Positions 1 through 53,849 of a DNA stretch of 53,849 nucleotides are shown in pieces. A program made the position numbers and the translations under genes. The DNA comes from Flavobacteriales bacterium (GTDB taxonomy: Bacteria; Bacteroidota; Bacteroidia; Flavobacteriales_D; Sanyastnellaceae): contig JAQWFN010000064.1 in assembly GCA_029238785.1 (NCBI GenBank), positions 1-53,849 on the forward strand, written 5' to 3'. Each line of letters opens with the position of its first letter. Within the stretch, counting starts at the first letter, position 1. The notes below the pieces were generated by a model, which was not told where the DNA came from, did not search any database, and saw only the letters and a list, made by a program, of their open reading frames with translations.

Positions 1-2580
1 GAGCAGCACAGTTATATTTCCACAAATGCGATTGAATTCATCATGGAGGAGCTTGAATCAGTAGGAGCAATACTTCCTCAAGAGTTCACCGCAAACAGCT
101 TGAACAACGGGGTGTTCAACTATGCGAAGCCGAGTCATGACCTCATTCATTCTTGTCATATTCACAGTGGAGGAAACGTTTTGGTGAATGCCTTTTTGCC
201 TACTCATTTTGCCCAATCCGAAGATTATATTCCGAACGGTACTCCTTTTGAATTGCGCACCGCCAGTTGCAGCGCCGACCTCCTGATCGACCAAGGTGGA
301 GCGCTTGAAATTGGCGACGCAGGTGAGAACTACCCAGCTCGTTTGGTTTTAAGAAGGGGAAGCACTTTGAGGATTGGTGAAGGAGGAACAATACGCATCC
401 ATGCCACTAGTCAACTCATTGTGGAAAGGGGCGCTGAACTCATTTTAGAGGACGGTGGAAGACTTATTGTTGATGATGGCTGCGATGTGATTGTAGAAAG
501 TGGCGGACAATTCACCGCTCAAGGAAGTGGCCTTGAACTCTTGGGGGCTCATGCTCGAGTTCGCATAGAGGGCGAGTTGGTGATTCCTGCAGACGAGAAG
601 CTACATCTCAAACCTGTAGACGGACAAATGGGCTACCTCAGTATTGCCAATTCTGGAGTTCGGGTATGGGGAAGTGCATCTGAATTGGAAATTGAAGGCC
701 TTCAGTCAGAACAAAAAGCGCTCGAGTTGGAAGGAAACATTGCCTTCAGCGAAGACTTTCATCGTTTAAAATTGAAAAACGCGCTCATCGAATTTAGCGC
801 CAACGACCTCTACTTGCCTTGCAGGTTTACTGCCTTGAATTGCACCTTTCAAAACACCGCAGAACAAGGCTTAGCTGCCGTGAAAATCCTCAATCAAAAC
901 AACTTGAAAAATTGCATTTTCGAAACAGTGAGGATTGAAGCTATGCTGAGCAACAGTGCGGGCCACAAGCTACTTTTAAACGAGTGTGATTTTTACGGCA
1001 ACGCTTGTGGGGTGCAGGTTCATGGCCAAGGATACCGTGCAAAATCGTGCTTATTTGCTGAACAAACCGAACTCGCATCATACGACTTAACACTTCCGAG
1101 TATCGCCGATGAGTGCATTTTTGAAGGGGGGGCTTATGGGGTATATGACGATAGTCATGCGCACCTTCAAGTGGCTTCATGTTCTTTCGTGAACTATGGT
1201 CTAGCTGCTATTTTTAAGCGTCGTGGATTGCTCTCTGTGAAGTGCAGTGAAATCACTAACAGCCAAACAGGAATACGTTTGAGTCATGGTGCACTGAACA
1301 TGTCGAACCTCGCTCAAGCAGGAAACAACTACTTGGAATGCTTGTACAGTACAATACATGCTACCAACTGCGATGCGCTGCTTTTGAAAGATGGTTTCAA
1401 TCGCTTCGTTTCTTGGGGCTCCTTCAACATAGAGGCGACAATCAATGCTGATTGTGGCGAGGATTGTGGGTCTGAATTCGAATTGGACCTCAGCAACAAC
1501 ATGTGGGTGCCTGAGGGCGGGGATCCAACAACACCTAGCGTATTGATTACTCTTTTTAGTGATTGTCCTGGGGGCGCTACTTGCGAACTCGAGCTTATTA
1601 GTGAACCTTACGCCGCTAACCTCGACTGTGGAATAAGCAGTAATCCGCGAATTCCAAATGGAATTGCTGGAGGTCTGAACGCCCACAACGGGAGCAACAG
1701 TGAACTAGACGACTATGAGGTTCATCTTTCAAAAGCCATTGCTAAGATGAAGGCCTTTAATCATGAAGGAGATGATGAGTTGGCCTTTCTCGCTTTTGAA
1801 GAACTACTTGGTCAATCTTTCAAATGGAATGAGTTTGACCTCAACAAAAAGATGTGGTATAAATTGGCTCTAGCATTTAGTCAAGCAGCATTTGAAAATT
1901 TAGTGAACGACCATGGTGATATCGCTCAAGTTCATCCACTTGAAGCGAATTATCTGAGCATGTTAGCCGCTTTTGACGACCCTGCACAAAACAAAACTAC
2001 AGTTGCAGAGCGCTTTAACATGGAACTTTATAAGGCCGGTTTTATGCAAGCCCGCATGCAGCGACCTCACTTCAGAAACATCATGCAAAAGGCCGCTTCT
2101 TGCGGGATGGATGAATCGGGACTCGAATTGATTAACCATGCTTTGCTTAGGAATGAAGCCTACGACATGCAAGAACAATTTGGCCTGATGTTCTTCCTTT
2201 CAAGCATGGAAAGCGAACTAGAAGCCATTGAGGCAGCGCTTTGGAATGAAACAGCGGTGAAAAACAGTTGGTTGATTGACCGACAGCAAGTTGATTTTGA
2301 GTCTTGTTCCGGCGATAACAAATCTGGGAGTATTGAATACAAAGCAGCGCTATTGCTCTACCCTAACCCAGGTTCTGGAGAGTTCACCATTGATCTACGT
2401 GAAATTTCCAAACCTCGCCAACTTCAGATCGTGAATGCCCTCGGGCTGCTGGTGTTTGAAATGCCAATAGCACCTGAGCAGCAGTTCCTTGATTTGCGTT
2501 TAGCGTTATCTCCAGGGATTTATTTTGTGAGTGTTCTTGGCGACGAAGGACAAGTTAGTCAGAAATACCTCTTTGAATAA
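1..2580 (+). CDS. Secreted beta-helix protein with T9SS sorting domain (5' partial)
   Basis: The reading frame is open from the first base of the window, so the N-terminus and signal peptide are missing; the first visible ATG at 43 is internal. About 860 residues are visible. Roughly the first 500 are a glycine- and aspartate-rich ladder of short repeats (EIGD, RIGEGG, IVERGAEL, LEDGGRL) followed by cysteine-containing segments, as in right-handed parallel beta-helix folds. A helical region of about 200 residues follows. The last 75 residues form a type A T9SS sorting domain, starting at LLYPNPGSGEF and ending with the SPGIYFVSV strand and a terminal QKYLFE. The protein is therefore predicted to cross the outer membrane through the type IX system and stay surface-attached or be released. 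No catalytic motif is visible, so its role (adhesin or glycan-binding protein) is unknown. Confidence 0.85.
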   Translation, partial: EQHSYISTNAIEFIMEELESVGAILPQEFTANSLNNGVFNYAKPSHDLIHSCHIHSGGNVLVNAFLPTHFAQSEDYIPNGTPFELRTASCSADLLIDQGGALEIGDAGENYPARLVLRRGSTLRIGEGGTIRIHATSQLIVERGAELILEDGGRLIVDDGCDVIVESGGQFTAQGSGLELLGAHARVRIEGELVIPADEKLHLKPVDGQMGYLSIANSGVRVWGSASELEIEGLQSEQKALELEGNIAFSEDFHRLKLKNALIEFSANDLYLPCRFTALNCTFQNTAEQGLAAVKILNQNNLKNCIFETVRIEAMLSNSAGHKLLLNECDFYGNACGVQVHGQGYRAKSCLFAEQTELASYDLTLPSIADECIFEGGAYGVYDDSHAHLQVASCSFVNYGLAAIFKRRGLLSVKCSEITNSQTGIRLSHGALNMSNLAQAGNNYLECLYSTIHATNCDALLLKDGFNRFVSWGSFNIEATINADCGEDCGSEFELDLSNNMWVPEGGDPTTPSVLITLFSDCPGGATCELELISEPYAANLDCGISSNPRIPNGIAGGLNAHNGSNSELDDYEVHLSKAIAKMKAFNHEGDDELAFLAFEELLGQSFKWNEFDLNKKMWYKLALAFSQAAFENLVNDHGDIAQVHPLEANYLSMLAAFDDPAQNKTTVAERFNMELYKAGFMQARMQRPHFRNIMQKAASCGMDESGLELINHALLRNEAYDMQEQFGLMFFLSSMESELEAIEAALWNETAVKNSWLIDRQQVDFESCSGDNKSGSIEYKAALLLYPNPGSGEFTIDLREISKPRQLQIVNALGLLVFEMPIAPEQQFLDLRLALSPGIYFVSVLGDEGQVSQKYLFE

Positions 2581-2587
2581 AATTAGT

Positions 2588-2617
2588 GAAGAGTGCTCCT
2601 TAAGCGGGGCGCTCTTC
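2588..2617 (+). terminator. Stem-loop terminator between convergent genes
   Basis: A 12-bp stem (arms 2588-2599 and 2606-2617, two G-T wobbles) encloses the 6-nt loop TTAAGC and is followed by ATTATTTT on the plus strand. It lies just after the stop of the beta-helix gene. The stop codon of the minus-strand lysoplasmalogenase-family gene sits inside the loop, so the hairpin overlaps that gene's last codons. It probably ends the plus-strand transcript; the minus-strand side lacks a good T tract. Confidence 0.6.
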
Positions 2618-3319
2618 ATTATTTTCCCATTCAAAGTGTTTCAATATTCCAAAAACAATGAGGCCTTGAACCATGGCATAAGAGCTCATGATCATGGCAT
2701 CTGCGAAAGGGATGGCTTGTACGAAACGATCAAAGGCAATAATGGTGTCTGAGAACATGAAGAATAAAGCTCCAATAAACACCCATCGAAAGCTTTGGGG
2801 CGTGGTTCTACCGTATCGGTTAAGTGCAAAAACACCCATGCCAACTATCGCCATAACATAGAAAAGCACCGGTAAGGCAAAATCGTGAAGGTAGGGCGCT
2901 AGCTTGTAAAAAATAAATCCTCCCATGGCCGCTATAGCCATTGCCAATAAGGGGTATTTCCTGATTAAAACCACTTCTTGAAGTTGCTTGGCGCTTTTCA
3001 CAAACAAGGTAATAAAGAAGAGGTGAGCAATTAAAAAGGACGCTAAACCGTGCAGAAAAAAGCCTTCAAACAGCAAAAACACATCGCCGAAAAACGAAAA
3101 TATAATGGCCAAAATCAAGTAGAGAACCGCTATAGAATTGGAATCTTTTGAATTGATGAGCACGATAAAAAGCAAGTACAACATCAAGGAGGACTTGATC
3201 ATCCCATAAACCCAAGGATGTTCAAGCAGTAATTCGTCGCTTCCTGCGATTAAGGTGTATGGGCCTTGCAAGTGAGCCGATAAGGCTACCAAGATGGCAA
3301 TGACCACATAAATGCGCAT
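2600..3319 (-). CDS. YhhN/TMEM86 family membrane protein (lysoplasmalogenase-like)
   Basis: A 239-residue, very hydrophobic protein with about eight predicted membrane segments, matching the size and layout of the YhhN family (PF07947). Animal members (TMEM86) hydrolyse the vinyl-ether bond of lysoplasmalogens; bacterial members are less well characterised. The typical polar residues are present in the second half, for example GDVFLLFEG near residue 100 and the FSDTIIAFDRF segment near residue 190. The start at 3319 is chosen because it lies 7 bases after the stop of the upstream gene; an ATG at 3379 would add 20 polar residues and overlap that gene by 53 bases. It is co-transcribed with the alkylglycerol-monooxygenase-like gene, which suggests that both act on ether lipids. 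The family call is firm; the substrate is inferred. Confidence 0.8.
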   Translation of the reverse strand: MRIYVVIAILVALSAHLQGPYTLIAGSDELLLEHPWVYGMIKSSLMLYLLFIVLINSKDSNSIAVLYLILAIIFSFFGDVFLLFEGFFLHGLASFLIAHLFFITLFVKSAKQLQEVVLIRKYPLLAMAIAAMGGFIFYKLAPYLHDFALPVLFYVMAIVGMGVFALNRYGRTTPQSFRWVFIGALFFMFSDTIIAFDRFVQAIPFADAMIMSSYAMVQGLIVFGILKHFEWENNEERPA

Positions 3320-3326
3320 TTGAAGT

Positions 3327-4556
3327 TTACTGGACAAGCTCGTAATGTTTTGTTTGCCTGATTTTGTTCCACCAGACAAAACTGATTAGAACAAGCACAG
3401 CCAAAATGAGGGATGGTAAAGGCTGACTTAGGTGAAAGTATACAAAGGCGCTAAAAAGAATTGTAGTCATTAGTCTGAAAACCTCAGCTTTCTGCCTTTT
3501 TTGCTCTTTATCAAAGTACATCCCTAAGGTGAGGAGCTGGATAAAGACGAATGTCAAATAAACGCCTTTTTCAAAGCCCGTGAACTGGTCCAAGGTGAAC
3601 AAAAACACCGCTGTAATCACCACAACAATAAAGTATTGGGTAAGTAAATAGATGTTTTCTTGAAGGCTGAGCTCTCGTTGAAATTTTTCTCGCTGAATCG
3701 GGGCTTCGGGGCGTTCTCCTAAAGATGCTGGGTACCAGCCTGGCGACTTAAAAAGCAAGCGGATTTTATCGCCGAAACTTGGCATCAATTTAAGTTCTGC
3801 CCACAAACGTTGAAAGGGTTGAGTGTGCGCATAAATGGGGTTAAAGGTAGCCGTAGGAGTTGTTATTCCGTAAGTTGGTCGTTCCTCTTCAACTTGAAAA
3901 GTCCCGAACATCTTGTCCCAAATAATGAACACCCCAGCATGGTTTTTATCGATGTATTTGGCATTACTTCCATGATGAACCCGATGATGAGAAGGCGTAT
4001 TGAGCACCTTTTCCAACCAGCCCATGCGTTCTACATATTCGGTGTGGATCCAGAATTGATAAAGTAAGTTGATGGCCTTAATGGTGATGAACCACTCTGG
4101 CGAGACACCAATGATGGCCAGGGGCAAATAAACCCAAAAGGTGAATACTTTTTGGAAGGCTCCTTGGCGAAGCGCAACACTTAGGTTGTAATCTTCGCTT
4201 TGGTGGTGCACTACATGGCCCAGCCAAAATAAATTCACTCCATGGCTCCAGCGGTGTGCCCAATAATAAGCAAAGTCAACGGCAAAAAACGCAATGATCC
4301 ACATCCACCAGGTTTGCGGCAAAGACCAAAATCGAAATTGAGCAAAAACTTCAAAGGCCAAAACATACATTCCAACGGTGAATACTTTGGCAAAAATGTC
4401 TGAACTCTGATCTACGATACCACAGCTGATGTTCGTAAAAGCATCATTAAGCCTGTACTTGCGCTCACCCCCCTTTCTGCCCTTGTAATAATCGAAGAGC
4501 AATTCGAGCAAAATGAGCATGAAAAATACCGGAATTGAATAAACAATCACATCCAT
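3327..4556 (-). CDS. Sterol desaturase/fatty acid hydroxylase family protein, AGMO-like
   Basis: A 409-residue integral membrane di-iron enzyme of the FA_hydroxylase family (PF04116). The histidine boxes are all present: HRWSH (about residues 101-105), HVVHH (114-118), an HTEY histidine, and SHHRVHH (189-195), followed by YIDKN and IIWDKMFGTF. This last pattern is characteristic of alkylglycerol monooxygenase (TMEM195), which cleaves the O-alkyl bond of glycerol ethers with tetrahydropterin. The C-terminal third adds more membrane helices, as in that subfamily. The start at 4556 (MDVIVYS) is preferred over 4577 because a -7 promoter box lies at 4561-4568, between the two. It is the first gene of a two-gene operon with the lysoplasmalogenase-like gene. 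The biochemical activity is inferred from motifs. Confidence 0.85.
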   Translation of the reverse strand: MDVIVYSIPVFFMLILLELLFDYYKGRKGGERKYRLNDAFTNISCGIVDQSSDIFAKVFTVGMYVLAFEVFAQFRFWSLPQTWWMWIIAFFAVDFAYYWAHRWSHGVNLFWLGHVVHHQSEDYNLSVALRQGAFQKVFTFWVYLPLAIIGVSPEWFITIKAINLLYQFWIHTEYVERMGWLEKVLNTPSHHRVHHGSNAKYIDKNHAGVFIIWDKMFGTFQVEEERPTYGITTPTATFNPIYAHTQPFQRLWAELKLMPSFGDKIRLLFKSPGWYPASLGERPEAPIQREKFQRELSLQENIYLLTQYFIVVVITAVFLFTLDQFTGFEKGVYLTFVFIQLLTLGMYFDKEQKRQKAEVFRLMTTILFSAFVYFHLSQPLPSLILAVLVLISFVWWNKIRQTKHYELVQ

Positions 4557-4560
4557 GATG

Positions 4561-4568
4561 TAAAGATA
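4561..4568 (-). promoter_or_regulatory. -7 box TATCTTTA directly before the AGMO-like gene
   Basis: On the minus strand TATCTTTA is followed by CATC and then the ATG at 4556. It differs from the Bacteroidota -7 consensus TAnnTTTG at the last base. Only 4 bases separate it from the start codon, which predicts a leaderless mRNA. No clear TTTG -33 element lies at the usual distance. Confidence 0.5.
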
Positions 4569-4671
4569 GGTATTCACTCCCTATTCTGCAGCGCTACAAA
4601 CTCAGCTCACTCGTATTCTTGAATGAAGTAAAACAGCACATTTAGTGCTTCGCTATTCTGCACATACTCCC

Positions 4672-4679
4672 TACCTTTA
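4672..4679 (+). promoter_or_regulatory. -7 box TACCTTTA directly before the DUF4286 gene
   Basis: TACCTTTA is followed by CATC and the ATG at 4684. The 15 bases up to and including the ATG differ by one base from those before the divergent gene on the other strand. The short gap predicts a leaderless transcript. The -33 element is not obvious. Confidence 0.5.
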
Positions 4680-4683
4680 CATC

Positions 4684-4998
4684 ATGATTTTATACAACGT
4701 TACCGTTAACATTGATGATGCCGTTCACGACGATTGGGTGCAATGGATGCGCGAAATTCACATCCCAGAAGTACTGGCTACCGGCCTCTTTATCGAAAAC
4801 CGCTTTTGCAAAATTGAAGCTTTCGAACAAGGTGGAAAGTCGTATTCCATTCAGTACTTGAGCAAGAACCGAGAGGATTATGAGCGCTATCAAAATGAAT
4901 TTGCCGCTGATCTTCAATCGAAGCACATTAATCGATACAATGGGAAATTTGCTGCTTTCAGAACGGTACTCGAGGTCATTGACATTAAAAGCGCCTAA
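4684..4998 (+). CDS. DUF4286 family protein
   Basis: A 104-residue cytoplasmic protein beginning MILYNVTVNID, typical of DUF4286 (PF14114), a short alpha/beta family common in Bacteroidota and often found beside rsmA. Features seen are the DDWVQWMREIHIPEVLATG helix and the later YSIQYLS strand; the fold looks like a dimeric ferredoxin-type alpha/beta barrel. No catalytic residues are known for the family. The start at 4684 is chosen over an in-frame ATG at 4645 because the conserved family start and a -7 box at 4672-4679 both support it. It ends 10 bases before rsmA, so the two are probably co-transcribed. Function unknown. Confidence 0.85.
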   Translation: MILYNVTVNIDDAVHDDWVQWMREIHIPEVLATGLFIENRFCKIEAFEQGGKSYSIQYLSKNREDYERYQNEFAADLQSKHINRYNGKFAAFRTVLEVIDIKSA

Positions 4999-5008
4999 CT
5001 TGAAGCCC

Positions 5009-5797
5009 ATGAAAGTTAGTCCGAAAAAAGCCCTAGGTCAGCACTTCCTTACCGACCCTAGTATTTGTTACGACATCGCTCATGCATTGAGCAAACTGGA
5101 CGAGGTTAAAACCATTGTTGAAGTTGGTCCAGGAACCGGAGCCCTCACAAAAGAGCTCATTCCATTGAATAAAGACCTTCAACTTTTTGAAGTTGACTTG
5201 GAGTCTGTGGCTTACTTGAATGAATTCTTTCCTGAAGGTGCTTTCACCGTTCATACCAAGGATTTTCTCAAGGTCAAACTCGATGAGTACATCGACGGAA
5301 AATTTGTCTTGATTGGAAACTACCCTTATAACATCTCCTCCCAAATTCTTTTTAAGGCCTTCGATTACAAAGACCTTATTCCTGAAGTGGTGGGCATGTT
5401 TCAGAAAGAAGTGGCCGAGCGTGTGGCCAGCGGACCAGGTACGAAGAAGTATGGTATTCTTTCTGTTTTGCTGCAAGCATTTTACGACATTGAATACCTG
5501 TTTACCGTTGGTCCGGAAAAATTTGACCCCCCGCCAAAAGTCGATTCTGGGGTGATTCGAATGGTTCGAAACAATGTGCTTGAATTGCCTTGTTCGCTTC
5601 CCTTTTTCATTCGCACCGTGAAATTGGCCTTCAACCAGCGCAGAAAAACCCTAAGAAATTCGCTCAAATCCTTGGAAGGCGATGTACCTGAAACCTTTGC
5701 GCAGCGCCGACCAGAGCAAATGAGCGTTGGCGATTTTATTGAACTTGCTGCTCACTTTGAAGAGCTAGCAATAGACAAAACCAAAGACGATGAGTAG
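5009..5797 (+). CDS. rsmA: 16S rRNA dimethyladenosine transferase RsmA (KsgA)
   Basis: A 262-residue SAM-dependent methyltransferase that dimethylates the two adjacent adenosines near the 3' end of 16S rRNA (A1518 and A1519 in E. coli numbering), a late step in small-subunit assembly. The family signature ALGQHFL is at residues 8-14, the SAM-binding motif EVGPGTG at 38-44, and the catalytic NYPYNIS (family NLPYN/IS) at 104-110. The C-terminal helical domain includes the conserved FNQRRKTLRNSL. Length matches the family. The start at 5009 places MKVSPKKALGQ at the N-terminus; longer in-frame starts run back into the upstream gene. It follows DUF4286 by 10 bases, so an operon is likely. Confidence 0.97.
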   Translation: MKVSPKKALGQHFLTDPSICYDIAHALSKLDEVKTIVEVGPGTGALTKELIPLNKDLQLFEVDLESVAYLNEFFPEGAFTVHTKDFLKVKLDEYIDGKFVLIGNYPYNISSQILFKAFDYKDLIPEVVGMFQKEVAERVASGPGTKKYGILSVLLQAFYDIEYLFTVGPEKFDPPPKVDSGVIRMVRNNVLELPCSLPFFIRTVKLAFNQRRKTLRNSLKSLEGDVPETFAQRRPEQMSVGDFIELAAHFEELAIDKTKDDE

Positions 5798-5820
5798 AAA
5801 GGCCTTCATCTTTGATGCCC

Positions 5821-5850
5821 TTTTGTTGCCAAAGGAAAGCCCTATCTTTG
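5821..5850 (+). promoter_or_regulatory. Promoter of fbp
   Basis: A TTTTG -33 element at 5821-5825 and a perfect TAnnTTTG -7 box (TATCTTTG, 5843-5850) are separated by 17 bases, inside the Bacteroidota range. The box ends 19 bases before the fbp ATG, giving a short leader without a Shine-Dalgarno sequence. Confidence 0.75.
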
Positions 5851-5869
5851 AGACGGAGAAAACACCCAC

Positions 5870-6889
5870 ATGAGCAAAATTACGACCCTCAGCGAATTCA
5901 TCATCGAAAGACAAGCAGACTTCCCCTACGCTTCGGGAGACTTGTCGCGATTGCTTAGCGACATCGGTATCGCTTCAAAAATTGTCAATCAACAAGTGAA
6001 TAAAGCCGGTTTGGGCGACATTTTGGGAGCTCAAGGCTCTACAAATGTGCAGGGTGAAGACCAACAGAAACTCGATGTATATGCCGACGAAACCTTCATT
6101 CGCGCTTTTCGCAACGGAGGTATGGTTTGTGGGATTGGCTCTGAGGAAAACGACAAGTACGTTGCCTTTGAAAAGCCCCTCTGTAAAAAAGGAAAATACG
6201 TGGTTTTGTTTGATCCGCTCGACGGCAGCTCCAACATCGACGTAAACGTTTCTATTGGAACCATCTTTTCTATTTTCAGAAGAACGTCTAGCGTTGGCGA
6301 CCGTGCAGATGTTAACGACTTCCTTCAAAAAGGAGTAAAACAAGTGGCGGCCGGTTATGTGATTTATGGCTCCTCCACCATGCTGGTTTATACTACCGGA
6401 TACGGCGTTAATGGTTTCACTCTCGAACCCTCTATTGGGGAGTATTGCTTGAGTCACCCCAACATGAAAATCCCCGAAGATGGTCAAGTTTATTCCATCA
6501 ATGAAGGACATTTAAACAGCATGGGTGAAGGCGTGAAGGCTTATGTTGACTATTGTAAAGCTTCCGATGCTAAAAGCAACCGCCCATACAGCGCTCGTTA
6601 CATTGGTTCGCTCGTTGCCGATTTTCACCGCAACCTCATTAAAGGCGGGATTTATATCTATCCGGCAACAAAAAAAGCACCTGAAGGAAAACTTCGACTG
6701 CTTTACGAGTGTTCTCCCCTTGCCTTCATTGTTGAACAAGCCGGTGGTAAAGCCAGCGATGGCTACCGAAGAATCATGGAAATTCAACCCTCGGAATTGC
6801 ACCAGCGCGTGCCCTATTTCATTGGTTCAACAAACATGGTAGAAAAAGCAGAAGCCTTTATGCGCAAGTTTGAACCTGTTGAGGCTTAA
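5870..6889 (+). CDS. fbp: Class I fructose-1,6-bisphosphatase
   Basis: A 339-residue enzyme that hydrolyses fructose-1,6-bisphosphate to fructose-6-phosphate in gluconeogenesis, in the cytoplasm. The metal-binding class I signature [11 protein letters not shown] is at about residues 114-124, with its two aspartates (115 and 118); the upstream GSEEN acidic loop is near 90. The distal glutamate lies in [16 protein letters not shown], which is the C-terminal family signature. Length is normal for bacterial class I enzymes. It has its own promoter just upstream. Its stop codon is only 9 bases before, and in the same frame as, the TTG start of mfd, so the two genes are probably co-transcribed. Confidence 0.97.
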
Positions 6890-6898
6890 GCGGCCCTT

Positions 6899-9800
6899 TT
6901 GAAAATAGAACACGTGACCGTAGAAGAAATTAAGCACCTTTATCTCCGCGACCCCAGAACTCATTCGATTAGTGATGCTTTAAATAGCACCAAGGCCAAG
7001 TTGGGCTTACGTGGCTTGGTGGGATCGGGGGCTTCATTTGTAGCAGCTGCGGTGATTAGCAGCTCGCAAGGCAATCACCTTTTTGTTTTGGACGATAAAG
7101 AGGAAGCCGCCTATTTCTTGAACGACCTCGAAGCCCTTTTGCCCGATCACAAGGTGCTATTTTACCCAAGATCTGCTCGTGTTCCCTATCAAGTAGAAAC
7201 CACGGAGAACGCCAACATTGCCATGCGGGCCGAGGTTTTGAACCACATCAACAAGCACCGAAAGGAACTTGTTATTGTGACCTTCCCTGAAGCCATAGCC
7301 GAAAAGGTGGTGACCAAAAAACACCTCGAAAAAAACACCTTCGACATAGGAATTGGTCAGAGCTTCTCCATGGATTTCATCGACGAGGTGATGATGGAGT
7401 ACGACTTTGAAAAAGTAGATTACGTTCATGAACCTGGAGAGTATAGTGTGCGCGGTGGTATTGTTGATATTTTCAGCTACTCCTTCGATCATCCATACAG
7501 AATTGAGTTTTTTGGCGATGAAGTAGAAAGCATTCGGAAGTTCGACCCCGTGACCCAGCTTTCAGTCAATAAAATGACCAAGGCCACCATCGTCCCAAAC
7601 ATTTCCGAAAAACTCCTGGAGGAACACCGCGATACCTTTTTTGCCTTCATCCCGGAAGATTCAAGCATTTGGATTAAAAGTGCGGGAGGGGCGAGAGCTC
7701 ACCTCAGCAAGCAATTTAGCATCGCCGAAGATCGCTTCAACAAACTAGGGAGTCAGCTCAAACACCTTAGTCCGGCAGAAATGTACATCGACGGAAGCGA
7801 CCTCCTTCCCGCGATTTCAGATTTTCGGGTTGTTGAATTTGGGGGTGAAAACAGTTTCCCAGAGAACCTCATTTTCAAGTTCGACCAACAGCCGCAGCCT
7901 AGCTTCAACAAGAACTTTGAATTGCTTGGTGAAAACCTTCGGAACAACGACAAGCAGCAATACACCAACCTCATCGCCGCTGCTCAAGCCAAGCAAATTG
8001 AGCGGATAGAGAGCATCTTTGCAGATCGCCAAGAAGCAGCGCCATTCAAACCCGTGAACGTGGGACTCTACCAGGGCTTTATCGACCCCACCTTGAAACT
8101 TTTGCTGTACACCGATCACCAAATTTTCGAGCGCTACCATCGTTTTCGCTTGAAAGAAGGCTACAAAAAAAGCAAGGAAGCCCTCACCATAAAAGAACTG
8201 AACAGCCTAGAACCGGGAGATTACGTGGTGCATATCGACCACGGTATTGGTGAGTTTTCTGGGCTTCAGAAAATCGACGTGAACGGCAAAGAGCAAGAAG
8301 CCATTCGATTGACTTATAAAGGCGGAGATATTCTTTACGTTAGCATTCATTCGCTGCACCGCATTTCCAAGTACACCGGTAAAGAAGGAACACTGCCCAA
8401 GGTGAACAGGTTGGGAACAAACGCTTGGCAAAGCGTTAAAAATAAAACCAAAACCCGGGTTAAGGAGCTCGCTTACGACCTCTTAAAGCTGTATGCCAAA
8501 CGAAAGGCCGCAAAGGGCTTTGCTTACCGACCAGACACCTATTTGCAAAACGAGTTGGAGGCCAGTTTCATGTATGAAGACACCCCCGATCAAAACAAGG
8601 CTACTCAGGCTGTAAAGGAAGACATGGAGGCCGAAGCGCCCATGGACCGTTTGGTTTGTGGTGATGTGGGCTTTGGTAAAACCGAGATTGCCATTCGCGC
8701 CGCTTTTAAGGCCGTTACCGATGGAAAACAAGTGGCCGTTTTGGTGCCTACCACCATTCTCTCATTGCAGCATTACAAGAGCTTTAAAGAACGACTCAAA
8801 GATTTCCCTTGCAGGGTAGATTACTTGAACCGCTTTAAAAACGGGAAAAAGCTAAAAGACACCTTAGATGATCTTGAAGCGGGTAAAATCGACATCGTTA
8901 TTGGCACCCACAAGTTGGTTGGAAAAAGCGTTAAGTTCAACGATCTGGGCTTGATGATCATTGATGAAGAGCAAAAATTTGGTGTGGCGGTGAAAGACAA
9001 GCTCAAAACACTCAAGGCCAACATCGACACCCTAACGCTCACGGCTACCCCTATTCCAAGAACCTTGCAGTTTTCGATGATGGGCGCACGCGATTTGAGC
9101 ATCATTTCCACCCCTCCACCCAACCGATACCCCGTAGAAACAGAAATTCGTCCGTTCAACGAGGAAGTCATCAGAGATGCCATTTCTTACGAGATTTCGC
9201 GTGGCGGACAAGCGTATTTTGTGCACAACAAGGTAGGCAACATCAAAGAAGTGGCAGGAATGATCTCTCGCTTGGTGCCCGATTGTAGAGTGGGTATTGG
9301 TCATGGACAAATGAGCGGAGAAAAGCTCGAAGAAGTCATGAGCGACTTCATTTCAGGGGCTTTTGACGTGCTGGTGGCCACTACCATTATTGAGTCTGGA
9401 ATCGACATTTCGAACGCCAATACCATCATCATCAACAATGCTCAAAACTTTGGTTTGAGTGATTTGCACCAGTTGAGGGGGCGGGTTGGAAGATCCAACA
9501 AACGTGCCTTTTGTTACCTCCTCGCCCCACCCATGCACATGGTGAGCACCGAAGCTCGTAAACGACTTCAAGCTTTAGAAACCTTCAGCGATTTGGGAAG
9601 CGGTTTGAGCATTGCCATGCGCGATTTGGACATCCGTGGTGCGGGTAACATGCTCGGTGGTGAGCAGAGTGGTTTTATTTCCGACATCGGTTTTGAGATG
9701 TATCAGAAAATCTTGAACGAAGCCATGCAGGAGTTGAAAGAAGAAGAGTTTAAAGATTTGTATGATGATGAACAGCTCAAAACGCAAGAGTTTGTGAGCG

Positions 9801-10252
9801 ACACCGTTTTAGAAACAGATTTTGAAATCTTGATTCCGGACGAGTATGTGGATAGCATCAGCGAGCGTATTCAATTGTATCGTGAGTTGGACGACATCAA
9901 CACAAAAGCCGAATTGAACGCCTACCGAGAGCGCCTGATCGACCGTTTTGGTGAGCTACCTCAAGAAAGCGAAGACCTTCTTGAAACCATCGAACTGCGC
10001 TGGATGGCGAAGGACATTGGTTTTGAAAAGGTGATTTTGAAAAGCGAGAAGATGATTTGTTATTTCGTTTCTCGTCAAGACTCCCCTTATTATCAGAGTC
10101 CGAAATTCTCAAGGGTACTTGAATTCATCAAACACAATCCCAAAATGGGCAAGATGTACGAAAAGAACGGCAGCTTGCGCATGAGTTTTGTTCAGGTAAG
10201 GAGCATTCACCAGGCCATTGAGATTTGTGAGAAGATGCTTTCGTATGGGTAA
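6899..10252 (+). CDS. mfd: Transcription-repair coupling factor Mfd
   Basis: A 1117-residue DNA translocase that displaces RNA polymerase stalled at DNA lesions and recruits UvrA. The order of domains is standard: a UvrB-like N-terminal module (about residues 1-350), the RNA-polymerase-interacting domain starting at LEPGDYVVHIDHGIGEF (about 440-510), the helicase core with Walker A GDVGFGKTE (about 587) and DEEQ box (about 687), then TATPIPRTL and the RGRVGRS motif, and a C-terminal TRCF domain. Start: no ATG lies upstream, and the TTG at 6899 is the first usable start after the in-frame stop of fbp, only three codons away (GCG GCC CTT). The next ATG is about 100 residues in and would remove conserved sequence. 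It may be expressed from the fbp promoter. Confidence 0.95.
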   Translation: MKIEHVTVEEIKHLYLRDPRTHSISDALNSTKAKLGLRGLVGSGASFVAAAVISSSQGNHLFVLDDKEEAAYFLNDLEALLPDHKVLFYPRSARVPYQVETTENANIAMRAEVLNHINKHRKELVIVTFPEAIAEKVVTKKHLEKNTFDIGIGQSFSMDFIDEVMMEYDFEKVDYVHEPGEYSVRGGIVDIFSYSFDHPYRIEFFGDEVESIRKFDPVTQLSVNKMTKATIVPNISEKLLEEHRDTFFAFIPEDSSIWIKSAGGARAHLSKQFSIAEDRFNKLGSQLKHLSPAEMYIDGSDLLPAISDFRVVEFGGENSFPENLIFKFDQQPQPSFNKNFELLGENLRNNDKQQYTNLIAAAQAKQIERIESIFADRQEAAPFKPVNVGLYQGFIDPTLKLLLYTDHQIFERYHRFRLKEGYKKSKEALTIKELNSLEPGDYVVHIDHGIGEFSGLQKIDVNGKEQEAIRLTYKGGDILYVSIHSLHRISKYTGKEGTLPKVNRLGTNAWQSVKNKTKTRVKELAYDLLKLYAKRKAAKGFAYRPDTYLQNELEASFMYEDTPDQNKATQAVKEDMEAEAPMDRLVCGDVGFGKTEIAIRAAFKAVTDGKQVAVLVPTTILSLQHYKSFKERLKDFPCRVDYLNRFKNGKKLKDTLDDLEAGKIDIVIGTHKLVGKSVKFNDLGLMIIDEEQKFGVAVKDKLKTLKANIDTLTLTATPIPRTLQFSMMGARDLSIISTPPPNRYPVETEIRPFNEEVIRDAISYEISRGGQAYFVHNKVGNIKEVAGMISRLVPDCRVGIGHGQMSGEKLEEVMSDFISGAFDVLVATTIIESGIDISNANTIIINNAQNFGLSDLHQLRGRVGRSNKRAFCYLLAPPMHMVSTEARKRLQALETFSDLGSGLSIAMRDLDIRGAGNMLGGEQSGFISDIGFEMYQKILNEAMQELKEEEFKDLYDDEQLKTQEFVSDTVLETDFEILIPDEYVDSISERIQLYRELDDINTKAELNAYRERLIDRFGELPQESEDLLETIELRWMAKDIGFEKVILKSEKMICYFVSRQDSPYYQSPKFSRVLEFIKHNPKMGKMYEKNGSLRMSFVQVRSIHQAIEICEKMLSYG

Positions 10253-10263
10253 GGCTAGGTGTC

Positions 10264-10371
10264 GTTGGCTTCGGCTCGGTTGATGTTGGCTTCGGCTCCG
10301 CTCAGCCAACGATGTAACTTAGCCTGCAATATCGAATTCAGCGCACAGCCAAGGGTGTAACTTAGCCTGCA
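10264..10371. repeat. Two nested direct-repeat pairs downstream of mfd
   Basis: The 16-mer GTTGGCTTCGGCTCSG occurs at 10264-10279 and 10285-10300 (21-bp period). A 26-base unit, CAGCCAAnGnTGTAACTTAG plus CCTGCA, occurs at 10303-10328 and 10346-10371 with two mismatches (43-bp period). The region between mfd and the truncated secreted protein has no other coding potential. Confidence 0.75.
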
Positions 10372-10393
10372 GTCTTGAGGCTTAAATATAGTG

Positions 10394-10470
10394 TCTCGTA
10401 TCACACATCTCGTATCTCGTATCCCGAATCTCGTATCAAGCATCTCGTATCCCGAATCCCGAATCCCGTC
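10394..10470. repeat. Array of 11 contiguous heptamers
   Basis: The 77 bases divide exactly into eleven 7-mers without any phase slip. TCTCGTA occurs five times and TCCCGAA three times; the other three are TCACACA, TCAAGCA and TCCCGTC. Read on the minus strand, the units are TACGAGA and TTCGGGA. The latter is the same unit that forms the array at 26874-26929. No palindromic structure or spacer pattern is seen. Confidence 0.9.
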
Positions 10471-10609
10471 GATTTCACCCATATAATAACTGAACGATTC
10501 TTTTCCTTTAAAGACGCTGCCATATTCAACATCCTGTGAGATTGCGCTTGATGCAAAAAGCACGGCAACAAGCAGGGCAAATGGTCGAAGTAACATGGTA
10601 ATTTACTTT

Positions 10610-11116
10610 TTACTTGTCTTCTTCTGTTTCAAAAATCACATTGTAGCGCTCTCCAAAAGCGCGTTGCTCCTCTGTAAAATCAGCGTGAAGATGTTTTAGT
10701 TTGGTGAATATTTCGGATTGCAATTGATAGGCTCTTTGTTGTGTTTCAACACTAAAAACTGAATCGCTTGCATCGAGGATCTTGATCAGTTCTCCGTACT
10801 CCACTTCCATCAGCTGATCGTAACCGCTGAATAAGGACTTTGAGGCTTCTAAGAGTGCTTTGTCGTCTTGAAACGGACCTAAAGAATCGAGCATTTGAAT
10901 CGACTCTTTCACTCTTCCTCTCAAGATCAAATAGTCTGCTGCCATTCCTTCATCGTCAAGGTCGGTCATGGACGCATCCAACTTATCAAAGGCAATGATC
11001 ACCGCTGTTTGCTTCTCGATAATGCTGTCGTTATAAGCCGCCGCTTTGTCTGAGCGGGAAGTGCAGGAAATCAAGGCAAAACTTAAAACGATGATAAGCG
11101 AGTGAAGGTAGTTCAT
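10610..11116 (-). CDS. Lipoprotein of unknown function
   Basis: A 168-residue protein starting with a lipoprotein signal peptide (MNYLHSLIIVLSFALISC) whose lipobox cysteine is residue 18, so it should be anchored in the outer or inner membrane facing the periplasm. The mature part is charged and mostly helical, with heptad-like patterns (DKLDASMTDLDDEG, LIKILDASDSVF, QRAYQLQSEIF) suggesting a coiled-coil bundle. No known domain is recognised. It is followed after 13 bases by the truncated secreted protein gene. No promoter with a clear -7 box was found in the 236-base gap upstream, which is shared with truB on the other strand. Confidence 0.75.
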   Translation of the reverse strand: MNYLHSLIIVLSFALISCTSRSDKAAAYNDSIIEKQTAVIIAFDKLDASMTDLDDEGMAADYLILRGRVKESIQMLDSLGPFQDDKALLEASKSLFSGYDQLMEVEYGELIKILDASDSVFSVETQQRAYQLQSEIFTKLKHLHADFTEEQRAFGERYNVIFETEEDK

Positions 11117-11283
11117 GTTTGAGTGTTAAAGAGGTGAAAATAAGGATAATTCCTTAAGTAGAATATTGATGAAAATGAGAATCTAGAAAAACGGATTAAA
11201 AATTAGTGTCCCATATCTGCCTTTAATAGAGCTTGCCCATAAAACAATCGCTTATGATTGCTTTAAATTTGCCGTTCTCGACC

Positions 11284-11315
11284 TTTTCATGCATTCTCAC
11301 ATTCATGCATTCACG
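11284..11315. repeat. Short degenerate octamer array upstream of truB
   Basis: Four contiguous 8-mers, TTTTCATG, CATTCTCA, CATTCATG and CATTCACG, fill 11284-11315. They share the CATTC core of the TCATTCG heptamers at 27001-27028. Only four imperfect units are present, so chance cannot be excluded. Confidence 0.4.
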
Positions 11316-11340
11316 CAATAAATATTAAACCCAATCCCAC

Positions 11341-11348
11341 TATCTTGC
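11341..11348 (+). promoter_or_regulatory. -7-like box TATCTTGC directly before truB
   Basis: TATCTTGC ends 4 bases before the truB ATG at 11353. It matches TAnnTTTG at five of its six defined positions if allowing one base slip at the 3' end. The position fits the leaderless arrangement seen at five other genes in the window. No -33 element is evident. Confidence 0.35.
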
Positions 11349-11352
11349 GCCC

Positions 11353-12099
11353 ATGTTGCCAAAACCAAACACCTTTCGTACCGCAGAAGACTTCAGAACA
11401 GGCTGCATTCTTCTTATCGACAAACCGCTCGACTGGACCTCCTTCGACGTGGTGAATAAAGTGCGGTACATCATTCGAAAAGACCTCGGTTTTAAAAAAA
11501 TCAAAGTGGGACATGCCGGAACCCTCGACCCCAAAGCTACTGGCTTGTTGGTGCTTTGTACTGGTAAAATGACCAAACAAATCCAGTTCTTCACCAATGA
11601 TGCTAAAACCTACACCGGCACCTTTTTCATTGGAGCTACCCGTCCGAGTTTCGACCTTGAAACCGAGATTGATCAGCACTATCCCATTGAGCACATTACT
11701 GAAGATTTGCTTCGCGAAGCTGCACAAAAAATGAGCGGTAAAATCTTGCAAACACCACCTGTATTTTCGGCAAAAAAAGTTGATGGCCTTCGTGCATACA
11801 AAGCTGCTCGTGCAGGAAAAGACATTGAACTGAAGCCTGTAGAAGTGGAGATATTTGAATTTGAGCTTACCCGAATTGCCTTGCCTGAAGTTGATTTTAG
11901 AATCAAATGCAGTAAAGGCACCTACATTAGATCCATGGCCTTCGATTTTGGTGCACTTCTGAATAGCGGTGCCTATTTACAAGCCTTGAGAAGAACAGAA
12001 AGTGGCGACTTCAAAATGGAAGACGGCTGCAGTATTGAAACGCTTAAAAGCCAAATTTCAAAGCTCGAACCACTCCCAGAAGAAGGATTAGCAAAATAG
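11353..12099 (+). CDS. truB: tRNA pseudouridine55 synthase TruB
   Basis: A 248-residue enzyme that converts U55 to pseudouridine in the T-loop of tRNAs. The catalytic aspartate is D59 in the family signature GHAGTLDPKATG. Other conserved parts are the LLIDKPLDWTSFDVVNK start, the KTYTG segment, TPPVFSAKKVDGLRAY (about residues 133-148) and the KGTYIRSMAFDFG motif near 190. There is no C-terminal PUA extension, which is usual in Bacteroidota. It lies 55 bases before queA on the same strand, so two tRNA-modification genes are adjacent. Confidence 0.96.
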   Translation: MLPKPNTFRTAEDFRTGCILLIDKPLDWTSFDVVNKVRYIIRKDLGFKKIKVGHAGTLDPKATGLLVLCTGKMTKQIQFFTNDAKTYTGTFFIGATRPSFDLETEIDQHYPIEHITEDLLREAAQKMSGKILQTPPVFSAKKVDGLRAYKAARAGKDIELKPVEVEIFEFELTRIALPEVDFRIKCSKGTYIRSMAFDFGALLNSGAYLQALRRTESGDFKMEDGCSIETLKSQISKLEPLPEEGLAK

Positions 12100-12111
12100 C
12101 GCCGTTTTGCG

Positions 12112-12119
12112 TACTTTTG
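12112..12119 (+). promoter_or_regulatory. -7 box TACTTTTG of queA
   Basis: A perfect TAnnTTTG match lies in the truB-queA gap and ends 35 bases before the queA ATG. No convincing -33 TTTG is present at 17-23 bases, so this may be weak or secondary to read-through from truB. Confidence 0.45.
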
Positions 12120-12154
12120 CTCCCTTTTGTGCACAAGATCATACCGATTGAAAT

Positions 12155-13204
12155 ATGAAACTATCCCAATTCAAATTTGACCTTCCTGAGAAGCTTATCG
12201 CTCAACATCCAACCCAAAATAGAGACGAGTCTCGATTGATGGTGCTTGATCGTGCTACTGGGAAGATCGAGCACAAATTGTTCAAAGATGTACTCGACTA
12301 CTTCGAAGAACAAGACGTGATGGTGATGAACAACACCAAAGTCTTTCCTGCTCGTATGTATGGAAACAAAGAAAAAACTGGTGCTACCATTGAAGTATTC
12401 CTCCTCAGAGAACTGAATAGAGAATCACTCTTGTGGGATGTTTTGGTTGATCCCGCCCGTAAAATCCGTATTGGAAACAAGTTGTACTTCGGTGAAAACG
12501 ACGAACTCGTTGCTGAGGTAATCGACAACACCACTTCTAGAGGTAGAACACTTCGTTTCCTTTTTGACGGCACACATGAAGAGTTCAAAGCCACCATCTA
12601 TAAACTAGGTGAAACGCCACTACCAAAATACATTCAACGCGAAGTTGAGCCGGAAGACGCTGAGCGTTTTCAAACCATCTTTGCCAAAGAAGAAGGTGCT
12701 GTTGCCGTTCCCACTGCAGGTATGCACTTCTCTAAGCAATTGATGAAACGCATGGAGTTGAAAGGTGTGGAATTTAGCGCTGTTACCCTCCATGTTGGTT
12801 TAGGTACTTTCAGACCAGTTGAAGTGGAAGACCTTACCAAGCACAAAATGGACTCTGAGCAAGCCATCATTACTCAGGCTACTGCCGATATCGTAAACCG
12901 TGCGAAAGACGCGAGAAAAAAGGTTTGTGCTGTGGGTACAACGGCCATGAGAACCATTGAGTCTAGCGTTTCAACCTATGATCGATTGAAGCCTTTTGAC
13001 GGGTGGACCAACAAGTTCATCTTTCCTCCTTATGAGTTCAAAATTGCTGACTCGATGATCACCAACTTTCATACACCTCAATCTACTTTATTGATGATGG
13101 CAGCAGCCTTTGGTGGTTATGATTTGGTGATGGAAGCTTACCACACGGCAATTAAAGAGAAATACCGTTTTTATGCTTATGGTGATGCGATGCTGATCCT
13201 CTAA
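12155..13204 (+). CDS. queA: tRNA preQ1(34) S-adenosylmethionine ribosyltransferase-isomerase QueA
   Basis: A 349-residue enzyme that transfers and rearranges the ribosyl group of SAM onto preQ1 in the anticodon loop, forming epoxyqueuosine. Family markers are the start [19 protein letters not shown], the [10 protein letters not shown] segment (about residues 59-68), the conserved [11 protein letters not shown] block (about 184-194), [11 protein letters not shown] (about 211-221) and the C-terminal [12 protein letters not shown] block. Length matches complete family members. No other queuosine genes are in the window. A strong terminator follows, so queA ends a transcript. Confidence 0.97.
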
Positions 13205-13230
13205 GTGAAGAAAACATGATAATATTCTGG

Positions 13231-13265
13231 AAAAATGCCTCCGATTACGGGGGCATTTTTATTTT
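13231..13265 (+). terminator. Intrinsic terminator of queA
   Basis: A 13-bp hairpin (arms 13231-13243 and 13248-13260, one G-T wobble, loop ATTA) ends in a T-rich run, TTTTTATTTT. It starts 27 bases after the queA stop and just before the TM2-domain gene. Confidence 0.85.
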
Positions 13266-13271
13266 AGCTCT

Positions 13272-13661
13272 ATGAAAAAGTTGCTCAGCGTTCTTATTCT
13301 TTGGCTTGGCTTGAGTGCAATGGGTATTGCGCAAAAAAACAATCATGGCCATCAAGAACTGCGCTTTTTGAAGGAGGTGTTCACGGCGGGTAAAGGCATC
13401 ATCAAGAAAAATAAAAATCAACAAGAAGCCACTTGGGAAGAAAACCCAAAAGCCGTTGCCGCAGCACTTACGATTTTAATGGGGCCCTTTGCCGCACACC
13501 GCATCTATCTCGGCACGAGCCCTAAAGTGCCCATTTTCTACACACTTACCCTTGGTGGTGGTTTGGGGGTGCTGCCGGTCATCGATCTCCTGCTTATTCT
13601 CACGGCAAAAGACTTATCTGTTTACTATAATAAAGAGGCCATCTTTCTTTGGGGTGAATAA
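13272..13661 (+). CDS. TM2-domain membrane protein
   Basis: A 129-residue protein with an N-terminal signal peptide ending near AMGIAQ (residue 21), a lysine-rich linker (KKNKNQQEATWEENPKAVAA) and a C-terminal TM2 domain (PF05154). The domain has two membrane helices, the GPFAAHRIYLG motif near residues 75-85, and the DLLLILTA helix. The TM2 domain is of unknown biochemical role and is widespread in bacteria. The ATG is 11 bases beyond the queA terminator hairpin, so a separate promoter or read-through is required. Nothing in the neighbourhood indicates its function. Confidence 0.8.
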   Translation: MKKLLSVLILWLGLSAMGIAQKNNHGHQELRFLKEVFTAGKGIIKKNKNQQEATWEENPKAVAAALTILMGPFAAHRIYLGTSPKVPIFYTLTLGGGLGVLPVIDLLLILTAKDLSVYYNKEAIFLWGE

Positions 13662-13665
13662 AAAA

Positions 13666-13687
13666 CGCCACCCTTTTCAGAGTGGCG
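13666..13687 (-). terminator. Hairpin between convergent TM2 and redoxin genes
   Basis: A 6-bp GC-rich stem (CGCCAC at 13666-13671 with GTGGCG at 13682-13687) is followed on the minus strand by TTTTTTATT. It lies 27 bases after the minus-strand redoxin stop and can serve as its terminator. The plus-strand side has only a weak T tract. Confidence 0.6.
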
Positions 13688-13713
13688 CTTTCCATATCGT
13701 TTAATCTCTAAGC

Positions 13714-14358
13714 TTACTTTTCTACACGCTTGATGCTGCATCCAAGTGGCTTTGTTTCTTCTGGTTTCGCTTTCTTGCCTTTCACCATGTTCATCATGGC
13801 ATTTGACAGATAGTGTTCCTTCACTTCTTTTGCGCTATCCACATTATCGTCAATAGCTCCTTTGTAGGCCAAGGTCAAGTCCTTGTTGAACAGGTAAACG
13901 TGAGGTGTTGTTCTTGCACCAAAGGCATCGGCCAATTGATGGTTTTCATCGAGCAAGTAAGGCATCTTATAATTCATCGCTGAGGCGTGTTTCGCCATCG
14001 CTTCCATGGAATCATCTCCAGTTCTTTTCGCTTCGTTTGAGTTAACCAATACCATGTTTACACCCAAGGCTGCTGCTTGTTGATGCAAGTCATTGTATCT
14101 GCCTTCCCAACCCTCTGATTTTCCATCTCTTCCAATAACGAAAGGACAGGTGTTGCAAGAAAAAACAAGCAACAAACCGTTTTCACCATTCAAGCTGGCG
14201 AGGCTGTGGTCTGTATTGTCGATGTTTTTCATTTTCGCATCAGCCATAGGTGCCTTTGCTCCAATTTCTAGGGAAGTGATTTCGTTGGTGCTGGCCATAA
14301 AGGCTGAGCCAATAACAGCCAACAACAATGCTCCGGCAATAAATAAATTCTTTTTCAT
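13714..14358 (-). CDS. Thioredoxin-fold redoxin family protein, exported
   Basis: A 214-residue protein with an N-terminal hydrophobic segment (residues 4-21, MKKNLFIAGALLLAVIGSAF), probably a signal peptide, and an AhpC/TSA-redoxin domain. The thioredoxin-type CNTC motif is at residues 68-71 in the family pattern FSCNTCPFVIG. A conserved arginine/proline loop (ARTTPHVYLF) lies near residue 150. The family is usually annotated as thiol-disulfide or thioredoxin-like; the redox partner and substrate are unknown. A lone cysteine occurs near the C-terminus (LGCSIKRVEK), a feature shared by relatives. It is monocistronic, with a hairpin behind it. Confidence 0.85.
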   Translation of the reverse strand: MKKNLFIAGALLLAVIGSAFMASTNEITSLEIGAKAPMADAKMKNIDNTDHSLASLNGENGLLLVFSCNTCPFVIGRDGKSEGWEGRYNDLHQQAAALGVNMVLVNSNEAKRTGDDSMEAMAKHASAMNYKMPYLLDENHQLADAFGARTTPHVYLFNKDLTLAYKGAIDDNVDSAKEVKEHYLSNAMMNMVKGKKAKPEETKPLGCSIKRVEK

Positions 14359-14682
14359 GATTTTGTGTTTGGGTTTACTCTAAGTAACCCAGCAATTTAC
14401 GAATTGTTTAGACGCCCATCAGACAAAAAAACACAAGAAAACAAAGCCGAAAGACTCTAGTGGTGAAGAGGTTTTAAGCAGGTTTAAAAATGGAATTTTC
14501 ATAAAACCAAAAAGGTCGTCCCGTTGGACAACCTTCTTTGGTAAATAAATGAAAACAATTAAACTATCTAATATCTCTATATGAGAACTTACATTAAGGT
14601 TTAACGGCCAAAGGCTAAAAGGGTTGCGGTTTTGGTGAAGAAATGCTTAACTTATTTTTAAATCACTGAAAACCAATACTCC
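14359..14682. other. 324-base intergenic region
   Basis: This gap lies between the redoxin gene and the carboxylase gene, both on the minus strand. It holds the redoxin upstream region (A/T-rich, without a clear TAnnTTTG box) and the hairpin at 14503-14535. I see no open frame with good coding character and no RNA gene. Confidence 0.6.
14503..14535 (-). terminator. Probable terminator of the carboxylase gene
   Basis: A 10-bp stem (14512-14521 with 14526-14535, loop of 4) is fully paired on the minus strand with one U-G wobble, and is followed by TTTGGTTTT. It lies about 150 bases after the stop of the acyl-CoA carboxylase gene, leaving a long 3' untranslated region. On the plus strand one pair is a mismatch, which favours minus-strand use. 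Confidence 0.55.
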
Positions 14683-16224
14683 TTACAAGGGAATATTCCC
14701 GTGTTTCTTTTTGGGCGTGTTAACGACCTTATTTTTAAGCATCTCAAATGCTCGAATTAACTTCTCTCTGGTTTGATGTGGCTTGATCACTTCATCAACA
14801 TAACCTCTCGCAGCAGCATTGTAAGGGTTGGCAAACAATTCCGCATACTCCGCTTCTTTTTCCTTCAACTTGGCCTCGGTGTCGCTTGCATCTTTGATTT
14901 CTTTTCTGAAGATGATCTCGGCTGCTCCTTTGGCTCCCATCACCGCAATTTCGGCTCCAGGCCAAGCAAAGTTCATGTCGGCACCAATGTGCTTCGAGTT
15001 CATTACATCGTAAGCACCTCCGTATGCTTTTCGGGTGATGACAGTAACTCTTGGAACGGTAGCTTCACTAAAGGCATAAAGCAATTTCGCTCCGTTGCTG
15101 ATAATGCCGTTCCACTCTTGGTCTGTGCCCGGTAAGAAGCCTGGAACGTCTTCAAATACCAATAAAGGAATATTAAAGGCATCGCAAAAACGAACAAAAC
15201 GGGCTGCTTTGTTCGACGCATCGATATCGAGTACACCAGCCAAATACGCCGGTTGATTAGCCACAATACCGATGCTCTTTCCTGCCAAACGCGCAAAACC
15301 AACCACCATGTTCTCTGCATACTGTGCATGAACCTCGGTAAAACTGCCTTCGTCGATGGTGTTGGCAATCACTTCTTTCATGTCGTAAGGCAAGTTGGGA
15401 TTGTCTGGAACAATTTGATCGAGCGCTGGTCGGGATTCATTGCCCGCGGTATATGGAACTGAAGGCGCTTGTTCTTCGCAGTTTTGAGGAACATAACTCA
15501 AGACGCGCTTCATGGCATCAATACAAGCAATTTCATTCGCACACGAAAAATGGGTTACCCCAGATTTGGTGCTGTGCGTGCTTGCTCCACCGAGCTCTTC
15601 GCTGCTCACTTCTTCGTGGGTAACGGTTTTCACCACGTTTGGTCCGGTAACAAACATGTAGCTTGTTCCTTCAACCATAAAAATAAAATCGGTGAGGGCT
15701 GGGGAATAAACGGCTCCTCCGGCGCAGGGACCCATAATTGCCGACAGTTGTGGAACCAAACCACTGGCTTGGACGTTTCGGTAGAAGATATCGGCATAAC
15801 CACCGAGTGAAACCACTCCTTCTTGAATACGCGCTCCACCTGAATCGTTCAAACCAATTACAGGAGCACCGTTTTGAGCGGCGAGGTCCATGATTTTGCA
15901 AATCTTCGTTGCATGAGCTTCAGCCAAAGAACCTCCCAAAACCGTGAAGTCTTGAGAAAAGACATAGACCAATCTTCCGTTCACTTTACCGTAACCGGTA
16001 ACCACGCCATCGCCCAAAAATTGCTGCTTATCTAAACCGAAATTGGTGCTTCTGTGGGTCACCAACATCCCGATTTCTTCAAAACTACCTTCATCCAAAA
16101 GGAAGTGAAGGCGCTCTCTTGCCGTTAGTTTTCCTTTGGCGTGTTGGGCATCGATTCGTTTCTGACCTCCACCCAATTTGGCTTCTTCGGCTTTACGATC
16201 TAGTGATTCAAATTTTTCGCTCAT
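14683..16224 (-). CDS. pccB: Acyl-CoA carboxylase carboxyltransferase beta subunit (propionyl-CoA type)
   Basis: A 513-residue carboxyltransferase of the PccB/MmdA family, which moves a carboxyl group from biotin to propionyl-CoA (or a similar acyl-CoA) to give methylmalonyl-CoA. It has the two crotonase-like halves: the N-terminal oxyanion motif [13 protein letters not shown] at residues 165-177, and the C-terminal [11 protein letters not shown] with [15 protein letters not shown]. The N-terminus ([23 protein letters not shown]) and the C-terminal [10 protein letters not shown] are typical of the family. The biotin carboxylase and biotin carrier partners are not adjacent. Decarboxylase (MmdA) function cannot be excluded from sequence. 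It has its own promoter at 16242-16274. Confidence 0.92.
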
Positions 16225-16241
16225 GCTGTCTAAATAGGACT

Positions 16242-16274
16242 CAAAGATACCACGAAAATTAGGGGAAGCACAAA
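16242..16274 (-). promoter_or_regulatory. Promoter of the carboxylase gene
   Basis: On the minus strand a -33 TTTG (16271-16274) and a perfect -7 TATCTTTG (16242-16249) are 21 bases apart. The -7 box ends 17 bases before the ATG at 16224. This is one of the best Bacteroidota-type promoters in the window. Confidence 0.75.
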
Positions 16275-16305
16275 CCTAAATGCAGGGGCTTTTTGGCGCA
16301 GTGCC

Positions 16306-19300
16306 TTAGCGCATCAAATACATCTTACCAATGCCCTTGGTGAAAAAGGCGGAAGCACCAGAATCGCGGTGTTTGACTTCCACCCCATTTAACTTGGCCA
16401 CCACGCGATAGAGGTATACCCCATTGGCCAAGGGATCGCCATATTGATCTCTTCCGTCCCACCAATACTCACTGCGGTTTCGACCAATAATCATGGGGCC
16501 AAACTCTTCGGTTCTAATTTCACGAACTACTCTCCCACTGATGTTCATGATCTGGATGTAGATCTCGTCTGGTGGTGTGTTTCCTGTTAGGGTGAACACG
16601 AATTGCGTTCTTGTGGTGAAGGGATTGGGGTAGTTGAGTACGTCGGTAATGCTGTTCTCGGTAATGACTTCAAAATCGATGGTGTAATCCAAGTCGCCAC
16701 TGCTATTCCCGCTCTTGTCTTGCGCCTGAACAAGTAACGATACTTGCCGTCTTGCTCAAATTGTGGTCGGTATTCAAACGCCACCTTGTTGTCTTCTCCC
16801 GCCGGTAGCCACAACACCTCATTCTCGTTGGAGAAGAAAACAGGTTTTTGTTCTCCATTGGGGTGCTGAACATACATTTTAAAGCTGGAGGTATCGGCCA
16901 ACTGGTTCATGAGTAAGTAGGGATTTTCATCATCCAAACTCACCCGAATTAAGGGGGCTGCACTCACAATATCGCCGTTCAAAATTCTTCTTCCATCAAA
17001 AGTCACTTCCAACAAAGGGTTGATGCGGTCGTCGAGAACCGTGAAATTTCTTTGAAAATGATTGTTGAAGCGGTATTGCTCCAATTGATCGTAAGTGCCC
17101 AATTCGGGGTTAAATGCATTGGCTTCGACCTTCAAGGTATGCGCCCCAACAAGGTCGATGGTACTGAGATAAACGGTGTCAATCAAATGCTCTCCCACCC
17201 GAAGCGAATCTAAACGAAAGCGCTTTTCTTGCCTGATGAGTCCGTCTTTTTCAATGGTGTAGGACATTAAAATGGAGTCCATGGGCAGTTCTCCGGCGTT
17301 GCTCACGGCAATGCAGATGGCGAGGTCTTCTCCCGCCATAAGGCTGTCCTTCGGGAAATAATAGCCCACAGCAGCATTCAAAGCACACTCAGGAGCATGT
17401 GTTCCCAACAAGCGCCAATGATCTAATTGTGGCGCGCTTTGGTCTTCCTCATCGCGCAAAAGTGCGTCGATTTCAATGTAAGGGTATTCGTTCCCGTCGA
17501 TAAGCTCGGCCAGATTCAAGACCTCTCCGCTTAGGTTATCGTATTCAGCCACTTCAAAGGGCGTATTTTCAAGGCTTCGTCCTTTTAATTCGAGGCGAAG
17601 TTCGTCGTTCTCATTGCCTTGGGCTTGCCATTCAAAGCGTTCCCAACTTGGCGACACCCCCAAGCGACGTGTTTCCATTCTTCCCGAACCCAAAGTTCCT
17701 GTCATGAGGGCCTCCAATTCGAGGTAGCTGTCGATGGCGCTTCCCACCACTTCCACTATGCTTTCTGGGTTGCCCTTTTCCATAAAGAAGATAAAGGGCA
17801 CACTGTCTTGACCTAAACCCACTTGATTTGCACCCAAATTGGCAAACATATCGAAGACCTCAGGTGCGTTGTTTTCCCAGCCGTCGTAATCAACATATTG
17901 CCAGGTGTAGATCAAGAGGTAATGACCATCTTCCACGCTGTTTTCAATCATGTTGACCATGCCTTGCAATTGAGCGGCATCGTTTTGACGAAAGATGAAG
18001 TAGTTTTCAGGTCGCTGTCTTGCATTGGCGCAGGCGAGCACATTCCCGAAGTCGTTTTCAGGATAGGTGTTGTCATAATTGCTCGCCCAAGGGATGAGCG
18101 TGCTGCTGTCCATAACGGCCACATGCAATGCGGGTGTTCCTCCACAACCGGCGTATTCCATAGCTTGTCCGCTAATCAAATAGCGCGTTGCCGAAGATTC
18201 GAAGGTGTTTTCTGGCGAACCATAGACGGTGGCTTTCAAAGGCACTTCTGCCGAGAAGAAGTTGATGCTTTCTGTTTCGGCGTTGGGCGACAATTGGCTG
18301 CGTTGGTTTTGGATGAACTGACCATAATCGGCTTGTCCCCAACCCCGCTCGCTGTTGAGTATTTCAAAGCTGGAACTCCTCCAATCGAAATCGTTTTCTG
18401 CGGAGCTGTCTGGGCTGCATCGCCAATAATAAACTCCTTCCTCCCAAAACACGCCCGGTTCCCAGGCAAGCAATCCGCCTTCGCCCATGAGTACCTCTTC
18501 TTGGAAGGCCGGGCTGTCGAAAGTGGGTGCTTTATCGATTTGAAAACGGTAGGGTTTTAATTCGCTCAGCGGGTCGCCCGTTGAGGCGTAAAAGCTTCCG
18601 TTTACTTCTGGAATAACGCTGTATTCGTAGGGATAAACGGGAAAAATGTTGCCCGAAGTAATGTTGATCGACTTCCCGATAACGATGTTGTTGGTGGCGT
18701 TTTCCATCTCATCTACTTGAATGGATGGGTAATCGACGTAGACATCGAAGGTGTTTACTCCAAGCCCCCGAAGTGGCTCTAATGGGAGGTTGAAAACCAC
18801 CTCGTTTTGAAAGGCCATCTGTTCGATGTCGATAAAAATGGAGGTGTCACTTCCGTCTGGAAAATGGCGCACCAATTCTAAACCAAAGCCCGATTCAATG
18901 AGTTTTCCAATGTTGGTGATGTTCACGTGGACCTCGAAATTATCCAATGCTGAATTGAGGTTTTCAGGCACAAAAGAAATGTCTTCTGGCGCCACAACAA
19001 GATCTGGTTTAGGCCAAGAGTTCAGCACGATGGACGGGTCGCCATGCAAGGCAAAAGTGAGGGCGGCATTCTCGGAGTACAAGTTTTGAAAGTTCCCTTG
19101 AAAGGCCTGAACGGCGCCCACCATGCACTGACCCAAAGACTTCCCATAGTTCGTTCTAAACACCTGATCGTAAAAACTGGAGGTCCATGTATTCAAGTAG
19201 GAAGGCAAACCAAGGTCACCCTTGGCTATAAAACCAATTACACCTGCATTGGGCGCGAGCACAAATTCCTCACTGGTGCTCAAGCCTTGCGACAAGTGTA

Positions 19301-21335
19301 TGTTCCCTGTGTAACAGCTGTTTCCAATCAACAAAGGGTATTTCCCTTGGTTGTCGTAGGTGGCCGGACTATCAATATTCACATCAAAGCCCGTGCTTGA
19401 AGCGTGTCCGAAAAAGGTCATCAAAGAAACTCCTTCTTCTATCAACAATTGTATGGAATCAGACACGCTGATTTGAATGGGGTCGGTGCTGCTTTTGTAG
19501 AACGAAAACACATCACCCCCAAAACAAACATCTTCCACAATGTTTTCATAGTTCTCTAAATAGCCTCGGAAAAGCGATTGCTCAAACTGGTTCCCCCCTC
19601 CACCAAAGTGCAGCACGTTCTTCATCCATTCTGCGCGCTCAGCACTTTCAAATTCCACCACTTTATTGAGGTAATCGAGCACGGCCTCATTGTCAACGGC
19701 GGAGAGTCTTCCGCTTGGAATTGCGGCTTCATACAAAGTGCCGTTCAAACCAGCGGTAAAAGCCAAATCAGATGTAGGGTGTCCGTAACTGGGCACCAAA
19801 TTACGAGCATACTTGTCTTCATTATTTCGCGCTCCCACGGTAGAACTGATGTTCATTTCATGGATGGATTTCCCTAAGAAAAACAGGTGGCTGGGCGCTA
19901 CTGGCCAGGTGTTCAGCAGGTCTTCACAGAAGCGACGAATGCTCAAGGGATGTTTGTAAATTCCTGCGGCATATTGATGGTACAATTGGTTCACATCCAC
20001 CACCACACAAGGCAAGCCGCTGTTGTTTTTATATGCGGCATAGTTGTTTGCGGAGCTGAAGAGTTTGGGGTGGGTGATGATTATCATGGCACTGTCCACT
20101 GGCGCACTCAAGTAGTTGGTGAAAAAAGCGCTAGAGCTTACCGGGTCGAGGTTAATTTCATTGGCGTAAAGCGACTCGTCGATGAGGAGCAGTTCTCTGC
20201 TGCTCGCACCTTCAAAAGGCACAATGGTCAGCAATTCTCCATTGTTTTCTGTGAGCGGCAATTCCCATTTAAAACCGTTTTGCTCTACCACGAAGCATCT
20301 TGGATTTGTTCCGCCAAAAGCGCTGATGTTCAAAAGTGCCTCGTTTCCTCCAGGGTTTTGAACCACGAATTCAGCCTTGTTTATCGCTCCAAAGTCGAGG
20401 TTTCGGGCGTAGGTAATTTCAATGTTTGAAATCACATGATAATCCGTAGCCACACCTAAATCGTCCACAGAGCGGTGACTGATGCGGGTAATGTTATCGA
20501 GGTTCTGATTGGGTAAATCAAAAGCAAAACTGTTGAGTTGATAGCCGTAGTAAACGGTATCGATCACCGGTATAAAGGTATTTCCATAACCTACTTGAAG
20601 GTGGTGGTTCCAAATTCCGGAAGCCAAAGAAGCACTTGCCGAAACGGCCTTCACTTTTGGAAATGGCGCGTTGTTGCCTTGATAAGCATTGGGTGTGGGA
20701 AGGTCTTTACTTCGGGTTTGTCCTTTTCCGAAGCGACTATCGTACCAACCTTCTGCCTCTTGATACCAGGGCAATGCAAAGCCGTTTTGATCTTGAACAC
20801 CGAAGAAATAGCCTTCGTGATAAGAGCCCAAACTGCGGCTCAAAACATAGCCGATTTGCGGCAGGGTTTCGATGGGCGTGGTGCTCGAATAAAGTGCTGT
20901 TCGTGCAAGATTCACTCCGCTTAATCGGGTGATGTAAACCCGCGCAGTGTCGTTAAAATTGCTGTAATGAGGGTTGTTCTGATCGCCAGGAGTTTGATAA
21001 ATCTCCCGGTCGAGCCAGCCGTCATTTTTCTGGACACGAAAAAGCACATAATCTCCTTGGTCAAAAGTTCCATCGCCCCCATCTACTATTTGAATGCGCT
21101 GAGCGCTCCCTCTCGAATAGACCTGCAGATCGGCACTGGAGAGTCCATTCACAGGAAAACCCGCATTCTGTAGTTGATTGTACTCCAAGCGTTGCACGCC
21201 ATCTTCCACCACTGGCAAGTGCCAATACTGCGCGTTGTAGTCGATCCACTCGTTACCTATTTGGCCCGAAGCGCTGAGCCCCAAGAAGAGCGCGCAAAAA
21301 AGAGGAAGTAAACAGGTTGCAAGTCGCATGGCCAC
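16306..21335 (-). CDS. PorU2-like T9SS sortase (C25 peptidase family), frameshifted near the 3' end
   Basis: A very large exported protein of about 1676 residues if one frameshift is corrected. A signal peptide (MAMRLATCLLPLFCALFLGL) is followed by the T9SS PorU N-terminal region and a C25 (gingipain-like) peptidase domain. The catalytic His is H644 in FFGHASSTG and the Cys is C674 in IGNSCYTG. After it come long beta-rich regions and a C-terminal FlgD/sorting-like domain (NYPNPFTTRTQF, then NGVYLYRV). The size and the central YAGCGGTPALHVAV region fit the PorU2 group rather than classical PorU, which is about 1150 residues. The frame breaks at 16733-16737: upstream codons end in KYRYLFRRKTRAG, while the other frame reads LVQAQDKSGNSSGDLDYTIDF and is clearly the true continuation. 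A one-base deletion explains it. Confidence 0.85.
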
Positions 21336-21449
21336 TAAGATCTGTATTAATTTTATGCTGCTTAATTGATCCTTATGAAGTTATGCAAGTATCCTTGTGT
21401 AAACAAACTGCTTTTGGTGGAGTATTGAAAAGCAAGGTGTGGGCTGCAA

Positions 21450-22280
21450 TTACTTTCCTAGCATTTCCTTGATGATGTCTTGAGCGGCCCCCGAATTTTC
21501 GAGGTGCATCATGTGTCCGCAATGAGGAACAGTATAAACATTTTTTGCATGAATTTCTTTCGATTCCTCTGCCTGTCTTTCAAGTGAAAAAAGGGGATCT
21601 AGTTCTCCATGAACCAAAGTGCAAGGGAAGTTGGCATTTTGAAGAAACAAGCTTGAATCGTCTCGGTCTCTCATCGCCTCCAAGCTGGCGCGAATATCGC
21701 TCGCCCTCATCTGCTTAGCTACTTCAATGTTCTTGTTTATTTCCTTACTGCACTTCTCTTTGTTTTCTTCACTAAAAAGTCCACGAATCATGCCCCCTAC
21801 ATACAGCGCCTGATTGGCTTCAAGCGCTTCAATGGCACGGTACCTCATCTCCTTTTTCTCCTCACTATCGGCTTTAAAGGTGGATTGCCAAAAACACAGT
21901 TCTTCAATTTGCTGTGGTCGGAATTTAGCTAGTTCCACAGCGAAATAGCCCCCCATGGAGTGGCCAATCAAATGCAGCTTGGTGTTTTTCGCTAAGAAGC
22001 CATCAAGCCCTTTCCACATTTGTTCAGCAAGTAGTGAAAGGCGGTGTTCCTGGTCCCAAGAAGGCGCTTTTCCGTGTCCAGGTAGGTCAATCAACAAGGC
22101 GGGAACATCTCGAGGAATCAATCCGTCCCACATGTCGTGATTCTCTAAAAAGCCATGGATGAATACGGCGAGCACATGATTTTTAAAGGGATTTGATTTT
22201 GCTTCGCGAAGCCAATCTACACCCGCATTTTCATACGCCCAAGTGAAGTATAAAGGGCTATTGGGGACAAGTGATTCCAT
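21450..22280 (-). CDS. Alpha/beta hydrolase
   Basis: A 276-residue cytoplasmic alpha/beta-hydrolase-fold protein. The oxyanion strand FIHGFLENHDMW is near residues 40-51, the nucleophile serine is S108 in GHSMGG, the acid is probably the aspartate in HGELDPLF (near 228), and the histidine is in VPHCGHMMHLEN (about 256). The lid region between 120 and 200 is helical. This pattern fits esterase or C-C hydrolase enzymes, but the substrate cannot be deduced. The ATG at 22280 overlaps the stop of the upstream metalloprotease gene by 23 bases, so translation may be coupled although the products have no obvious functional link. Confidence 0.85.
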   Translation of the reverse strand: MESLVPNSPLYFTWAYENAGVDWLREAKSNPFKNHVLAVFIHGFLENHDMWDGLIPRDVPALLIDLPGHGKAPSWDQEHRLSLLAEQMWKGLDGFLAKNTKLHLIGHSMGGYFAVELAKFRPQQIEELCFWQSTFKADSEEKKEMRYRAIEALEANQALYVGGMIRGLFSEENKEKCSKEINKNIEVAKQMRASDIRASLEAMRDRDDSSLFLQNANFPCTLVHGELDPLFSLERQAEESKEIHAKNVYTVPHCGHMMHLENSGAAQDIIKEMLGK

Positions 22281-24396
22281 AATCCGGTAAAAAGATCAGT
22301 ACATCAGAACTCCCCACACTACCGTCGTTGTTCAAATCAGTAGAACAAGCCGAAGTGCATCCTATTTCAGCCAAAATCACCAATAAATCTTGCACGTCCA
22401 CCTGGCCGTCGATGTTCAGGTCGTTCGGACAAAAACAACTTGCTGGTGCTACAAAAATATTGTTGCCTGTATACGAACAGGTGTTTTCGTCAACAAAAAA
22501 GGCGCTAACATTCACTGGATTACCATCTGAAACAAGTCCTGTTAGGGTGATCAAGGCCGGACTGGTGTCAAAATCGAAAAGTTGTCCGTTTACACTCAAC
22601 TGCCCTGAACTTGGAGCTTGATCAAAATTGAATGCCACTCCTTGGCTGTAGGTGTTTGTTAGTGGGTCACATGCGCTTTGTGATCCATTAAAAAAGTATG
22701 AAAGGCTGCAAGGGGGAGTTGCTCCTTGCCAAAAGGCCACACCGTTCTGATCTCCGTCGCCAATATAGTTGAAGGGCGATAATGCATCAATAAAATCGCC
22801 TGCCCCCCAAATTCCTTTGGCTACGGCAACACCTTCTCTTACTCCGCCACCCGCTCCAAACTGCATGAAATCAATCATGTCTTCTGGGTTATTCAAATCG
22901 GGAAAAGGAGAATAAAAAGCCAAGTCTATGCCACCAGCTGGTGGGTTCCAAGAACTCCATGAGAGCGTTACCGATGTGTTTGGATTGATGATCAAGCTTC
23001 CGCTGACAACAGTTAAACTGTTGATGTTTACATTGCTTACACCAGAGCTCAAACGGAAATTCCCAATGTTGACGTTACACGTTCCATAATTGGTAATGGT
23101 GATGATTTCTGCAACAGGGTCGACGGCTGATAATCGCGGTTTTTGGCAGCAGTTCTCAGGGGCAATCCACAGGTTATTTTCAAAAACACTGCAAGTAGGG
23201 TCGTAGGTGAAAAATGCTGTAACATCCACTGCTTGACCGTTCGAAGGAAGGCTAGGAATGTTCACAATTTGCGGACTACCAGTAGCGAGATAGATATTAC
23301 CATTAACATTTAATGCCCCAGTGGGCGGGAGTGCGGAGTACACGACTTCAACTTGGGCGCTGTAGGTGTTGGTTGATGTATTACAAGCTCCAACACTCAC
23401 AAGACTAAGGCTTTCAATCAAACAAGGGTTAGCGATGGTCCAACCGATGTCATCAAAAATCCCCAAAACAATCGGCCCTGGATTGTGGTTCGCCTCTGCT
23501 GTTCCTAGGAAGGGAGTCATGAGCGAGTTGACATTTCCTGGGCTATAAGTATTCTCATTGAGGTGAGAATAGCTCGATCCGCCAGCAAAAGTTCCAGGAG
23601 CATACATTCTCGGACGAACACCGTTATTGTTGGCCACACCAAAAGCTCCATTCCAATATAGTTGGTTGCCTGTTAATGCATCCCCCAATGCCGTTGAACC
23701 GTTAGTAATGGTGGTGATGTCTGTACCGTCTTGCAATTCAACAAAATTATCGTAAATCACTGGATCTCCGTTGATTTCAAGAAAACCTTGACTACCACTA
23801 ACGCTTGCACTACCGAAGAAACCCAGTCCATGACAAAGTTCGTGAAGCACTACAGTTACAAAATCGTACTGACCGCCTGGGGTGTTTCCATCTGTTCCGA
23901 AGTACCAATTAAAGTTGCTATTAAAGGTGCAGGTGATATCGCCCTGACCGTTTGCATTATCTGTTCCTCTCAATTTATTGGCTAAGGCTGCTGCATAGTA
24001 TGTGTTGGGCTGTTCAGCTCCTGGAAAGTTTCGAAACAAGTTCTGTGCGCCTGCAAAACCCAGTGTTCCGCCACTCAACGATTCCCAATTGGCTTGAATA
24101 ACAATAGGAACACTTGACGTTAAGGTAGAAGCCCAAATATCTACAGCATACTGAAACGCCGCCTGTGCATTCGCTGGGAAGTTGTTGTAGTTCACATTAA
24201 TGACCACCGCGCGTTCTCCGTTAGGGTCAAAATCTGCAGGAGGCGGGATGAAGGTAAACTCATCGATACCCGTTCCTTGCAAGCCGTGTTCACAGCCTAT
24301 ATGTTGTCGTTCACCAAGACCACATACCAGTTGGGCATGGGCATTTGGAACAAAGACACAAAGAAAAATTAGGCTGGAAAGTAGACGGTTCATCAT
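22258..24396 (-). CDS. Secreted metalloprotease-like protein with lamin-tail and dockerin-like domains
   Basis: About 712 residues with a signal peptide (MMNRLLSSLIFLCVFVPNAHA). The zinc-binding motif HELCHGLGF starts at H185, giving the first two histidines and the glutamate; the usual third histidine of metzincins is replaced by glycine, so the third ligand is not obvious. Next come a cysteine-containing module (ACNTSTNTYS to ENCC), a lamin-tail-like beta domain (NYGTCNVNIGNFRLSS), and a second copy of the cysteine module (ACDPLTNTYS to PASC). The C-terminus has two EF-hand-like dockerin loops, DLNIDGQVDVQD and DLNNDGSVGSSD, ending in CPQ. No T9SS sorting domain is present. Earlier in-frame ATGs exist (24408 and 24438); 24396 is chosen for the best signal peptide. 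Confidence 0.8.
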   Translation of the reverse strand: MMNRLLSSLIFLCVFVPNAHAQLVCGLGERQHIGCEHGLQGTGIDEFTFIPPPADFDPNGERAVVINVNYNNFPANAQAAFQYAVDIWASTLTSSVPIVIQANWESLSGGTLGFAGAQNLFRNFPGAEQPNTYYAAALANKLRGTDNANGQGDITCTFNSNFNWYFGTDGNTPGGQYDFVTVVLHELCHGLGFFGSASVSGSQGFLEINGDPVIYDNFVELQDGTDITTITNGSTALGDALTGNQLYWNGAFGVANNNGVRPRMYAPGTFAGGSSYSHLNENTYSPGNVNSLMTPFLGTAEANHNPGPIVLGIFDDIGWTIANPCLIESLSLVSVGACNTSTNTYSAQVEVVYSALPPTGALNVNGNIYLATGSPQIVNIPSLPSNGQAVDVTAFFTYDPTCSVFENNLWIAPENCCQKPRLSAVDPVAEIITITNYGTCNVNIGNFRLSSGVSNVNINSLTVVSGSLIINPNTSVTLSWSSWNPPAGGIDLAFYSPFPDLNNPEDMIDFMQFGAGGGVREGVAVAKGIWGAGDFIDALSPFNYIGDGDQNGVAFWQGATPPCSLSYFFNGSQSACDPLTNTYSQGVAFNFDQAPSSGQLSVNGQLFDFDTSPALITLTGLVSDGNPVNVSAFFVDENTCSYTGNNIFVAPASCFCPNDLNIDGQVDVQDLLVILAEIGCTSACSTDLNNDGSVGSSDVLIFLPDYGITCPQ

Positions 24397-24488
24397 GTTA
24401 GCAAGCATTTGGTTTTTAAGCGAATACGATATAAGCACAGAATATGGGAATTTGTTCTCAAGCGCCTTTCATAATGAAATTTCAGTCC

Positions 24489-26768
24489 TTATTGCACCAT
24501 TAAACGCAAACGTTCTAGCGTTTCACCTTCAGCCGATTTTAACTCTACAATGTAATTTCCAGGAACGGGATAAGTTAAACTCACTTCTCCATTTGTACTC
24601 CATTCGTATGGGATGAGCTGACCAAGTGTATTGTAAATGAGCAAAGTACTTTCTGGCGATTTCTCGAGCATAAATCTTCCATCGTTTGGATTGGGGTAGA
24701 GCGAAAACGATGGCTCCGTCTTCAATTTAAGCGTATGCCTTGTTTCAGAATAGCTGTAATCTCCATTTTGGTCGACTTGTTTTATTCTGTAGTACAGATC
24801 GCCCGCTTCAGGATGTTCGTGCTTGAAAGCGTAGTGCTTTGTTTCATTGCTAGTTCCTGCGGCATCAATGAGGGCAATTTTTTCCCAGTTGACGAAGTCT
24901 TGTGAGTGTTCCAAAACGAAATAAGTACTTTGTTGTTCACTCGCTGTGCTCCATTCACAGAGCACCTCATCATGTAATGCTCGATAATTCGCTTCAAAAC
25001 TCAACCACTCCACGGGCAGCATCAAAGATGAGCAGAGGTACAAGGTACTTTCTAGTACTTCGGTATTACAAGAACATCCTTGGTTAGGGTCAATGGTGAT
25101 GGTTACCGACTCCGGGTTCAAACCTAAGGCCCCCGCTATAGAGGTCACTGGCAATTGTAATGCACTTTCGCCAGGTTGAAAGGTAATGCTCGAAGGAATA
25201 CTCTCGATGAGTCCGCCATCCACCGCAGTTCCTGATACCGTATAGGTAAGGGTGACCTCTTCGCTAAAATCTTCTCCATTATTCACGAAAAAGAAATAGC
25301 CGTTTTCCTCGCAATTTCCGGGGTTACTTTGCCCAAGACTGGCTGCTGCTGTTACGCCAACGTCAAGCCCAGCAGTAAAGCTTTCTGCTTCAAGAAAAAC
25401 CGCTGAATCATAGATGTTATCGCCGGCATCAGCAACCGCAATGATGATTTGATACGTTGCACAGGCCTCAGTAACAATACTTGCTGTTAAGGGCGTGGTA
25501 TAACCATCAAATTCATGGGCAACTCCAGTGATGTTGTCGTTGTAGTAGGCACCGTAAAAAGGCGGACACAGGTCGCCATTGTTGTTTACGTTGTTGATTG
25601 TTACGGGGTCGGTTGTTCCTGGAATGGTGGCAATGTTGGTGTTTGGGGCATAACCCGGACCACTAACAAAAAAGCCAAAAGCGTCGTTCACGGTTGAACA
25701 AACGAACTCCGGATATTCATCTGAAGCGAAGACATAGGTGAAGGTGACACCGTCGGTTTGTGCCACAAAGTCGAATTGGAAGATGGCAGCGTCTGTAGTG
25801 AGATTATCTGCAATCACATCTAATAAATCAAGACCTGCGGTGTACATTCCAGAGCCTGTGCTTCCGCTAGTATTCGGACCCATAGCATCAACTGCAAAGC
25901 CACTGCTCAGAATAATTCCTTCTTCTATTCCAATAGAACTTCCGTTAGAAAACGTTCCGATAGAAGCTAAATCGCCCGTATATTGTATGTTGCTTGCTGA
26001 AAGGCAATCGCCAAGAAAAACATCAGTAATCAACTGCTCAGGTGTGAGCACACCGCTTTCTACTTGAATTACGTCTGGTGGTTCCGGGATATCACATTCT
26101 GCCCCTCCAATCGAAATCACCACAAGTTCATAGGCTCCGGTGAACATGGTTCCTGTTCCGATAACTTGTCCGTTGAAATCAAGCAAAGTCCACACAGCAT
26201 CATTCCATCCATCTCCAAATGAGTCAAATAACTCGAGGTAATGACAACCTGGCTCTAAACATACTTGGGTGCCCGAGCTAGCGAAACCACTAGTGATTAA
26301 TCCGTCCTCATTAGAAAGGTTCCAAGATATCTCGTATTCATAATAGCCACCTCCTGCAATAAGGGTGTATGGTTCATCGCAAGAAACACCACCATTACAG
26401 GCAGGTTCATTTATACTAAAGAAAACAGTTCCTGGAACACCTGTAATAACTCCAGCATCGCTGCCACTAAGGCTCCATGAAACTTCGTTGGGAAAAAGTC
26501 CGGGAGTAACATTCAACTCATAACAGCCATTTGGCAAACACAAATCCACAAGATCAATAGCGCCAGTGAGCAAGGTTCCTGTGTATAGCGGAACAGTATT
26601 GGCGTCATAGATGGTGTAAGTTGCTCCGTCCCAACCATCACCCCAAGAATCGTATATTTCTAAAGACAACACGTTCTCACTGCACTGCGCTATCACATGT
26701 TGCGAACCATAGCACGTAGCGAGTAAAAAAAACAATGCATATAAACAGGGTTCTTTCCACGAGGACAT
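24489..26768 (-). CDS. Choice-of-anchor L domain protein with T9SS sorting domain
   Basis: About 759 residues with a signal peptide (MSSWKEPCLYALFFLLATCY) ending near VIAQ. The first part has two related repeats, LEIYDSWGDGWDGA and LELFDSFGDGWNDA, each followed by a beta-rich segment. A choice-of-anchor L domain follows (about residues 235-470), recognisable by LGDCLSASNIQYTG, the GIEEGIILSSG strand, YVFASDEYPEFV and NDAFGFFVSGPG. The C-terminal 70 residues (SLYPNPNDGRF to RLMVQ) are a type A T9SS sorting domain, so the protein is probably surface-exposed. No catalytic residues are seen; an adhesive role is possible. The start at 26768 is preferred to 26792 because it gives a standard signal peptide. 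Confidence 0.85.
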   Translation of the reverse strand: MSSWKEPCLYALFFLLATCYGSQHVIAQCSENVLSLEIYDSWGDGWDGATYTIYDANTVPLYTGTLLTGAIDLVDLCLPNGCYELNVTPGLFPNEVSWSLSGSDAGVITGVPGTVFFSINEPACNGGVSCDEPYTLIAGGGYYEYEISWNLSNEDGLITSGFASSGTQVCLEPGCHYLELFDSFGDGWNDAVWTLLDFNGQVIGTGTMFTGAYELVVISIGGAECDIPEPPDVIQVESGVLTPEQLITDVFLGDCLSASNIQYTGDLASIGTFSNGSSIGIEEGIILSSGFAVDAMGPNTSGSTGSGMYTAGLDLLDVIADNLTTDAAIFQFDFVAQTDGVTFTYVFASDEYPEFVCSTVNDAFGFFVSGPGYAPNTNIATIPGTTDPVTINNVNNNGDLCPPFYGAYYNDNITGVAHEFDGYTTPLTASIVTEACATYQIIIAVADAGDNIYDSAVFLEAESFTAGLDVGVTAAASLGQSNPGNCEENGYFFFVNNGEDFSEEVTLTYTVSGTAVDGGLIESIPSSITFQPGESALQLPVTSIAGALGLNPESVTITIDPNQGCSCNTEVLESTLYLCSSLMLPVEWLSFEANYRALHDEVLCEWSTASEQQSTYFVLEHSQDFVNWEKIALIDAAGTSNETKHYAFKHEHPEAGDLYYRIKQVDQNGDYSYSETRHTLKLKTEPSFSLYPNPNDGRFMLEKSPESTLLIYNTLGQLIPYEWSTNGEVSLTYPVPGNYIVELKSAEGETLERLRLMVQ

Positions 26769-26873
26769 CTCGGAAAAACGGTTTGTCATCAATTGTAGTT
26801 AAGGTTACTTTAAAAAGCGTCTTACAAGATACAACTTTTATCATGATCGAGATAAGATGTTATAGCGTAATGT

Positions 26874-26929
26874 ATTGCGGGATTCGGGATTCGGGATTCG
26901 GGATTCGGGAGACGGGAGACGGGAGTCGT
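26874..26929. repeat. Array of eight contiguous heptamers
   Basis: The 56 bases divide exactly into eight 7-mers: ATTGCGG, four copies of GATTCGG, two of GAGACGG, then GAGTCGT. The GATTCGG unit is a circular permutation of TTCGGGA, the minus-strand unit of the array at 10394-10470. It lies in the 301-base gap between the choice-of-anchor L gene and the XRE regulator. Confidence 0.9.
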
Positions 26930-26930
26930 G

Positions 26931-26953
26931 TGTTTGGGTGTTTGGGTGTTTGA
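26931..26953. repeat. Octamer array TGTTTGGG
   Basis: Two perfect copies of TGTTTGGG and one partial copy (TGTTTGA) follow the heptamer array almost directly. The unit is 8 bases, so it is a different repeat from its neighbour. Confidence 0.7.
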
Positions 26954-27000
26954 TGGCTATCATCTAGGGTTTATGATCAATACTTGCCCTAAAAAATTCC

Positions 27001-27028
27001 TCATTCGTCATTCGTCATTCGTCATTCC
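27001..27028. repeat. Array of four heptamers TCATTCG
   Basis: Three perfect copies of TCATTCG and a fourth ending TCATTCC occupy 27001-27028, just upstream of the XRE/S24 regulator gene. The rest of this 301-base gap shows no gene and no clear promoter box. Confidence 0.8.
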
Positions 27029-27069
27029 AAAATTCTCACCATTTAAGAATTATGATTATTTTAGCACGG

Positions 27070-27846
27070 ATGACCTATTTAGCTCAAAACCTTAAAGCAC
27101 TTCGAAAGCAAAAGCAGCTCACGCAAGCCCAACTGGCTGAGCGCGTTGGTGTCAATCGTTCGGTGATTGGGGCCTATGAGGAAGGTAGAGCAGAACCAAA
27201 ATTGGCGACACTCGTTTTGCTCTCTCGTCTTTTTAAGCTTACCATAGATCAATTGGTGCTTGCGCCCATTTCCGCTAAGGGTAAAGAAAATCAAGAGCTA
27301 CTTCCTCCATCCATTAAGGTCTTGCCCATTACGGTAGATCGAGATACTGATAATGAGCTCATCACTTTGGTGCCCGCGAAAGCTGCAGCAGGTTATCTTG
27401 GCGGTTATGGTGATGTGGACTACATTTCACAACTGCCCCGCTTTTCTCTGCCCATCAAGGAACTTCGGCAAGATCAAAGCTACCGTGCGTTTCAAATTGA
27501 TGGAGACAGCATGTTACCCATTCCTTCAGGAACCTACGTGATATGCTCATTTATGGAAAACTGGAAACTCGCTGGTCAGAATAAAAGCTACGTGGTAGTA
27601 ACAAAAGATGATGGGATTGTTTTTAAACGCATTCAAAGAAGTCAAGAACAAAGCAGTTTTACGATGGTGTCTAACAATGCCCTTTTCGAACCTTACGAAT
27701 TGCCTTGGGCTGAAGTGCTTGAAGTTTGGCAAGCCACAGCACTCGTTTCCTTCGATTTCCCCACAGAAACAATGCATGCCTCTGCTTTAGAAGACATCCG
27801 ACTTAAGTTGGGTGAACTTCAAAAAAGTATCGATAAGAAAGGGTAG
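27070..27846 (+). CDS. XRE-family regulator with S24 peptidase domain (LexA/CI-like)
   Basis: About 258 residues. An N-terminal helix-turn-helix of XRE type occupies residues 6-60 (LTQAQLAERVGVNRSVIGAYEEGRAEP). After a linker comes an S24 LexA-like domain with the nucleophile Ser147 in FQIDGDSMLP and the general-base lysine near K186 in IVFKRI. A likely self-cleavage site, Ala107-Gly108 (AKAAAGYL), precedes it, as in phage CI repressors and LexA. It may therefore be a DNA-damage-responsive repressor or a broadly acting Bacteroidota regulator of this design; its targets are not visible. The start could also be the ATG at 27052. The gene is preceded by short-unit repeat arrays and followed by a convergent gene after 4 bases. 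Confidence 0.85.
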   Translation: MTYLAQNLKALRKQKQLTQAQLAERVGVNRSVIGAYEEGRAEPKLATLVLLSRLFKLTIDQLVLAPISAKGKENQELLPPSIKVLPITVDRDTDNELITLVPAKAAAGYLGGYGDVDYISQLPRFSLPIKELRQDQSYRAFQIDGDSMLPIPSGTYVICSFMENWKLAGQNKSYVVVTKDDGIVFKRIQRSQEQSSFTMVSNNALFEPYELPWAEVLEVWQATALVSFDFPTETMHASALEDIRLKLGELQKSIDKKG

Positions 27847-27850
27847 GATT

Positions 27851-28639
27851 CTAGTTCTTCTCGTTCAAAAGACCATTCCACAAGGACACGCGATGTTCCA
27901 AAGCTGCTACAGCTATGGCTTCTGCTTCTTGCCACTTCTCTTCATCATCTCCACAAAGCATGGAAATCATCTTTAAGGATAAAGGACCGTGCTCATCACC
28001 GTCAATTTCGATGTGGCGTTTGAGGTAATAGAGGAGTTTGTTTGACGGACCAATGCTTCCTTTGTCTTGACCCTCACGTATGATGGCCTCGAACATATCA
28101 GGAATCAAATCTTCTCGTCCGAAAGTAAAGGCCGAAGCAATGAGGTGGGGTTTTCCGCTTTCGATCACCTCAAAGGTGAAGTTGACAAAATCAGCCACAT
28201 TACTCGGTACTCGTAGTATTTCTAGCGCCTCCTTGACTGAGTTTCCTTCGCGAAGCAAATCAAGAAAAGCGTGGATCTCCGAAGTATCTGCTCCCAATTC
28301 TTCCATGGCATCGATGTACATGTCGAAATGGCTCTTAGGAACACCATCTGCGTCCAAATCGCTTTCTTCGCCATGAACAATTTCATTGATGAACCGGGCC
28401 AATTCTGGATATTGATTAGGCATCCAAGGAACCGTGGTGCAAGTGAGTTGCGCTTGCAGTGCTTTGAGCAAAGACATGAAATCCCAAACCGCAAAAACAT
28501 GGTGTTTCATGAAGGCCCGAATGTCTTCCAGCTCCTTCAACTGCTCATACATGGGGTGCGCGCTCAACTGTGTTCTTAATCCCGAAACACGTTCGTTGAT
28601 TTCATTCACTCCTCTCTCTTCCAAAACGGCTTTTTCCAT
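27851..28639 (-). CDS. DUF3050 family protein (heme-oxygenase-like fold)
   Basis: A 262-residue, all-helical soluble protein that matches DUF3050 (PF11251), a family with the heme-oxygenase-like fold. Potential metal ligands are visible: HHVFAVWDFM near residue 45-55, an acidic helix (NEIVHGEES) near 87, and the RHIEIDGDEHG cluster near 210. Its H-x3-D-x2-H spacing resembles ligand sets in heme-oxygenase-like di-iron enzymes. No activity is established for the family. The start codon is 2 bases after the stop of nfu, so the two genes are co-transcribed and an iron-related role is plausible but unproven. Confidence 0.8.
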   Translation of the reverse strand: MEKAVLEERGVNEINERVSGLRTQLSAHPMYEQLKELEDIRAFMKHHVFAVWDFMSLLKALQAQLTCTTVPWMPNQYPELARFINEIVHGEESDLDADGVPKSHFDMYIDAMEELGADTSEIHAFLDLLREGNSVKEALEILRVPSNVADFVNFTFEVIESGKPHLIASAFTFGREDLIPDMFEAIIREGQDKGSIGPSNKLLYYLKRHIEIDGDEHGPLSLKMISMLCGDDEEKWQEAEAIAVAALEHRVSLWNGLLNEKN

Positions 28640-28641
28640 CT

Positions 28642-29292
28642 TTATACTCCTTGTGCAATCACCTCCTCAACAGCAGGGATTTTCGATTTCAATAAGTTCT
28701 CAATACCACCTTTCAAGGTTTGCATACTGCTCGGGCAACCCGAACAAGCCCCTCGCAATTGTACGTAAACTTTCCCCTCTTTATAAGCAGTGAAATCAAT
28801 GGCTCCGCCGTCTTGCTCCACTGCTGGACGAACAAATTCATCCAATAAAAAGCGAATTTCATCATCAAACTCAGAAGGAGAAATGTCTTCTTTTTCGATA
28901 AAGGCCTTCTGCGCCTCCGTTAGGCCCAAAGCCCCCGCTTCCACCTTTGGCATGTCGGCCTCCAGCCCTTCAGGAACATGATTTACGGCGATTTCGTTTT
29001 CCAAAAGCCACTCGCGGATATACTCGCGCAATTGCTGCACAATCATCTCCCAGCCTAGAGAATCATCCTTCGTTACCGCAACATAATTTCCCGAAATAAA
29101 TACGGCCGTTACAAAAGGAAAGTTGAACAGTTCTTCTGCCAATGGAGCAGCGTCTTTGCACTGTTCTTTAGACGAAAATTCAACTTGGAGTCCGTCAGCA
29201 ATGAGCCAACGATCTGCAACGAACTTCATAACTGCAGGATTGGGGGTCATCTCTGCATAAACGGCGGTGGGAATGATCTTTCTTGTGCTCAT
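28642..29292 (-). CDS. NifU-like iron-sulfur scaffold protein (Nfu type)
   Basis: A 216-residue cytoplasmic protein with an N-terminal Nfu domain (starting MSTRKIIPTAVYAEMTPNPAVMKFV, with the characteristic TPNP) and a C-terminal NifU domain. The C-terminal domain holds the cluster-binding motif CSGC at residues 183-186 in the family pattern GACSGCPSS. The protein carries or inserts iron-sulfur clusters into target enzymes. The start at 29292 is used: the ORF could be extended upstream, but the added 44 residues are unlike the family and cross the divergent promoter region. A -7 box lies 14 bases upstream. DUF3050 follows directly. Confidence 0.92.
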   Translation of the reverse strand: MSTRKIIPTAVYAEMTPNPAVMKFVADRWLIADGLQVEFSSKEQCKDAAPLAEELFNFPFVTAVFISGNYVAVTKDDSLGWEMIVQQLREYIREWLLENEIAVNHVPEGLEADMPKVEAGALGLTEAQKAFIEKEDISPSEFDDEIRFLLDEFVRPAVEQDGGAIDFTAYKEGKVYVQLRGACSGCPSSMQTLKGGIENLLKSKIPAVEEVIAQGV

Positions 29293-29306
29293 CGAAAAAA
29301 TTTCTT

Positions 29307-29339
29307 CAAAGGTAATCAATGGATAACATTTGGAGCCAA
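29307..29339 (-). promoter_or_regulatory. Promoter of the nfu-DUF3050 operon
   Basis: On the minus strand a TTG -33 element (29337-29339) and a perfect -7 TACCTTTG (29307-29314) are separated by 22 bases. The box ends 14 bases before the ATG at 29292. It overlaps the divergent promoter of the amidohydrolase operon. Confidence 0.6.
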
Positions 29340-29363
29340 GAGATGTTCTTATTGCTACATTTG
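29329..29363 (+). promoter_or_regulatory. Promoter of the amidohydrolase operon
   Basis: A TTTG -33 element (29329-29332) and a perfect -7 TACATTTG (29356-29363) are 23 bases apart. The box ends 5 bases before the ATG at 29369, so the transcript is probably leaderless. Confidence 0.65.
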
Positions 29364-29368
29364 TTGTC

Positions 29369-32300
29369 ATGAGAACTTGGATTTTTGTTTTAACCCTCTG
29401 TTTGCTTTGCTTCGCGAAGATCAATTTCGCTCAAAGCACTTTCCCTGTTAATGGGACCCACGAAAAATCAGTGGTCAGCACGCTCTTTATTAACGGTCAG
29501 TTTCATACCAGCCCCACTGAGCTCATTGAAAATGGCCAAATGCTCGTTAGTAAAGGTCAAATCATTGCGATTGGCAGCGAAGTAAAAGCGCCGGCACAAT
29601 GTGAGATTGTCGATCTCAAAGGTGCGCATGTTTATCCTTCTTTCATTGATTTGGAATCCGACTACGGCATGCCGAAAGTGGAAGGCAGACAATGGTCGCG
29701 CGAACCCCATATCGAACGCAGCGAAAAAGGCGCTTTTGGATGGAACGAGGCCATTCGGCCAGAATTTCATGCTGCCCATGTTTTCAAACATCAAAATGAA
29801 AAAGCAGAAAGCCTGAAAAAAATGGGTTTCGGTGCGGTGCTTAGTCATCATCACGATGGTATTTCAAGAGGAACATCGGCCTTGATTTGCCTGGGATCAA
29901 ACGAAAACAGAAACCTGCTTGTGAGCAGAGCGGCCTCGCACTTCTCCTTCAGCAAAGGAAGTAGCAAACAAGATTACCCCAGCTCACTCATGGGAGCCAT
30001 CGCCCTGCTGCGCCAAACCTTCTATGATTTGGAATGGTACCTTTATGGGAAGAACGCCACTGAGCGCAACCTGAGCCTAGAGGCGCTTGCTGATGGATTA
30101 AATCTCCCCTTGATTTTTGAAACGCGAGAGAAACTAGACCTCCTGCGTGCCGATCGTATTGGAGATGAGTTCTCCATGCAATTTGCCTTCGTTGGTAATG
30201 GCGACGAATACCAACGCATCAATGAAATTAAAGCAACAGAAGGCATGGTGATTGTTCCCATCAACTTCCCTGCGCCTTACGATGTAAGAGATCCGTACCT
30301 CGCTCGAATGATCTCGCTTCAAGAGCTGAAGCATTGGGAACTCGCCCCAAGTAATTTAGCAAGACTCGAAGCAGCTGGAGTTCCGTTTTGCATCACCTCT
30401 AAAGACTGTTCTTCGAAAGACTTTTTCAGCAACCTCAGATTGGCGGTTAAAAACGGCTTGAGCGAAGCAGCAGCAATTGATGCCTTAACACTCCAACCTG
30501 CAAAATACCTCAAGGTAGATGATCTATTGGGAAGTTTAGATGTAGGAAAAGAAGCCAACTTCAATGTCATGAGCGCTTCTTTATTTGATGATGATAGTGA
30601 ACTTTTGGAAGTGTGGACCCAAGGAGAGGTGGCGATTTTTGTTGATCGACTTTTGCTTGATGTTCGTGGAGAATACAACCTCAATATTGACGGAAAGATC
30701 TACCCACTTTCAGTCAACGGAAAAGTAGGTCAAGTTAGTGGTGAAATTAGCCGAATTCAGGAAGACACGGTGAAAATTAAACTCAACATCGTTCAAGAAG
30801 GTCAACAACTCAGCATGAATGCCAAAGGTGATGAACTTGGACTTCCAGGAACATTATTCTTCGGCGGAATTGTGCATGCTGAAAGTCGAATTTGGGACGG
30901 TACCTTACAGTATCCTGATGGACAATGGAAAACGTGGATTGCCGTAAAACAGCAAGACCTCGAAAATGATAAAAAAGAAGTCCCAGAAAGCAACGAAGAA
31001 GCAGTGGAAATGGGCGAAGTGATTTATCCTTTCGTAGCCTACGGTTCGCCAAAAAGACCAGAAGCCAAAACGATTTTAATTAAGAACGCCACCTTGTGGA
31101 CCAATGAAGACGAAGGCATTATTGAAGATGCGCAACTTTTGATTCATCAAGGAAAAATCGCCGCTCTCGGAAAGCGCGTAGATCTTGCTGCCGTGTTTGG
31201 AAAGAGCATTCCTGAAATCGAAGTGATTGATGCAAAAGGCAAACATGTCACTCCAGGTATTATTGATGAGCATTCCCACATCGCCATTACAAGAGGCGTG
31301 AATGAAGGCACACAAGCCAGCAGCGCTGAGGTGAGTATTCAGCACAGTGTGGACTCTGAAGACATCAACATCTATCGCCAGCTCTCTGGAGGGGTCACTT
31401 GTTCGCAGCTCCTTCACGGTTCTGCCAATCCTATTGGCGGACAAAGCGCCATCATTAAGTTGAAGTGGGGAGCTAGTCCTGATGAAATGGTACTATGGGA
31501 CGCCGCACCCTTCATCAAATTTGCTTTGGGTGAAAATGTGAAGCAAAGCAATTGGGGTGATGCCCAAACCGAACGTTTCCCGCAAACCAGAATGGGTGTT
31601 GAACAGGTGTTTTACGATGAATTCATCCGCGCTCGTGAATACGAGTTGGCCTGGAAAAATTATAACAACGAGCTGAAATTGCTGAGCAGAAGACAGCTCA
31701 AAAAAGAAGGACTTCCCCCAGCTCCTCGAAAAGATCTTGAATTAGATGTTCTGCTTCAAATTCTAAACGGTGAGCGCTTTATCACCTGCCACAGCTACCG
31801 TCAAGATGAAATCAACATGTTGATGCACGTTGCAGACAGTTTGGGCTTCACCCTAAACACCTTCACCCACATTCTCGAAGGGTATAAAGTGGCCGACAAA
31901 ATGAGAGAGCATGGTGCGGGTGGTTCCACCTTTTCCGATTGGTGGGCTTATAAATTTGAAGTGAAAGACGCCATTCCTTACAACGGAGCAATTCTTTGGG
32001 AACAAGGGGTAGTGACGGCCTTCAACTCAGATGATGCAGAAATGGCACGCCGACTTAATCAAGAAGCGGCAAAAGCGGTGAAATATGGCGGAGTTCCAGA
32101 AGAAGAAGCCTTCAAATTCGTCACCCTAAATCCTGCAAAACTGCTTCATTTGGACCATAGAATGGGTTCGCTTAAAGTGGGGAAAGACGCTGATGTTGTG
32201 ATCTGGTCTGATCACCCCCTAAGCATCTACGCCAAAGCAGAGAAAACCTTTATCGAAGGGGTATGCTACTGGGATGCTGAAGAAGACATCGCCAAACAGC

Positions 32301-32434
32301 GTTACATCCAAAGTGAAAAGGCACGCATCATCCAAAAAATGCTCAATAGTCCGGGTGATAATGGCTCGAAAAGAAAACCCAGCAAGCGTGTTCATCAGCA
32401 CAACCATTGCGATACTATCCTTGAAGAATATTAA
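29369..32434 (+). CDS. Exported protein with two amidohydrolase domains
   Basis: About 1021 residues with a signal peptide (MRTWIFVLTLCLLCFAKINFAQ). It contains two amidohydrolase-superfamily units in tandem. The N-terminal one (about residues 30-440) lacks the metal-binding HxH at the expected place (YPSFIDLESDYG) and looks inactive. The C-terminal one (about 560-1000) has HSH in TPGIIDEHSHIAI (near 634), a histidine in FITCHSYRQDE (near 806), THILEGY (near 833) and FNSDDAEM (near 886), so it can bind metal and hydrolyse amide or similar bonds. Tandem exported pairs of this kind, followed by a second amidohydrolase, are common in Bacteroidota, but the substrate is unknown; imidazolonepropionase-like is the usual label. 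The start is chosen for the signal peptide; an in-frame ATG at 29330 would overlap the promoter. Confidence 0.88.
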   Translation: MRTWIFVLTLCLLCFAKINFAQSTFPVNGTHEKSVVSTLFINGQFHTSPTELIENGQMLVSKGQIIAIGSEVKAPAQCEIVDLKGAHVYPSFIDLESDYGMPKVEGRQWSREPHIERSEKGAFGWNEAIRPEFHAAHVFKHQNEKAESLKKMGFGAVLSHHHDGISRGTSALICLGSNENRNLLVSRAASHFSFSKGSSKQDYPSSLMGAIALLRQTFYDLEWYLYGKNATERNLSLEALADGLNLPLIFETREKLDLLRADRIGDEFSMQFAFVGNGDEYQRINEIKATEGMVIVPINFPAPYDVRDPYLARMISLQELKHWELAPSNLARLEAAGVPFCITSKDCSSKDFFSNLRLAVKNGLSEAAAIDALTLQPAKYLKVDDLLGSLDVGKEANFNVMSASLFDDDSELLEVWTQGEVAIFVDRLLLDVRGEYNLNIDGKIYPLSVNGKVGQVSGEISRIQEDTVKIKLNIVQEGQQLSMNAKGDELGLPGTLFFGGIVHAESRIWDGTLQYPDGQWKTWIAVKQQDLENDKKEVPESNEEAVEMGEVIYPFVAYGSPKRPEAKTILIKNATLWTNEDEGIIEDAQLLIHQGKIAALGKRVDLAAVFGKSIPEIEVIDAKGKHVTPGIIDEHSHIAITRGVNEGTQASSAEVSIQHSVDSEDINIYRQLSGGVTCSQLLHGSANPIGGQSAIIKLKWGASPDEMVLWDAAPFIKFALGENVKQSNWGDAQTERFPQTRMGVEQVFYDEFIRAREYELAWKNYNNELKLLSRRQLKKEGLPPAPRKDLELDVLLQILNGERFITCHSYRQDEINMLMHVADSLGFTLNTFTHILEGYKVADKMREHGAGGSTFSDWWAYKFEVKDAIPYNGAILWEQGVVTAFNSDDAEMARRLNQEAAKAVKYGGVPEEEAFKFVTLNPAKLLHLDHRMGSLKVGKDADVVIWSDHPLSIYAKAEKTFIEGVCYWDAEEDIAKQRYIQSEKARIIQKMLNSPGDNGSKRKPSKRVHQHNHCDTILEEY

Positions 32435-32437
32435 GAC

Positions 32438-33733
32438 ATGAAGCACTATTCAATCCAACTTCTCATCCTTCTTTTCTGTAGTGGATTTGTTTTCGCTCAA
32501 GATCAGGTTAGTCCTGGAGCAAAACACGAAGGTAAAACTTTGCTCCTCGGAGGAACTGCTCACCTCGGAAACGGTGATGTGATTCAAGACGCCGCCATTG
32601 GCTATGAAAATGGGGTCATCACCTTTGTTGGTTCCTCGCTCAAAGCAAAAAGCGCCGATTATGATGAGGTGATCGACACCAAAGGCAAGCACATTTACCC
32701 GGGTTTTATCACCGCAAACTCCACCCTAGGACTGCAGGAAATTGGCGCTGTGAGGGCTACCCGCGATCAATATGAAATTGGCACTTTTAGACCGAATGTG
32801 CGCGCAATTATTGCCTTTAATACGGAGTCCGACATCACGCCAACAGTGCGTTCGAACGGGGTTTTAATTGGGCAAATTACTCCTCGTGGTGGGGTGATTA
32901 GTGGCAGTTCGGGCATTGCTCAATTTGACGCTTGGAACTGGGAAGATGCCGCCATGGAAATGACAGACGGTGTGCACATGAATTGGCCTCGAATGCACCA
33001 CCTGCATACGCAGCAAGGGAAGCCTGTTATTGAATTGCGAAAAACCTACGAGCAGCAGCTGCACGAAATTCAACGCTTCTTTAGAGAAAGTAAAGCTTAC
33101 TCCAAGGGCAATGGCGCCATAAAAGACCTCAAGTACGAGGCCATGCGCGGTTTGTTCGACGGAGAACTCTGCTTGTATGTGCATGCTAACGATTACAAAC
33201 AATTGGTTGAAGCCGTTCAACTCAAACGCGATTTCGAGATCCCTCGAATGTGCATCGTTGGTGGCTATGACTCTTGGATGGCGGCAGATTTGCTTCGCGA
33301 TAACAAGGTAAGCGTGATGCTCTATCGCACACACGAACTGCCTGATTACGATGAAGACGATGTCAACCTTCCCTACAAACTTCCCAAACTTTTGTCGGAT
33401 GAAGGCGTGCTCTTCTGCCTCCAAAACAGCGGAGATATGGAACAAATGGGAACACGAAACCTCCCCTTCTATGCGGGCACTGCTGTGGCTTACGGACTAA
33501 CTTACGAGCAAGCGGTGATGAGCATTACCTTGAATGCTGCTAAAATTCTAGGTATCGACGATCGTGTGGGTTCTTTAGAGGTGGGAAAACAGGCCACCAT
33601 TGTTGTGTCTGATGGAGATGCCCTCGATATGAGAACAAACAACATCGTTTTTGCTTGTATTACCGGAAGGGTGATTGATCTCGATAACCGACACAAATTG
33701 CTTTACCGCAAGTACCGCAGTAAATATCAATAA
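32438..33733 (+). CDS. Exported amidohydrolase-family protein, probably non-catalytic
   Basis: A 431-residue protein with a signal peptide (MKHYSIQLLILLFCSGFVFAQ), related to the N-terminal unit of the gene directly upstream. The fold is visible from LLLGGTAHLGNGDVIQDAAIG, HIYPGFITANSTLGL and the C-terminal VGSLEVGKQATIVVSDGD. The HxH metal motif expected after YPGFI is replaced by NST, and the later histidines are not conserved. It is therefore probably a partner or regulatory subunit of the upstream protein rather than an independent hydrolase. Its ATG is 3 bases after the upstream stop, so the pair is an operon ending at the terminator at 33761. Confidence 0.85.
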   Translation: MKHYSIQLLILLFCSGFVFAQDQVSPGAKHEGKTLLLGGTAHLGNGDVIQDAAIGYENGVITFVGSSLKAKSADYDEVIDTKGKHIYPGFITANSTLGLQEIGAVRATRDQYEIGTFRPNVRAIIAFNTESDITPTVRSNGVLIGQITPRGGVISGSSGIAQFDAWNWEDAAMEMTDGVHMNWPRMHHLHTQQGKPVIELRKTYEQQLHEIQRFFRESKAYSKGNGAIKDLKYEAMRGLFDGELCLYVHANDYKQLVEAVQLKRDFEIPRMCIVGGYDSWMAADLLRDNKVSVMLYRTHELPDYDEDDVNLPYKLPKLLSDEGVLFCLQNSGDMEQMGTRNLPFYAGTAVAYGLTYEQAVMSITLNAAKILGIDDRVGSLEVGKQATIVVSDGDALDMRTNNIVFACITGRVIDLDNRHKLLYRKYRSKYQ

Positions 33734-33760
33734 GGACAAAACGAACTTTATTCTACAGAA

Positions 33761-33797
33761 AACGGGGAGCAGCATCAAGCTAACTCCCCGTTCTTTT
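33761..33797 (+). terminator. Intrinsic terminator of the amidohydrolase operon
   Basis: A 9-bp GC-rich stem (AACGGGGAG at 33761-33769 with CTCCCCGTT at 33784-33792, 14-nt loop) is followed by CTTTTT. It may also end the convergent DUF4139 transcript, where the T tract is weaker. Confidence 0.8.
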
Positions 33798-33815
33798 TGC
33801 GATCTATTCGATCAA

Positions 33816-35815
33816 TCAGAGTTTCACCACAAACTCTTTGGGGTACCTCACGGAGTATTTTAATGTGAAGCTCTTTTCCTTATTTGTTTTGATACTGAAA
33901 TCCCAAGTAACAATACCGCTTTCTTCACTCACAGAACCACCACTGATGGTATCAATTTCAATTTCAATCTCTTCGTTTGAACTTACTGGAACTTGATCTT
34001 CAATGCGAATATTGATGTCTGAACGCTTCTTGTTCAACACAATAATCTCCCACTCTCGAGTGTCTTTGGTTTTGCCCGCAATCATTTGGTCTTTTTGGTC
34101 CGACTTGATGCTTTTTCTTTTCACGTGGATATTTTTATCAGGACCAAGCGATACGTTCAAAGTGTCTTCTAGGTAAGTCAAGTCCAAGTGCGACTGACCA
34201 ACATAGGTATCTTCGAAATATACGTTCATGTTGCCCGAAAGCAAGTTCAAGTCTTCCCAACCCGTTAGGCGCGCTGTGAGGTAGGCCGTTGGGTCGATCT
34301 TTGGAACACATTGGTAAAGGTAGTCTGCCTCCAAGTCGTAACGACTCACTTGCACGGCATACTTCGCGCCCGTTGAAGGAATGGAGTACTTCGCATCAAT
34401 TTTAAATTGAGTCTGGGTTGGCGTGTAGGCCACTTGCACGCTGGCAAAAGTAAAGCGCTCTTGAGCAAGGTCTTCTTCTTTCACTCGGTTTCGGCCATTT
34501 CCAGAAAACAAACTTCCACCTGTACTCAAGGTATTGCCCGAATAATATGAATCCTGGGTAACCAGCACTTCAGACAATTGAGCCGGCGCCATTTGGATTT
34601 CTTCTATTTGAATGGTTTTGCTTTGTATTTCAATCTGATTATTAGTCAGGTAGACATTCATGGTGTTGCTACTCGCGTTAAAAGTGAGTTGCGTGCAGTT
34701 TGGGTGAGAATAATGCAATACCCCGTAGCCTGTAGGAATCGTCATCGAGTATTGCCCGTAAGCATTTGTGCTCACCACCGTGTTGGTTCCGCCCAAATTC
34801 ACCCGAGCCCCTGCCAAGGCATTTCCATTTTGGTCCATCACCACCCCTGTTACCTGTCGAACATTTGGATTCCAAGCTGCATTTTGAAGTCCTGCATTCA
34901 ATTGATTATTGTTGTACACCGGTTGATGCACTGGCTGTGGGTTTTGGTAGGTAGGAACAACGGTTTGACCCAATTGCCAAGGAGTAAGGTTGGGTTTGTT
35001 TTTGTTTTGACGAGGTGTTCCGGTTGAAATCACCAATTCAATGTCGTCCCAATCTTCTCCTGAGGTTTGATAAACAAAAGCGTTATAATCCAGCTGCATG
35101 GGTTCGTCAATACTCGCTACTCTTGCGTCGTAGCCAGCATACCAACCGGCATTGGCTACCTGGTACTGAAGTTTAAAGGTAGCTACCTCCGCCTTTTTAG
35201 CGCTTACTCGAACAATCATACGGAGCTCTTGCTTGGTTTGAATTGGTGGAATCTGGCTGTACTCCAAATCGATATCAGCGATTTGCGCAGTTAGCTTGGC
35301 TACCCGATCTTGTATGGCGAGTCGCTGCTCTCGAATATCGATGTACCGCTGGCGAACAAAATCTGCTGCGGCTTTTAATTTATCCAGATCTACCCCTTCT
35401 TCTTTTGTGCCGAAGAGCTGGTTTTGTGCCAACATGTTTTCTTCTCTTGCGTAAATATCAAGCCAACCGTTCTCTCTTGAAATCTCTTCACTCAAAAGTG
35501 CACGTTGTTTTTGCGTTGCTCTTCTCCATTCCAACCGGCAATGGTGTCGGTATGGTACTCGTGGTTCATCGAAAGGATGGTAAATGCCCCATCTCCCGTT
35601 ACTTTAAGTTGATTGGGGTCGATGCCGGTGTAGAGTCCTTCAAAAATGAGCGCATGGGTTCCCACAGGAATATTGGCTCTAGCAACTCGAGTAATCTGTG
35701 CTCCTTGTTGGAAAACGGTTACTTCTTGAATGCTGCTGCTTAATTTGATTTCATTGTCCTTGGCCAAAGTGGTGAGGCTTATCAAGGAGATCAGTACGAA
35801 TAGAATGCGTTTCAT
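33816..35815 (-). CDS. DUF4139/MuiA-like exported protein with a frameshift and an inserted carboxypeptidase-D-like domain
   Basis: About 666 residues after correcting one frameshift. A signal peptide (MKRILFVLISLISLTTLA) is followed by the N-terminal beta domain of the DUF4140/DUF4139 (mucoidy inhibitor MuiA) family (SIQEVTVFQQGAQITR), a coiled coil (QRALLSEEISREN, REENMLAQNQLF) and the C-terminal DUF4139 beta region. Inside the latter, about residues 315-400 hold a carboxypeptidase-D regulatory-like domain (VTGVVMDQNGNALAGARVNLGG, GQYSMTIP) and a linker related to SusC-type plug regions. The frame breaks in an A5 run (35508-35512 on the plus strand as T5): the N-terminal part ends in NGEEQRKNNVHF, while the other frame continues as QRALLSEEISREN. 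One added A restores QRKKQRALL. Function is unknown. Confidence 0.8.
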
Positions 35816-36037
35816 GGCGTGTCTTTTTAATTAGATGCACACCCGTACACGCTTTCATAAAAAAGGTTCAAAAAAAATTTAAATGATTATCCGCTGGCGC
35901 ACAAGGCTCATTTAAGCAGCGAGTGGAAAGGCTTTATTATTCGCTTTGTACCCAGCGATGTTGATGGCTTCGCCTGTTTATACGTTCGCGCTGGTGTTTA
36001 GGCCTAAGCTAAGGCCGATCAACTCAGGAGAAACACA

Positions 36038-37009
36038 TCAATAACCTAGTTTTTCTCTGACGCGTTCAATTACACCTCGAGCTACCGCACGGGCCTTGTC
36101 TGCACCCAACTGAAGGTGAGCTTCCACCTCTTCAGGATGCGCTATAAAATGATCGAATAAAGCGCGTTCCTTTTCAAAACGAACCATAATTCCATTGAAA
36201 AGGTCGTTTTTAGCATGTCCCCAACCGTAGCCTCCAGCTGCAAGTTTTGCTTTCAAATCTGCCGTGGCCGCTACATCCCCAAGCAATTTGAACAGCTCAT
36301 ATACCACTGTTCCCTCGGCTTCTTTTGGATCTTCAAGTGCAGAAGCATCAGTAATTACTTTTTTGTTGATGACCTTCTTCAGCTCTTTCTCCGGGAGGAA
36401 AATATCGATGGTATTGCCCTTACTCTTGCTCATTTTCTCTCCATCCGTTCCCATTACATACTTGGTTTCTTCGTTCACCATGTCTTGAGGTAAAACAAAG
36501 GTTTCGCCCATTTGGTGGTTGAATCGAGCCGCAACATCACGGGTCATTTCTAAGTGTTGCAATTGATCTTTCCCCACAGGAACGAATTCAGCATCATACA
36601 ACAAAATGTCAGCCGCCATGAGCATCGGGTAAGTAAATAAGCCCGCGTTCACATCACTCAAACGGTCGGCCTTATCTTTAAAAGAATGCGCCAAAGTGAG
36701 GCGTTGATAAGGATAGAAACAACTCAAATACCAAGCTAATTCTGCTGTTTCAGGCACGTCGCTCTGACGATAAAACACGGTTTTCTTGGTATCCAATCCA
36801 CAAGCCAACCAAGCCGCCGCCGTGCGCAAGGTGTTCTCTCTTAGCTGAGCCCCATCCTTGATTTGGGTGAGTGAATGTAAGTCTGCAATAAACAAATACG
36901 ACTCGTTTTCAGCAGCTTGTGCCAATTCGATAGCGGGCAAAATGGCCCCAAGAATATTTCCTAAGTGAGGTGTTCCCGTGCTTTGAATTCCAGTGAGTAT
37001 GCGCGACAT
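36038..37009 (-). CDS. trpS: Tryptophanyl-tRNA synthetase
   Basis: A 323-residue class I aminoacyl-tRNA synthetase that charges tRNA-Trp. The HIGH-type motif appears as TGTPHLGN at residues 11-18 and the KMSKS motif at 192-196 (GEKMSKSKGN). Other conserved parts are the FIADLHSLT strand and the GKDQLQHLEMTRDVA substrate-binding helix. Length is normal. A -7 box (TATCTTTG) is 19 bases upstream on the minus strand. The gene is divergent from the GT-C-like gene. A 222-base gap on the 3' side, towards the DUF4139 gene, holds no further gene. Confidence 0.97.
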   Translation of the reverse strand: MSRILTGIQSTGTPHLGNILGAILPAIELAQAAENESYLFIADLHSLTQIKDGAQLRENTLRTAAAWLACGLDTKKTVFYRQSDVPETAELAWYLSCFYPYQRLTLAHSFKDKADRLSDVNAGLFTYPMLMAADILLYDAEFVPVGKDQLQHLEMTRDVAARFNHQMGETFVLPQDMVNEETKYVMGTDGEKMSKSKGNTIDIFLPEKELKKVINKKVITDASALEDPKEAEGTVVYELFKLLGDVAATADLKAKLAAGGYGWGHAKNDLFNGIMVRFEKERALFDHFIAHPEEVEAHLQLGADKARAVARGVIERVREKLGY

Positions 37010-37028
37010 GCTTCAAGTTTTGAGAATA

Positions 37029-37036
37029 CAAAGATA
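37029..37036 (-). promoter_or_regulatory. -7 box TATCTTTG of trpS
   Basis: A perfect TAnnTTTG match on the minus strand ends 19 bases before the ATG at 37009. I did not find a TTTG -33 element at the usual distance. Confidence 0.5.
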
Positions 37037-37091
37037 CTATTTCACGCGAAGCATTGCCTGCTCTATGGGGCTAAATCACTCCGCAATGCAT

Positions 37092-37099
37092 TATATTTC
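37092..37099 (+). promoter_or_regulatory. -7-like box TATATTTC before the GT-C-like gene
   Basis: TATATTTC differs from TAnnTTTG only at the last base and ends 4 bases before the ATG at 37104. It fits the leaderless pattern of this window. No -33 element is clear. Confidence 0.4.
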
Positions 37100-37103
37100 A
37101 GCC

Positions 37104-38918
37104 ATGAAATCGTTGTTTAGAAAGCAAGCTTCATTCATTGCCTTAGTGATTTGCATTTTTGCACAATTGCACAACGCTTGGCAACACCCCCAAAAAAACC
37201 CCATCTCTTGGGATGTTTTTGGCTATTACCTCTACTTACCTGCCTTCTTTTTACACAACGATCTTGCACTTTCCGACACCACCTGGGTTCACGATGCACA
37301 AGAAAAATATGGTGCATCAGACACGCTTTACCAACTCAATTGCAAAGACGGTACTTGCGTGATGAAGTACTCTGCAGGCATGGCGGTGCTTTATTCGCCC
37401 GCTTTTTTGGTCGGACACCTTATTGCACTGGTTGATGGTTCCCCCTTGGATGGTTTCTCACCTCCTTACCAAAAAGCCCTTTGCTTTTGGTCAATTATTG
37501 TGGCCATCATTGGCTTGGTATATTTGCGAAAATCACTGAGGCTTCTGTTTTCAGAGCAAATTACTGCTTTGGTTTTAGTTTTGATTGTACTGGCAAGCAA
37601 TTACCTCTTTACCGTGATTGTGACCTTGAACATGCCGCACAATTACCTCTTTACCCTATATGCCCTGCTTCTTTATCACACGCTTGTTTTTCATAAAGAC
37701 GGACTCGCTTGTCATTTTAGGGTTTCGCTCTTGATTGTTGCCTTACTCGCCTTAAGCCGTCCAACTGAAATTATTTCCATCATCATTCCGCTTTTCTGGG
37801 GATTCTCTTTCAAAGCAGGTTTCTCGCCAAAGATAAAAGCGCTTGCCCAGAAGAAAAGTGAGTTTTTAAAAGCGGCCATCATCTTCGCCATCATTGGTGG
37901 AATTCAACTTGTTTATTGGAAAGTGGCGAGCGGACACTGGATCTTCTACAGCTATAATAATCCTGGAGAGGGCTTGGAGTTTTTTCATCCGCACTTCATC
38001 GAACTGCTCTTCAGTTGGCGGAAAGGATGGTTGATTTATACCCCCGTAATGGTATTTGCCATTCTAGGTCTTTTTCTAATGGCGAAAAATCGCTTTTCGG
38101 GATCTTGGGCCATTCTTGGGCTTCTTTTACTTCATCTATACATTAGCTCTGCCTGGACCAACTGGTGGTATGCAGAGAGCTTCTCGCAACGGCCTTTGGT
38201 TCAAGTTTATCCCATTTGGGCAATTGCGCTAGGTTTTTTCATTCAGGCTTCCTTTATCCCTGAACGCCTCAGCAGTGTAAGGCAAATTCAAGTGAAGCAA
38301 GCCTTCTTTTTATTGCTCTTCGCGGGGATCACCGCATTGAACCTTTTCCAACATTGGCAAATGTGCGCCGGCGTGCTTAAGGCAGACCGCATGACCTTCG
38401 ACTATTACAAGCAGGTGTTTTTGAAAAGCGCCATCCCCAATGGAGCAGAAGCATTTTTGTTGATCGACAGAACACCAATAAATGGTGTTATTCCATGGAA
38501 TGATCCCGAGACCTATATTTCTCGAAGCTTAAAGAAGTGGGATTTTTCGGGTGAAGTGAATCAGCAACTTCATTTGCATCAACGCTTTGATATCGTAGAG
38601 AGCTTTCCCGATGTGGCCAGTTCAGACTTTGGTCCAACTTGGGTGAAAGCCTTATTAACCACACCCAAAGATCCGGCAGAACAAAACTTCCCCAATGTTG
38701 TCATGACTTATACCCATGAGGGTGAAGGCTATGCTTATCAAAACACTCCAGCTCAATTTCGTTTTAATGAAGAGCAACAAGTTTGGCAAGCTGAGGTGGA
38801 TTATTTAGTGCCTGAAATTAGGCGGTATGGCGACGAATTTATTTTCCAACTTTATCGCGAACAGGGAGGAACAGACGGGTATTTGAGTGGGCTTGAAATC
38901 TTGGTTTTCGAGCGCTAG
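37104..38918 (+). CDS. Multi-pass membrane protein, probable GT-C-type glycosyltransferase
   Basis: A 604-residue inner-membrane protein with about 9-11 hydrophobic helices over the first 430 residues and a soluble C-terminal domain of about 170. The first extracytoplasmic loop begins with SWDVFGYYLYLP (aspartate at residue 37), similar to the catalytic-acid loop of GT-C enzymes such as PMT/ArnT, which use polyprenyl-phosphate sugars. A tryptophan/tyrosine-rich loop (SAWTNWWYAESFSQRP) lies near residue 353. The exact family is not recognised, so the function is inferred from topology. The start at 37104 is preferred because upstream ATGs lie inside the trpS promoter region. Adjacent genes give no strong clue; protein or lipid glycosylation are both possible. 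Confidence 0.65.
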   Translation: MKSLFRKQASFIALVICIFAQLHNAWQHPQKNPISWDVFGYYLYLPAFFLHNDLALSDTTWVHDAQEKYGASDTLYQLNCKDGTCVMKYSAGMAVLYSPAFLVGHLIALVDGSPLDGFSPPYQKALCFWSIIVAIIGLVYLRKSLRLLFSEQITALVLVLIVLASNYLFTVIVTLNMPHNYLFTLYALLLYHTLVFHKDGLACHFRVSLLIVALLALSRPTEIISIIIPLFWGFSFKAGFSPKIKALAQKKSEFLKAAIIFAIIGGIQLVYWKVASGHWIFYSYNNPGEGLEFFHPHFIELLFSWRKGWLIYTPVMVFAILGLFLMAKNRFSGSWAILGLLLLHLYISSAWTNWWYAESFSQRPLVQVYPIWAIALGFFIQASFIPERLSSVRQIQVKQAFFLLLFAGITALNLFQHWQMCAGVLKADRMTFDYYKQVFLKSAIPNGAEAFLLIDRTPINGVIPWNDPETYISRSLKKWDFSGEVNQQLHLHQRFDIVESFPDVASSDFGPTWVKALLTTPKDPAEQNFPNVVMTYTHEGEGYAYQNTPAQFRFNEEQQVWQAEVDYLVPEIRRYGDEFIFQLYREQGGTDGYLSGLEILVFER

Positions 38919-38944
38919 TTGTTACTCCCAAATTTCACTAAATC

Positions 38945-39097
38945 ATGCCGTTTGGCCTTCAATTAGTTTTACTTGCACTTAAACCGTTTGTTGGCGCATT
39001 AATCATCAACAGATTGGACTTTAAGGTAGGTGAAGATACCGGCACCTTTATGGTTTTTGATGAAGTTGAGATAACGATTTACTGCAGTCTTCAATAA
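38945..39097 (+). CDS. Possible 50-residue protein
   Basis: An ATG-started frame of 50 codons in the 186-base gap between two larger genes. It reads MPFGLQLVLLALKPFVGALI, then charged residues, and ends ITIYCSLQ. The N-terminal half is moderately hydrophobic and could be a membrane segment. There is no recognised homology, no clear -7 box, and the length is close to what chance allows, so this is only a candidate. Confidence 0.2.
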   Translation: MPFGLQLVLLALKPFVGALIINRLDFKVGEDTGTFMVFDEVEITIYCSLQ

Positions 39098-39104
39098 ATT
39101 CAAG

Positions 39105-41705
39105 CTACTCTTTTACCCAGGGGAAGACCATCAAGTTTGAGGCATTGCGCAGGTGCAAGAAATACCTTCCTGCAGCTAAGTTTTTACTCGGAATGCTTTG
39201 AACACCTTTATGAATGCTTGTTTCCAGGACCTTTTCGCCCAGCATGTTGACCATCATCAAGTCAAATCCTTCTAAACCTTCTAGGATGAAGTAATCTTGA
39301 CCCGGATTGGGGTAGAGATTGACTCCAAACATTAGAGCTGCATCAATGCTGGTGATGAGGGTTTCAAAACTAAGTTCACAGCCCAAATCATCCGTAATTA
39401 GCGCCATGTAGCTGCCTGCCTCAAGATTGTTCAAGGTGAAGCTGTCTTCTCCTGTTGCCCAAAGAATTTCATAAGGAGGAAAACCACCACTTGGTTCAAG
39501 TAGAATACTCCCTCCTTGCTCATCGCTTTGTCCTAGTATTTCAGAACTCACACTTAAGACATCGAAAGGGTCCAGTTCAAGCTCAAACACAGCTTCACAA
39601 GCCGCTTCATCAGTCACCGAAAAGGAGTATTCACCGGGGATAACTTCATCCGCATCCAAACCGTTCCAATCCACTTCTAAACTTCCAGTTCCACCACTTT
39701 GCACGCCCAAAAACAGGGGTTCATAATTGCCATTGCAGTTGGGAACATACACCGGCAAGCTCGCCTCGATCTCAGGTGGGAAAAACAGGTTGAATTCAAA
39801 GCTTTGTTCGCAGTTCAAGGAGTCAATAACATCAACCATCAACAGTCCTTCACCAAGGTTGCTGATTGTATTCCCTGCTATCTCCTCGCCTTCAAAGAAA
39901 AGCCACTGACCTTCGATCAAGTCAAAAGTAATGCTCCCGTTATTGAGCTCGAAACAAGTGGGTTGGTTGAGTTCTGAACTTGGTGGCGTTGGTTCAAAAA
40001 AGTTGACTGCAATGGTGGGCGTTGTAGCTTCAATTCCCAGGGGGGAAATGGTATTGACGAAATACTCTCCCGCCGTTGTAATTGTAATTTCGTTGTTTTC
40101 ATTACCATTACTCCAAGAAACGAACTCATCAAGAGGATAGCTCAAATTGAGGCTTTCTCCAAGACATAGATTGTAGATTTGCTGACCTGGAATTGGGTTT
40201 GGAACATAGTTTTCCCCTTCCACAATCAACAAGGTTTCATTTGCTTCAAGATCAAACAAACGATCAACAACACCAGAAGGCCAACGCACAATAACACTGT
40301 CTACTTGAGCAGAAGTTCCTAGCCCAAAAAGGTTGGTATAACTGTTCTGTGCCAAATAATTGTCTCCACAAAAAGTATAGCGTCGCTGCAAGGTTCCATT
40401 CGTCCATAAGTCAATCCACGAGCCAATACCAAAACTATTGCTGATTGTTCCCGCGAGGTCAATCTTCAAATAATTGTTATCTCCTCCAGCGTTTTCATAG
40501 TACTTGAAGGTGTTTCCTATGTTTGACGTAAGCGCGAAGTCAACGTACCCGTCGTCATTGTGATCTCCAAGGGCGATGCAATGCGAATCAATGTTGATAT
40601 AATTTTCGAGCGCAGTGTTATCTATCTCAAAATAGTATCCACCCTCTTCACCTTGATTGATGAAAAGATAATCTTGCTCTTCGGGCTCAACTGGCCTATA
40701 TTCAGTAATGTACAAATCTAAATCGCCATCGTTTTCTACATCAATCCAAGCCGCACCCCAGGTCCATTTATTGAGAGCAACTCCAAACTCTTCAGCTACA
40801 TTTATAAAGGTCATGTCTTCTTGGCCCAAATAAAGAAAATTCGGAACATCTTCATTTAAGCCCGACAATGAATTGGTGAGATACAAATCGAGAATGCCAT
40901 CTTGGTTAAAATCACCCCAGGAAATCGTCATTGGATCAAAATTGAGCTCTATTCCTACATCATCTGTAATGTCTTCAAAAGTACCATCAGTGTTGTTGAG
41001 GTAAAATCGATTTCCAGTTGAACGGTCGTTGATTAAGAAAAGATCTGGATACAAGTCATGGTTCAAATCAATCCATGAAGCTTGAAATGAGAGGTCGTTT
41101 TCAGTAACTAAACCTGCCTCAGCTGAAACTTCTGTGAACTGAAAACCACCGTCATTTCTGTAAAACAAATTAGACCGTTGGGGCGATTGTAATCCATCAT
41201 AAACGGGTAAAAAAACATCTAAATCCCCATCGAGGTCGTAATCTGCCCATGTTGCTCCAGTATATTCTCGCAAATCGTTTTCAATACCCGAATTAAGCAA
41301 TCGATCTATCAGCTCCCCATCGTCGTTTCGTTCAAGCATGTCCAAATCACCTTCCGCACTCGTGGCGAAAAAATCCAAGTCGCCATCATTATCAATGTCC
41401 ACCCACATGACCGATTTTGGGAAAATATTTACCGACGAAAGAAAATCTTGTTCAATAAAGCCGGTACCATCAGAAAGACGAACACTAGGAGGTAAATTAG
41501 AACGGGTAAACGAGAGGTCGTCCAAACCATCTTGATTAATATCAACCATAGAGGCACCTCCTCCACCAATGTAAAAAGGCGTGTCGATGATAAACTCTAA
41601 GCCAAAATCATCGGTTCTATCAATGAATTGCTGGGCATTCGTCTCAAAAAGAAATAATCCAAAAAACAGAAAAAGACATTGCTGTCTCAAATTGCATGAG
41701 AACAT
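39105..41705 (-). CDS. FG-GAP/VCBS and ASPIC-UnbV surface protein with T9SS sorting domain (copy 1)
   Basis: About 866 residues with a signal peptide (MFSCNLRQQCLFLFFGLFLF). The first 370 residues form a beta-propeller of FG-GAP/VCBS repeats whose calcium loops read DINQDGLDD, DIDNDGDLDF, DYDLDGDLDVF, DFNQDGILDLY and DVENDGDLDLY. An ASPIC/UnbV domain follows (NYLKIDLAGTISNSFGIGSWI, RWPSGVVDRL), as in CRTAC1-like proteins. Then come beta-rich repeats and a C-terminal T9SS sorting domain (NLYPNPGQDYF to GRYFLHLRN). It is probably a surface adhesin or matrix-binding protein. The start at 41705 is preferred to 41729 because a -7 box at 41727-41734 overlaps the longer start. It is a tandem paralog of the next gene. 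Confidence 0.88.
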   Translation of the reverse strand: MFSCNLRQQCLFLFFGLFLFETNAQQFIDRTDDFGLEFIIDTPFYIGGGGASMVDINQDGLDDLSFTRSNLPPSVRLSDGTGFIEQDFLSSVNIFPKSVMWVDIDNDGDLDFFATSAEGDLDMLERNDDGELIDRLLNSGIENDLREYTGATWADYDLDGDLDVFLPVYDGLQSPQRSNLFYRNDGGFQFTEVSAEAGLVTENDLSFQASWIDLNHDLYPDLFLINDRSTGNRFYLNNTDGTFEDITDDVGIELNFDPMTISWGDFNQDGILDLYLTNSLSGLNEDVPNFLYLGQEDMTFINVAEEFGVALNKWTWGAAWIDVENDGDLDLYITEYRPVEPEEQDYLFINQGEEGGYYFEIDNTALENYINIDSHCIALGDHNDDGYVDFALTSNIGNTFKYYENAGGDNNYLKIDLAGTISNSFGIGSWIDLWTNGTLQRRYTFCGDNYLAQNSYTNLFGLGTSAQVDSVIVRWPSGVVDRLFDLEANETLLIVEGENYVPNPIPGQQIYNLCLGESLNLSYPLDEFVSWSNGNENNEITITTAGEYFVNTISPLGIEATTPTIAVNFFEPTPPSSELNQPTCFELNNGSITFDLIEGQWLFFEGEEIAGNTISNLGEGLLMVDVIDSLNCEQSFEFNLFFPPEIEASLPVYVPNCNGNYEPLFLGVQSGGTGSLEVDWNGLDADEVIPGEYSFSVTDEAACEAVFELELDPFDVLSVSSEILGQSDEQGGSILLEPSGGFPPYEILWATGEDSFTLNNLEAGSYMALITDDLGCELSFETLITSIDAALMFGVNLYPNPGQDYFILEGLEGFDLMMVNMLGEKVLETSIHKGVQSIPSKNLAAGRYFLHLRNASNLMVFPWVKE

Positions 41706-41726
41706 AAGCACATAAGTTAGGAATAA

Positions 41727-41734
41727 CAAAAATA
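41727..41734 (-). promoter_or_regulatory. -7 box TATTTTTG upstream of copy 1
   Basis: A perfect TAnnTTTG match on the minus strand, 21 bases before the ATG at 41705. The -33 element is not clear. It lies in the gap between the two paralogs, so copy 1 may be transcribed independently. Confidence 0.4.
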
Positions 41735-41797
41735 GCTCATCTTGCTCTAAAATGCTAAATGATTCATTTTCATCACGCTCCGCATTAATTTCTTGTT

Positions 41798-44416
41798 CTA
41801 ATTACTCACAGTTTTTATCCACTGTTTGTTGATGTGCACTTGTTCCCCAGCGAGTTCAAGAAAGTAGATTCCTTGCGCCCAGCGGTTTGTTTCAATAAAT
41901 ACCGCTTTATCTAGAATGATTGTTTCAAAAATCATTCTTCCTTGCGCATCCCTCACACGCAGGCGTGCATGAGCAGCATTGTTGATCACAAAACCATTTG
42001 TTCCCGGATTGGGATAAAGGTGAATGGCCTCATCGCCTCGCTCGCTTATTTGAGTAATGAGAAATTCCGCACTGCTTTCACAACCATTGGCGTCGGTAAC
42101 CACTACACTGTAAACACCTTCTTCTAAATCACCTGCACTTGTATCCCCTTCTGTATTGGTCCATTCAAAATCATAAGGCTCAAAACCCCCTTGAACATCT
42201 AAAACAATGCTTCCTAATCCATCATCGTTCACTCCAGAAATTGTTCCTGAAACACTCAGCACATCATAAGCTTCAAGCTCAAGACCAAAGGTTGAGGCAC
42301 AAGCCAAATCATCGATGATGTAATAGTTGTAGGCGCCCGGAGCAACATTATCGGGGTTAAACTCTCCCCAATTCACCGTAAGCTCTCCCGTTCCACCGTT
42401 GTGTAGCCCTTCGAACAACAATTCATAGCCCCCTTCGCAATTGGGAATGAATATAGGACCAGTGCTCGTAATTTCTGTGGCTTCTGTGAGTTCAAGGGCC
42501 ACTGCTTGTAAACAGCCAATACTGTCTACTACTTCATAAACCACTTCACCAGCTGCAAGGTTGCTGATGAGTTCTCCTTCAATCATTTCGTTTTGATATA
42601 TCAAGCTTTGCCCCTCGAGCAAATTCACTTGAACACTGCCATCAGCACCTCCAAAACATGAGATGTTCTCCACACTGAATTCTGGGACTTCTACCTCATG
42701 GAAAGCGACAGAAATAGAATTGCTCGGCAGTTCTTCATTCACGGCATTGGTGAAATTAGCCCAATAAGTGCCTGTTTCAGTGATGCTTATTTGACTTTCA
42801 AGCGTGCCATCACTCCAAGAAACAAAATTTGGGTGATCAAAACTCAAGTTAAGACTATCACCAACACAAAGATTATAGAAAGCTTCTCCTTCTAGAAATG
42901 GTATTTCAAAGGTCTCCCCCTCACTTAGAGTTAAGGTCTGGTTGATGTCTATATCATACCATCTATCAACAACTCCCGAAGGCCATTCTACAATCAAGCT
43001 GTCAACAATCTCAGCACTACCAAGCCCGAAAATTTTTGTGTAGCTGTTCTGCCCAAGATAGTTTTCTCCACAGAAAGTGTATTGCGTTTGAGCCTGTCCT
43101 TCCGCATAAGCGCTGATCCAAGAACCTACCCCCATGGTGTTGCTCAGTATGCCGCTCAAGTTCACTTTGAGAAAGTTATTATCCCCGCCTTGATTGACGA
43201 AATAGCGAAAGGGATCGCCTTGGTTTGTGGTAACACAAAAGTCAACGTATCCATCATTGTTTGGATCGCCAGAAGAAATTCCGTGACTATCAACAGGCAG
43301 GAAGCCTTCCAATAAAGCGTTGTTCTCAATAAACTGAAATCCAGATTCAGCTCCTTGATTCACGAAAAGGTGGTCGTCTAAATTGGGGTTTAAGGGCTGT
43401 GCCTCTGCAACGTACAAATCAAGGTCGCCGTCGTTATCGATGTCCATCCAGTTCGCTCCCCAGGTGAAAGTATTGAGCAATTTCAGGCCGTATGCTTCGG
43501 ATGCTTCTGTAAAGGTATTATCAGGCCCCCCAACAAAAAGCAAGGTTCCTAAGCTCGCGTTGAAGGTGACATTTGAGTTGGTAATGTAGATATCTAAATA
43601 AGCGTCTTGATTAAAATCTGCGCAAGAGATGGTCATGGCATCCATTACCACATCCATCCCCGAACTCTCTGAAATATCCGTAAACGTGCCGTCAGTATTG
43701 TTCAAATAGAACTTGTTGGGCATGTTTTTATCGTTAATCACAAAAAGATCAGGATACAAATCATGGTTAATGTCTAGCCATAGCGACTGAAATGAAAGGG
43801 CGTACTCCGCTTCCAAGCCGGCAACTGTAGTGACCTCTTCAAACTGAAAATTACCGTTGTTTCGGTAAAGGTGGTTGTTGTCTTCTTGGTTGCTGAAGTT
43901 CATCGAACCGTCATAAGCACAGAGATAAAGATCGAGGTCGCCATCAAGATCATAATCTCCCCAAGAAGCTCCATAGCTGTGGTGATTGCCGTTGATGATG
44001 CCGGAGTTGTTTATTCGGTTAATGAAGGTAAACGGACCAGTGCGTTCATAAAGATCAATGGCCTCTGTTCTTCTGGTGACAAAGCAATCCAAATCGCCGT
44101 CATTATCTATGTCTACCCATTGTATCGCTTTGGGGCTCGATGAGGCACTAACAAAAGAAGCGATGCCGCTAAAGCCTGTGGCTGTGCTCGTGAAAAAAGA
44201 AGGTAACTGCTGATGGCGGAGGTACGTTAAATCATCTGTTCCATCCATGTTAAAATCAACCATGCTGCATCCAGCTCCAAAAAGATTGAAGCTTTGCGGC
44301 GTATGCGCAACACCTAAATTGATCGACTGTTCCAAAAACTGTTGACCAAGTATTGCTGAGGGCATAAGCAGATACAGCAAGGCAGCCAAAGCCCATAGGC
44401 GACTTCGAGATAGCAT
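41798..44416 (-). CDS. FG-GAP/VCBS and ASPIC-UnbV surface protein with T9SS sorting domain (copy 2)
   Basis: An 872-residue protein with the same order of parts as the downstream gene: a signal peptide (MLSRSRLWALAALLYLLMPS), a propeller with acidic loops (DFNMDGTDD, DIDNDGDLD, DYDLDGDLDLY, DFNQDAYLDIY), an ASPIC/UnbV domain (NFLKVNLSGILSNTMGVGSWI, EWPSGVVDRW), repeats and a T9SS sorting domain (HLYPNPGTNGF to YFLELAG). The two proteins are alike along their whole length, so they arose by tandem duplication. Both keep the cysteine in FCG(E/D)NYL. This copy is upstream and may be transcribed first. The ligand is unknown. Confidence 0.88.
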   Translation of the reverse strand: MLSRSRLWALAALLYLLMPSAILGQQFLEQSINLGVAHTPQSFNLFGAGCSMVDFNMDGTDDLTYLRHQQLPSFFTSTATGFSGIASFVSASSSPKAIQWVDIDNDGDLDCFVTRRTEAIDLYERTGPFTFINRINNSGIINGNHHSYGASWGDYDLDGDLDLYLCAYDGSMNFSNQEDNNHLYRNNGNFQFEEVTTVAGLEAEYALSFQSLWLDINHDLYPDLFVINDKNMPNKFYLNNTDGTFTDISESSGMDVVMDAMTISCADFNQDAYLDIYITNSNVTFNASLGTLLFVGGPDNTFTEASEAYGLKLLNTFTWGANWMDIDNDGDLDLYVAEAQPLNPNLDDHLFVNQGAESGFQFIENNALLEGFLPVDSHGISSGDPNNDGYVDFCVTTNQGDPFRYFVNQGGDNNFLKVNLSGILSNTMGVGSWISAYAEGQAQTQYTFCGENYLGQNSYTKIFGLGSAEIVDSLIVEWPSGVVDRWYDIDINQTLTLSEGETFEIPFLEGEAFYNLCVGDSLNLSFDHPNFVSWSDGTLESQISITETGTYWANFTNAVNEELPSNSISVAFHEVEVPEFSVENISCFGGADGSVQVNLLEGQSLIYQNEMIEGELISNLAAGEVVYEVVDSIGCLQAVALELTEATEITSTGPIFIPNCEGGYELLFEGLHNGGTGELTVNWGEFNPDNVAPGAYNYYIIDDLACASTFGLELEAYDVLSVSGTISGVNDDGLGSIVLDVQGGFEPYDFEWTNTEGDTSAGDLEEGVYSVVVTDANGCESSAEFLITQISERGDEAIHLYPNPGTNGFVINNAAHARLRVRDAQGRMIFETIILDKAVFIETNRWAQGIYFLELAGEQVHINKQWIKTVSN

Positions 44417-44482
44417 GATTAATCTAATTAAGGTGATATGAAGATAAGGCGAAATTCAATACACACAGGCTTCTGCCGTGAA

Positions 44483-45388
44483 CTATTCCTGAATGGCAGC
44501 CTGAAGCAATAAGGTCATGCTATCGCATTCCGCCCCATATTTTAAATGATGTGGATCGCGAAAAGCGCTTTGAGGAAAAGCCGCATGAAAATCCAAAATG
44601 GGCACGGATTGGCCCTTAATTTGGAAGGTGTTTGTCACCAATTGATAATGTTCTTCTGGATCAAAACATTCACTCTCACTGAAAAAATAATGCGCGGTAA
44701 CAGGAAAGCGCACCATGCTTAATTTACAATTGTGTTTCTCGCACAGCTGGGTGATTTTGTCCATGTAAAATCTACCATAATCGCTTATTTGCGCTTGTAA
44801 ACAACTGTCTGTAAGGCTTCTTGTTTCATCGCCACTCAATGACTTGATTTTCGCAAAAGCACGTTCTTTTGCCCGTTCTTTGCTCTGCTCAGTGGCGAAA
44901 TAATAGTCCATCACGTCCTTTTCTCCGTCTTTATATGGAAACAAGGTGTTGAGTAAGCGATGCATACTGAAATCGAGCGGCTTCTCAGTAAATTTTGAGA
45001 GCTCACTCTCGTTCACAAAGCGGTTCCAATAGAACTGATAGCGGGTGTGCTCCAGGTTCTCTGCTCTTAAAGTCATGAGATCACAAGGAACAATCACCTG
45101 CTCAACCTTGCGTTCTTTTACGTCCAACAAGTGCTGCAGCTTGTAATAAGTCTGATGCAAGCATTCTCCCGAAGTGGACATGTTGTAACACCCCTCCCAC
45201 AGCTCCGGATTGATGCTCATGGCGTGAGAATTCCCTATAACTAAGACATCCATTTCAGCAGGCAAAGTCTGGAAATAGCGGTCGCTTTTAAGCAAACTGC
45301 TTTCACTCATTACCCGAGCATACCAAATGGTTAAGCCTGCATGAATGCTAAGAAAGATAAAGCCCAGTATGAGTAGTTTCTTGCCCAT
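44483..45388 (-). CDS. Membrane-anchored SGNH/AlgX-type protein
   Basis: A 301-residue protein with an N-terminal membrane anchor (residues 4-22) and a periplasmic SGNH-like domain. The nucleophile motif is VIGNSHAMSINP (S54) and the catalytic Asp-His pair is in FRDPHHLKYG (D278 with H280 or H281). This fits the acyl-transfer partners that work with MBOAT membrane enzymes (AlgI/AlgX, DltB/DltD). The start is 2 bases after the MBOAT gene stop at 45391, so the two form an operon. It probably transfers an acetyl or other acyl group to an exported polysaccharide or other envelope polymer. Confidence 0.75.
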   Translation of the reverse strand: MGKKLLILGFIFLSIHAGLTIWYARVMSESSLLKSDRYFQTLPAEMDVLVIGNSHAMSINPELWEGCYNMSTSGECLHQTYYKLQHLLDVKERKVEQVIVPCDLMTLRAENLEHTRYQFYWNRFVNESELSKFTEKPLDFSMHRLLNTLFPYKDGEKDVMDYYFATEQSKERAKERAFAKIKSLSGDETRSLTDSCLQAQISDYGRFYMDKITQLCEKHNCKLSMVRFPVTAHYFFSESECFDPEEHYQLVTNTFQIKGQSVPILDFHAAFPQSAFRDPHHLKYGAECDSMTLLLQAAIQE

Positions 45389-45390
45389 AT

Positions 45391-46770
45391 CTAGAACTGG
45401 AAATAGATGAAAGGTGCGGCATTATCGGCAGCAAAAATAACGATACTAAAAAACACGAAAGCATAATACACTGCTCTCAAAGTAAAGGCAGGCCTTGGCC
45501 AATTCCAATTGGTCCAAGCGTCTTTCAAGAAAAGTACAGCAATAAAGACCATCGCCAAGATAACATGAAGCTTGCTGATACCGGTTTTAAGCAGGTCGTC
45601 GATGAAGACTTGGAGTCCGCCAAAATCAGCAAAAGAAGCGATGATGTCAAAGGCATCATTTACGGTATTTGCTCTAAAGAAGATCCAAGCAAAACAAGCC
45701 ACTAAAAACGTAAACGGTGTTGTTATCCAAGGAGAAATATTTCGTTTTGGAAGCACCTTTTCAGCCACAATAAATCCTCCATGAATGGCACCCCAAATCA
45801 CAAAGGTCCAATTGGCTCCGTGCCACAGCCCACTCACCAAAAAGGTAATAAAGAGGTTGTAGTACCACCTCCATTTCACACCTCTATTCCCACCTAAAGG
45901 AATGTAAACATAATCCCTGAACCACTGGGAAAGGGTGATGTGCCAACGGTGCCAAAAATTGCTGATGTTGTGTGCAAAATATGGGGTGTTGAAGTTTTGT
46001 CTGAGCTGAACATTAAAGCATTTAGCTATGGCCAAAGCCATATCAACATAACCCGAAAAATCACAATAAATCTGCACGGCAAAAAGAACGCTTGCAAAGG
46101 CCAAAATTCCTCCGTGATAGGCATTAGGTTCATTGAATACGGGATCAACAATAAGGGCCAAACGATCTGCAATCACCACCTTTTTAAACAAGCCCCACAA
46201 AAAGAGTTTCCCTGCCGGTATGAGGTAGGCGGTTTTAAATTGAAGCTCATTGCGCAGTTGGTGCATGAGGTCTTTGGCACGTTCTATTGGACCAGCTACC
46301 AGTTGCGGGAAGAAGCTCACGAAGAGGGCAAAGCGACCAAAATGCTTCTCCACTTTGGCCCTACCATGATACACGTCGATGCTGTAAGACATGGTTTGGA
46401 AGGTGTAAAATGAAATGCCTACCGGGAGGAGCAAGTGAGTGAGGGCCAAGTTGCTTGAAGAAAGGCTGTTGACACTCGAAATGAAAAAGTCGAGGTACTT
46501 GAAGACGATGAGCAAAGCGAGGTTAGAAAACATGCTGACTCCCAAAAAGAGCCGTTTTCTTTTCTGGTCTGAGCTGGCCTCCATGCCTCTTGCGCAGAGG
46601 TAATCTACGATGGTGGAGCCCAGGATGAGCAAGATATACTCCCATTTCCACGACATGTAAAAGGTATAACTGGCAATGAGGAGCACGAGCCACTTCCATC
46701 TGCCGGCAAAGGCAAAAACAAAGAGCACCAATGGAAAGAAAAGTAAAAACTCAAATGAATTGAAGAGCAT
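45391..46770 (-). CDS. MBOAT-family O-acyltransferase (AlgI-like)
   Basis: A 459-residue multi-pass membrane protein of the AlgI-type MBOAT family, beginning MLFNSFEFLLFFPLV as usual. Conserved regions are QLVAGPIERA (near residue 150), the invariant active-site histidine H317 in SGLWHGANWTF, and the FWHRWHITLSQWFRDYVYIPLGGNR block. It brings acyl groups across the inner membrane for an SGNH partner, which is the next gene. The start at 46770 is the family start; the in-frame ATG at 46839 would run over the terminator of the upstream lipoprotein gene. The target polymer is unknown, as no biosynthesis cluster is in the window. Confidence 0.9.
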   Translation of the reverse strand: MLFNSFEFLLFFPLVLFVFAFAGRWKWLVLLIASYTFYMSWKWEYILLILGSTIVDYLCARGMEASSDQKRKRLFLGVSMFSNLALLIVFKYLDFFISSVNSLSSSNLALTHLLLPVGISFYTFQTMSYSIDVYHGRAKVEKHFGRFALFVSFFPQLVAGPIERAKDLMHQLRNELQFKTAYLIPAGKLFLWGLFKKVVIADRLALIVDPVFNEPNAYHGGILAFASVLFAVQIYCDFSGYVDMALAIAKCFNVQLRQNFNTPYFAHNISNFWHRWHITLSQWFRDYVYIPLGGNRGVKWRWYYNLFITFLVSGLWHGANWTFVIWGAIHGGFIVAEKVLPKRNISPWITTPFTFLVACFAWIFFRANTVNDAFDIIASFADFGGLQVFIDDLLKTGISKLHVILAMVFIAVLFLKDAWTNWNWPRPAFTLRAVYYAFVFFSIVIFAADNAAPFIYFQF

Positions 46771-46837
46771 TCCTAGCTTTGGCTTGAAGGTGATTGGGCT
46801 CAAAGATAAGCGCTTGTATTGGATGAAAAAAGCGGAC

Positions 46838-46866
46838 ATAAAAAAGCCCCGATTAAATCGAGGCTT
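46838..46866 (-). terminator. Terminator of the acidic lipoprotein gene
   Basis: On the minus strand a 10-bp stem (within 46844-46866, one U-G wobble, 3-nt loop) is followed by a run of six T. It lies 20 bases after the lipoprotein stop and separates it from the MBOAT gene. Confidence 0.8.
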
Positions 46867-46885
46867 CTTGCAATGTGCTTATTTC

Positions 46886-47179
46886 TTAATCGATGCTGAG
46901 CGTTTGCTCTTCATCATCGTTTTCTTCGTCGTCATCGTCATTAACGTTGTCAATGTCTTCAATGTTTACACCGCCATCATCTGGCCTCCCGAAATCATCA
47001 CCTCTTCCATGCAAGGCATTGATGTCAAGGCTTTCTTCGCCGTCGATGTGCTTCCCTTTCTCAAGAGAAACACCGTCTTGATCCATTGGTTCGATAGGAT
47101 CTAACTTAGAGCAAGATTCCATCACCAAAAGCATCAAAGCTGCAGCGAAAAGGAGCGATATGTGTTTAAACTTCAACAT
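46886..47179 (-). CDS. Small acidic lipoprotein
   Basis: A 97-residue protein with a lipoprotein-type signal (MLKFKHISLLFAAALMLLVMESC), the probable lipidated cysteine being residue 23. The mature part is short, disordered-looking and very acidic, ending in a run of Asp and Glu (NVNDDDDEENDDEEQTLSID). It could bind calcium or other cations at the outer membrane, but there is no known family. The start at 47179 is preferred over 47212, because a promoter box lies between them. A -7 box and a terminator show that it is transcribed alone. Confidence 0.7.
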   Translation of the reverse strand: MLKFKHISLLFAAALMLLVMESCSKLDPIEPMDQDGVSLEKGKHIDGEESLDINALHGRGDDFGRPDDGGVNIEDIDNVNDDDDEENDDEEQTLSID

Positions 47180-47199
47180 GGTCTTAAAGACAATTACAT

Positions 47200-47230
47200 C
47201 AAAATTAGGCATTTAGTTTCAAAAAGTCAA
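47200..47230 (-). promoter_or_regulatory. Promoter of the acidic lipoprotein gene
   Basis: On the minus strand a TTG -33 element (47228-47230, in CTTGACT) and a perfect -7 TAATTTTG (47200-47207) are 20 bases apart. The box ends 20 bases before the ATG at 47179. Confidence 0.6.
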
Positions 47231-47240
47231 GTGTTTTTGA

Positions 47241-50200
47241 TTAAACTCCTTCAAAATCTAAGGGTAAAATAATCGTTACTTCAGTGCCTTTCACCGCTCC
47301 GGCCTCATCCCTAAGCTCAAGAGGACCAATTAATTCCACGTTTTTATTGGTCATCTTTTTTATCAGTTCTATGCGTCCGCTGGTGATGGCCATTCCTTTT
47401 GAAATGTGGTCTTGATCTTCTGATTTGTTATTTAAACTGGTCTCAATTCCAATACCGTCATCGCTAATTCTCAGGGCTACCCTTTGGTCTTCGCGACGAA
47501 TATCTACGATAATTCTACCTGGGGCTTCTTTGGGCAAAATGCCATGCCAAATGCTGTTTTCGAGAAAGGGCTGAAGCAGCATTGCGGGCACCATAATGAC
47601 GGAAGGATCAAGTTCTTCGTCGATGTCGATTTCATAGTCAAACTTCTCTTTGAACCTCATTTTCTCCAAGCCGAGGTACAGTTCTAATCGTTCTATTTCT
47701 TCTTGAAGTGTGGTGAGGTTGTTTTGAGAACTATCTAGATTTTTTCTGATGAGCTTCGCGAAGCTGCTCAAGTAGCGGTTGGCACTCAAACGGTCTTGCC
47801 TGTTGATGTAATATTGTATGGAGTTCAGCGCATTGAAGATGAAGTGCCTGTTCATGCTCGAATTGAGGGTTTGCTGCTCCAAGGCGAGCATCTTAGAACG
47901 GTATTCAAACTTCTCCTTTTCTAATTTATTGAGTAAGGATTTTCTTCGCGAAGCTGAAATAAGATAAGCCACACCTCCAACGAAAATAAGCTCAAGAAGG
48001 ATGAACCACCAACTGAGCCAAAAAGGAGGAAGAATGGTAAATGCAAAGCGCTTAACTTCACTCGACCTTCCAAAACGATCGATGGCCTTCAATTCAAATA
48101 CATAGTCTTCAAAATCAAGGTTGCTGTAGGTCACGAAGTCCATTTCTGTGCTTCTTTCCCATTCTTCATCCAAGCCAAGCAAGCGGTATTGATAGGTGAG
48201 CTTGTCTGGATCAGACAAAGACAAGCCATCAAAATAAAAACTCAAATGATTGTCTTGATGCGGAAACACCACCTCTTCTGGCCAGGCGCCATAGCTTTGA
48301 ATTTCTTTCTTGTATTTCTTCCAATCGGGGTCTTCCAAATTCACGCGTACTTCGCTGATTTGAACCAAGGGTTGGCTGAGCGCCCGTTCTGAAGCAAGGG
48401 CCTTTAAATCGAGGCGAACGAGTGCTTCACTTGTGCCGAAGTACAATTCATCTTCATTTAAAAAAGCGGAGTTTTGATTGGTTTCGAGCACGCTCAAACC
48501 GTCGTGTTTGCCAAAGCTTCTCCACTGCTCATCGCCTTGAAGCAGGGCCTCAATGTTCGACGCAAAAAGGAGTCCGTTATTGGTTCCTAACCACACGCCT
48601 TGAGCTTCATCAAATTGAATGAAATTGATGTGGTTGCTCCCAAATCCTCCGGGTATTTGCAAAACGCTGATGGACCCGTTTTCGATGATGCTCAATCCGC
48701 TCTCAGTACCAATCCAAGCCCTTCCTTTTTCATCCAAAGCCAAGCAATAAACGCTGTTGTCTGGCAAGCCTTCTTCTTCTCCAAAGTGTTGTAATTCCTC
48801 ACCGTCCCACACATATACACCGCGATTACTGGCGGTCCAAAGCACCCCGTTCTGATCAAAAGCAATGCTCCTCACTTTCACTTCTGGAATGGCTTCAAAT
48901 ACTTGGATCTCTTCGTTTTCATCCAAAAAACACAAACCTCTAGCGGTACCGATGTACAATTTGCCTTCGCGCTCTTCAAGCGAAAGCACTTGGTTGTGGG
49001 GCAAACCATTGGCTGCGGTCCAATAACGGGCTTGATCTGGATTGGTGAAGAGTCCGCCAGAAGAACCGAAAAACACGGAACCGTCTGCTCTCAGAATGCT
49101 GCACCAGATACGGGTGTTTCTCAAGGTGCCTGTTCGTGCATCATTCCAATAATTCAACCAACGCCCTTCAGCGCTTTTCATGCTTAAGCCGTTGTCGTAA
49201 GTAGAAAACCAGGTGTTGTTGTTTTGGTCTTTGAGGACGTCCATAACGATGTTGCCCGAAATGCCGTCTTCAGCGGTAAAGGTGCTGAAGGCCCTTCCGG
49301 TGAATTTCTGAATGCCGGCCCCGTTGGTGCCAATCCAGATGTTGCCTTCGCGGTCTTGAATTACGGCCCGCACATCATTGGTGGCCAAGCCTTCACGGTC
49401 GGTATACACCTCTAACAAACCATCGGTATTGACATGAAAGAGTCCGTCTCTGCTCTTGATCCAAGCTCCATCATCGGCCACAAAAACACCTGTAAAATTC
49501 AAGCCTTCGCCCAGCAAGGGATTGTCTAAACGTTCCAAAATTAAAGGTACTTTGCCCCGCGCTAAAATGGATTTTTGATCTACCAGCATTAAGCCTTTGC
49601 CGATGCTTGTCAAAAGCAGGTTTCCTTCTTGATCGAATTCGGCATCCATCAAACTTCCGCCGAGTTCGCTGCTGGATATGAGCTCACGGAAATCTTCATT
49701 TTCCCAGAGGTAAACGCCCGATTTGGCGCAAATCAAAAAGCCTTCACCCAATTTCAAAATGCGCTTGATGTGCAACCTTTCCTGATTCCACTCGTCAAAA
49801 ATAATCGAGTAAGTTGCTCGCTCATAGGCCAACAAACCGTGCTCTGTTCCCACAAGCAGCCTGCCCTGATCTTCAAGGATGTGATTCACTTGTACCGATT
49901 CAAAGGGCTTGGGGAAGGGCGCTCGTTGAAATTTTTGTCCGTTATAAATGGTGAGTCCGCCAATACTTCCAAACACCAAATCGCGGTTACTCTTTTGCAC
50001 AATAAAGTTCACCTGGTTGTTGAGCAGGCCGTCTTGTTTGGAGAAGTTTTTGAATTGCTGACCGTCGAAGCGACTCACCCCACCAAGGGTTCCGATCCAT
50101 AGGTAGCCCATGTGATCTTGCTCGATGTTGCGCACTTGACTTTGTGCAAGGCCTTCCGTTGTTGACCACGATAAGAAGCCAAAATGCTGAGCTTCGGCAA

Positions 50201-50249
50201 CAAGCGCGGCGCACAAAAAGAGGAGAAGAAGACTGATTTTATGACTCAC
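47241..50249 (-). CDS. Propeller-type sensor histidine kinase (LytS/His_kinase family)
   Basis: A 1002-residue sensor. It has a signal peptide (SHKISLLLLFLCAALVAEAQ), then about 600 residues of Reg_prop beta-propeller repeats (YLWIGTLGGVSRFDG, NIWIGTNGAGIQKF, RAWIGTESGLSII), a Y_Y_Y domain (YQYRLLGLDEEWE) and one membrane helix (about residues 740-765). The cytoplasmic part is a LytS-type kinase with the phosphorylated histidine H802 in NRHFIFNALNSIQ and an ATPase domain (PFLENSIWHG, ISDDGIGI). The periplasmic propeller probably senses a carbohydrate or envelope signal. It starts at GTG (50249), whose bases overlap the stop of the upstream regulator gene (GTGA), so the regulator and kinase are translationally coupled. 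Confidence 0.92.
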   Translation of the reverse strand: MSHKISLLLLFLCAALVAEAQHFGFLSWSTTEGLAQSQVRNIEQDHMGYLWIGTLGGVSRFDGQQFKNFSKQDGLLNNQVNFIVQKSNRDLVFGSIGGLTIYNGQKFQRAPFPKPFESVQVNHILEDQGRLLVGTEHGLLAYERATYSIIFDEWNQERLHIKRILKLGEGFLICAKSGVYLWENEDFRELISSSELGGSLMDAEFDQEGNLLLTSIGKGLMLVDQKSILARGKVPLILERLDNPLLGEGLNFTGVFVADDGAWIKSRDGLFHVNTDGLLEVYTDREGLATNDVRAVIQDREGNIWIGTNGAGIQKFTGRAFSTFTAEDGISGNIVMDVLKDQNNNTWFSTYDNGLSMKSAEGRWLNYWNDARTGTLRNTRIWCSILRADGSVFFGSSGGLFTNPDQARYWTAANGLPHNQVLSLEEREGKLYIGTARGLCFLDENEEIQVFEAIPEVKVRSIAFDQNGVLWTASNRGVYVWDGEELQHFGEEEGLPDNSVYCLALDEKGRAWIGTESGLSIIENGSISVLQIPGGFGSNHINFIQFDEAQGVWLGTNNGLLFASNIEALLQGDEQWRSFGKHDGLSVLETNQNSAFLNEDELYFGTSEALVRLDLKALASERALSQPLVQISEVRVNLEDPDWKKYKKEIQSYGAWPEEVVFPHQDNHLSFYFDGLSLSDPDKLTYQYRLLGLDEEWERSTEMDFVTYSNLDFEDYVFELKAIDRFGRSSEVKRFAFTILPPFWLSWWFILLELIFVGGVAYLISASRRKSLLNKLEKEKFEYRSKMLALEQQTLNSSMNRHFIFNALNSIQYYINRQDRLSANRYLSSFAKLIRKNLDSSQNNLTTLQEEIERLELYLGLEKMRFKEKFDYEIDIDEELDPSVIMVPAMLLQPFLENSIWHGILPKEAPGRIIVDIRREDQRVALRISDDGIGIETSLNNKSEDQDHISKGMAITSGRIELIKKMTNKNVELIGPLELRDEAGAVKGTEVTIILPLDFEGV

Positions 50250-51004
50250 AATTCGGCAATTCGTTCGAGAAAAATAGGCAATTTCCTGCGAGAGATTGGA
50301 ATTTCTGTGTTGTCGCTCATCACGGCGATGTTTCCATCGGTTCTTTTAAATTCTGTGAGGTGATGGGCAAAGTTGATGATGTGCGAACGGTGAGTTCTAA
50401 AGAAAACACGCTCGCTCAATTTGTCTTCAAAGAGCTTGATGTTCTTACTGGAGACGATCTTTTTGTTGTTGATTAAAAACACCGTGGTGTAGTTATCATA
50501 AGCCTCCAAATGAATGATATCTTCGCTTTTCACAATGGCCAATCCGTCGCTCGTTGGAATGGCTGTTTTTTCTGAGGTGATGGACGAGAGGAGCTTGTCG
50601 ATTCTTGCATCGGTAGATTTCGCTCCTTGTTTTAGGGTGATGAACTCCTTCGCTTTGGCCACCGCACCTTGGAGGTCGTCGATGTTGATGGGCTTTTCGA
50701 GGTAATCTACTGCTTGAACTTTTAGGGCCTTCATGGCGTGTTCGCCGTGGGCGGTGGTGAAAATCACGGCGAATTTGCGTTGCTTGTAATCTTCAAGAAA
50801 GGCAAAACCGTTTTCGCCCGGCATCATGATGTCGAGAAAGACCAAATCCGGACTGTATTCTTCAACAAGTGTTCGGGCCTCTTTTGCGTTGGCGGCGAGG
50901 GCGAGAACTTCTACTTCCGGACAAAATTCTTCCACCAGCATTTGAAGGTTTTCTCGGGCTAGGGCTTCATCATCGATAATTAAGGCGCGCATTCTTTCGG
51001 GCAT
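50246..51004 (-). CDS. LytTR response regulator (coupled to the sensor kinase)
   Basis: A 252-residue response regulator. The receiver domain (residues 1-120) has the acidic pocket IIDDE, the phosphorylated aspartate D58 in LVFLDIMMP and the switch lysine in LEKPINIDD. The DNA-binding LytTR domain (about 155-252) includes IIHLEAYDNYTTVFL and FFRTHRSHIINF. The start at 51004 (MPERMRALIIDDE) is chosen because it aligns exactly with the paralogous regulator; 50992 is possible. The gene's stop overlaps the kinase start by 4 bases. It is the likely direct partner of the kinase. Confidence 0.92.
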   Translation of the reverse strand: MPERMRALIIDDEALARENLQMLVEEFCPEVEVLALAANAKEARTLVEEYSPDLVFLDIMMPGENGFAFLEDYKQRKFAVIFTTAHGEHAMKALKVQAVDYLEKPINIDDLQGAVAKAKEFITLKQGAKSTDARIDKLLSSITSEKTAIPTSDGLAIVKSEDIIHLEAYDNYTTVFLINNKKIVSSKNIKLFEDKLSERVFFRTHRSHIINFAHHLTEFKRTDGNIAVMSDNTEIPISRRKLPIFLERIAEL

Positions 51005-51118
51005 ACAAGTGTTCAGATTGATGTGCCTTGAAAGTAGGACTTTGCCCGTCAAATTTCAATCGGAATTGGTGACCGGTAGCTTTGATTGAGGGAACGGTGG
51101 TTCTTCTTGATTTTGGTA

Positions 51119-51907
51119 CTAGGCTTCTTTTACCCTTTTTAAAAAGTGTTGAAGTCGGGCACGCGCAATAGGAACATGATCGCCATTACTCATCTCCGCG
51201 CTTGCCCCATCTTGATTGTCGTAGGCTACCAGGTGGTTTAATTGGATGATGTGCGACTTGTGTATCCGACAAAAATCCTGGCTCCCGAGGAGTTCTTCAA
51301 AGGTCTTGAGGGTTTTGGTGTCGATGTAACTCGATCCGTCTTCAAAATGAATGAGTGTGCAGTTCCCTGCAGCTTCGAGTCGGACAATTTCCTTGGTTTT
51401 GGCAATTCGAAAGCCTTTTGAATGGAAGAGCGTTAAGCGTTCAGGCGTGCGTGTTTGGTTTTCACTGGCCGCATTGGGCACCCGTTTTACGCCTTCAAAA
51501 TAGGTGTCAAAAGCCGACTTATCTTGATGGAAAAACTGGGCATATTCAAGGAGTTTTTTTGTGGCCGAAAGCAGGTCGTCAATGTCAATGGGCTTCAGGA
51601 TGTAGTGCACCGCATTGGTTTGAAATGCCCTGATGGCGTAGTCTTTAAAAGCCGTTACGAAAACGACCTGAAACTTGGGGTTTTCAATGGCTTCGATCAA
51701 ATCAAAACCTTCTGCTCCAGAGGGCATTCTGATGTCTAGGAAGAGCACATCGGGATTTAAGGCCTCAATTTGTTCCTGTGCTTGTTTTGGTCCATCAGCC
51801 AAACCCACCACTTCCAATTCGGGACAAAACTCCTCAATCAGCATGCGGAGGTTTTCCCGAGCGTGGAATTCATCATCAACAATTAAAGCGCGCAGGGCTT
51901 GACTCAT
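51119..51907 (-). CDS. Second LytTR response regulator, paralog of the kinase partner
   Basis: A 262-residue response regulator closely related to the next gene: both have ALIxDDEx(3)ARENLxMLxEEFCPE. The phosphorylated aspartate is D58 in VLFLDIRMP, and the switch lysine is in YILKPIDIDD. A LytTR domain occupies about residues 160-262 (IVRLEAAGNCTLIHF, FCRIHKSHIIQLNH). The start at 51907 is supported by a -7 box at 51911-51918, which lies inside the longer alternative (51922). A 114-base gap separates it from the coupled regulator. It may share the same kinase or respond to another. Confidence 0.9.
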   Translation of the reverse strand: MSQALRALIVDDEFHARENLRMLIEEFCPELEVVGLADGPKQAQEQIEALNPDVLFLDIRMPSGAEGFDLIEAIENPKFQVVFVTAFKDYAIRAFQTNAVHYILKPIDIDDLLSATKKLLEYAQFFHQDKSAFDTYFEGVKRVPNAASENQTRTPERLTLFHSKGFRIAKTKEIVRLEAAGNCTLIHFEDGSSYIDTKTLKTFEELLGSQDFCRIHKSHIIQLNHLVAYDNQDGASAEMSNGDHVPIARARLQHFLKRVKEA

Positions 51908-51910
51908 ACT

Positions 51911-51918
51911 CAAATGTA
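51911..51918 (-). promoter_or_regulatory. -7 box TACATTTG of the second regulator
   Basis: A perfect TAnnTTTG match on the minus strand ends only 3 bases before the ATG at 51907, predicting a leaderless transcript. A -33 element is not seen. Confidence 0.45.
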
Positions 51919-52002
51919 GCACAGAATTTCGAGTGCGCTGTAACCTCTTGGGAAAAGTTGCCGTAAATGCTGACAGCCAAATCTTACAAAAACGAAATAC
52001 TT

Positions 52003-52260
52003 ATGCGACTATTCAACTTTTTTAATCGTCCGAAACTTTATCTCACACCAGATCAACAGTTCTTGGAGGTGAGTTACCAGCCGCAGTCTGAAAAGCCTTT
52101 GTACGACATTTGTGACGAGTCTGGCCGCATCATCAAAACAGGAAAAATCACCCGAGACAACATGCGTGTGGCGGTAGCTGATTTATTCAGTTCTGGCTAC
52201 ATCTTTTTGATTCTCGATGGCGACGAGATCAGGCAGCAGCGTTTTAAAATTTCGAGATAA
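52003..52260 (+). CDS. Small stand-alone T9SS-sorting-domain-like protein
   Basis: An 85-residue protein beginning MRLFNFFNRPKLYLTPDQQF. Its strand order and spacing resemble the type A T9SS sorting domain: a first strand (LEVSYQP), a central YDICDESGRIIKTGKI hairpin like the usual YNTLGQLV segment, and a C-terminal SSGYIFLILDGDEIRQQRFKI, like SGIYFLKI plus the basic end. The YPNP start motif is missing (LYLTPDQ instead). There is no signal peptide and no passenger domain, so it should stay in the cytoplasm. It may be a domain-capture relic or a protein with a new role. An upstream ATG at 51967 exists but adds nonconserved residues. It is transcribed towards the aspS 3' end. Confidence 0.65.
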   Translation: MRLFNFFNRPKLYLTPDQQFLEVSYQPQSEKPLYDICDESGRIIKTGKITRDNMRVAVADLFSSGYIFLILDGDEIRQQRFKISR

Positions 52261-52276
52261 GTTGGCCGCAGAAGAT

Positions 52277-53849
52277 TTACTCCTCCCCTGCTGTGCTTTC
52301 TAAAAACAGTTCATCGAGCTGTGTTTGGTCAATTGGTGCTGGTGCATCAATCATCACATCTCTACCACTGTTGTTTTTCGGGAAGGCGATGTAATCTCTG
52401 ATGGAGTCGCTTCCACCAAACAAACTGCACAAACGATCGAAACCAAGCGCGATACCGCCGTGAGGAGGTGCTCCGTATTCGAAAGCGTTCATCAAGAAAC
52501 CAAATTGAGCTTGTGCTTCTTCCTTGGTAAACCCAAGCAAATCAAACATGCGTTGCTGTATTCCACGATCGTGAATACGAATAGAACCACCACCAATTTC
52601 AGTTCCGTTAATCACCATGTCGTAGGCGTTGGCCTTTACTTCACCCGGGTGTGTTTCTAATTGACCCAATTGCTCTGGTTTAGGCGAGGTGAAGGGGTGG
52701 TGCATGGCATGGTAGCGCTCACTTTCTTCGTCCCATTCAAGCAAGGGGAAATCCAAGACCCATAGTGGAGCAAATACTTTTGGATCGCGCAATCCGAGCT
52801 GGTCGCCCATGTGCAAACGCAATTCGTTCATTTGCTTGCGCACTTTGGCTGTTTCACCCGAAAGTATCAAAATCAAATCGCCTTTTTCCGCGCCGGCATG
52901 TGCAGCCCAAGCGGCAAGGTCTTCTGGGGTGTAAAATTTATCAACGCTCGACTTGAAACTGCCGTCTTCATTGCACTTGCAATAAACCATTCCTTTGGCG
53001 CCTACTTGTGGACGCTTCACGAAATCGGTGAGGGCATCGAGTTGTTTTCTGGTGTATTCTGCAGCGCCTTTAGCCACGATACCTACTACTAGTTCAGCAT
53101 CATCAAAAACTTGAAAGCCTTTATTTTGAGTGAGGGCATTCATGTTGACGAACTCCATTCCGAAGCGGATATCTGGCTTGTCTGAACCGTATTTCTCCAT
53201 GGCATCGTCGTAATACATGCGCGGGAAATCCTGAATTTCGTGGTTCAACACTACTTTGAACAAGTGGCGCACCATACCTTCGAAGGTGTTGAGGATGTCT
53301 TCCTGCTCCACGAAGGCCATTTCGCAATCGATTTGCGTGAATTCTGGCTGACGATCGGCACGCAAGTCCTCATCTCTGAAGCACTTCACAATTTGGTAGT
53401 AACGGTCGAAACCAGAAACCATCAACAACTGCTTGAAGGTTTGAGGCGATTGGGGAAGGGCGTAAAACTGACCCGGGTTCATTCTACTTGGCACCACAAA
53501 ATCGCGCGCGCCTTCTGGTGTTGATTTGATCAAGTAAGGCGTTTCTACTTCGATGAAGGAGATGCTATCGAGGTACTTGCGGGTTTCGATGCTCAGGCGG
53601 TGACGCAGCATGAGGTTATTCATCACCGGCTTGCGTCGCAAATCCAAATAGCGGTATTGCATGCGCAGGTCGTCGCCCCCATCGGTTTTGTCTTCAATGG
53701 TAAAAGGTGGGGTTTTACTTCCGTTGAGCACTTCGAGTTGGCTCACCAAGATCTCGATATCGCCCGTTGACATGTTGTCGTTTTTACTTGAGCGTTCGAT
53801 CACTTCCCCTTGGATTTTAATCACAAACTCTCGTCCCAGCTTTCGCGCT
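52277..53849 (-). CDS. aspS: Aspartyl-tRNA synthetase (5' partial)
   Basis: A class II aminoacyl-tRNA synthetase that charges tRNA-Asp, with 523 residues visible; the frame runs off the right end, so about 60 N-terminal residues (part of the OB-fold anticodon-binding domain) are missing. Visible motifs are the end of the OB fold ([12 protein letters not shown]), motif 1 (RYLDLRRKP), motif 2 ([18 protein letters not shown]) and motif 3 ([14 protein letters not shown]). The bacterial-type insertion domain lies between motifs 2 and 3. The gene is convergent with the small sorting-domain-like gene, 16 bases apart, without an obvious terminator between them. Confidence 0.96.

Follow-up and report, generated by a model that had tools for sequence, protein, structure and literature searches.

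The gene at 52003-52260 of the window, by which we mean the whole 53,849-nucleotide stretch of DNA analysed here, is a real gene and a member, under selection, of a separate family of free-standing proteins; it is no fragment. As judged from profile comparisons, its 85-residue product is homologous to the C-terminal sorting domains (CTDs) of the type IX secretion system (T9SS). To our knowledge, sorting domains are known as export tags that terminate secreted proteins. A CTD descendant that is conserved, stands free and has no signal peptide indicates that the fold is reusable, probably inside the cell, and it may provide a handle on how envelope-protein production is coupled to signalling in flavobacteria not covered by the PorXY-SigP model. 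None of the literature matches listed, among them PMC7712824, PMC8265659 and PMC4800418, describes a CTD family whose members stand free and lack a signal peptide.

The frame lies on the forward strand and comprises 85 codons, from an ATG at 52003 to a TAA at 52260 (product MRLFNFFNRPKLYLT...RFKISR), which bears out the coordinates and length given in an earlier note made from the sequence alone. Its annotation as a free-standing CTD-fold protein without a signal peptide draws on the frame, an alignment of homologs, sequence profiles and a structural model. A second in-frame ATG upstream, at 51967, would yield a protein of 97 residues; because the promoter-like CGTA described below ends at 51965, this ATG would lie ahead of the probable transcript start. 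In the nearest relative (L002), the gene's own frame has no Met upstream. On one side the gene is flanked by a divergent LytTR response regulator (51119-51907, reverse strand; Response_reg and LytTR domain matches), whose start at 51907 is 95 bp off, followed by a second LytTR response regulator (50246-50986, reverse strand; the same two domain matches) and a histidine kinase (47241-50249, reverse strand) with matches to Reg_prop propeller repeats, Y_Y_Y and His_kinase. On the other side is a convergent gene (52277-53824, reverse strand) with its stop at 52277, which is called aspS in the earlier note only. The link to aspS made there does not hold, as orthologs adjoin this gene in two genomes only (G000 and G001); it is not a conserved neighbour and the neighbourhood is incidental.

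Taken alone, the 52003-52260 protein has no Pfam or NCBIfam match, even at E 10, and when the family profile is compared with just one of the window's CTDs the probability is no more than 10.4% (E 0.003); the likeness to CTDs is therefore demonstrable only profile against profile. When 25 free-standing homologs (alignment A1) were compared with 29 CTDs of the window's own genome, hhalign returned a probability of 96.8% (E 2.4e-10), against 0.2-2.9% for five column-shuffled versions. The match spans family columns 11-85 and columns 2-76 of the 77-column CTD profile, which upholds the end-to-end likeness that had been proposed by eye in the earlier note. The 29 comparison CTDs are those among the 30 best TIGR04183 loci that show the YPNP-type motif, and its presence in 29/29 of them is thus by construction. 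A CTD HMM found 23 of the 25 members at E <=0.0013 and the other two at 0.027 and 0.071 (Z=3000), while the best of 1000 shuffled members reached E 0.33; in the reverse search, with the family HMM, 9/29 CTDs scored below E 0.01. Published models match at E<=1 in 19/25 members for PF18962 (Por_Secre_tail; best 2.8e-5) and in 16/25 for TIGR04183 (best 1.5e-4). Searched against PDB sequences, the A1 profile has a single match at E 0.001 (5jvk_A 514-581), all others being at 0.06 or above. Most remote matches of the family profile fall in long frames; the ones read (L026, L028 and L030) end in plain CTDs.

An AlphaFold2 model based on a 16-sequence alignment (pLDDT 91.9, pTM 0.81) has seven strands, the first of which starts at residue 11. 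In a VIA-align comparison the mirolase CTD (8qb1_A) ranks first with Z 10.3, rmsd 2.0 and 74 aligned residues, and the C-terminal part of PorZ, residues 683-776 (5m11), ranks second with Z 10.1, rmsd 2.5 and 82 aligned; the CTDs of NucA (Z 8.9, rank 11) and RemA (Z 8.6, rank 33) follow. DUF3244 reaches Z 9.8, and many Ig and FnIII domains are close, within 1-2 Z units of the CTDs. Foldseek gives DUF3244 and a biofilm protein as top matches and the mirolase CTD as the seventh. The comparison with known structures that the earlier note had proposed thus comes out in its favour, in that the predicted model superposes on CTDs. The predicted fold agrees with that of a CTD, the proof being in the sequence profiles, as the fold alone is insufficient.

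These close DUF3244 and FnIII scores, together with the lone protein's lack of any family match and the 10.4% obtained with a single CTD, would fit an unrelated small Ig-like domain that has converged on the look of a CTD, which is close to the unrelated small beta fold considered in the earlier note. We regard this as very improbable, since the profile alignment is full-length and shares D38, G41, L61 and Y66, and the CTD HMM separates the members from shuffled sequences. The remote matches in mostly long frames, with plain terminal CTDs where read, also argue against convergence.

Five CTDs in the window exceed the TIGR04183 cut-off, not the four counted in the earlier note; the fifth is the end of a PorU-like protein (16306-16692). 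The PorU-like gene (16306-21335, reverse strand; Peptidase_C25), the C-terminal end of which matches a T9SS sortase model, is split into two frames near 16690, and this split may be an assembly error or a real frameshift. Two adjacent CTD-bearing proteins of 874 and 872 residues (39105-41729 and 41798-44416, reverse strand) are clearly similar by eye and are apparently tandem copies of one T9SS cargo gene. The segment at 44483-46839 (reverse strand) holds by eye an MBOAT-type acyltransferase and then a secreted SGNH-like protein; the two might form a pair for polysaccharide O-acetylation.

In a sample of 399 genomes of the order, 94 genomes had a match at E<=1e-6. Twenty-seven matches scored at least 81 bits, and their frames all measure 84-142 aa, whereas the next match, at 48.4 bits, was in a 471-aa frame; orthologs in related genomes, which the earlier note had suggested looking for, are thus present. 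A 28th member (G092, 30.8 bits) was assigned from its location, flanked by the regulator and by a downstream gene common to other members. Two frames below the score gap and without the signature motif (Cys or Ser), G069:C24 (115 aa) and G085:C72 (116 aa), were left out. Within the order, the members are spread over five families (f1, f2, f4, f8 and f11). Eighteen loci came up when named genomes were scanned; their titles read Flavobacteriales, Bacteroidetes or Cryomorphaceae with the exception of two MAGs titled 'Chryseobacterium gleum' (L129) and 'Verrucomicrobia' (L141). Across a phylum sample of 395 genomes, family-level scores were obtained only in G000 and G006, and 8 further genomes had matches that scored 30.7-38.8 bits, the frames being 161-1090 aa long. 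Loci L138-L141 carry more distant free-standing members with a D[IL]CD signature, the start codon or the membership being doubtful in L140, where a late TTG (69 aa) is the sole start, and in L141, which has none.

The dN/dS analysis that the earlier note had proposed revealed purifying selection, with values of 0.02-0.03 in close pairs (G032/G013 0.033, G025/G006 0.018); the two pairs pooled hold 23 synonymous versus 2 non-synonymous changes (p 1e-12). Distant pairs, in which synonymous sites are at or near saturation, gave 0.07 (G000/G001) and 0.17 (G032/G002), and for G016/G042 the ratio was not computable. Of the 'evolutionary fragment under selection' suggested in the earlier note, the selection stands and the fragment does not, given 28 members in five families and a conserved promoter. 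On the same three grounds, a decaying, untranslated or non-functional remnant of what was once a T9SS cargo gene is almost certainly the wrong explanation, even though the gene is short and has no passenger.

The features that mark exported CTD proteins in the earlier note's account are lost throughout the family. No signal peptide was seen by eye in the 25 members, and N-terminal hydrophobicity, a crude score over a 10-residue window, is at most 1.37 in 25/25 against a threshold of 2.0. None of the 25 members has PNP within its first 25 residues, in line with the lost YPNP start, and a passenger is likewise missing, the whole protein having 85 residues and its relatives being in frames of 84-142 aa. 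From the absent signal peptide, the protein is probably cytoplasmic.

The alternative is export by an unrecognised route, whereby a free CTD, situated either periplasmically or on the cell surface, would act in PorA-like signalling. PorA (PGN_0123) of P. gingivalis is a CTD protein that acts on the PorXY-SigP pathway (PMC7712824), and the propeller repeats of the neighbouring kinase would, from their domain type, be expected outside the cytoplasm; members in the window's family also have a short aromatic N-terminus. We consider this route doubtful to the point of being improbable, as all 25 members lack a hydrophobic stretch over the threshold and a signal peptide recognisable by eye, the YPNP motif is lost, and PorA has another domain besides its CTD.

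Residues Y25, D35, C37, G41, G47, L61 and D72 are invariant in 25/25 A1 members, and D38, Y66 and G73 are present in 24/25. Apart from the four positions shared with the aligned CTD, a set comprising Tyr25, Asp35, Cys37, Gly47 and Asp72 was probably gained in the free-standing family. At Cys37 the aligned own-genome CTD has Leu, and the divergent syntenic member G092, which is outside A1, has Ser. Such residues could belong to a small cytoplasmic protein that responds to redox state or to metal, with Cys37, Asp35/Asp38 and the Asp72-Gly73 turn as its working site and CTD ancestry as mere history. The conservation of Cys37 in every aligned member, where the CTD has Leu, and the Cys also found in L138-L141 favour this reading, which we nevertheless judge unlikely in view of the Ser in G092 and of invariant columns that contain neither a second Cys nor a His.

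An ECF-sigma-like promoter, TGTAAC-N17-CGTA, is located at 51939-51965 (forward strand), 37 nt ahead of the ATG; it is the sole match to the motif in the window and is kept upstream of orthologs. From its likeness to the SigW-type consensus, we take the general form TG(T/A)AAC-N16/17-CGTA to be of ECF type. It was found upstream in 14/26 non-redundant regions under a strict definition and in 21/26 under a relaxed one, the 26 regions being the 30 read minus 4 near-duplicates. By comparison, 300 dinucleotide shuffles gave a mean of 0.01 strict (maximum 1) and 0.22 relaxed matches (maximum 2), and the opposite strand of the 26 regions gave none of either kind. The distance from the end of CGTA to the ATG is 25-47 nt in the strict matches and 69 nt in the relaxed match of L009. 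Outside the 26 regions, the motif is present by eye in G496 and absent in G092. The 52003-52260 gene appears to be transcribed alone from a conserved ECF-sigma-type promoter of its own.

Genome-wide, the window's own genome has 9 promoter sites versus 17 for a reversed control, that is, no excess; six members of the window's family have 48 sites versus 28 for a form with one more C, and 4 of the 48 belong to the free-standing CTD family itself. The own genome also has 17 sigma-70/ECF matches over the cut-off, which may include sigma factors of other kinds, and one PglZ protein in a 556-aa frame, PorX-like by its PglZ domain. Scanning of 15 sigma loci gave 4 relaxed motif matches, none of them reading towards the sigma gene, and an autoregulated ECF gene was rejected for these loci. 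Identity with the SigP motif is not supported: the P. gingivalis motif printed in PMC4800418 looks different by eye from TGTAAC-N-CGTA. No description of the TGTAACC-CGTA promoter class was found among the literature matches listed.

Fifty-six motif sites were read in seven genomes, or 52 after leaving out 4 of the free-standing CTD family. A gene of at least 100 aa starts 10-70 nt past the motif at 24/52 sites. A hydrophobic N-terminal stretch, taken as a rough proxy for a signal peptide, is found in 20/24 of these genes (some of which are orthologs of one another) versus 77/194 neighbourhood genes (p 5e-5), and in 0/25 members of the free-standing family. The promoter motif goes with exported proteins, and it points to a class of promoter ahead of such proteins, TGTAACC-CGTA; a more specific tie to T9SS cargo is no more than suggested. 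The CTD profile matches 8/34 motif-linked proteins, of which 4 are cut frames whose matches are scattered repeats and not CTDs, and the best match in L216 is internal. Among 26 complete motif-linked proteins, a C-terminal CTD is clear in 2 (L206 and L219) and weak in 1 (L212), which weakens the candidate of a T9SS-cargo regulon. This thin tie slightly lowers the odds of our best explanation and of the domesticated-CTD reading, both given below.

By BLAST, the motif is common to orthologous exported-type proteins across genera (L152/L162/L170, L154/L157/L196 and L181/L185/L191), these sets being a large repeat protein, a protein of about 897 aa with a terminal CTD in its G000 copy (L219), and a protein of about 2000 aa. 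Orthologs that share the motif hint that a regulon of envelope proteins may be conserved. The motif TGTAACC-CGTA also precedes, by eye, signalling genes at L164 (G007) and at L169 and L186 (G016); by eye these encode a response-regulator-like protein, another with a shared '[YF]EF.LRQ.LLS' end, and an Hpt-like protein, which would put signalling genes into the putative ECF regulon.

A protein with a retained CTD fold and a promoter class common to exported proteins, a few of them with CTDs, might serve as the decoy or chaperone-binding element considered in the earlier note, binding the cytoplasmic handlers of CTD proteins before Sec, or parts of the T9SS motor, and so tuning the flow of cargo. 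We think this quite unlikely. The conserved residues are largely other than those of CTDs, 393/395 phylum-sample genomes, counted irrespective of their T9SS content, have no family-level match, and CTDs are known to be recognised periplasmically and at the outer membrane, with no cytoplasmic recognition known.

In 17 of the 28 members (15/25 of A1, together with G496 and G092), the gene has a LytTR regulator as its immediate divergent neighbour. G044 has only a piece of the regulator at a contig end and G032 a regulator frame with one stop; the regulator is 6-10 kb off in G074, G089 and G070, and 31 kb off in G042. The recurrent LytTR neighbour is usually paired with a histidine kinase. Among 61 genomes of the window's family, 12 have both gene and regulator, 2 the gene only, 2 the regulator only and 45 neither, with a p of 4e-9 that overstates the evidence, related genomes not being independent. 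The corresponding counts in the other 39 genomes are 8, 4, 17 and 10 (p = 1), so that gene and regulator can each exist alone, and the association within the window's family could stem from joint loss in small genomes. Nineteen genomes have the regulator without the gene; no degenerate gene copy was found beside the regulator in 18 of these loci, with 2.7-3.7 kb read in each, and in the 19th (G041) the contig ends after 520 bases. The link between gene and regulator is strong in the window's family, frequent in others and not obligatory. For the LytTR gene, a conserved promoter of housekeeping type was considered and rejected, TAnnTTTG being present in only 2/11 loci with a placed start. In L018, a 26-residue LytTR-like stretch is kept.

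Our best explanation, held tentatively and at somewhat less than even confidence, is that the 52003-52260 gene encodes a free-standing, likely cytoplasmic protein of one CTD fold, with its own ECF-type promoter, that works as an adaptor or feedback element of an envelope or secretion circuit. Fold, family, selection and promoter come from computation, while location, partner and action we infer. The protein would have retained the CTD fold and shed the parts needed for export, namely the signal peptide, the passenger, the YPNP start and mostly the Gly of GxY. An ECF factor that turns on envelope and surface genes would cause it to be made in the cytoplasm, where its conserved face (Asp35, Cys37, Gly47 and Asp72) may bind a signalling partner. 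The adjacent histidine kinase/LytTR pair would be the most economical candidate, other candidates being an ECF factor, an anti-sigma factor and a PorX-like protein, and the outcome would be an adaptor or feedback element tied to envelope-protein production. A related but rather unlikely reading is that a T9SS CTD was domesticated as a cytoplasmic signalling protein, a CTD mimic induced by an ECF factor along with surface proteins and reporting the state of secretion or of the envelope to the divergently encoded propeller-kinase/LytTR system.

The family resembles several known systems without coinciding with any of them. With the T9SS type A sorting domain (PF18962 / TIGR04183) it shares whole-length profile homology, a predicted seven-stranded Ig-like fold, and the D..G(K/R), Leu and Tyr core positions; unlike CTDs, which end exported proteins, its members are free-standing with no signal peptide by eye, and GxY, present in 29/29 CTDs, contrasts with a Gly two before Tyr66 in 4/25 members. 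DUF3244 of Bacteroides (3sd2, 4g5a and 3d33) likewise comprises small single-domain Ig-like proteins (Z 9.8), but its profile is absent from the 11 families matched at E<=1 by the 25 members, and DUF3244 proteins are known to bear signal peptides. PorA, as described in PMC7712824, is similar in that it carries a CTD and is tied to both a two-component system and an ECF factor, which makes it a precedent for signalling by a CTD protein, yet it is located at the surface and has a FimH-like domain, whereas here a lone CTD fold stands beside a propeller kinase and LytTR regulators. PorXY-SigP regulation is similar in joining a two-component system to ECF-type control, and the own genome has its one PglZ protein; it differs in that the regulators here are of LytTR type and in that the printed SigP motif (PMC4800418) does not look like the one here.
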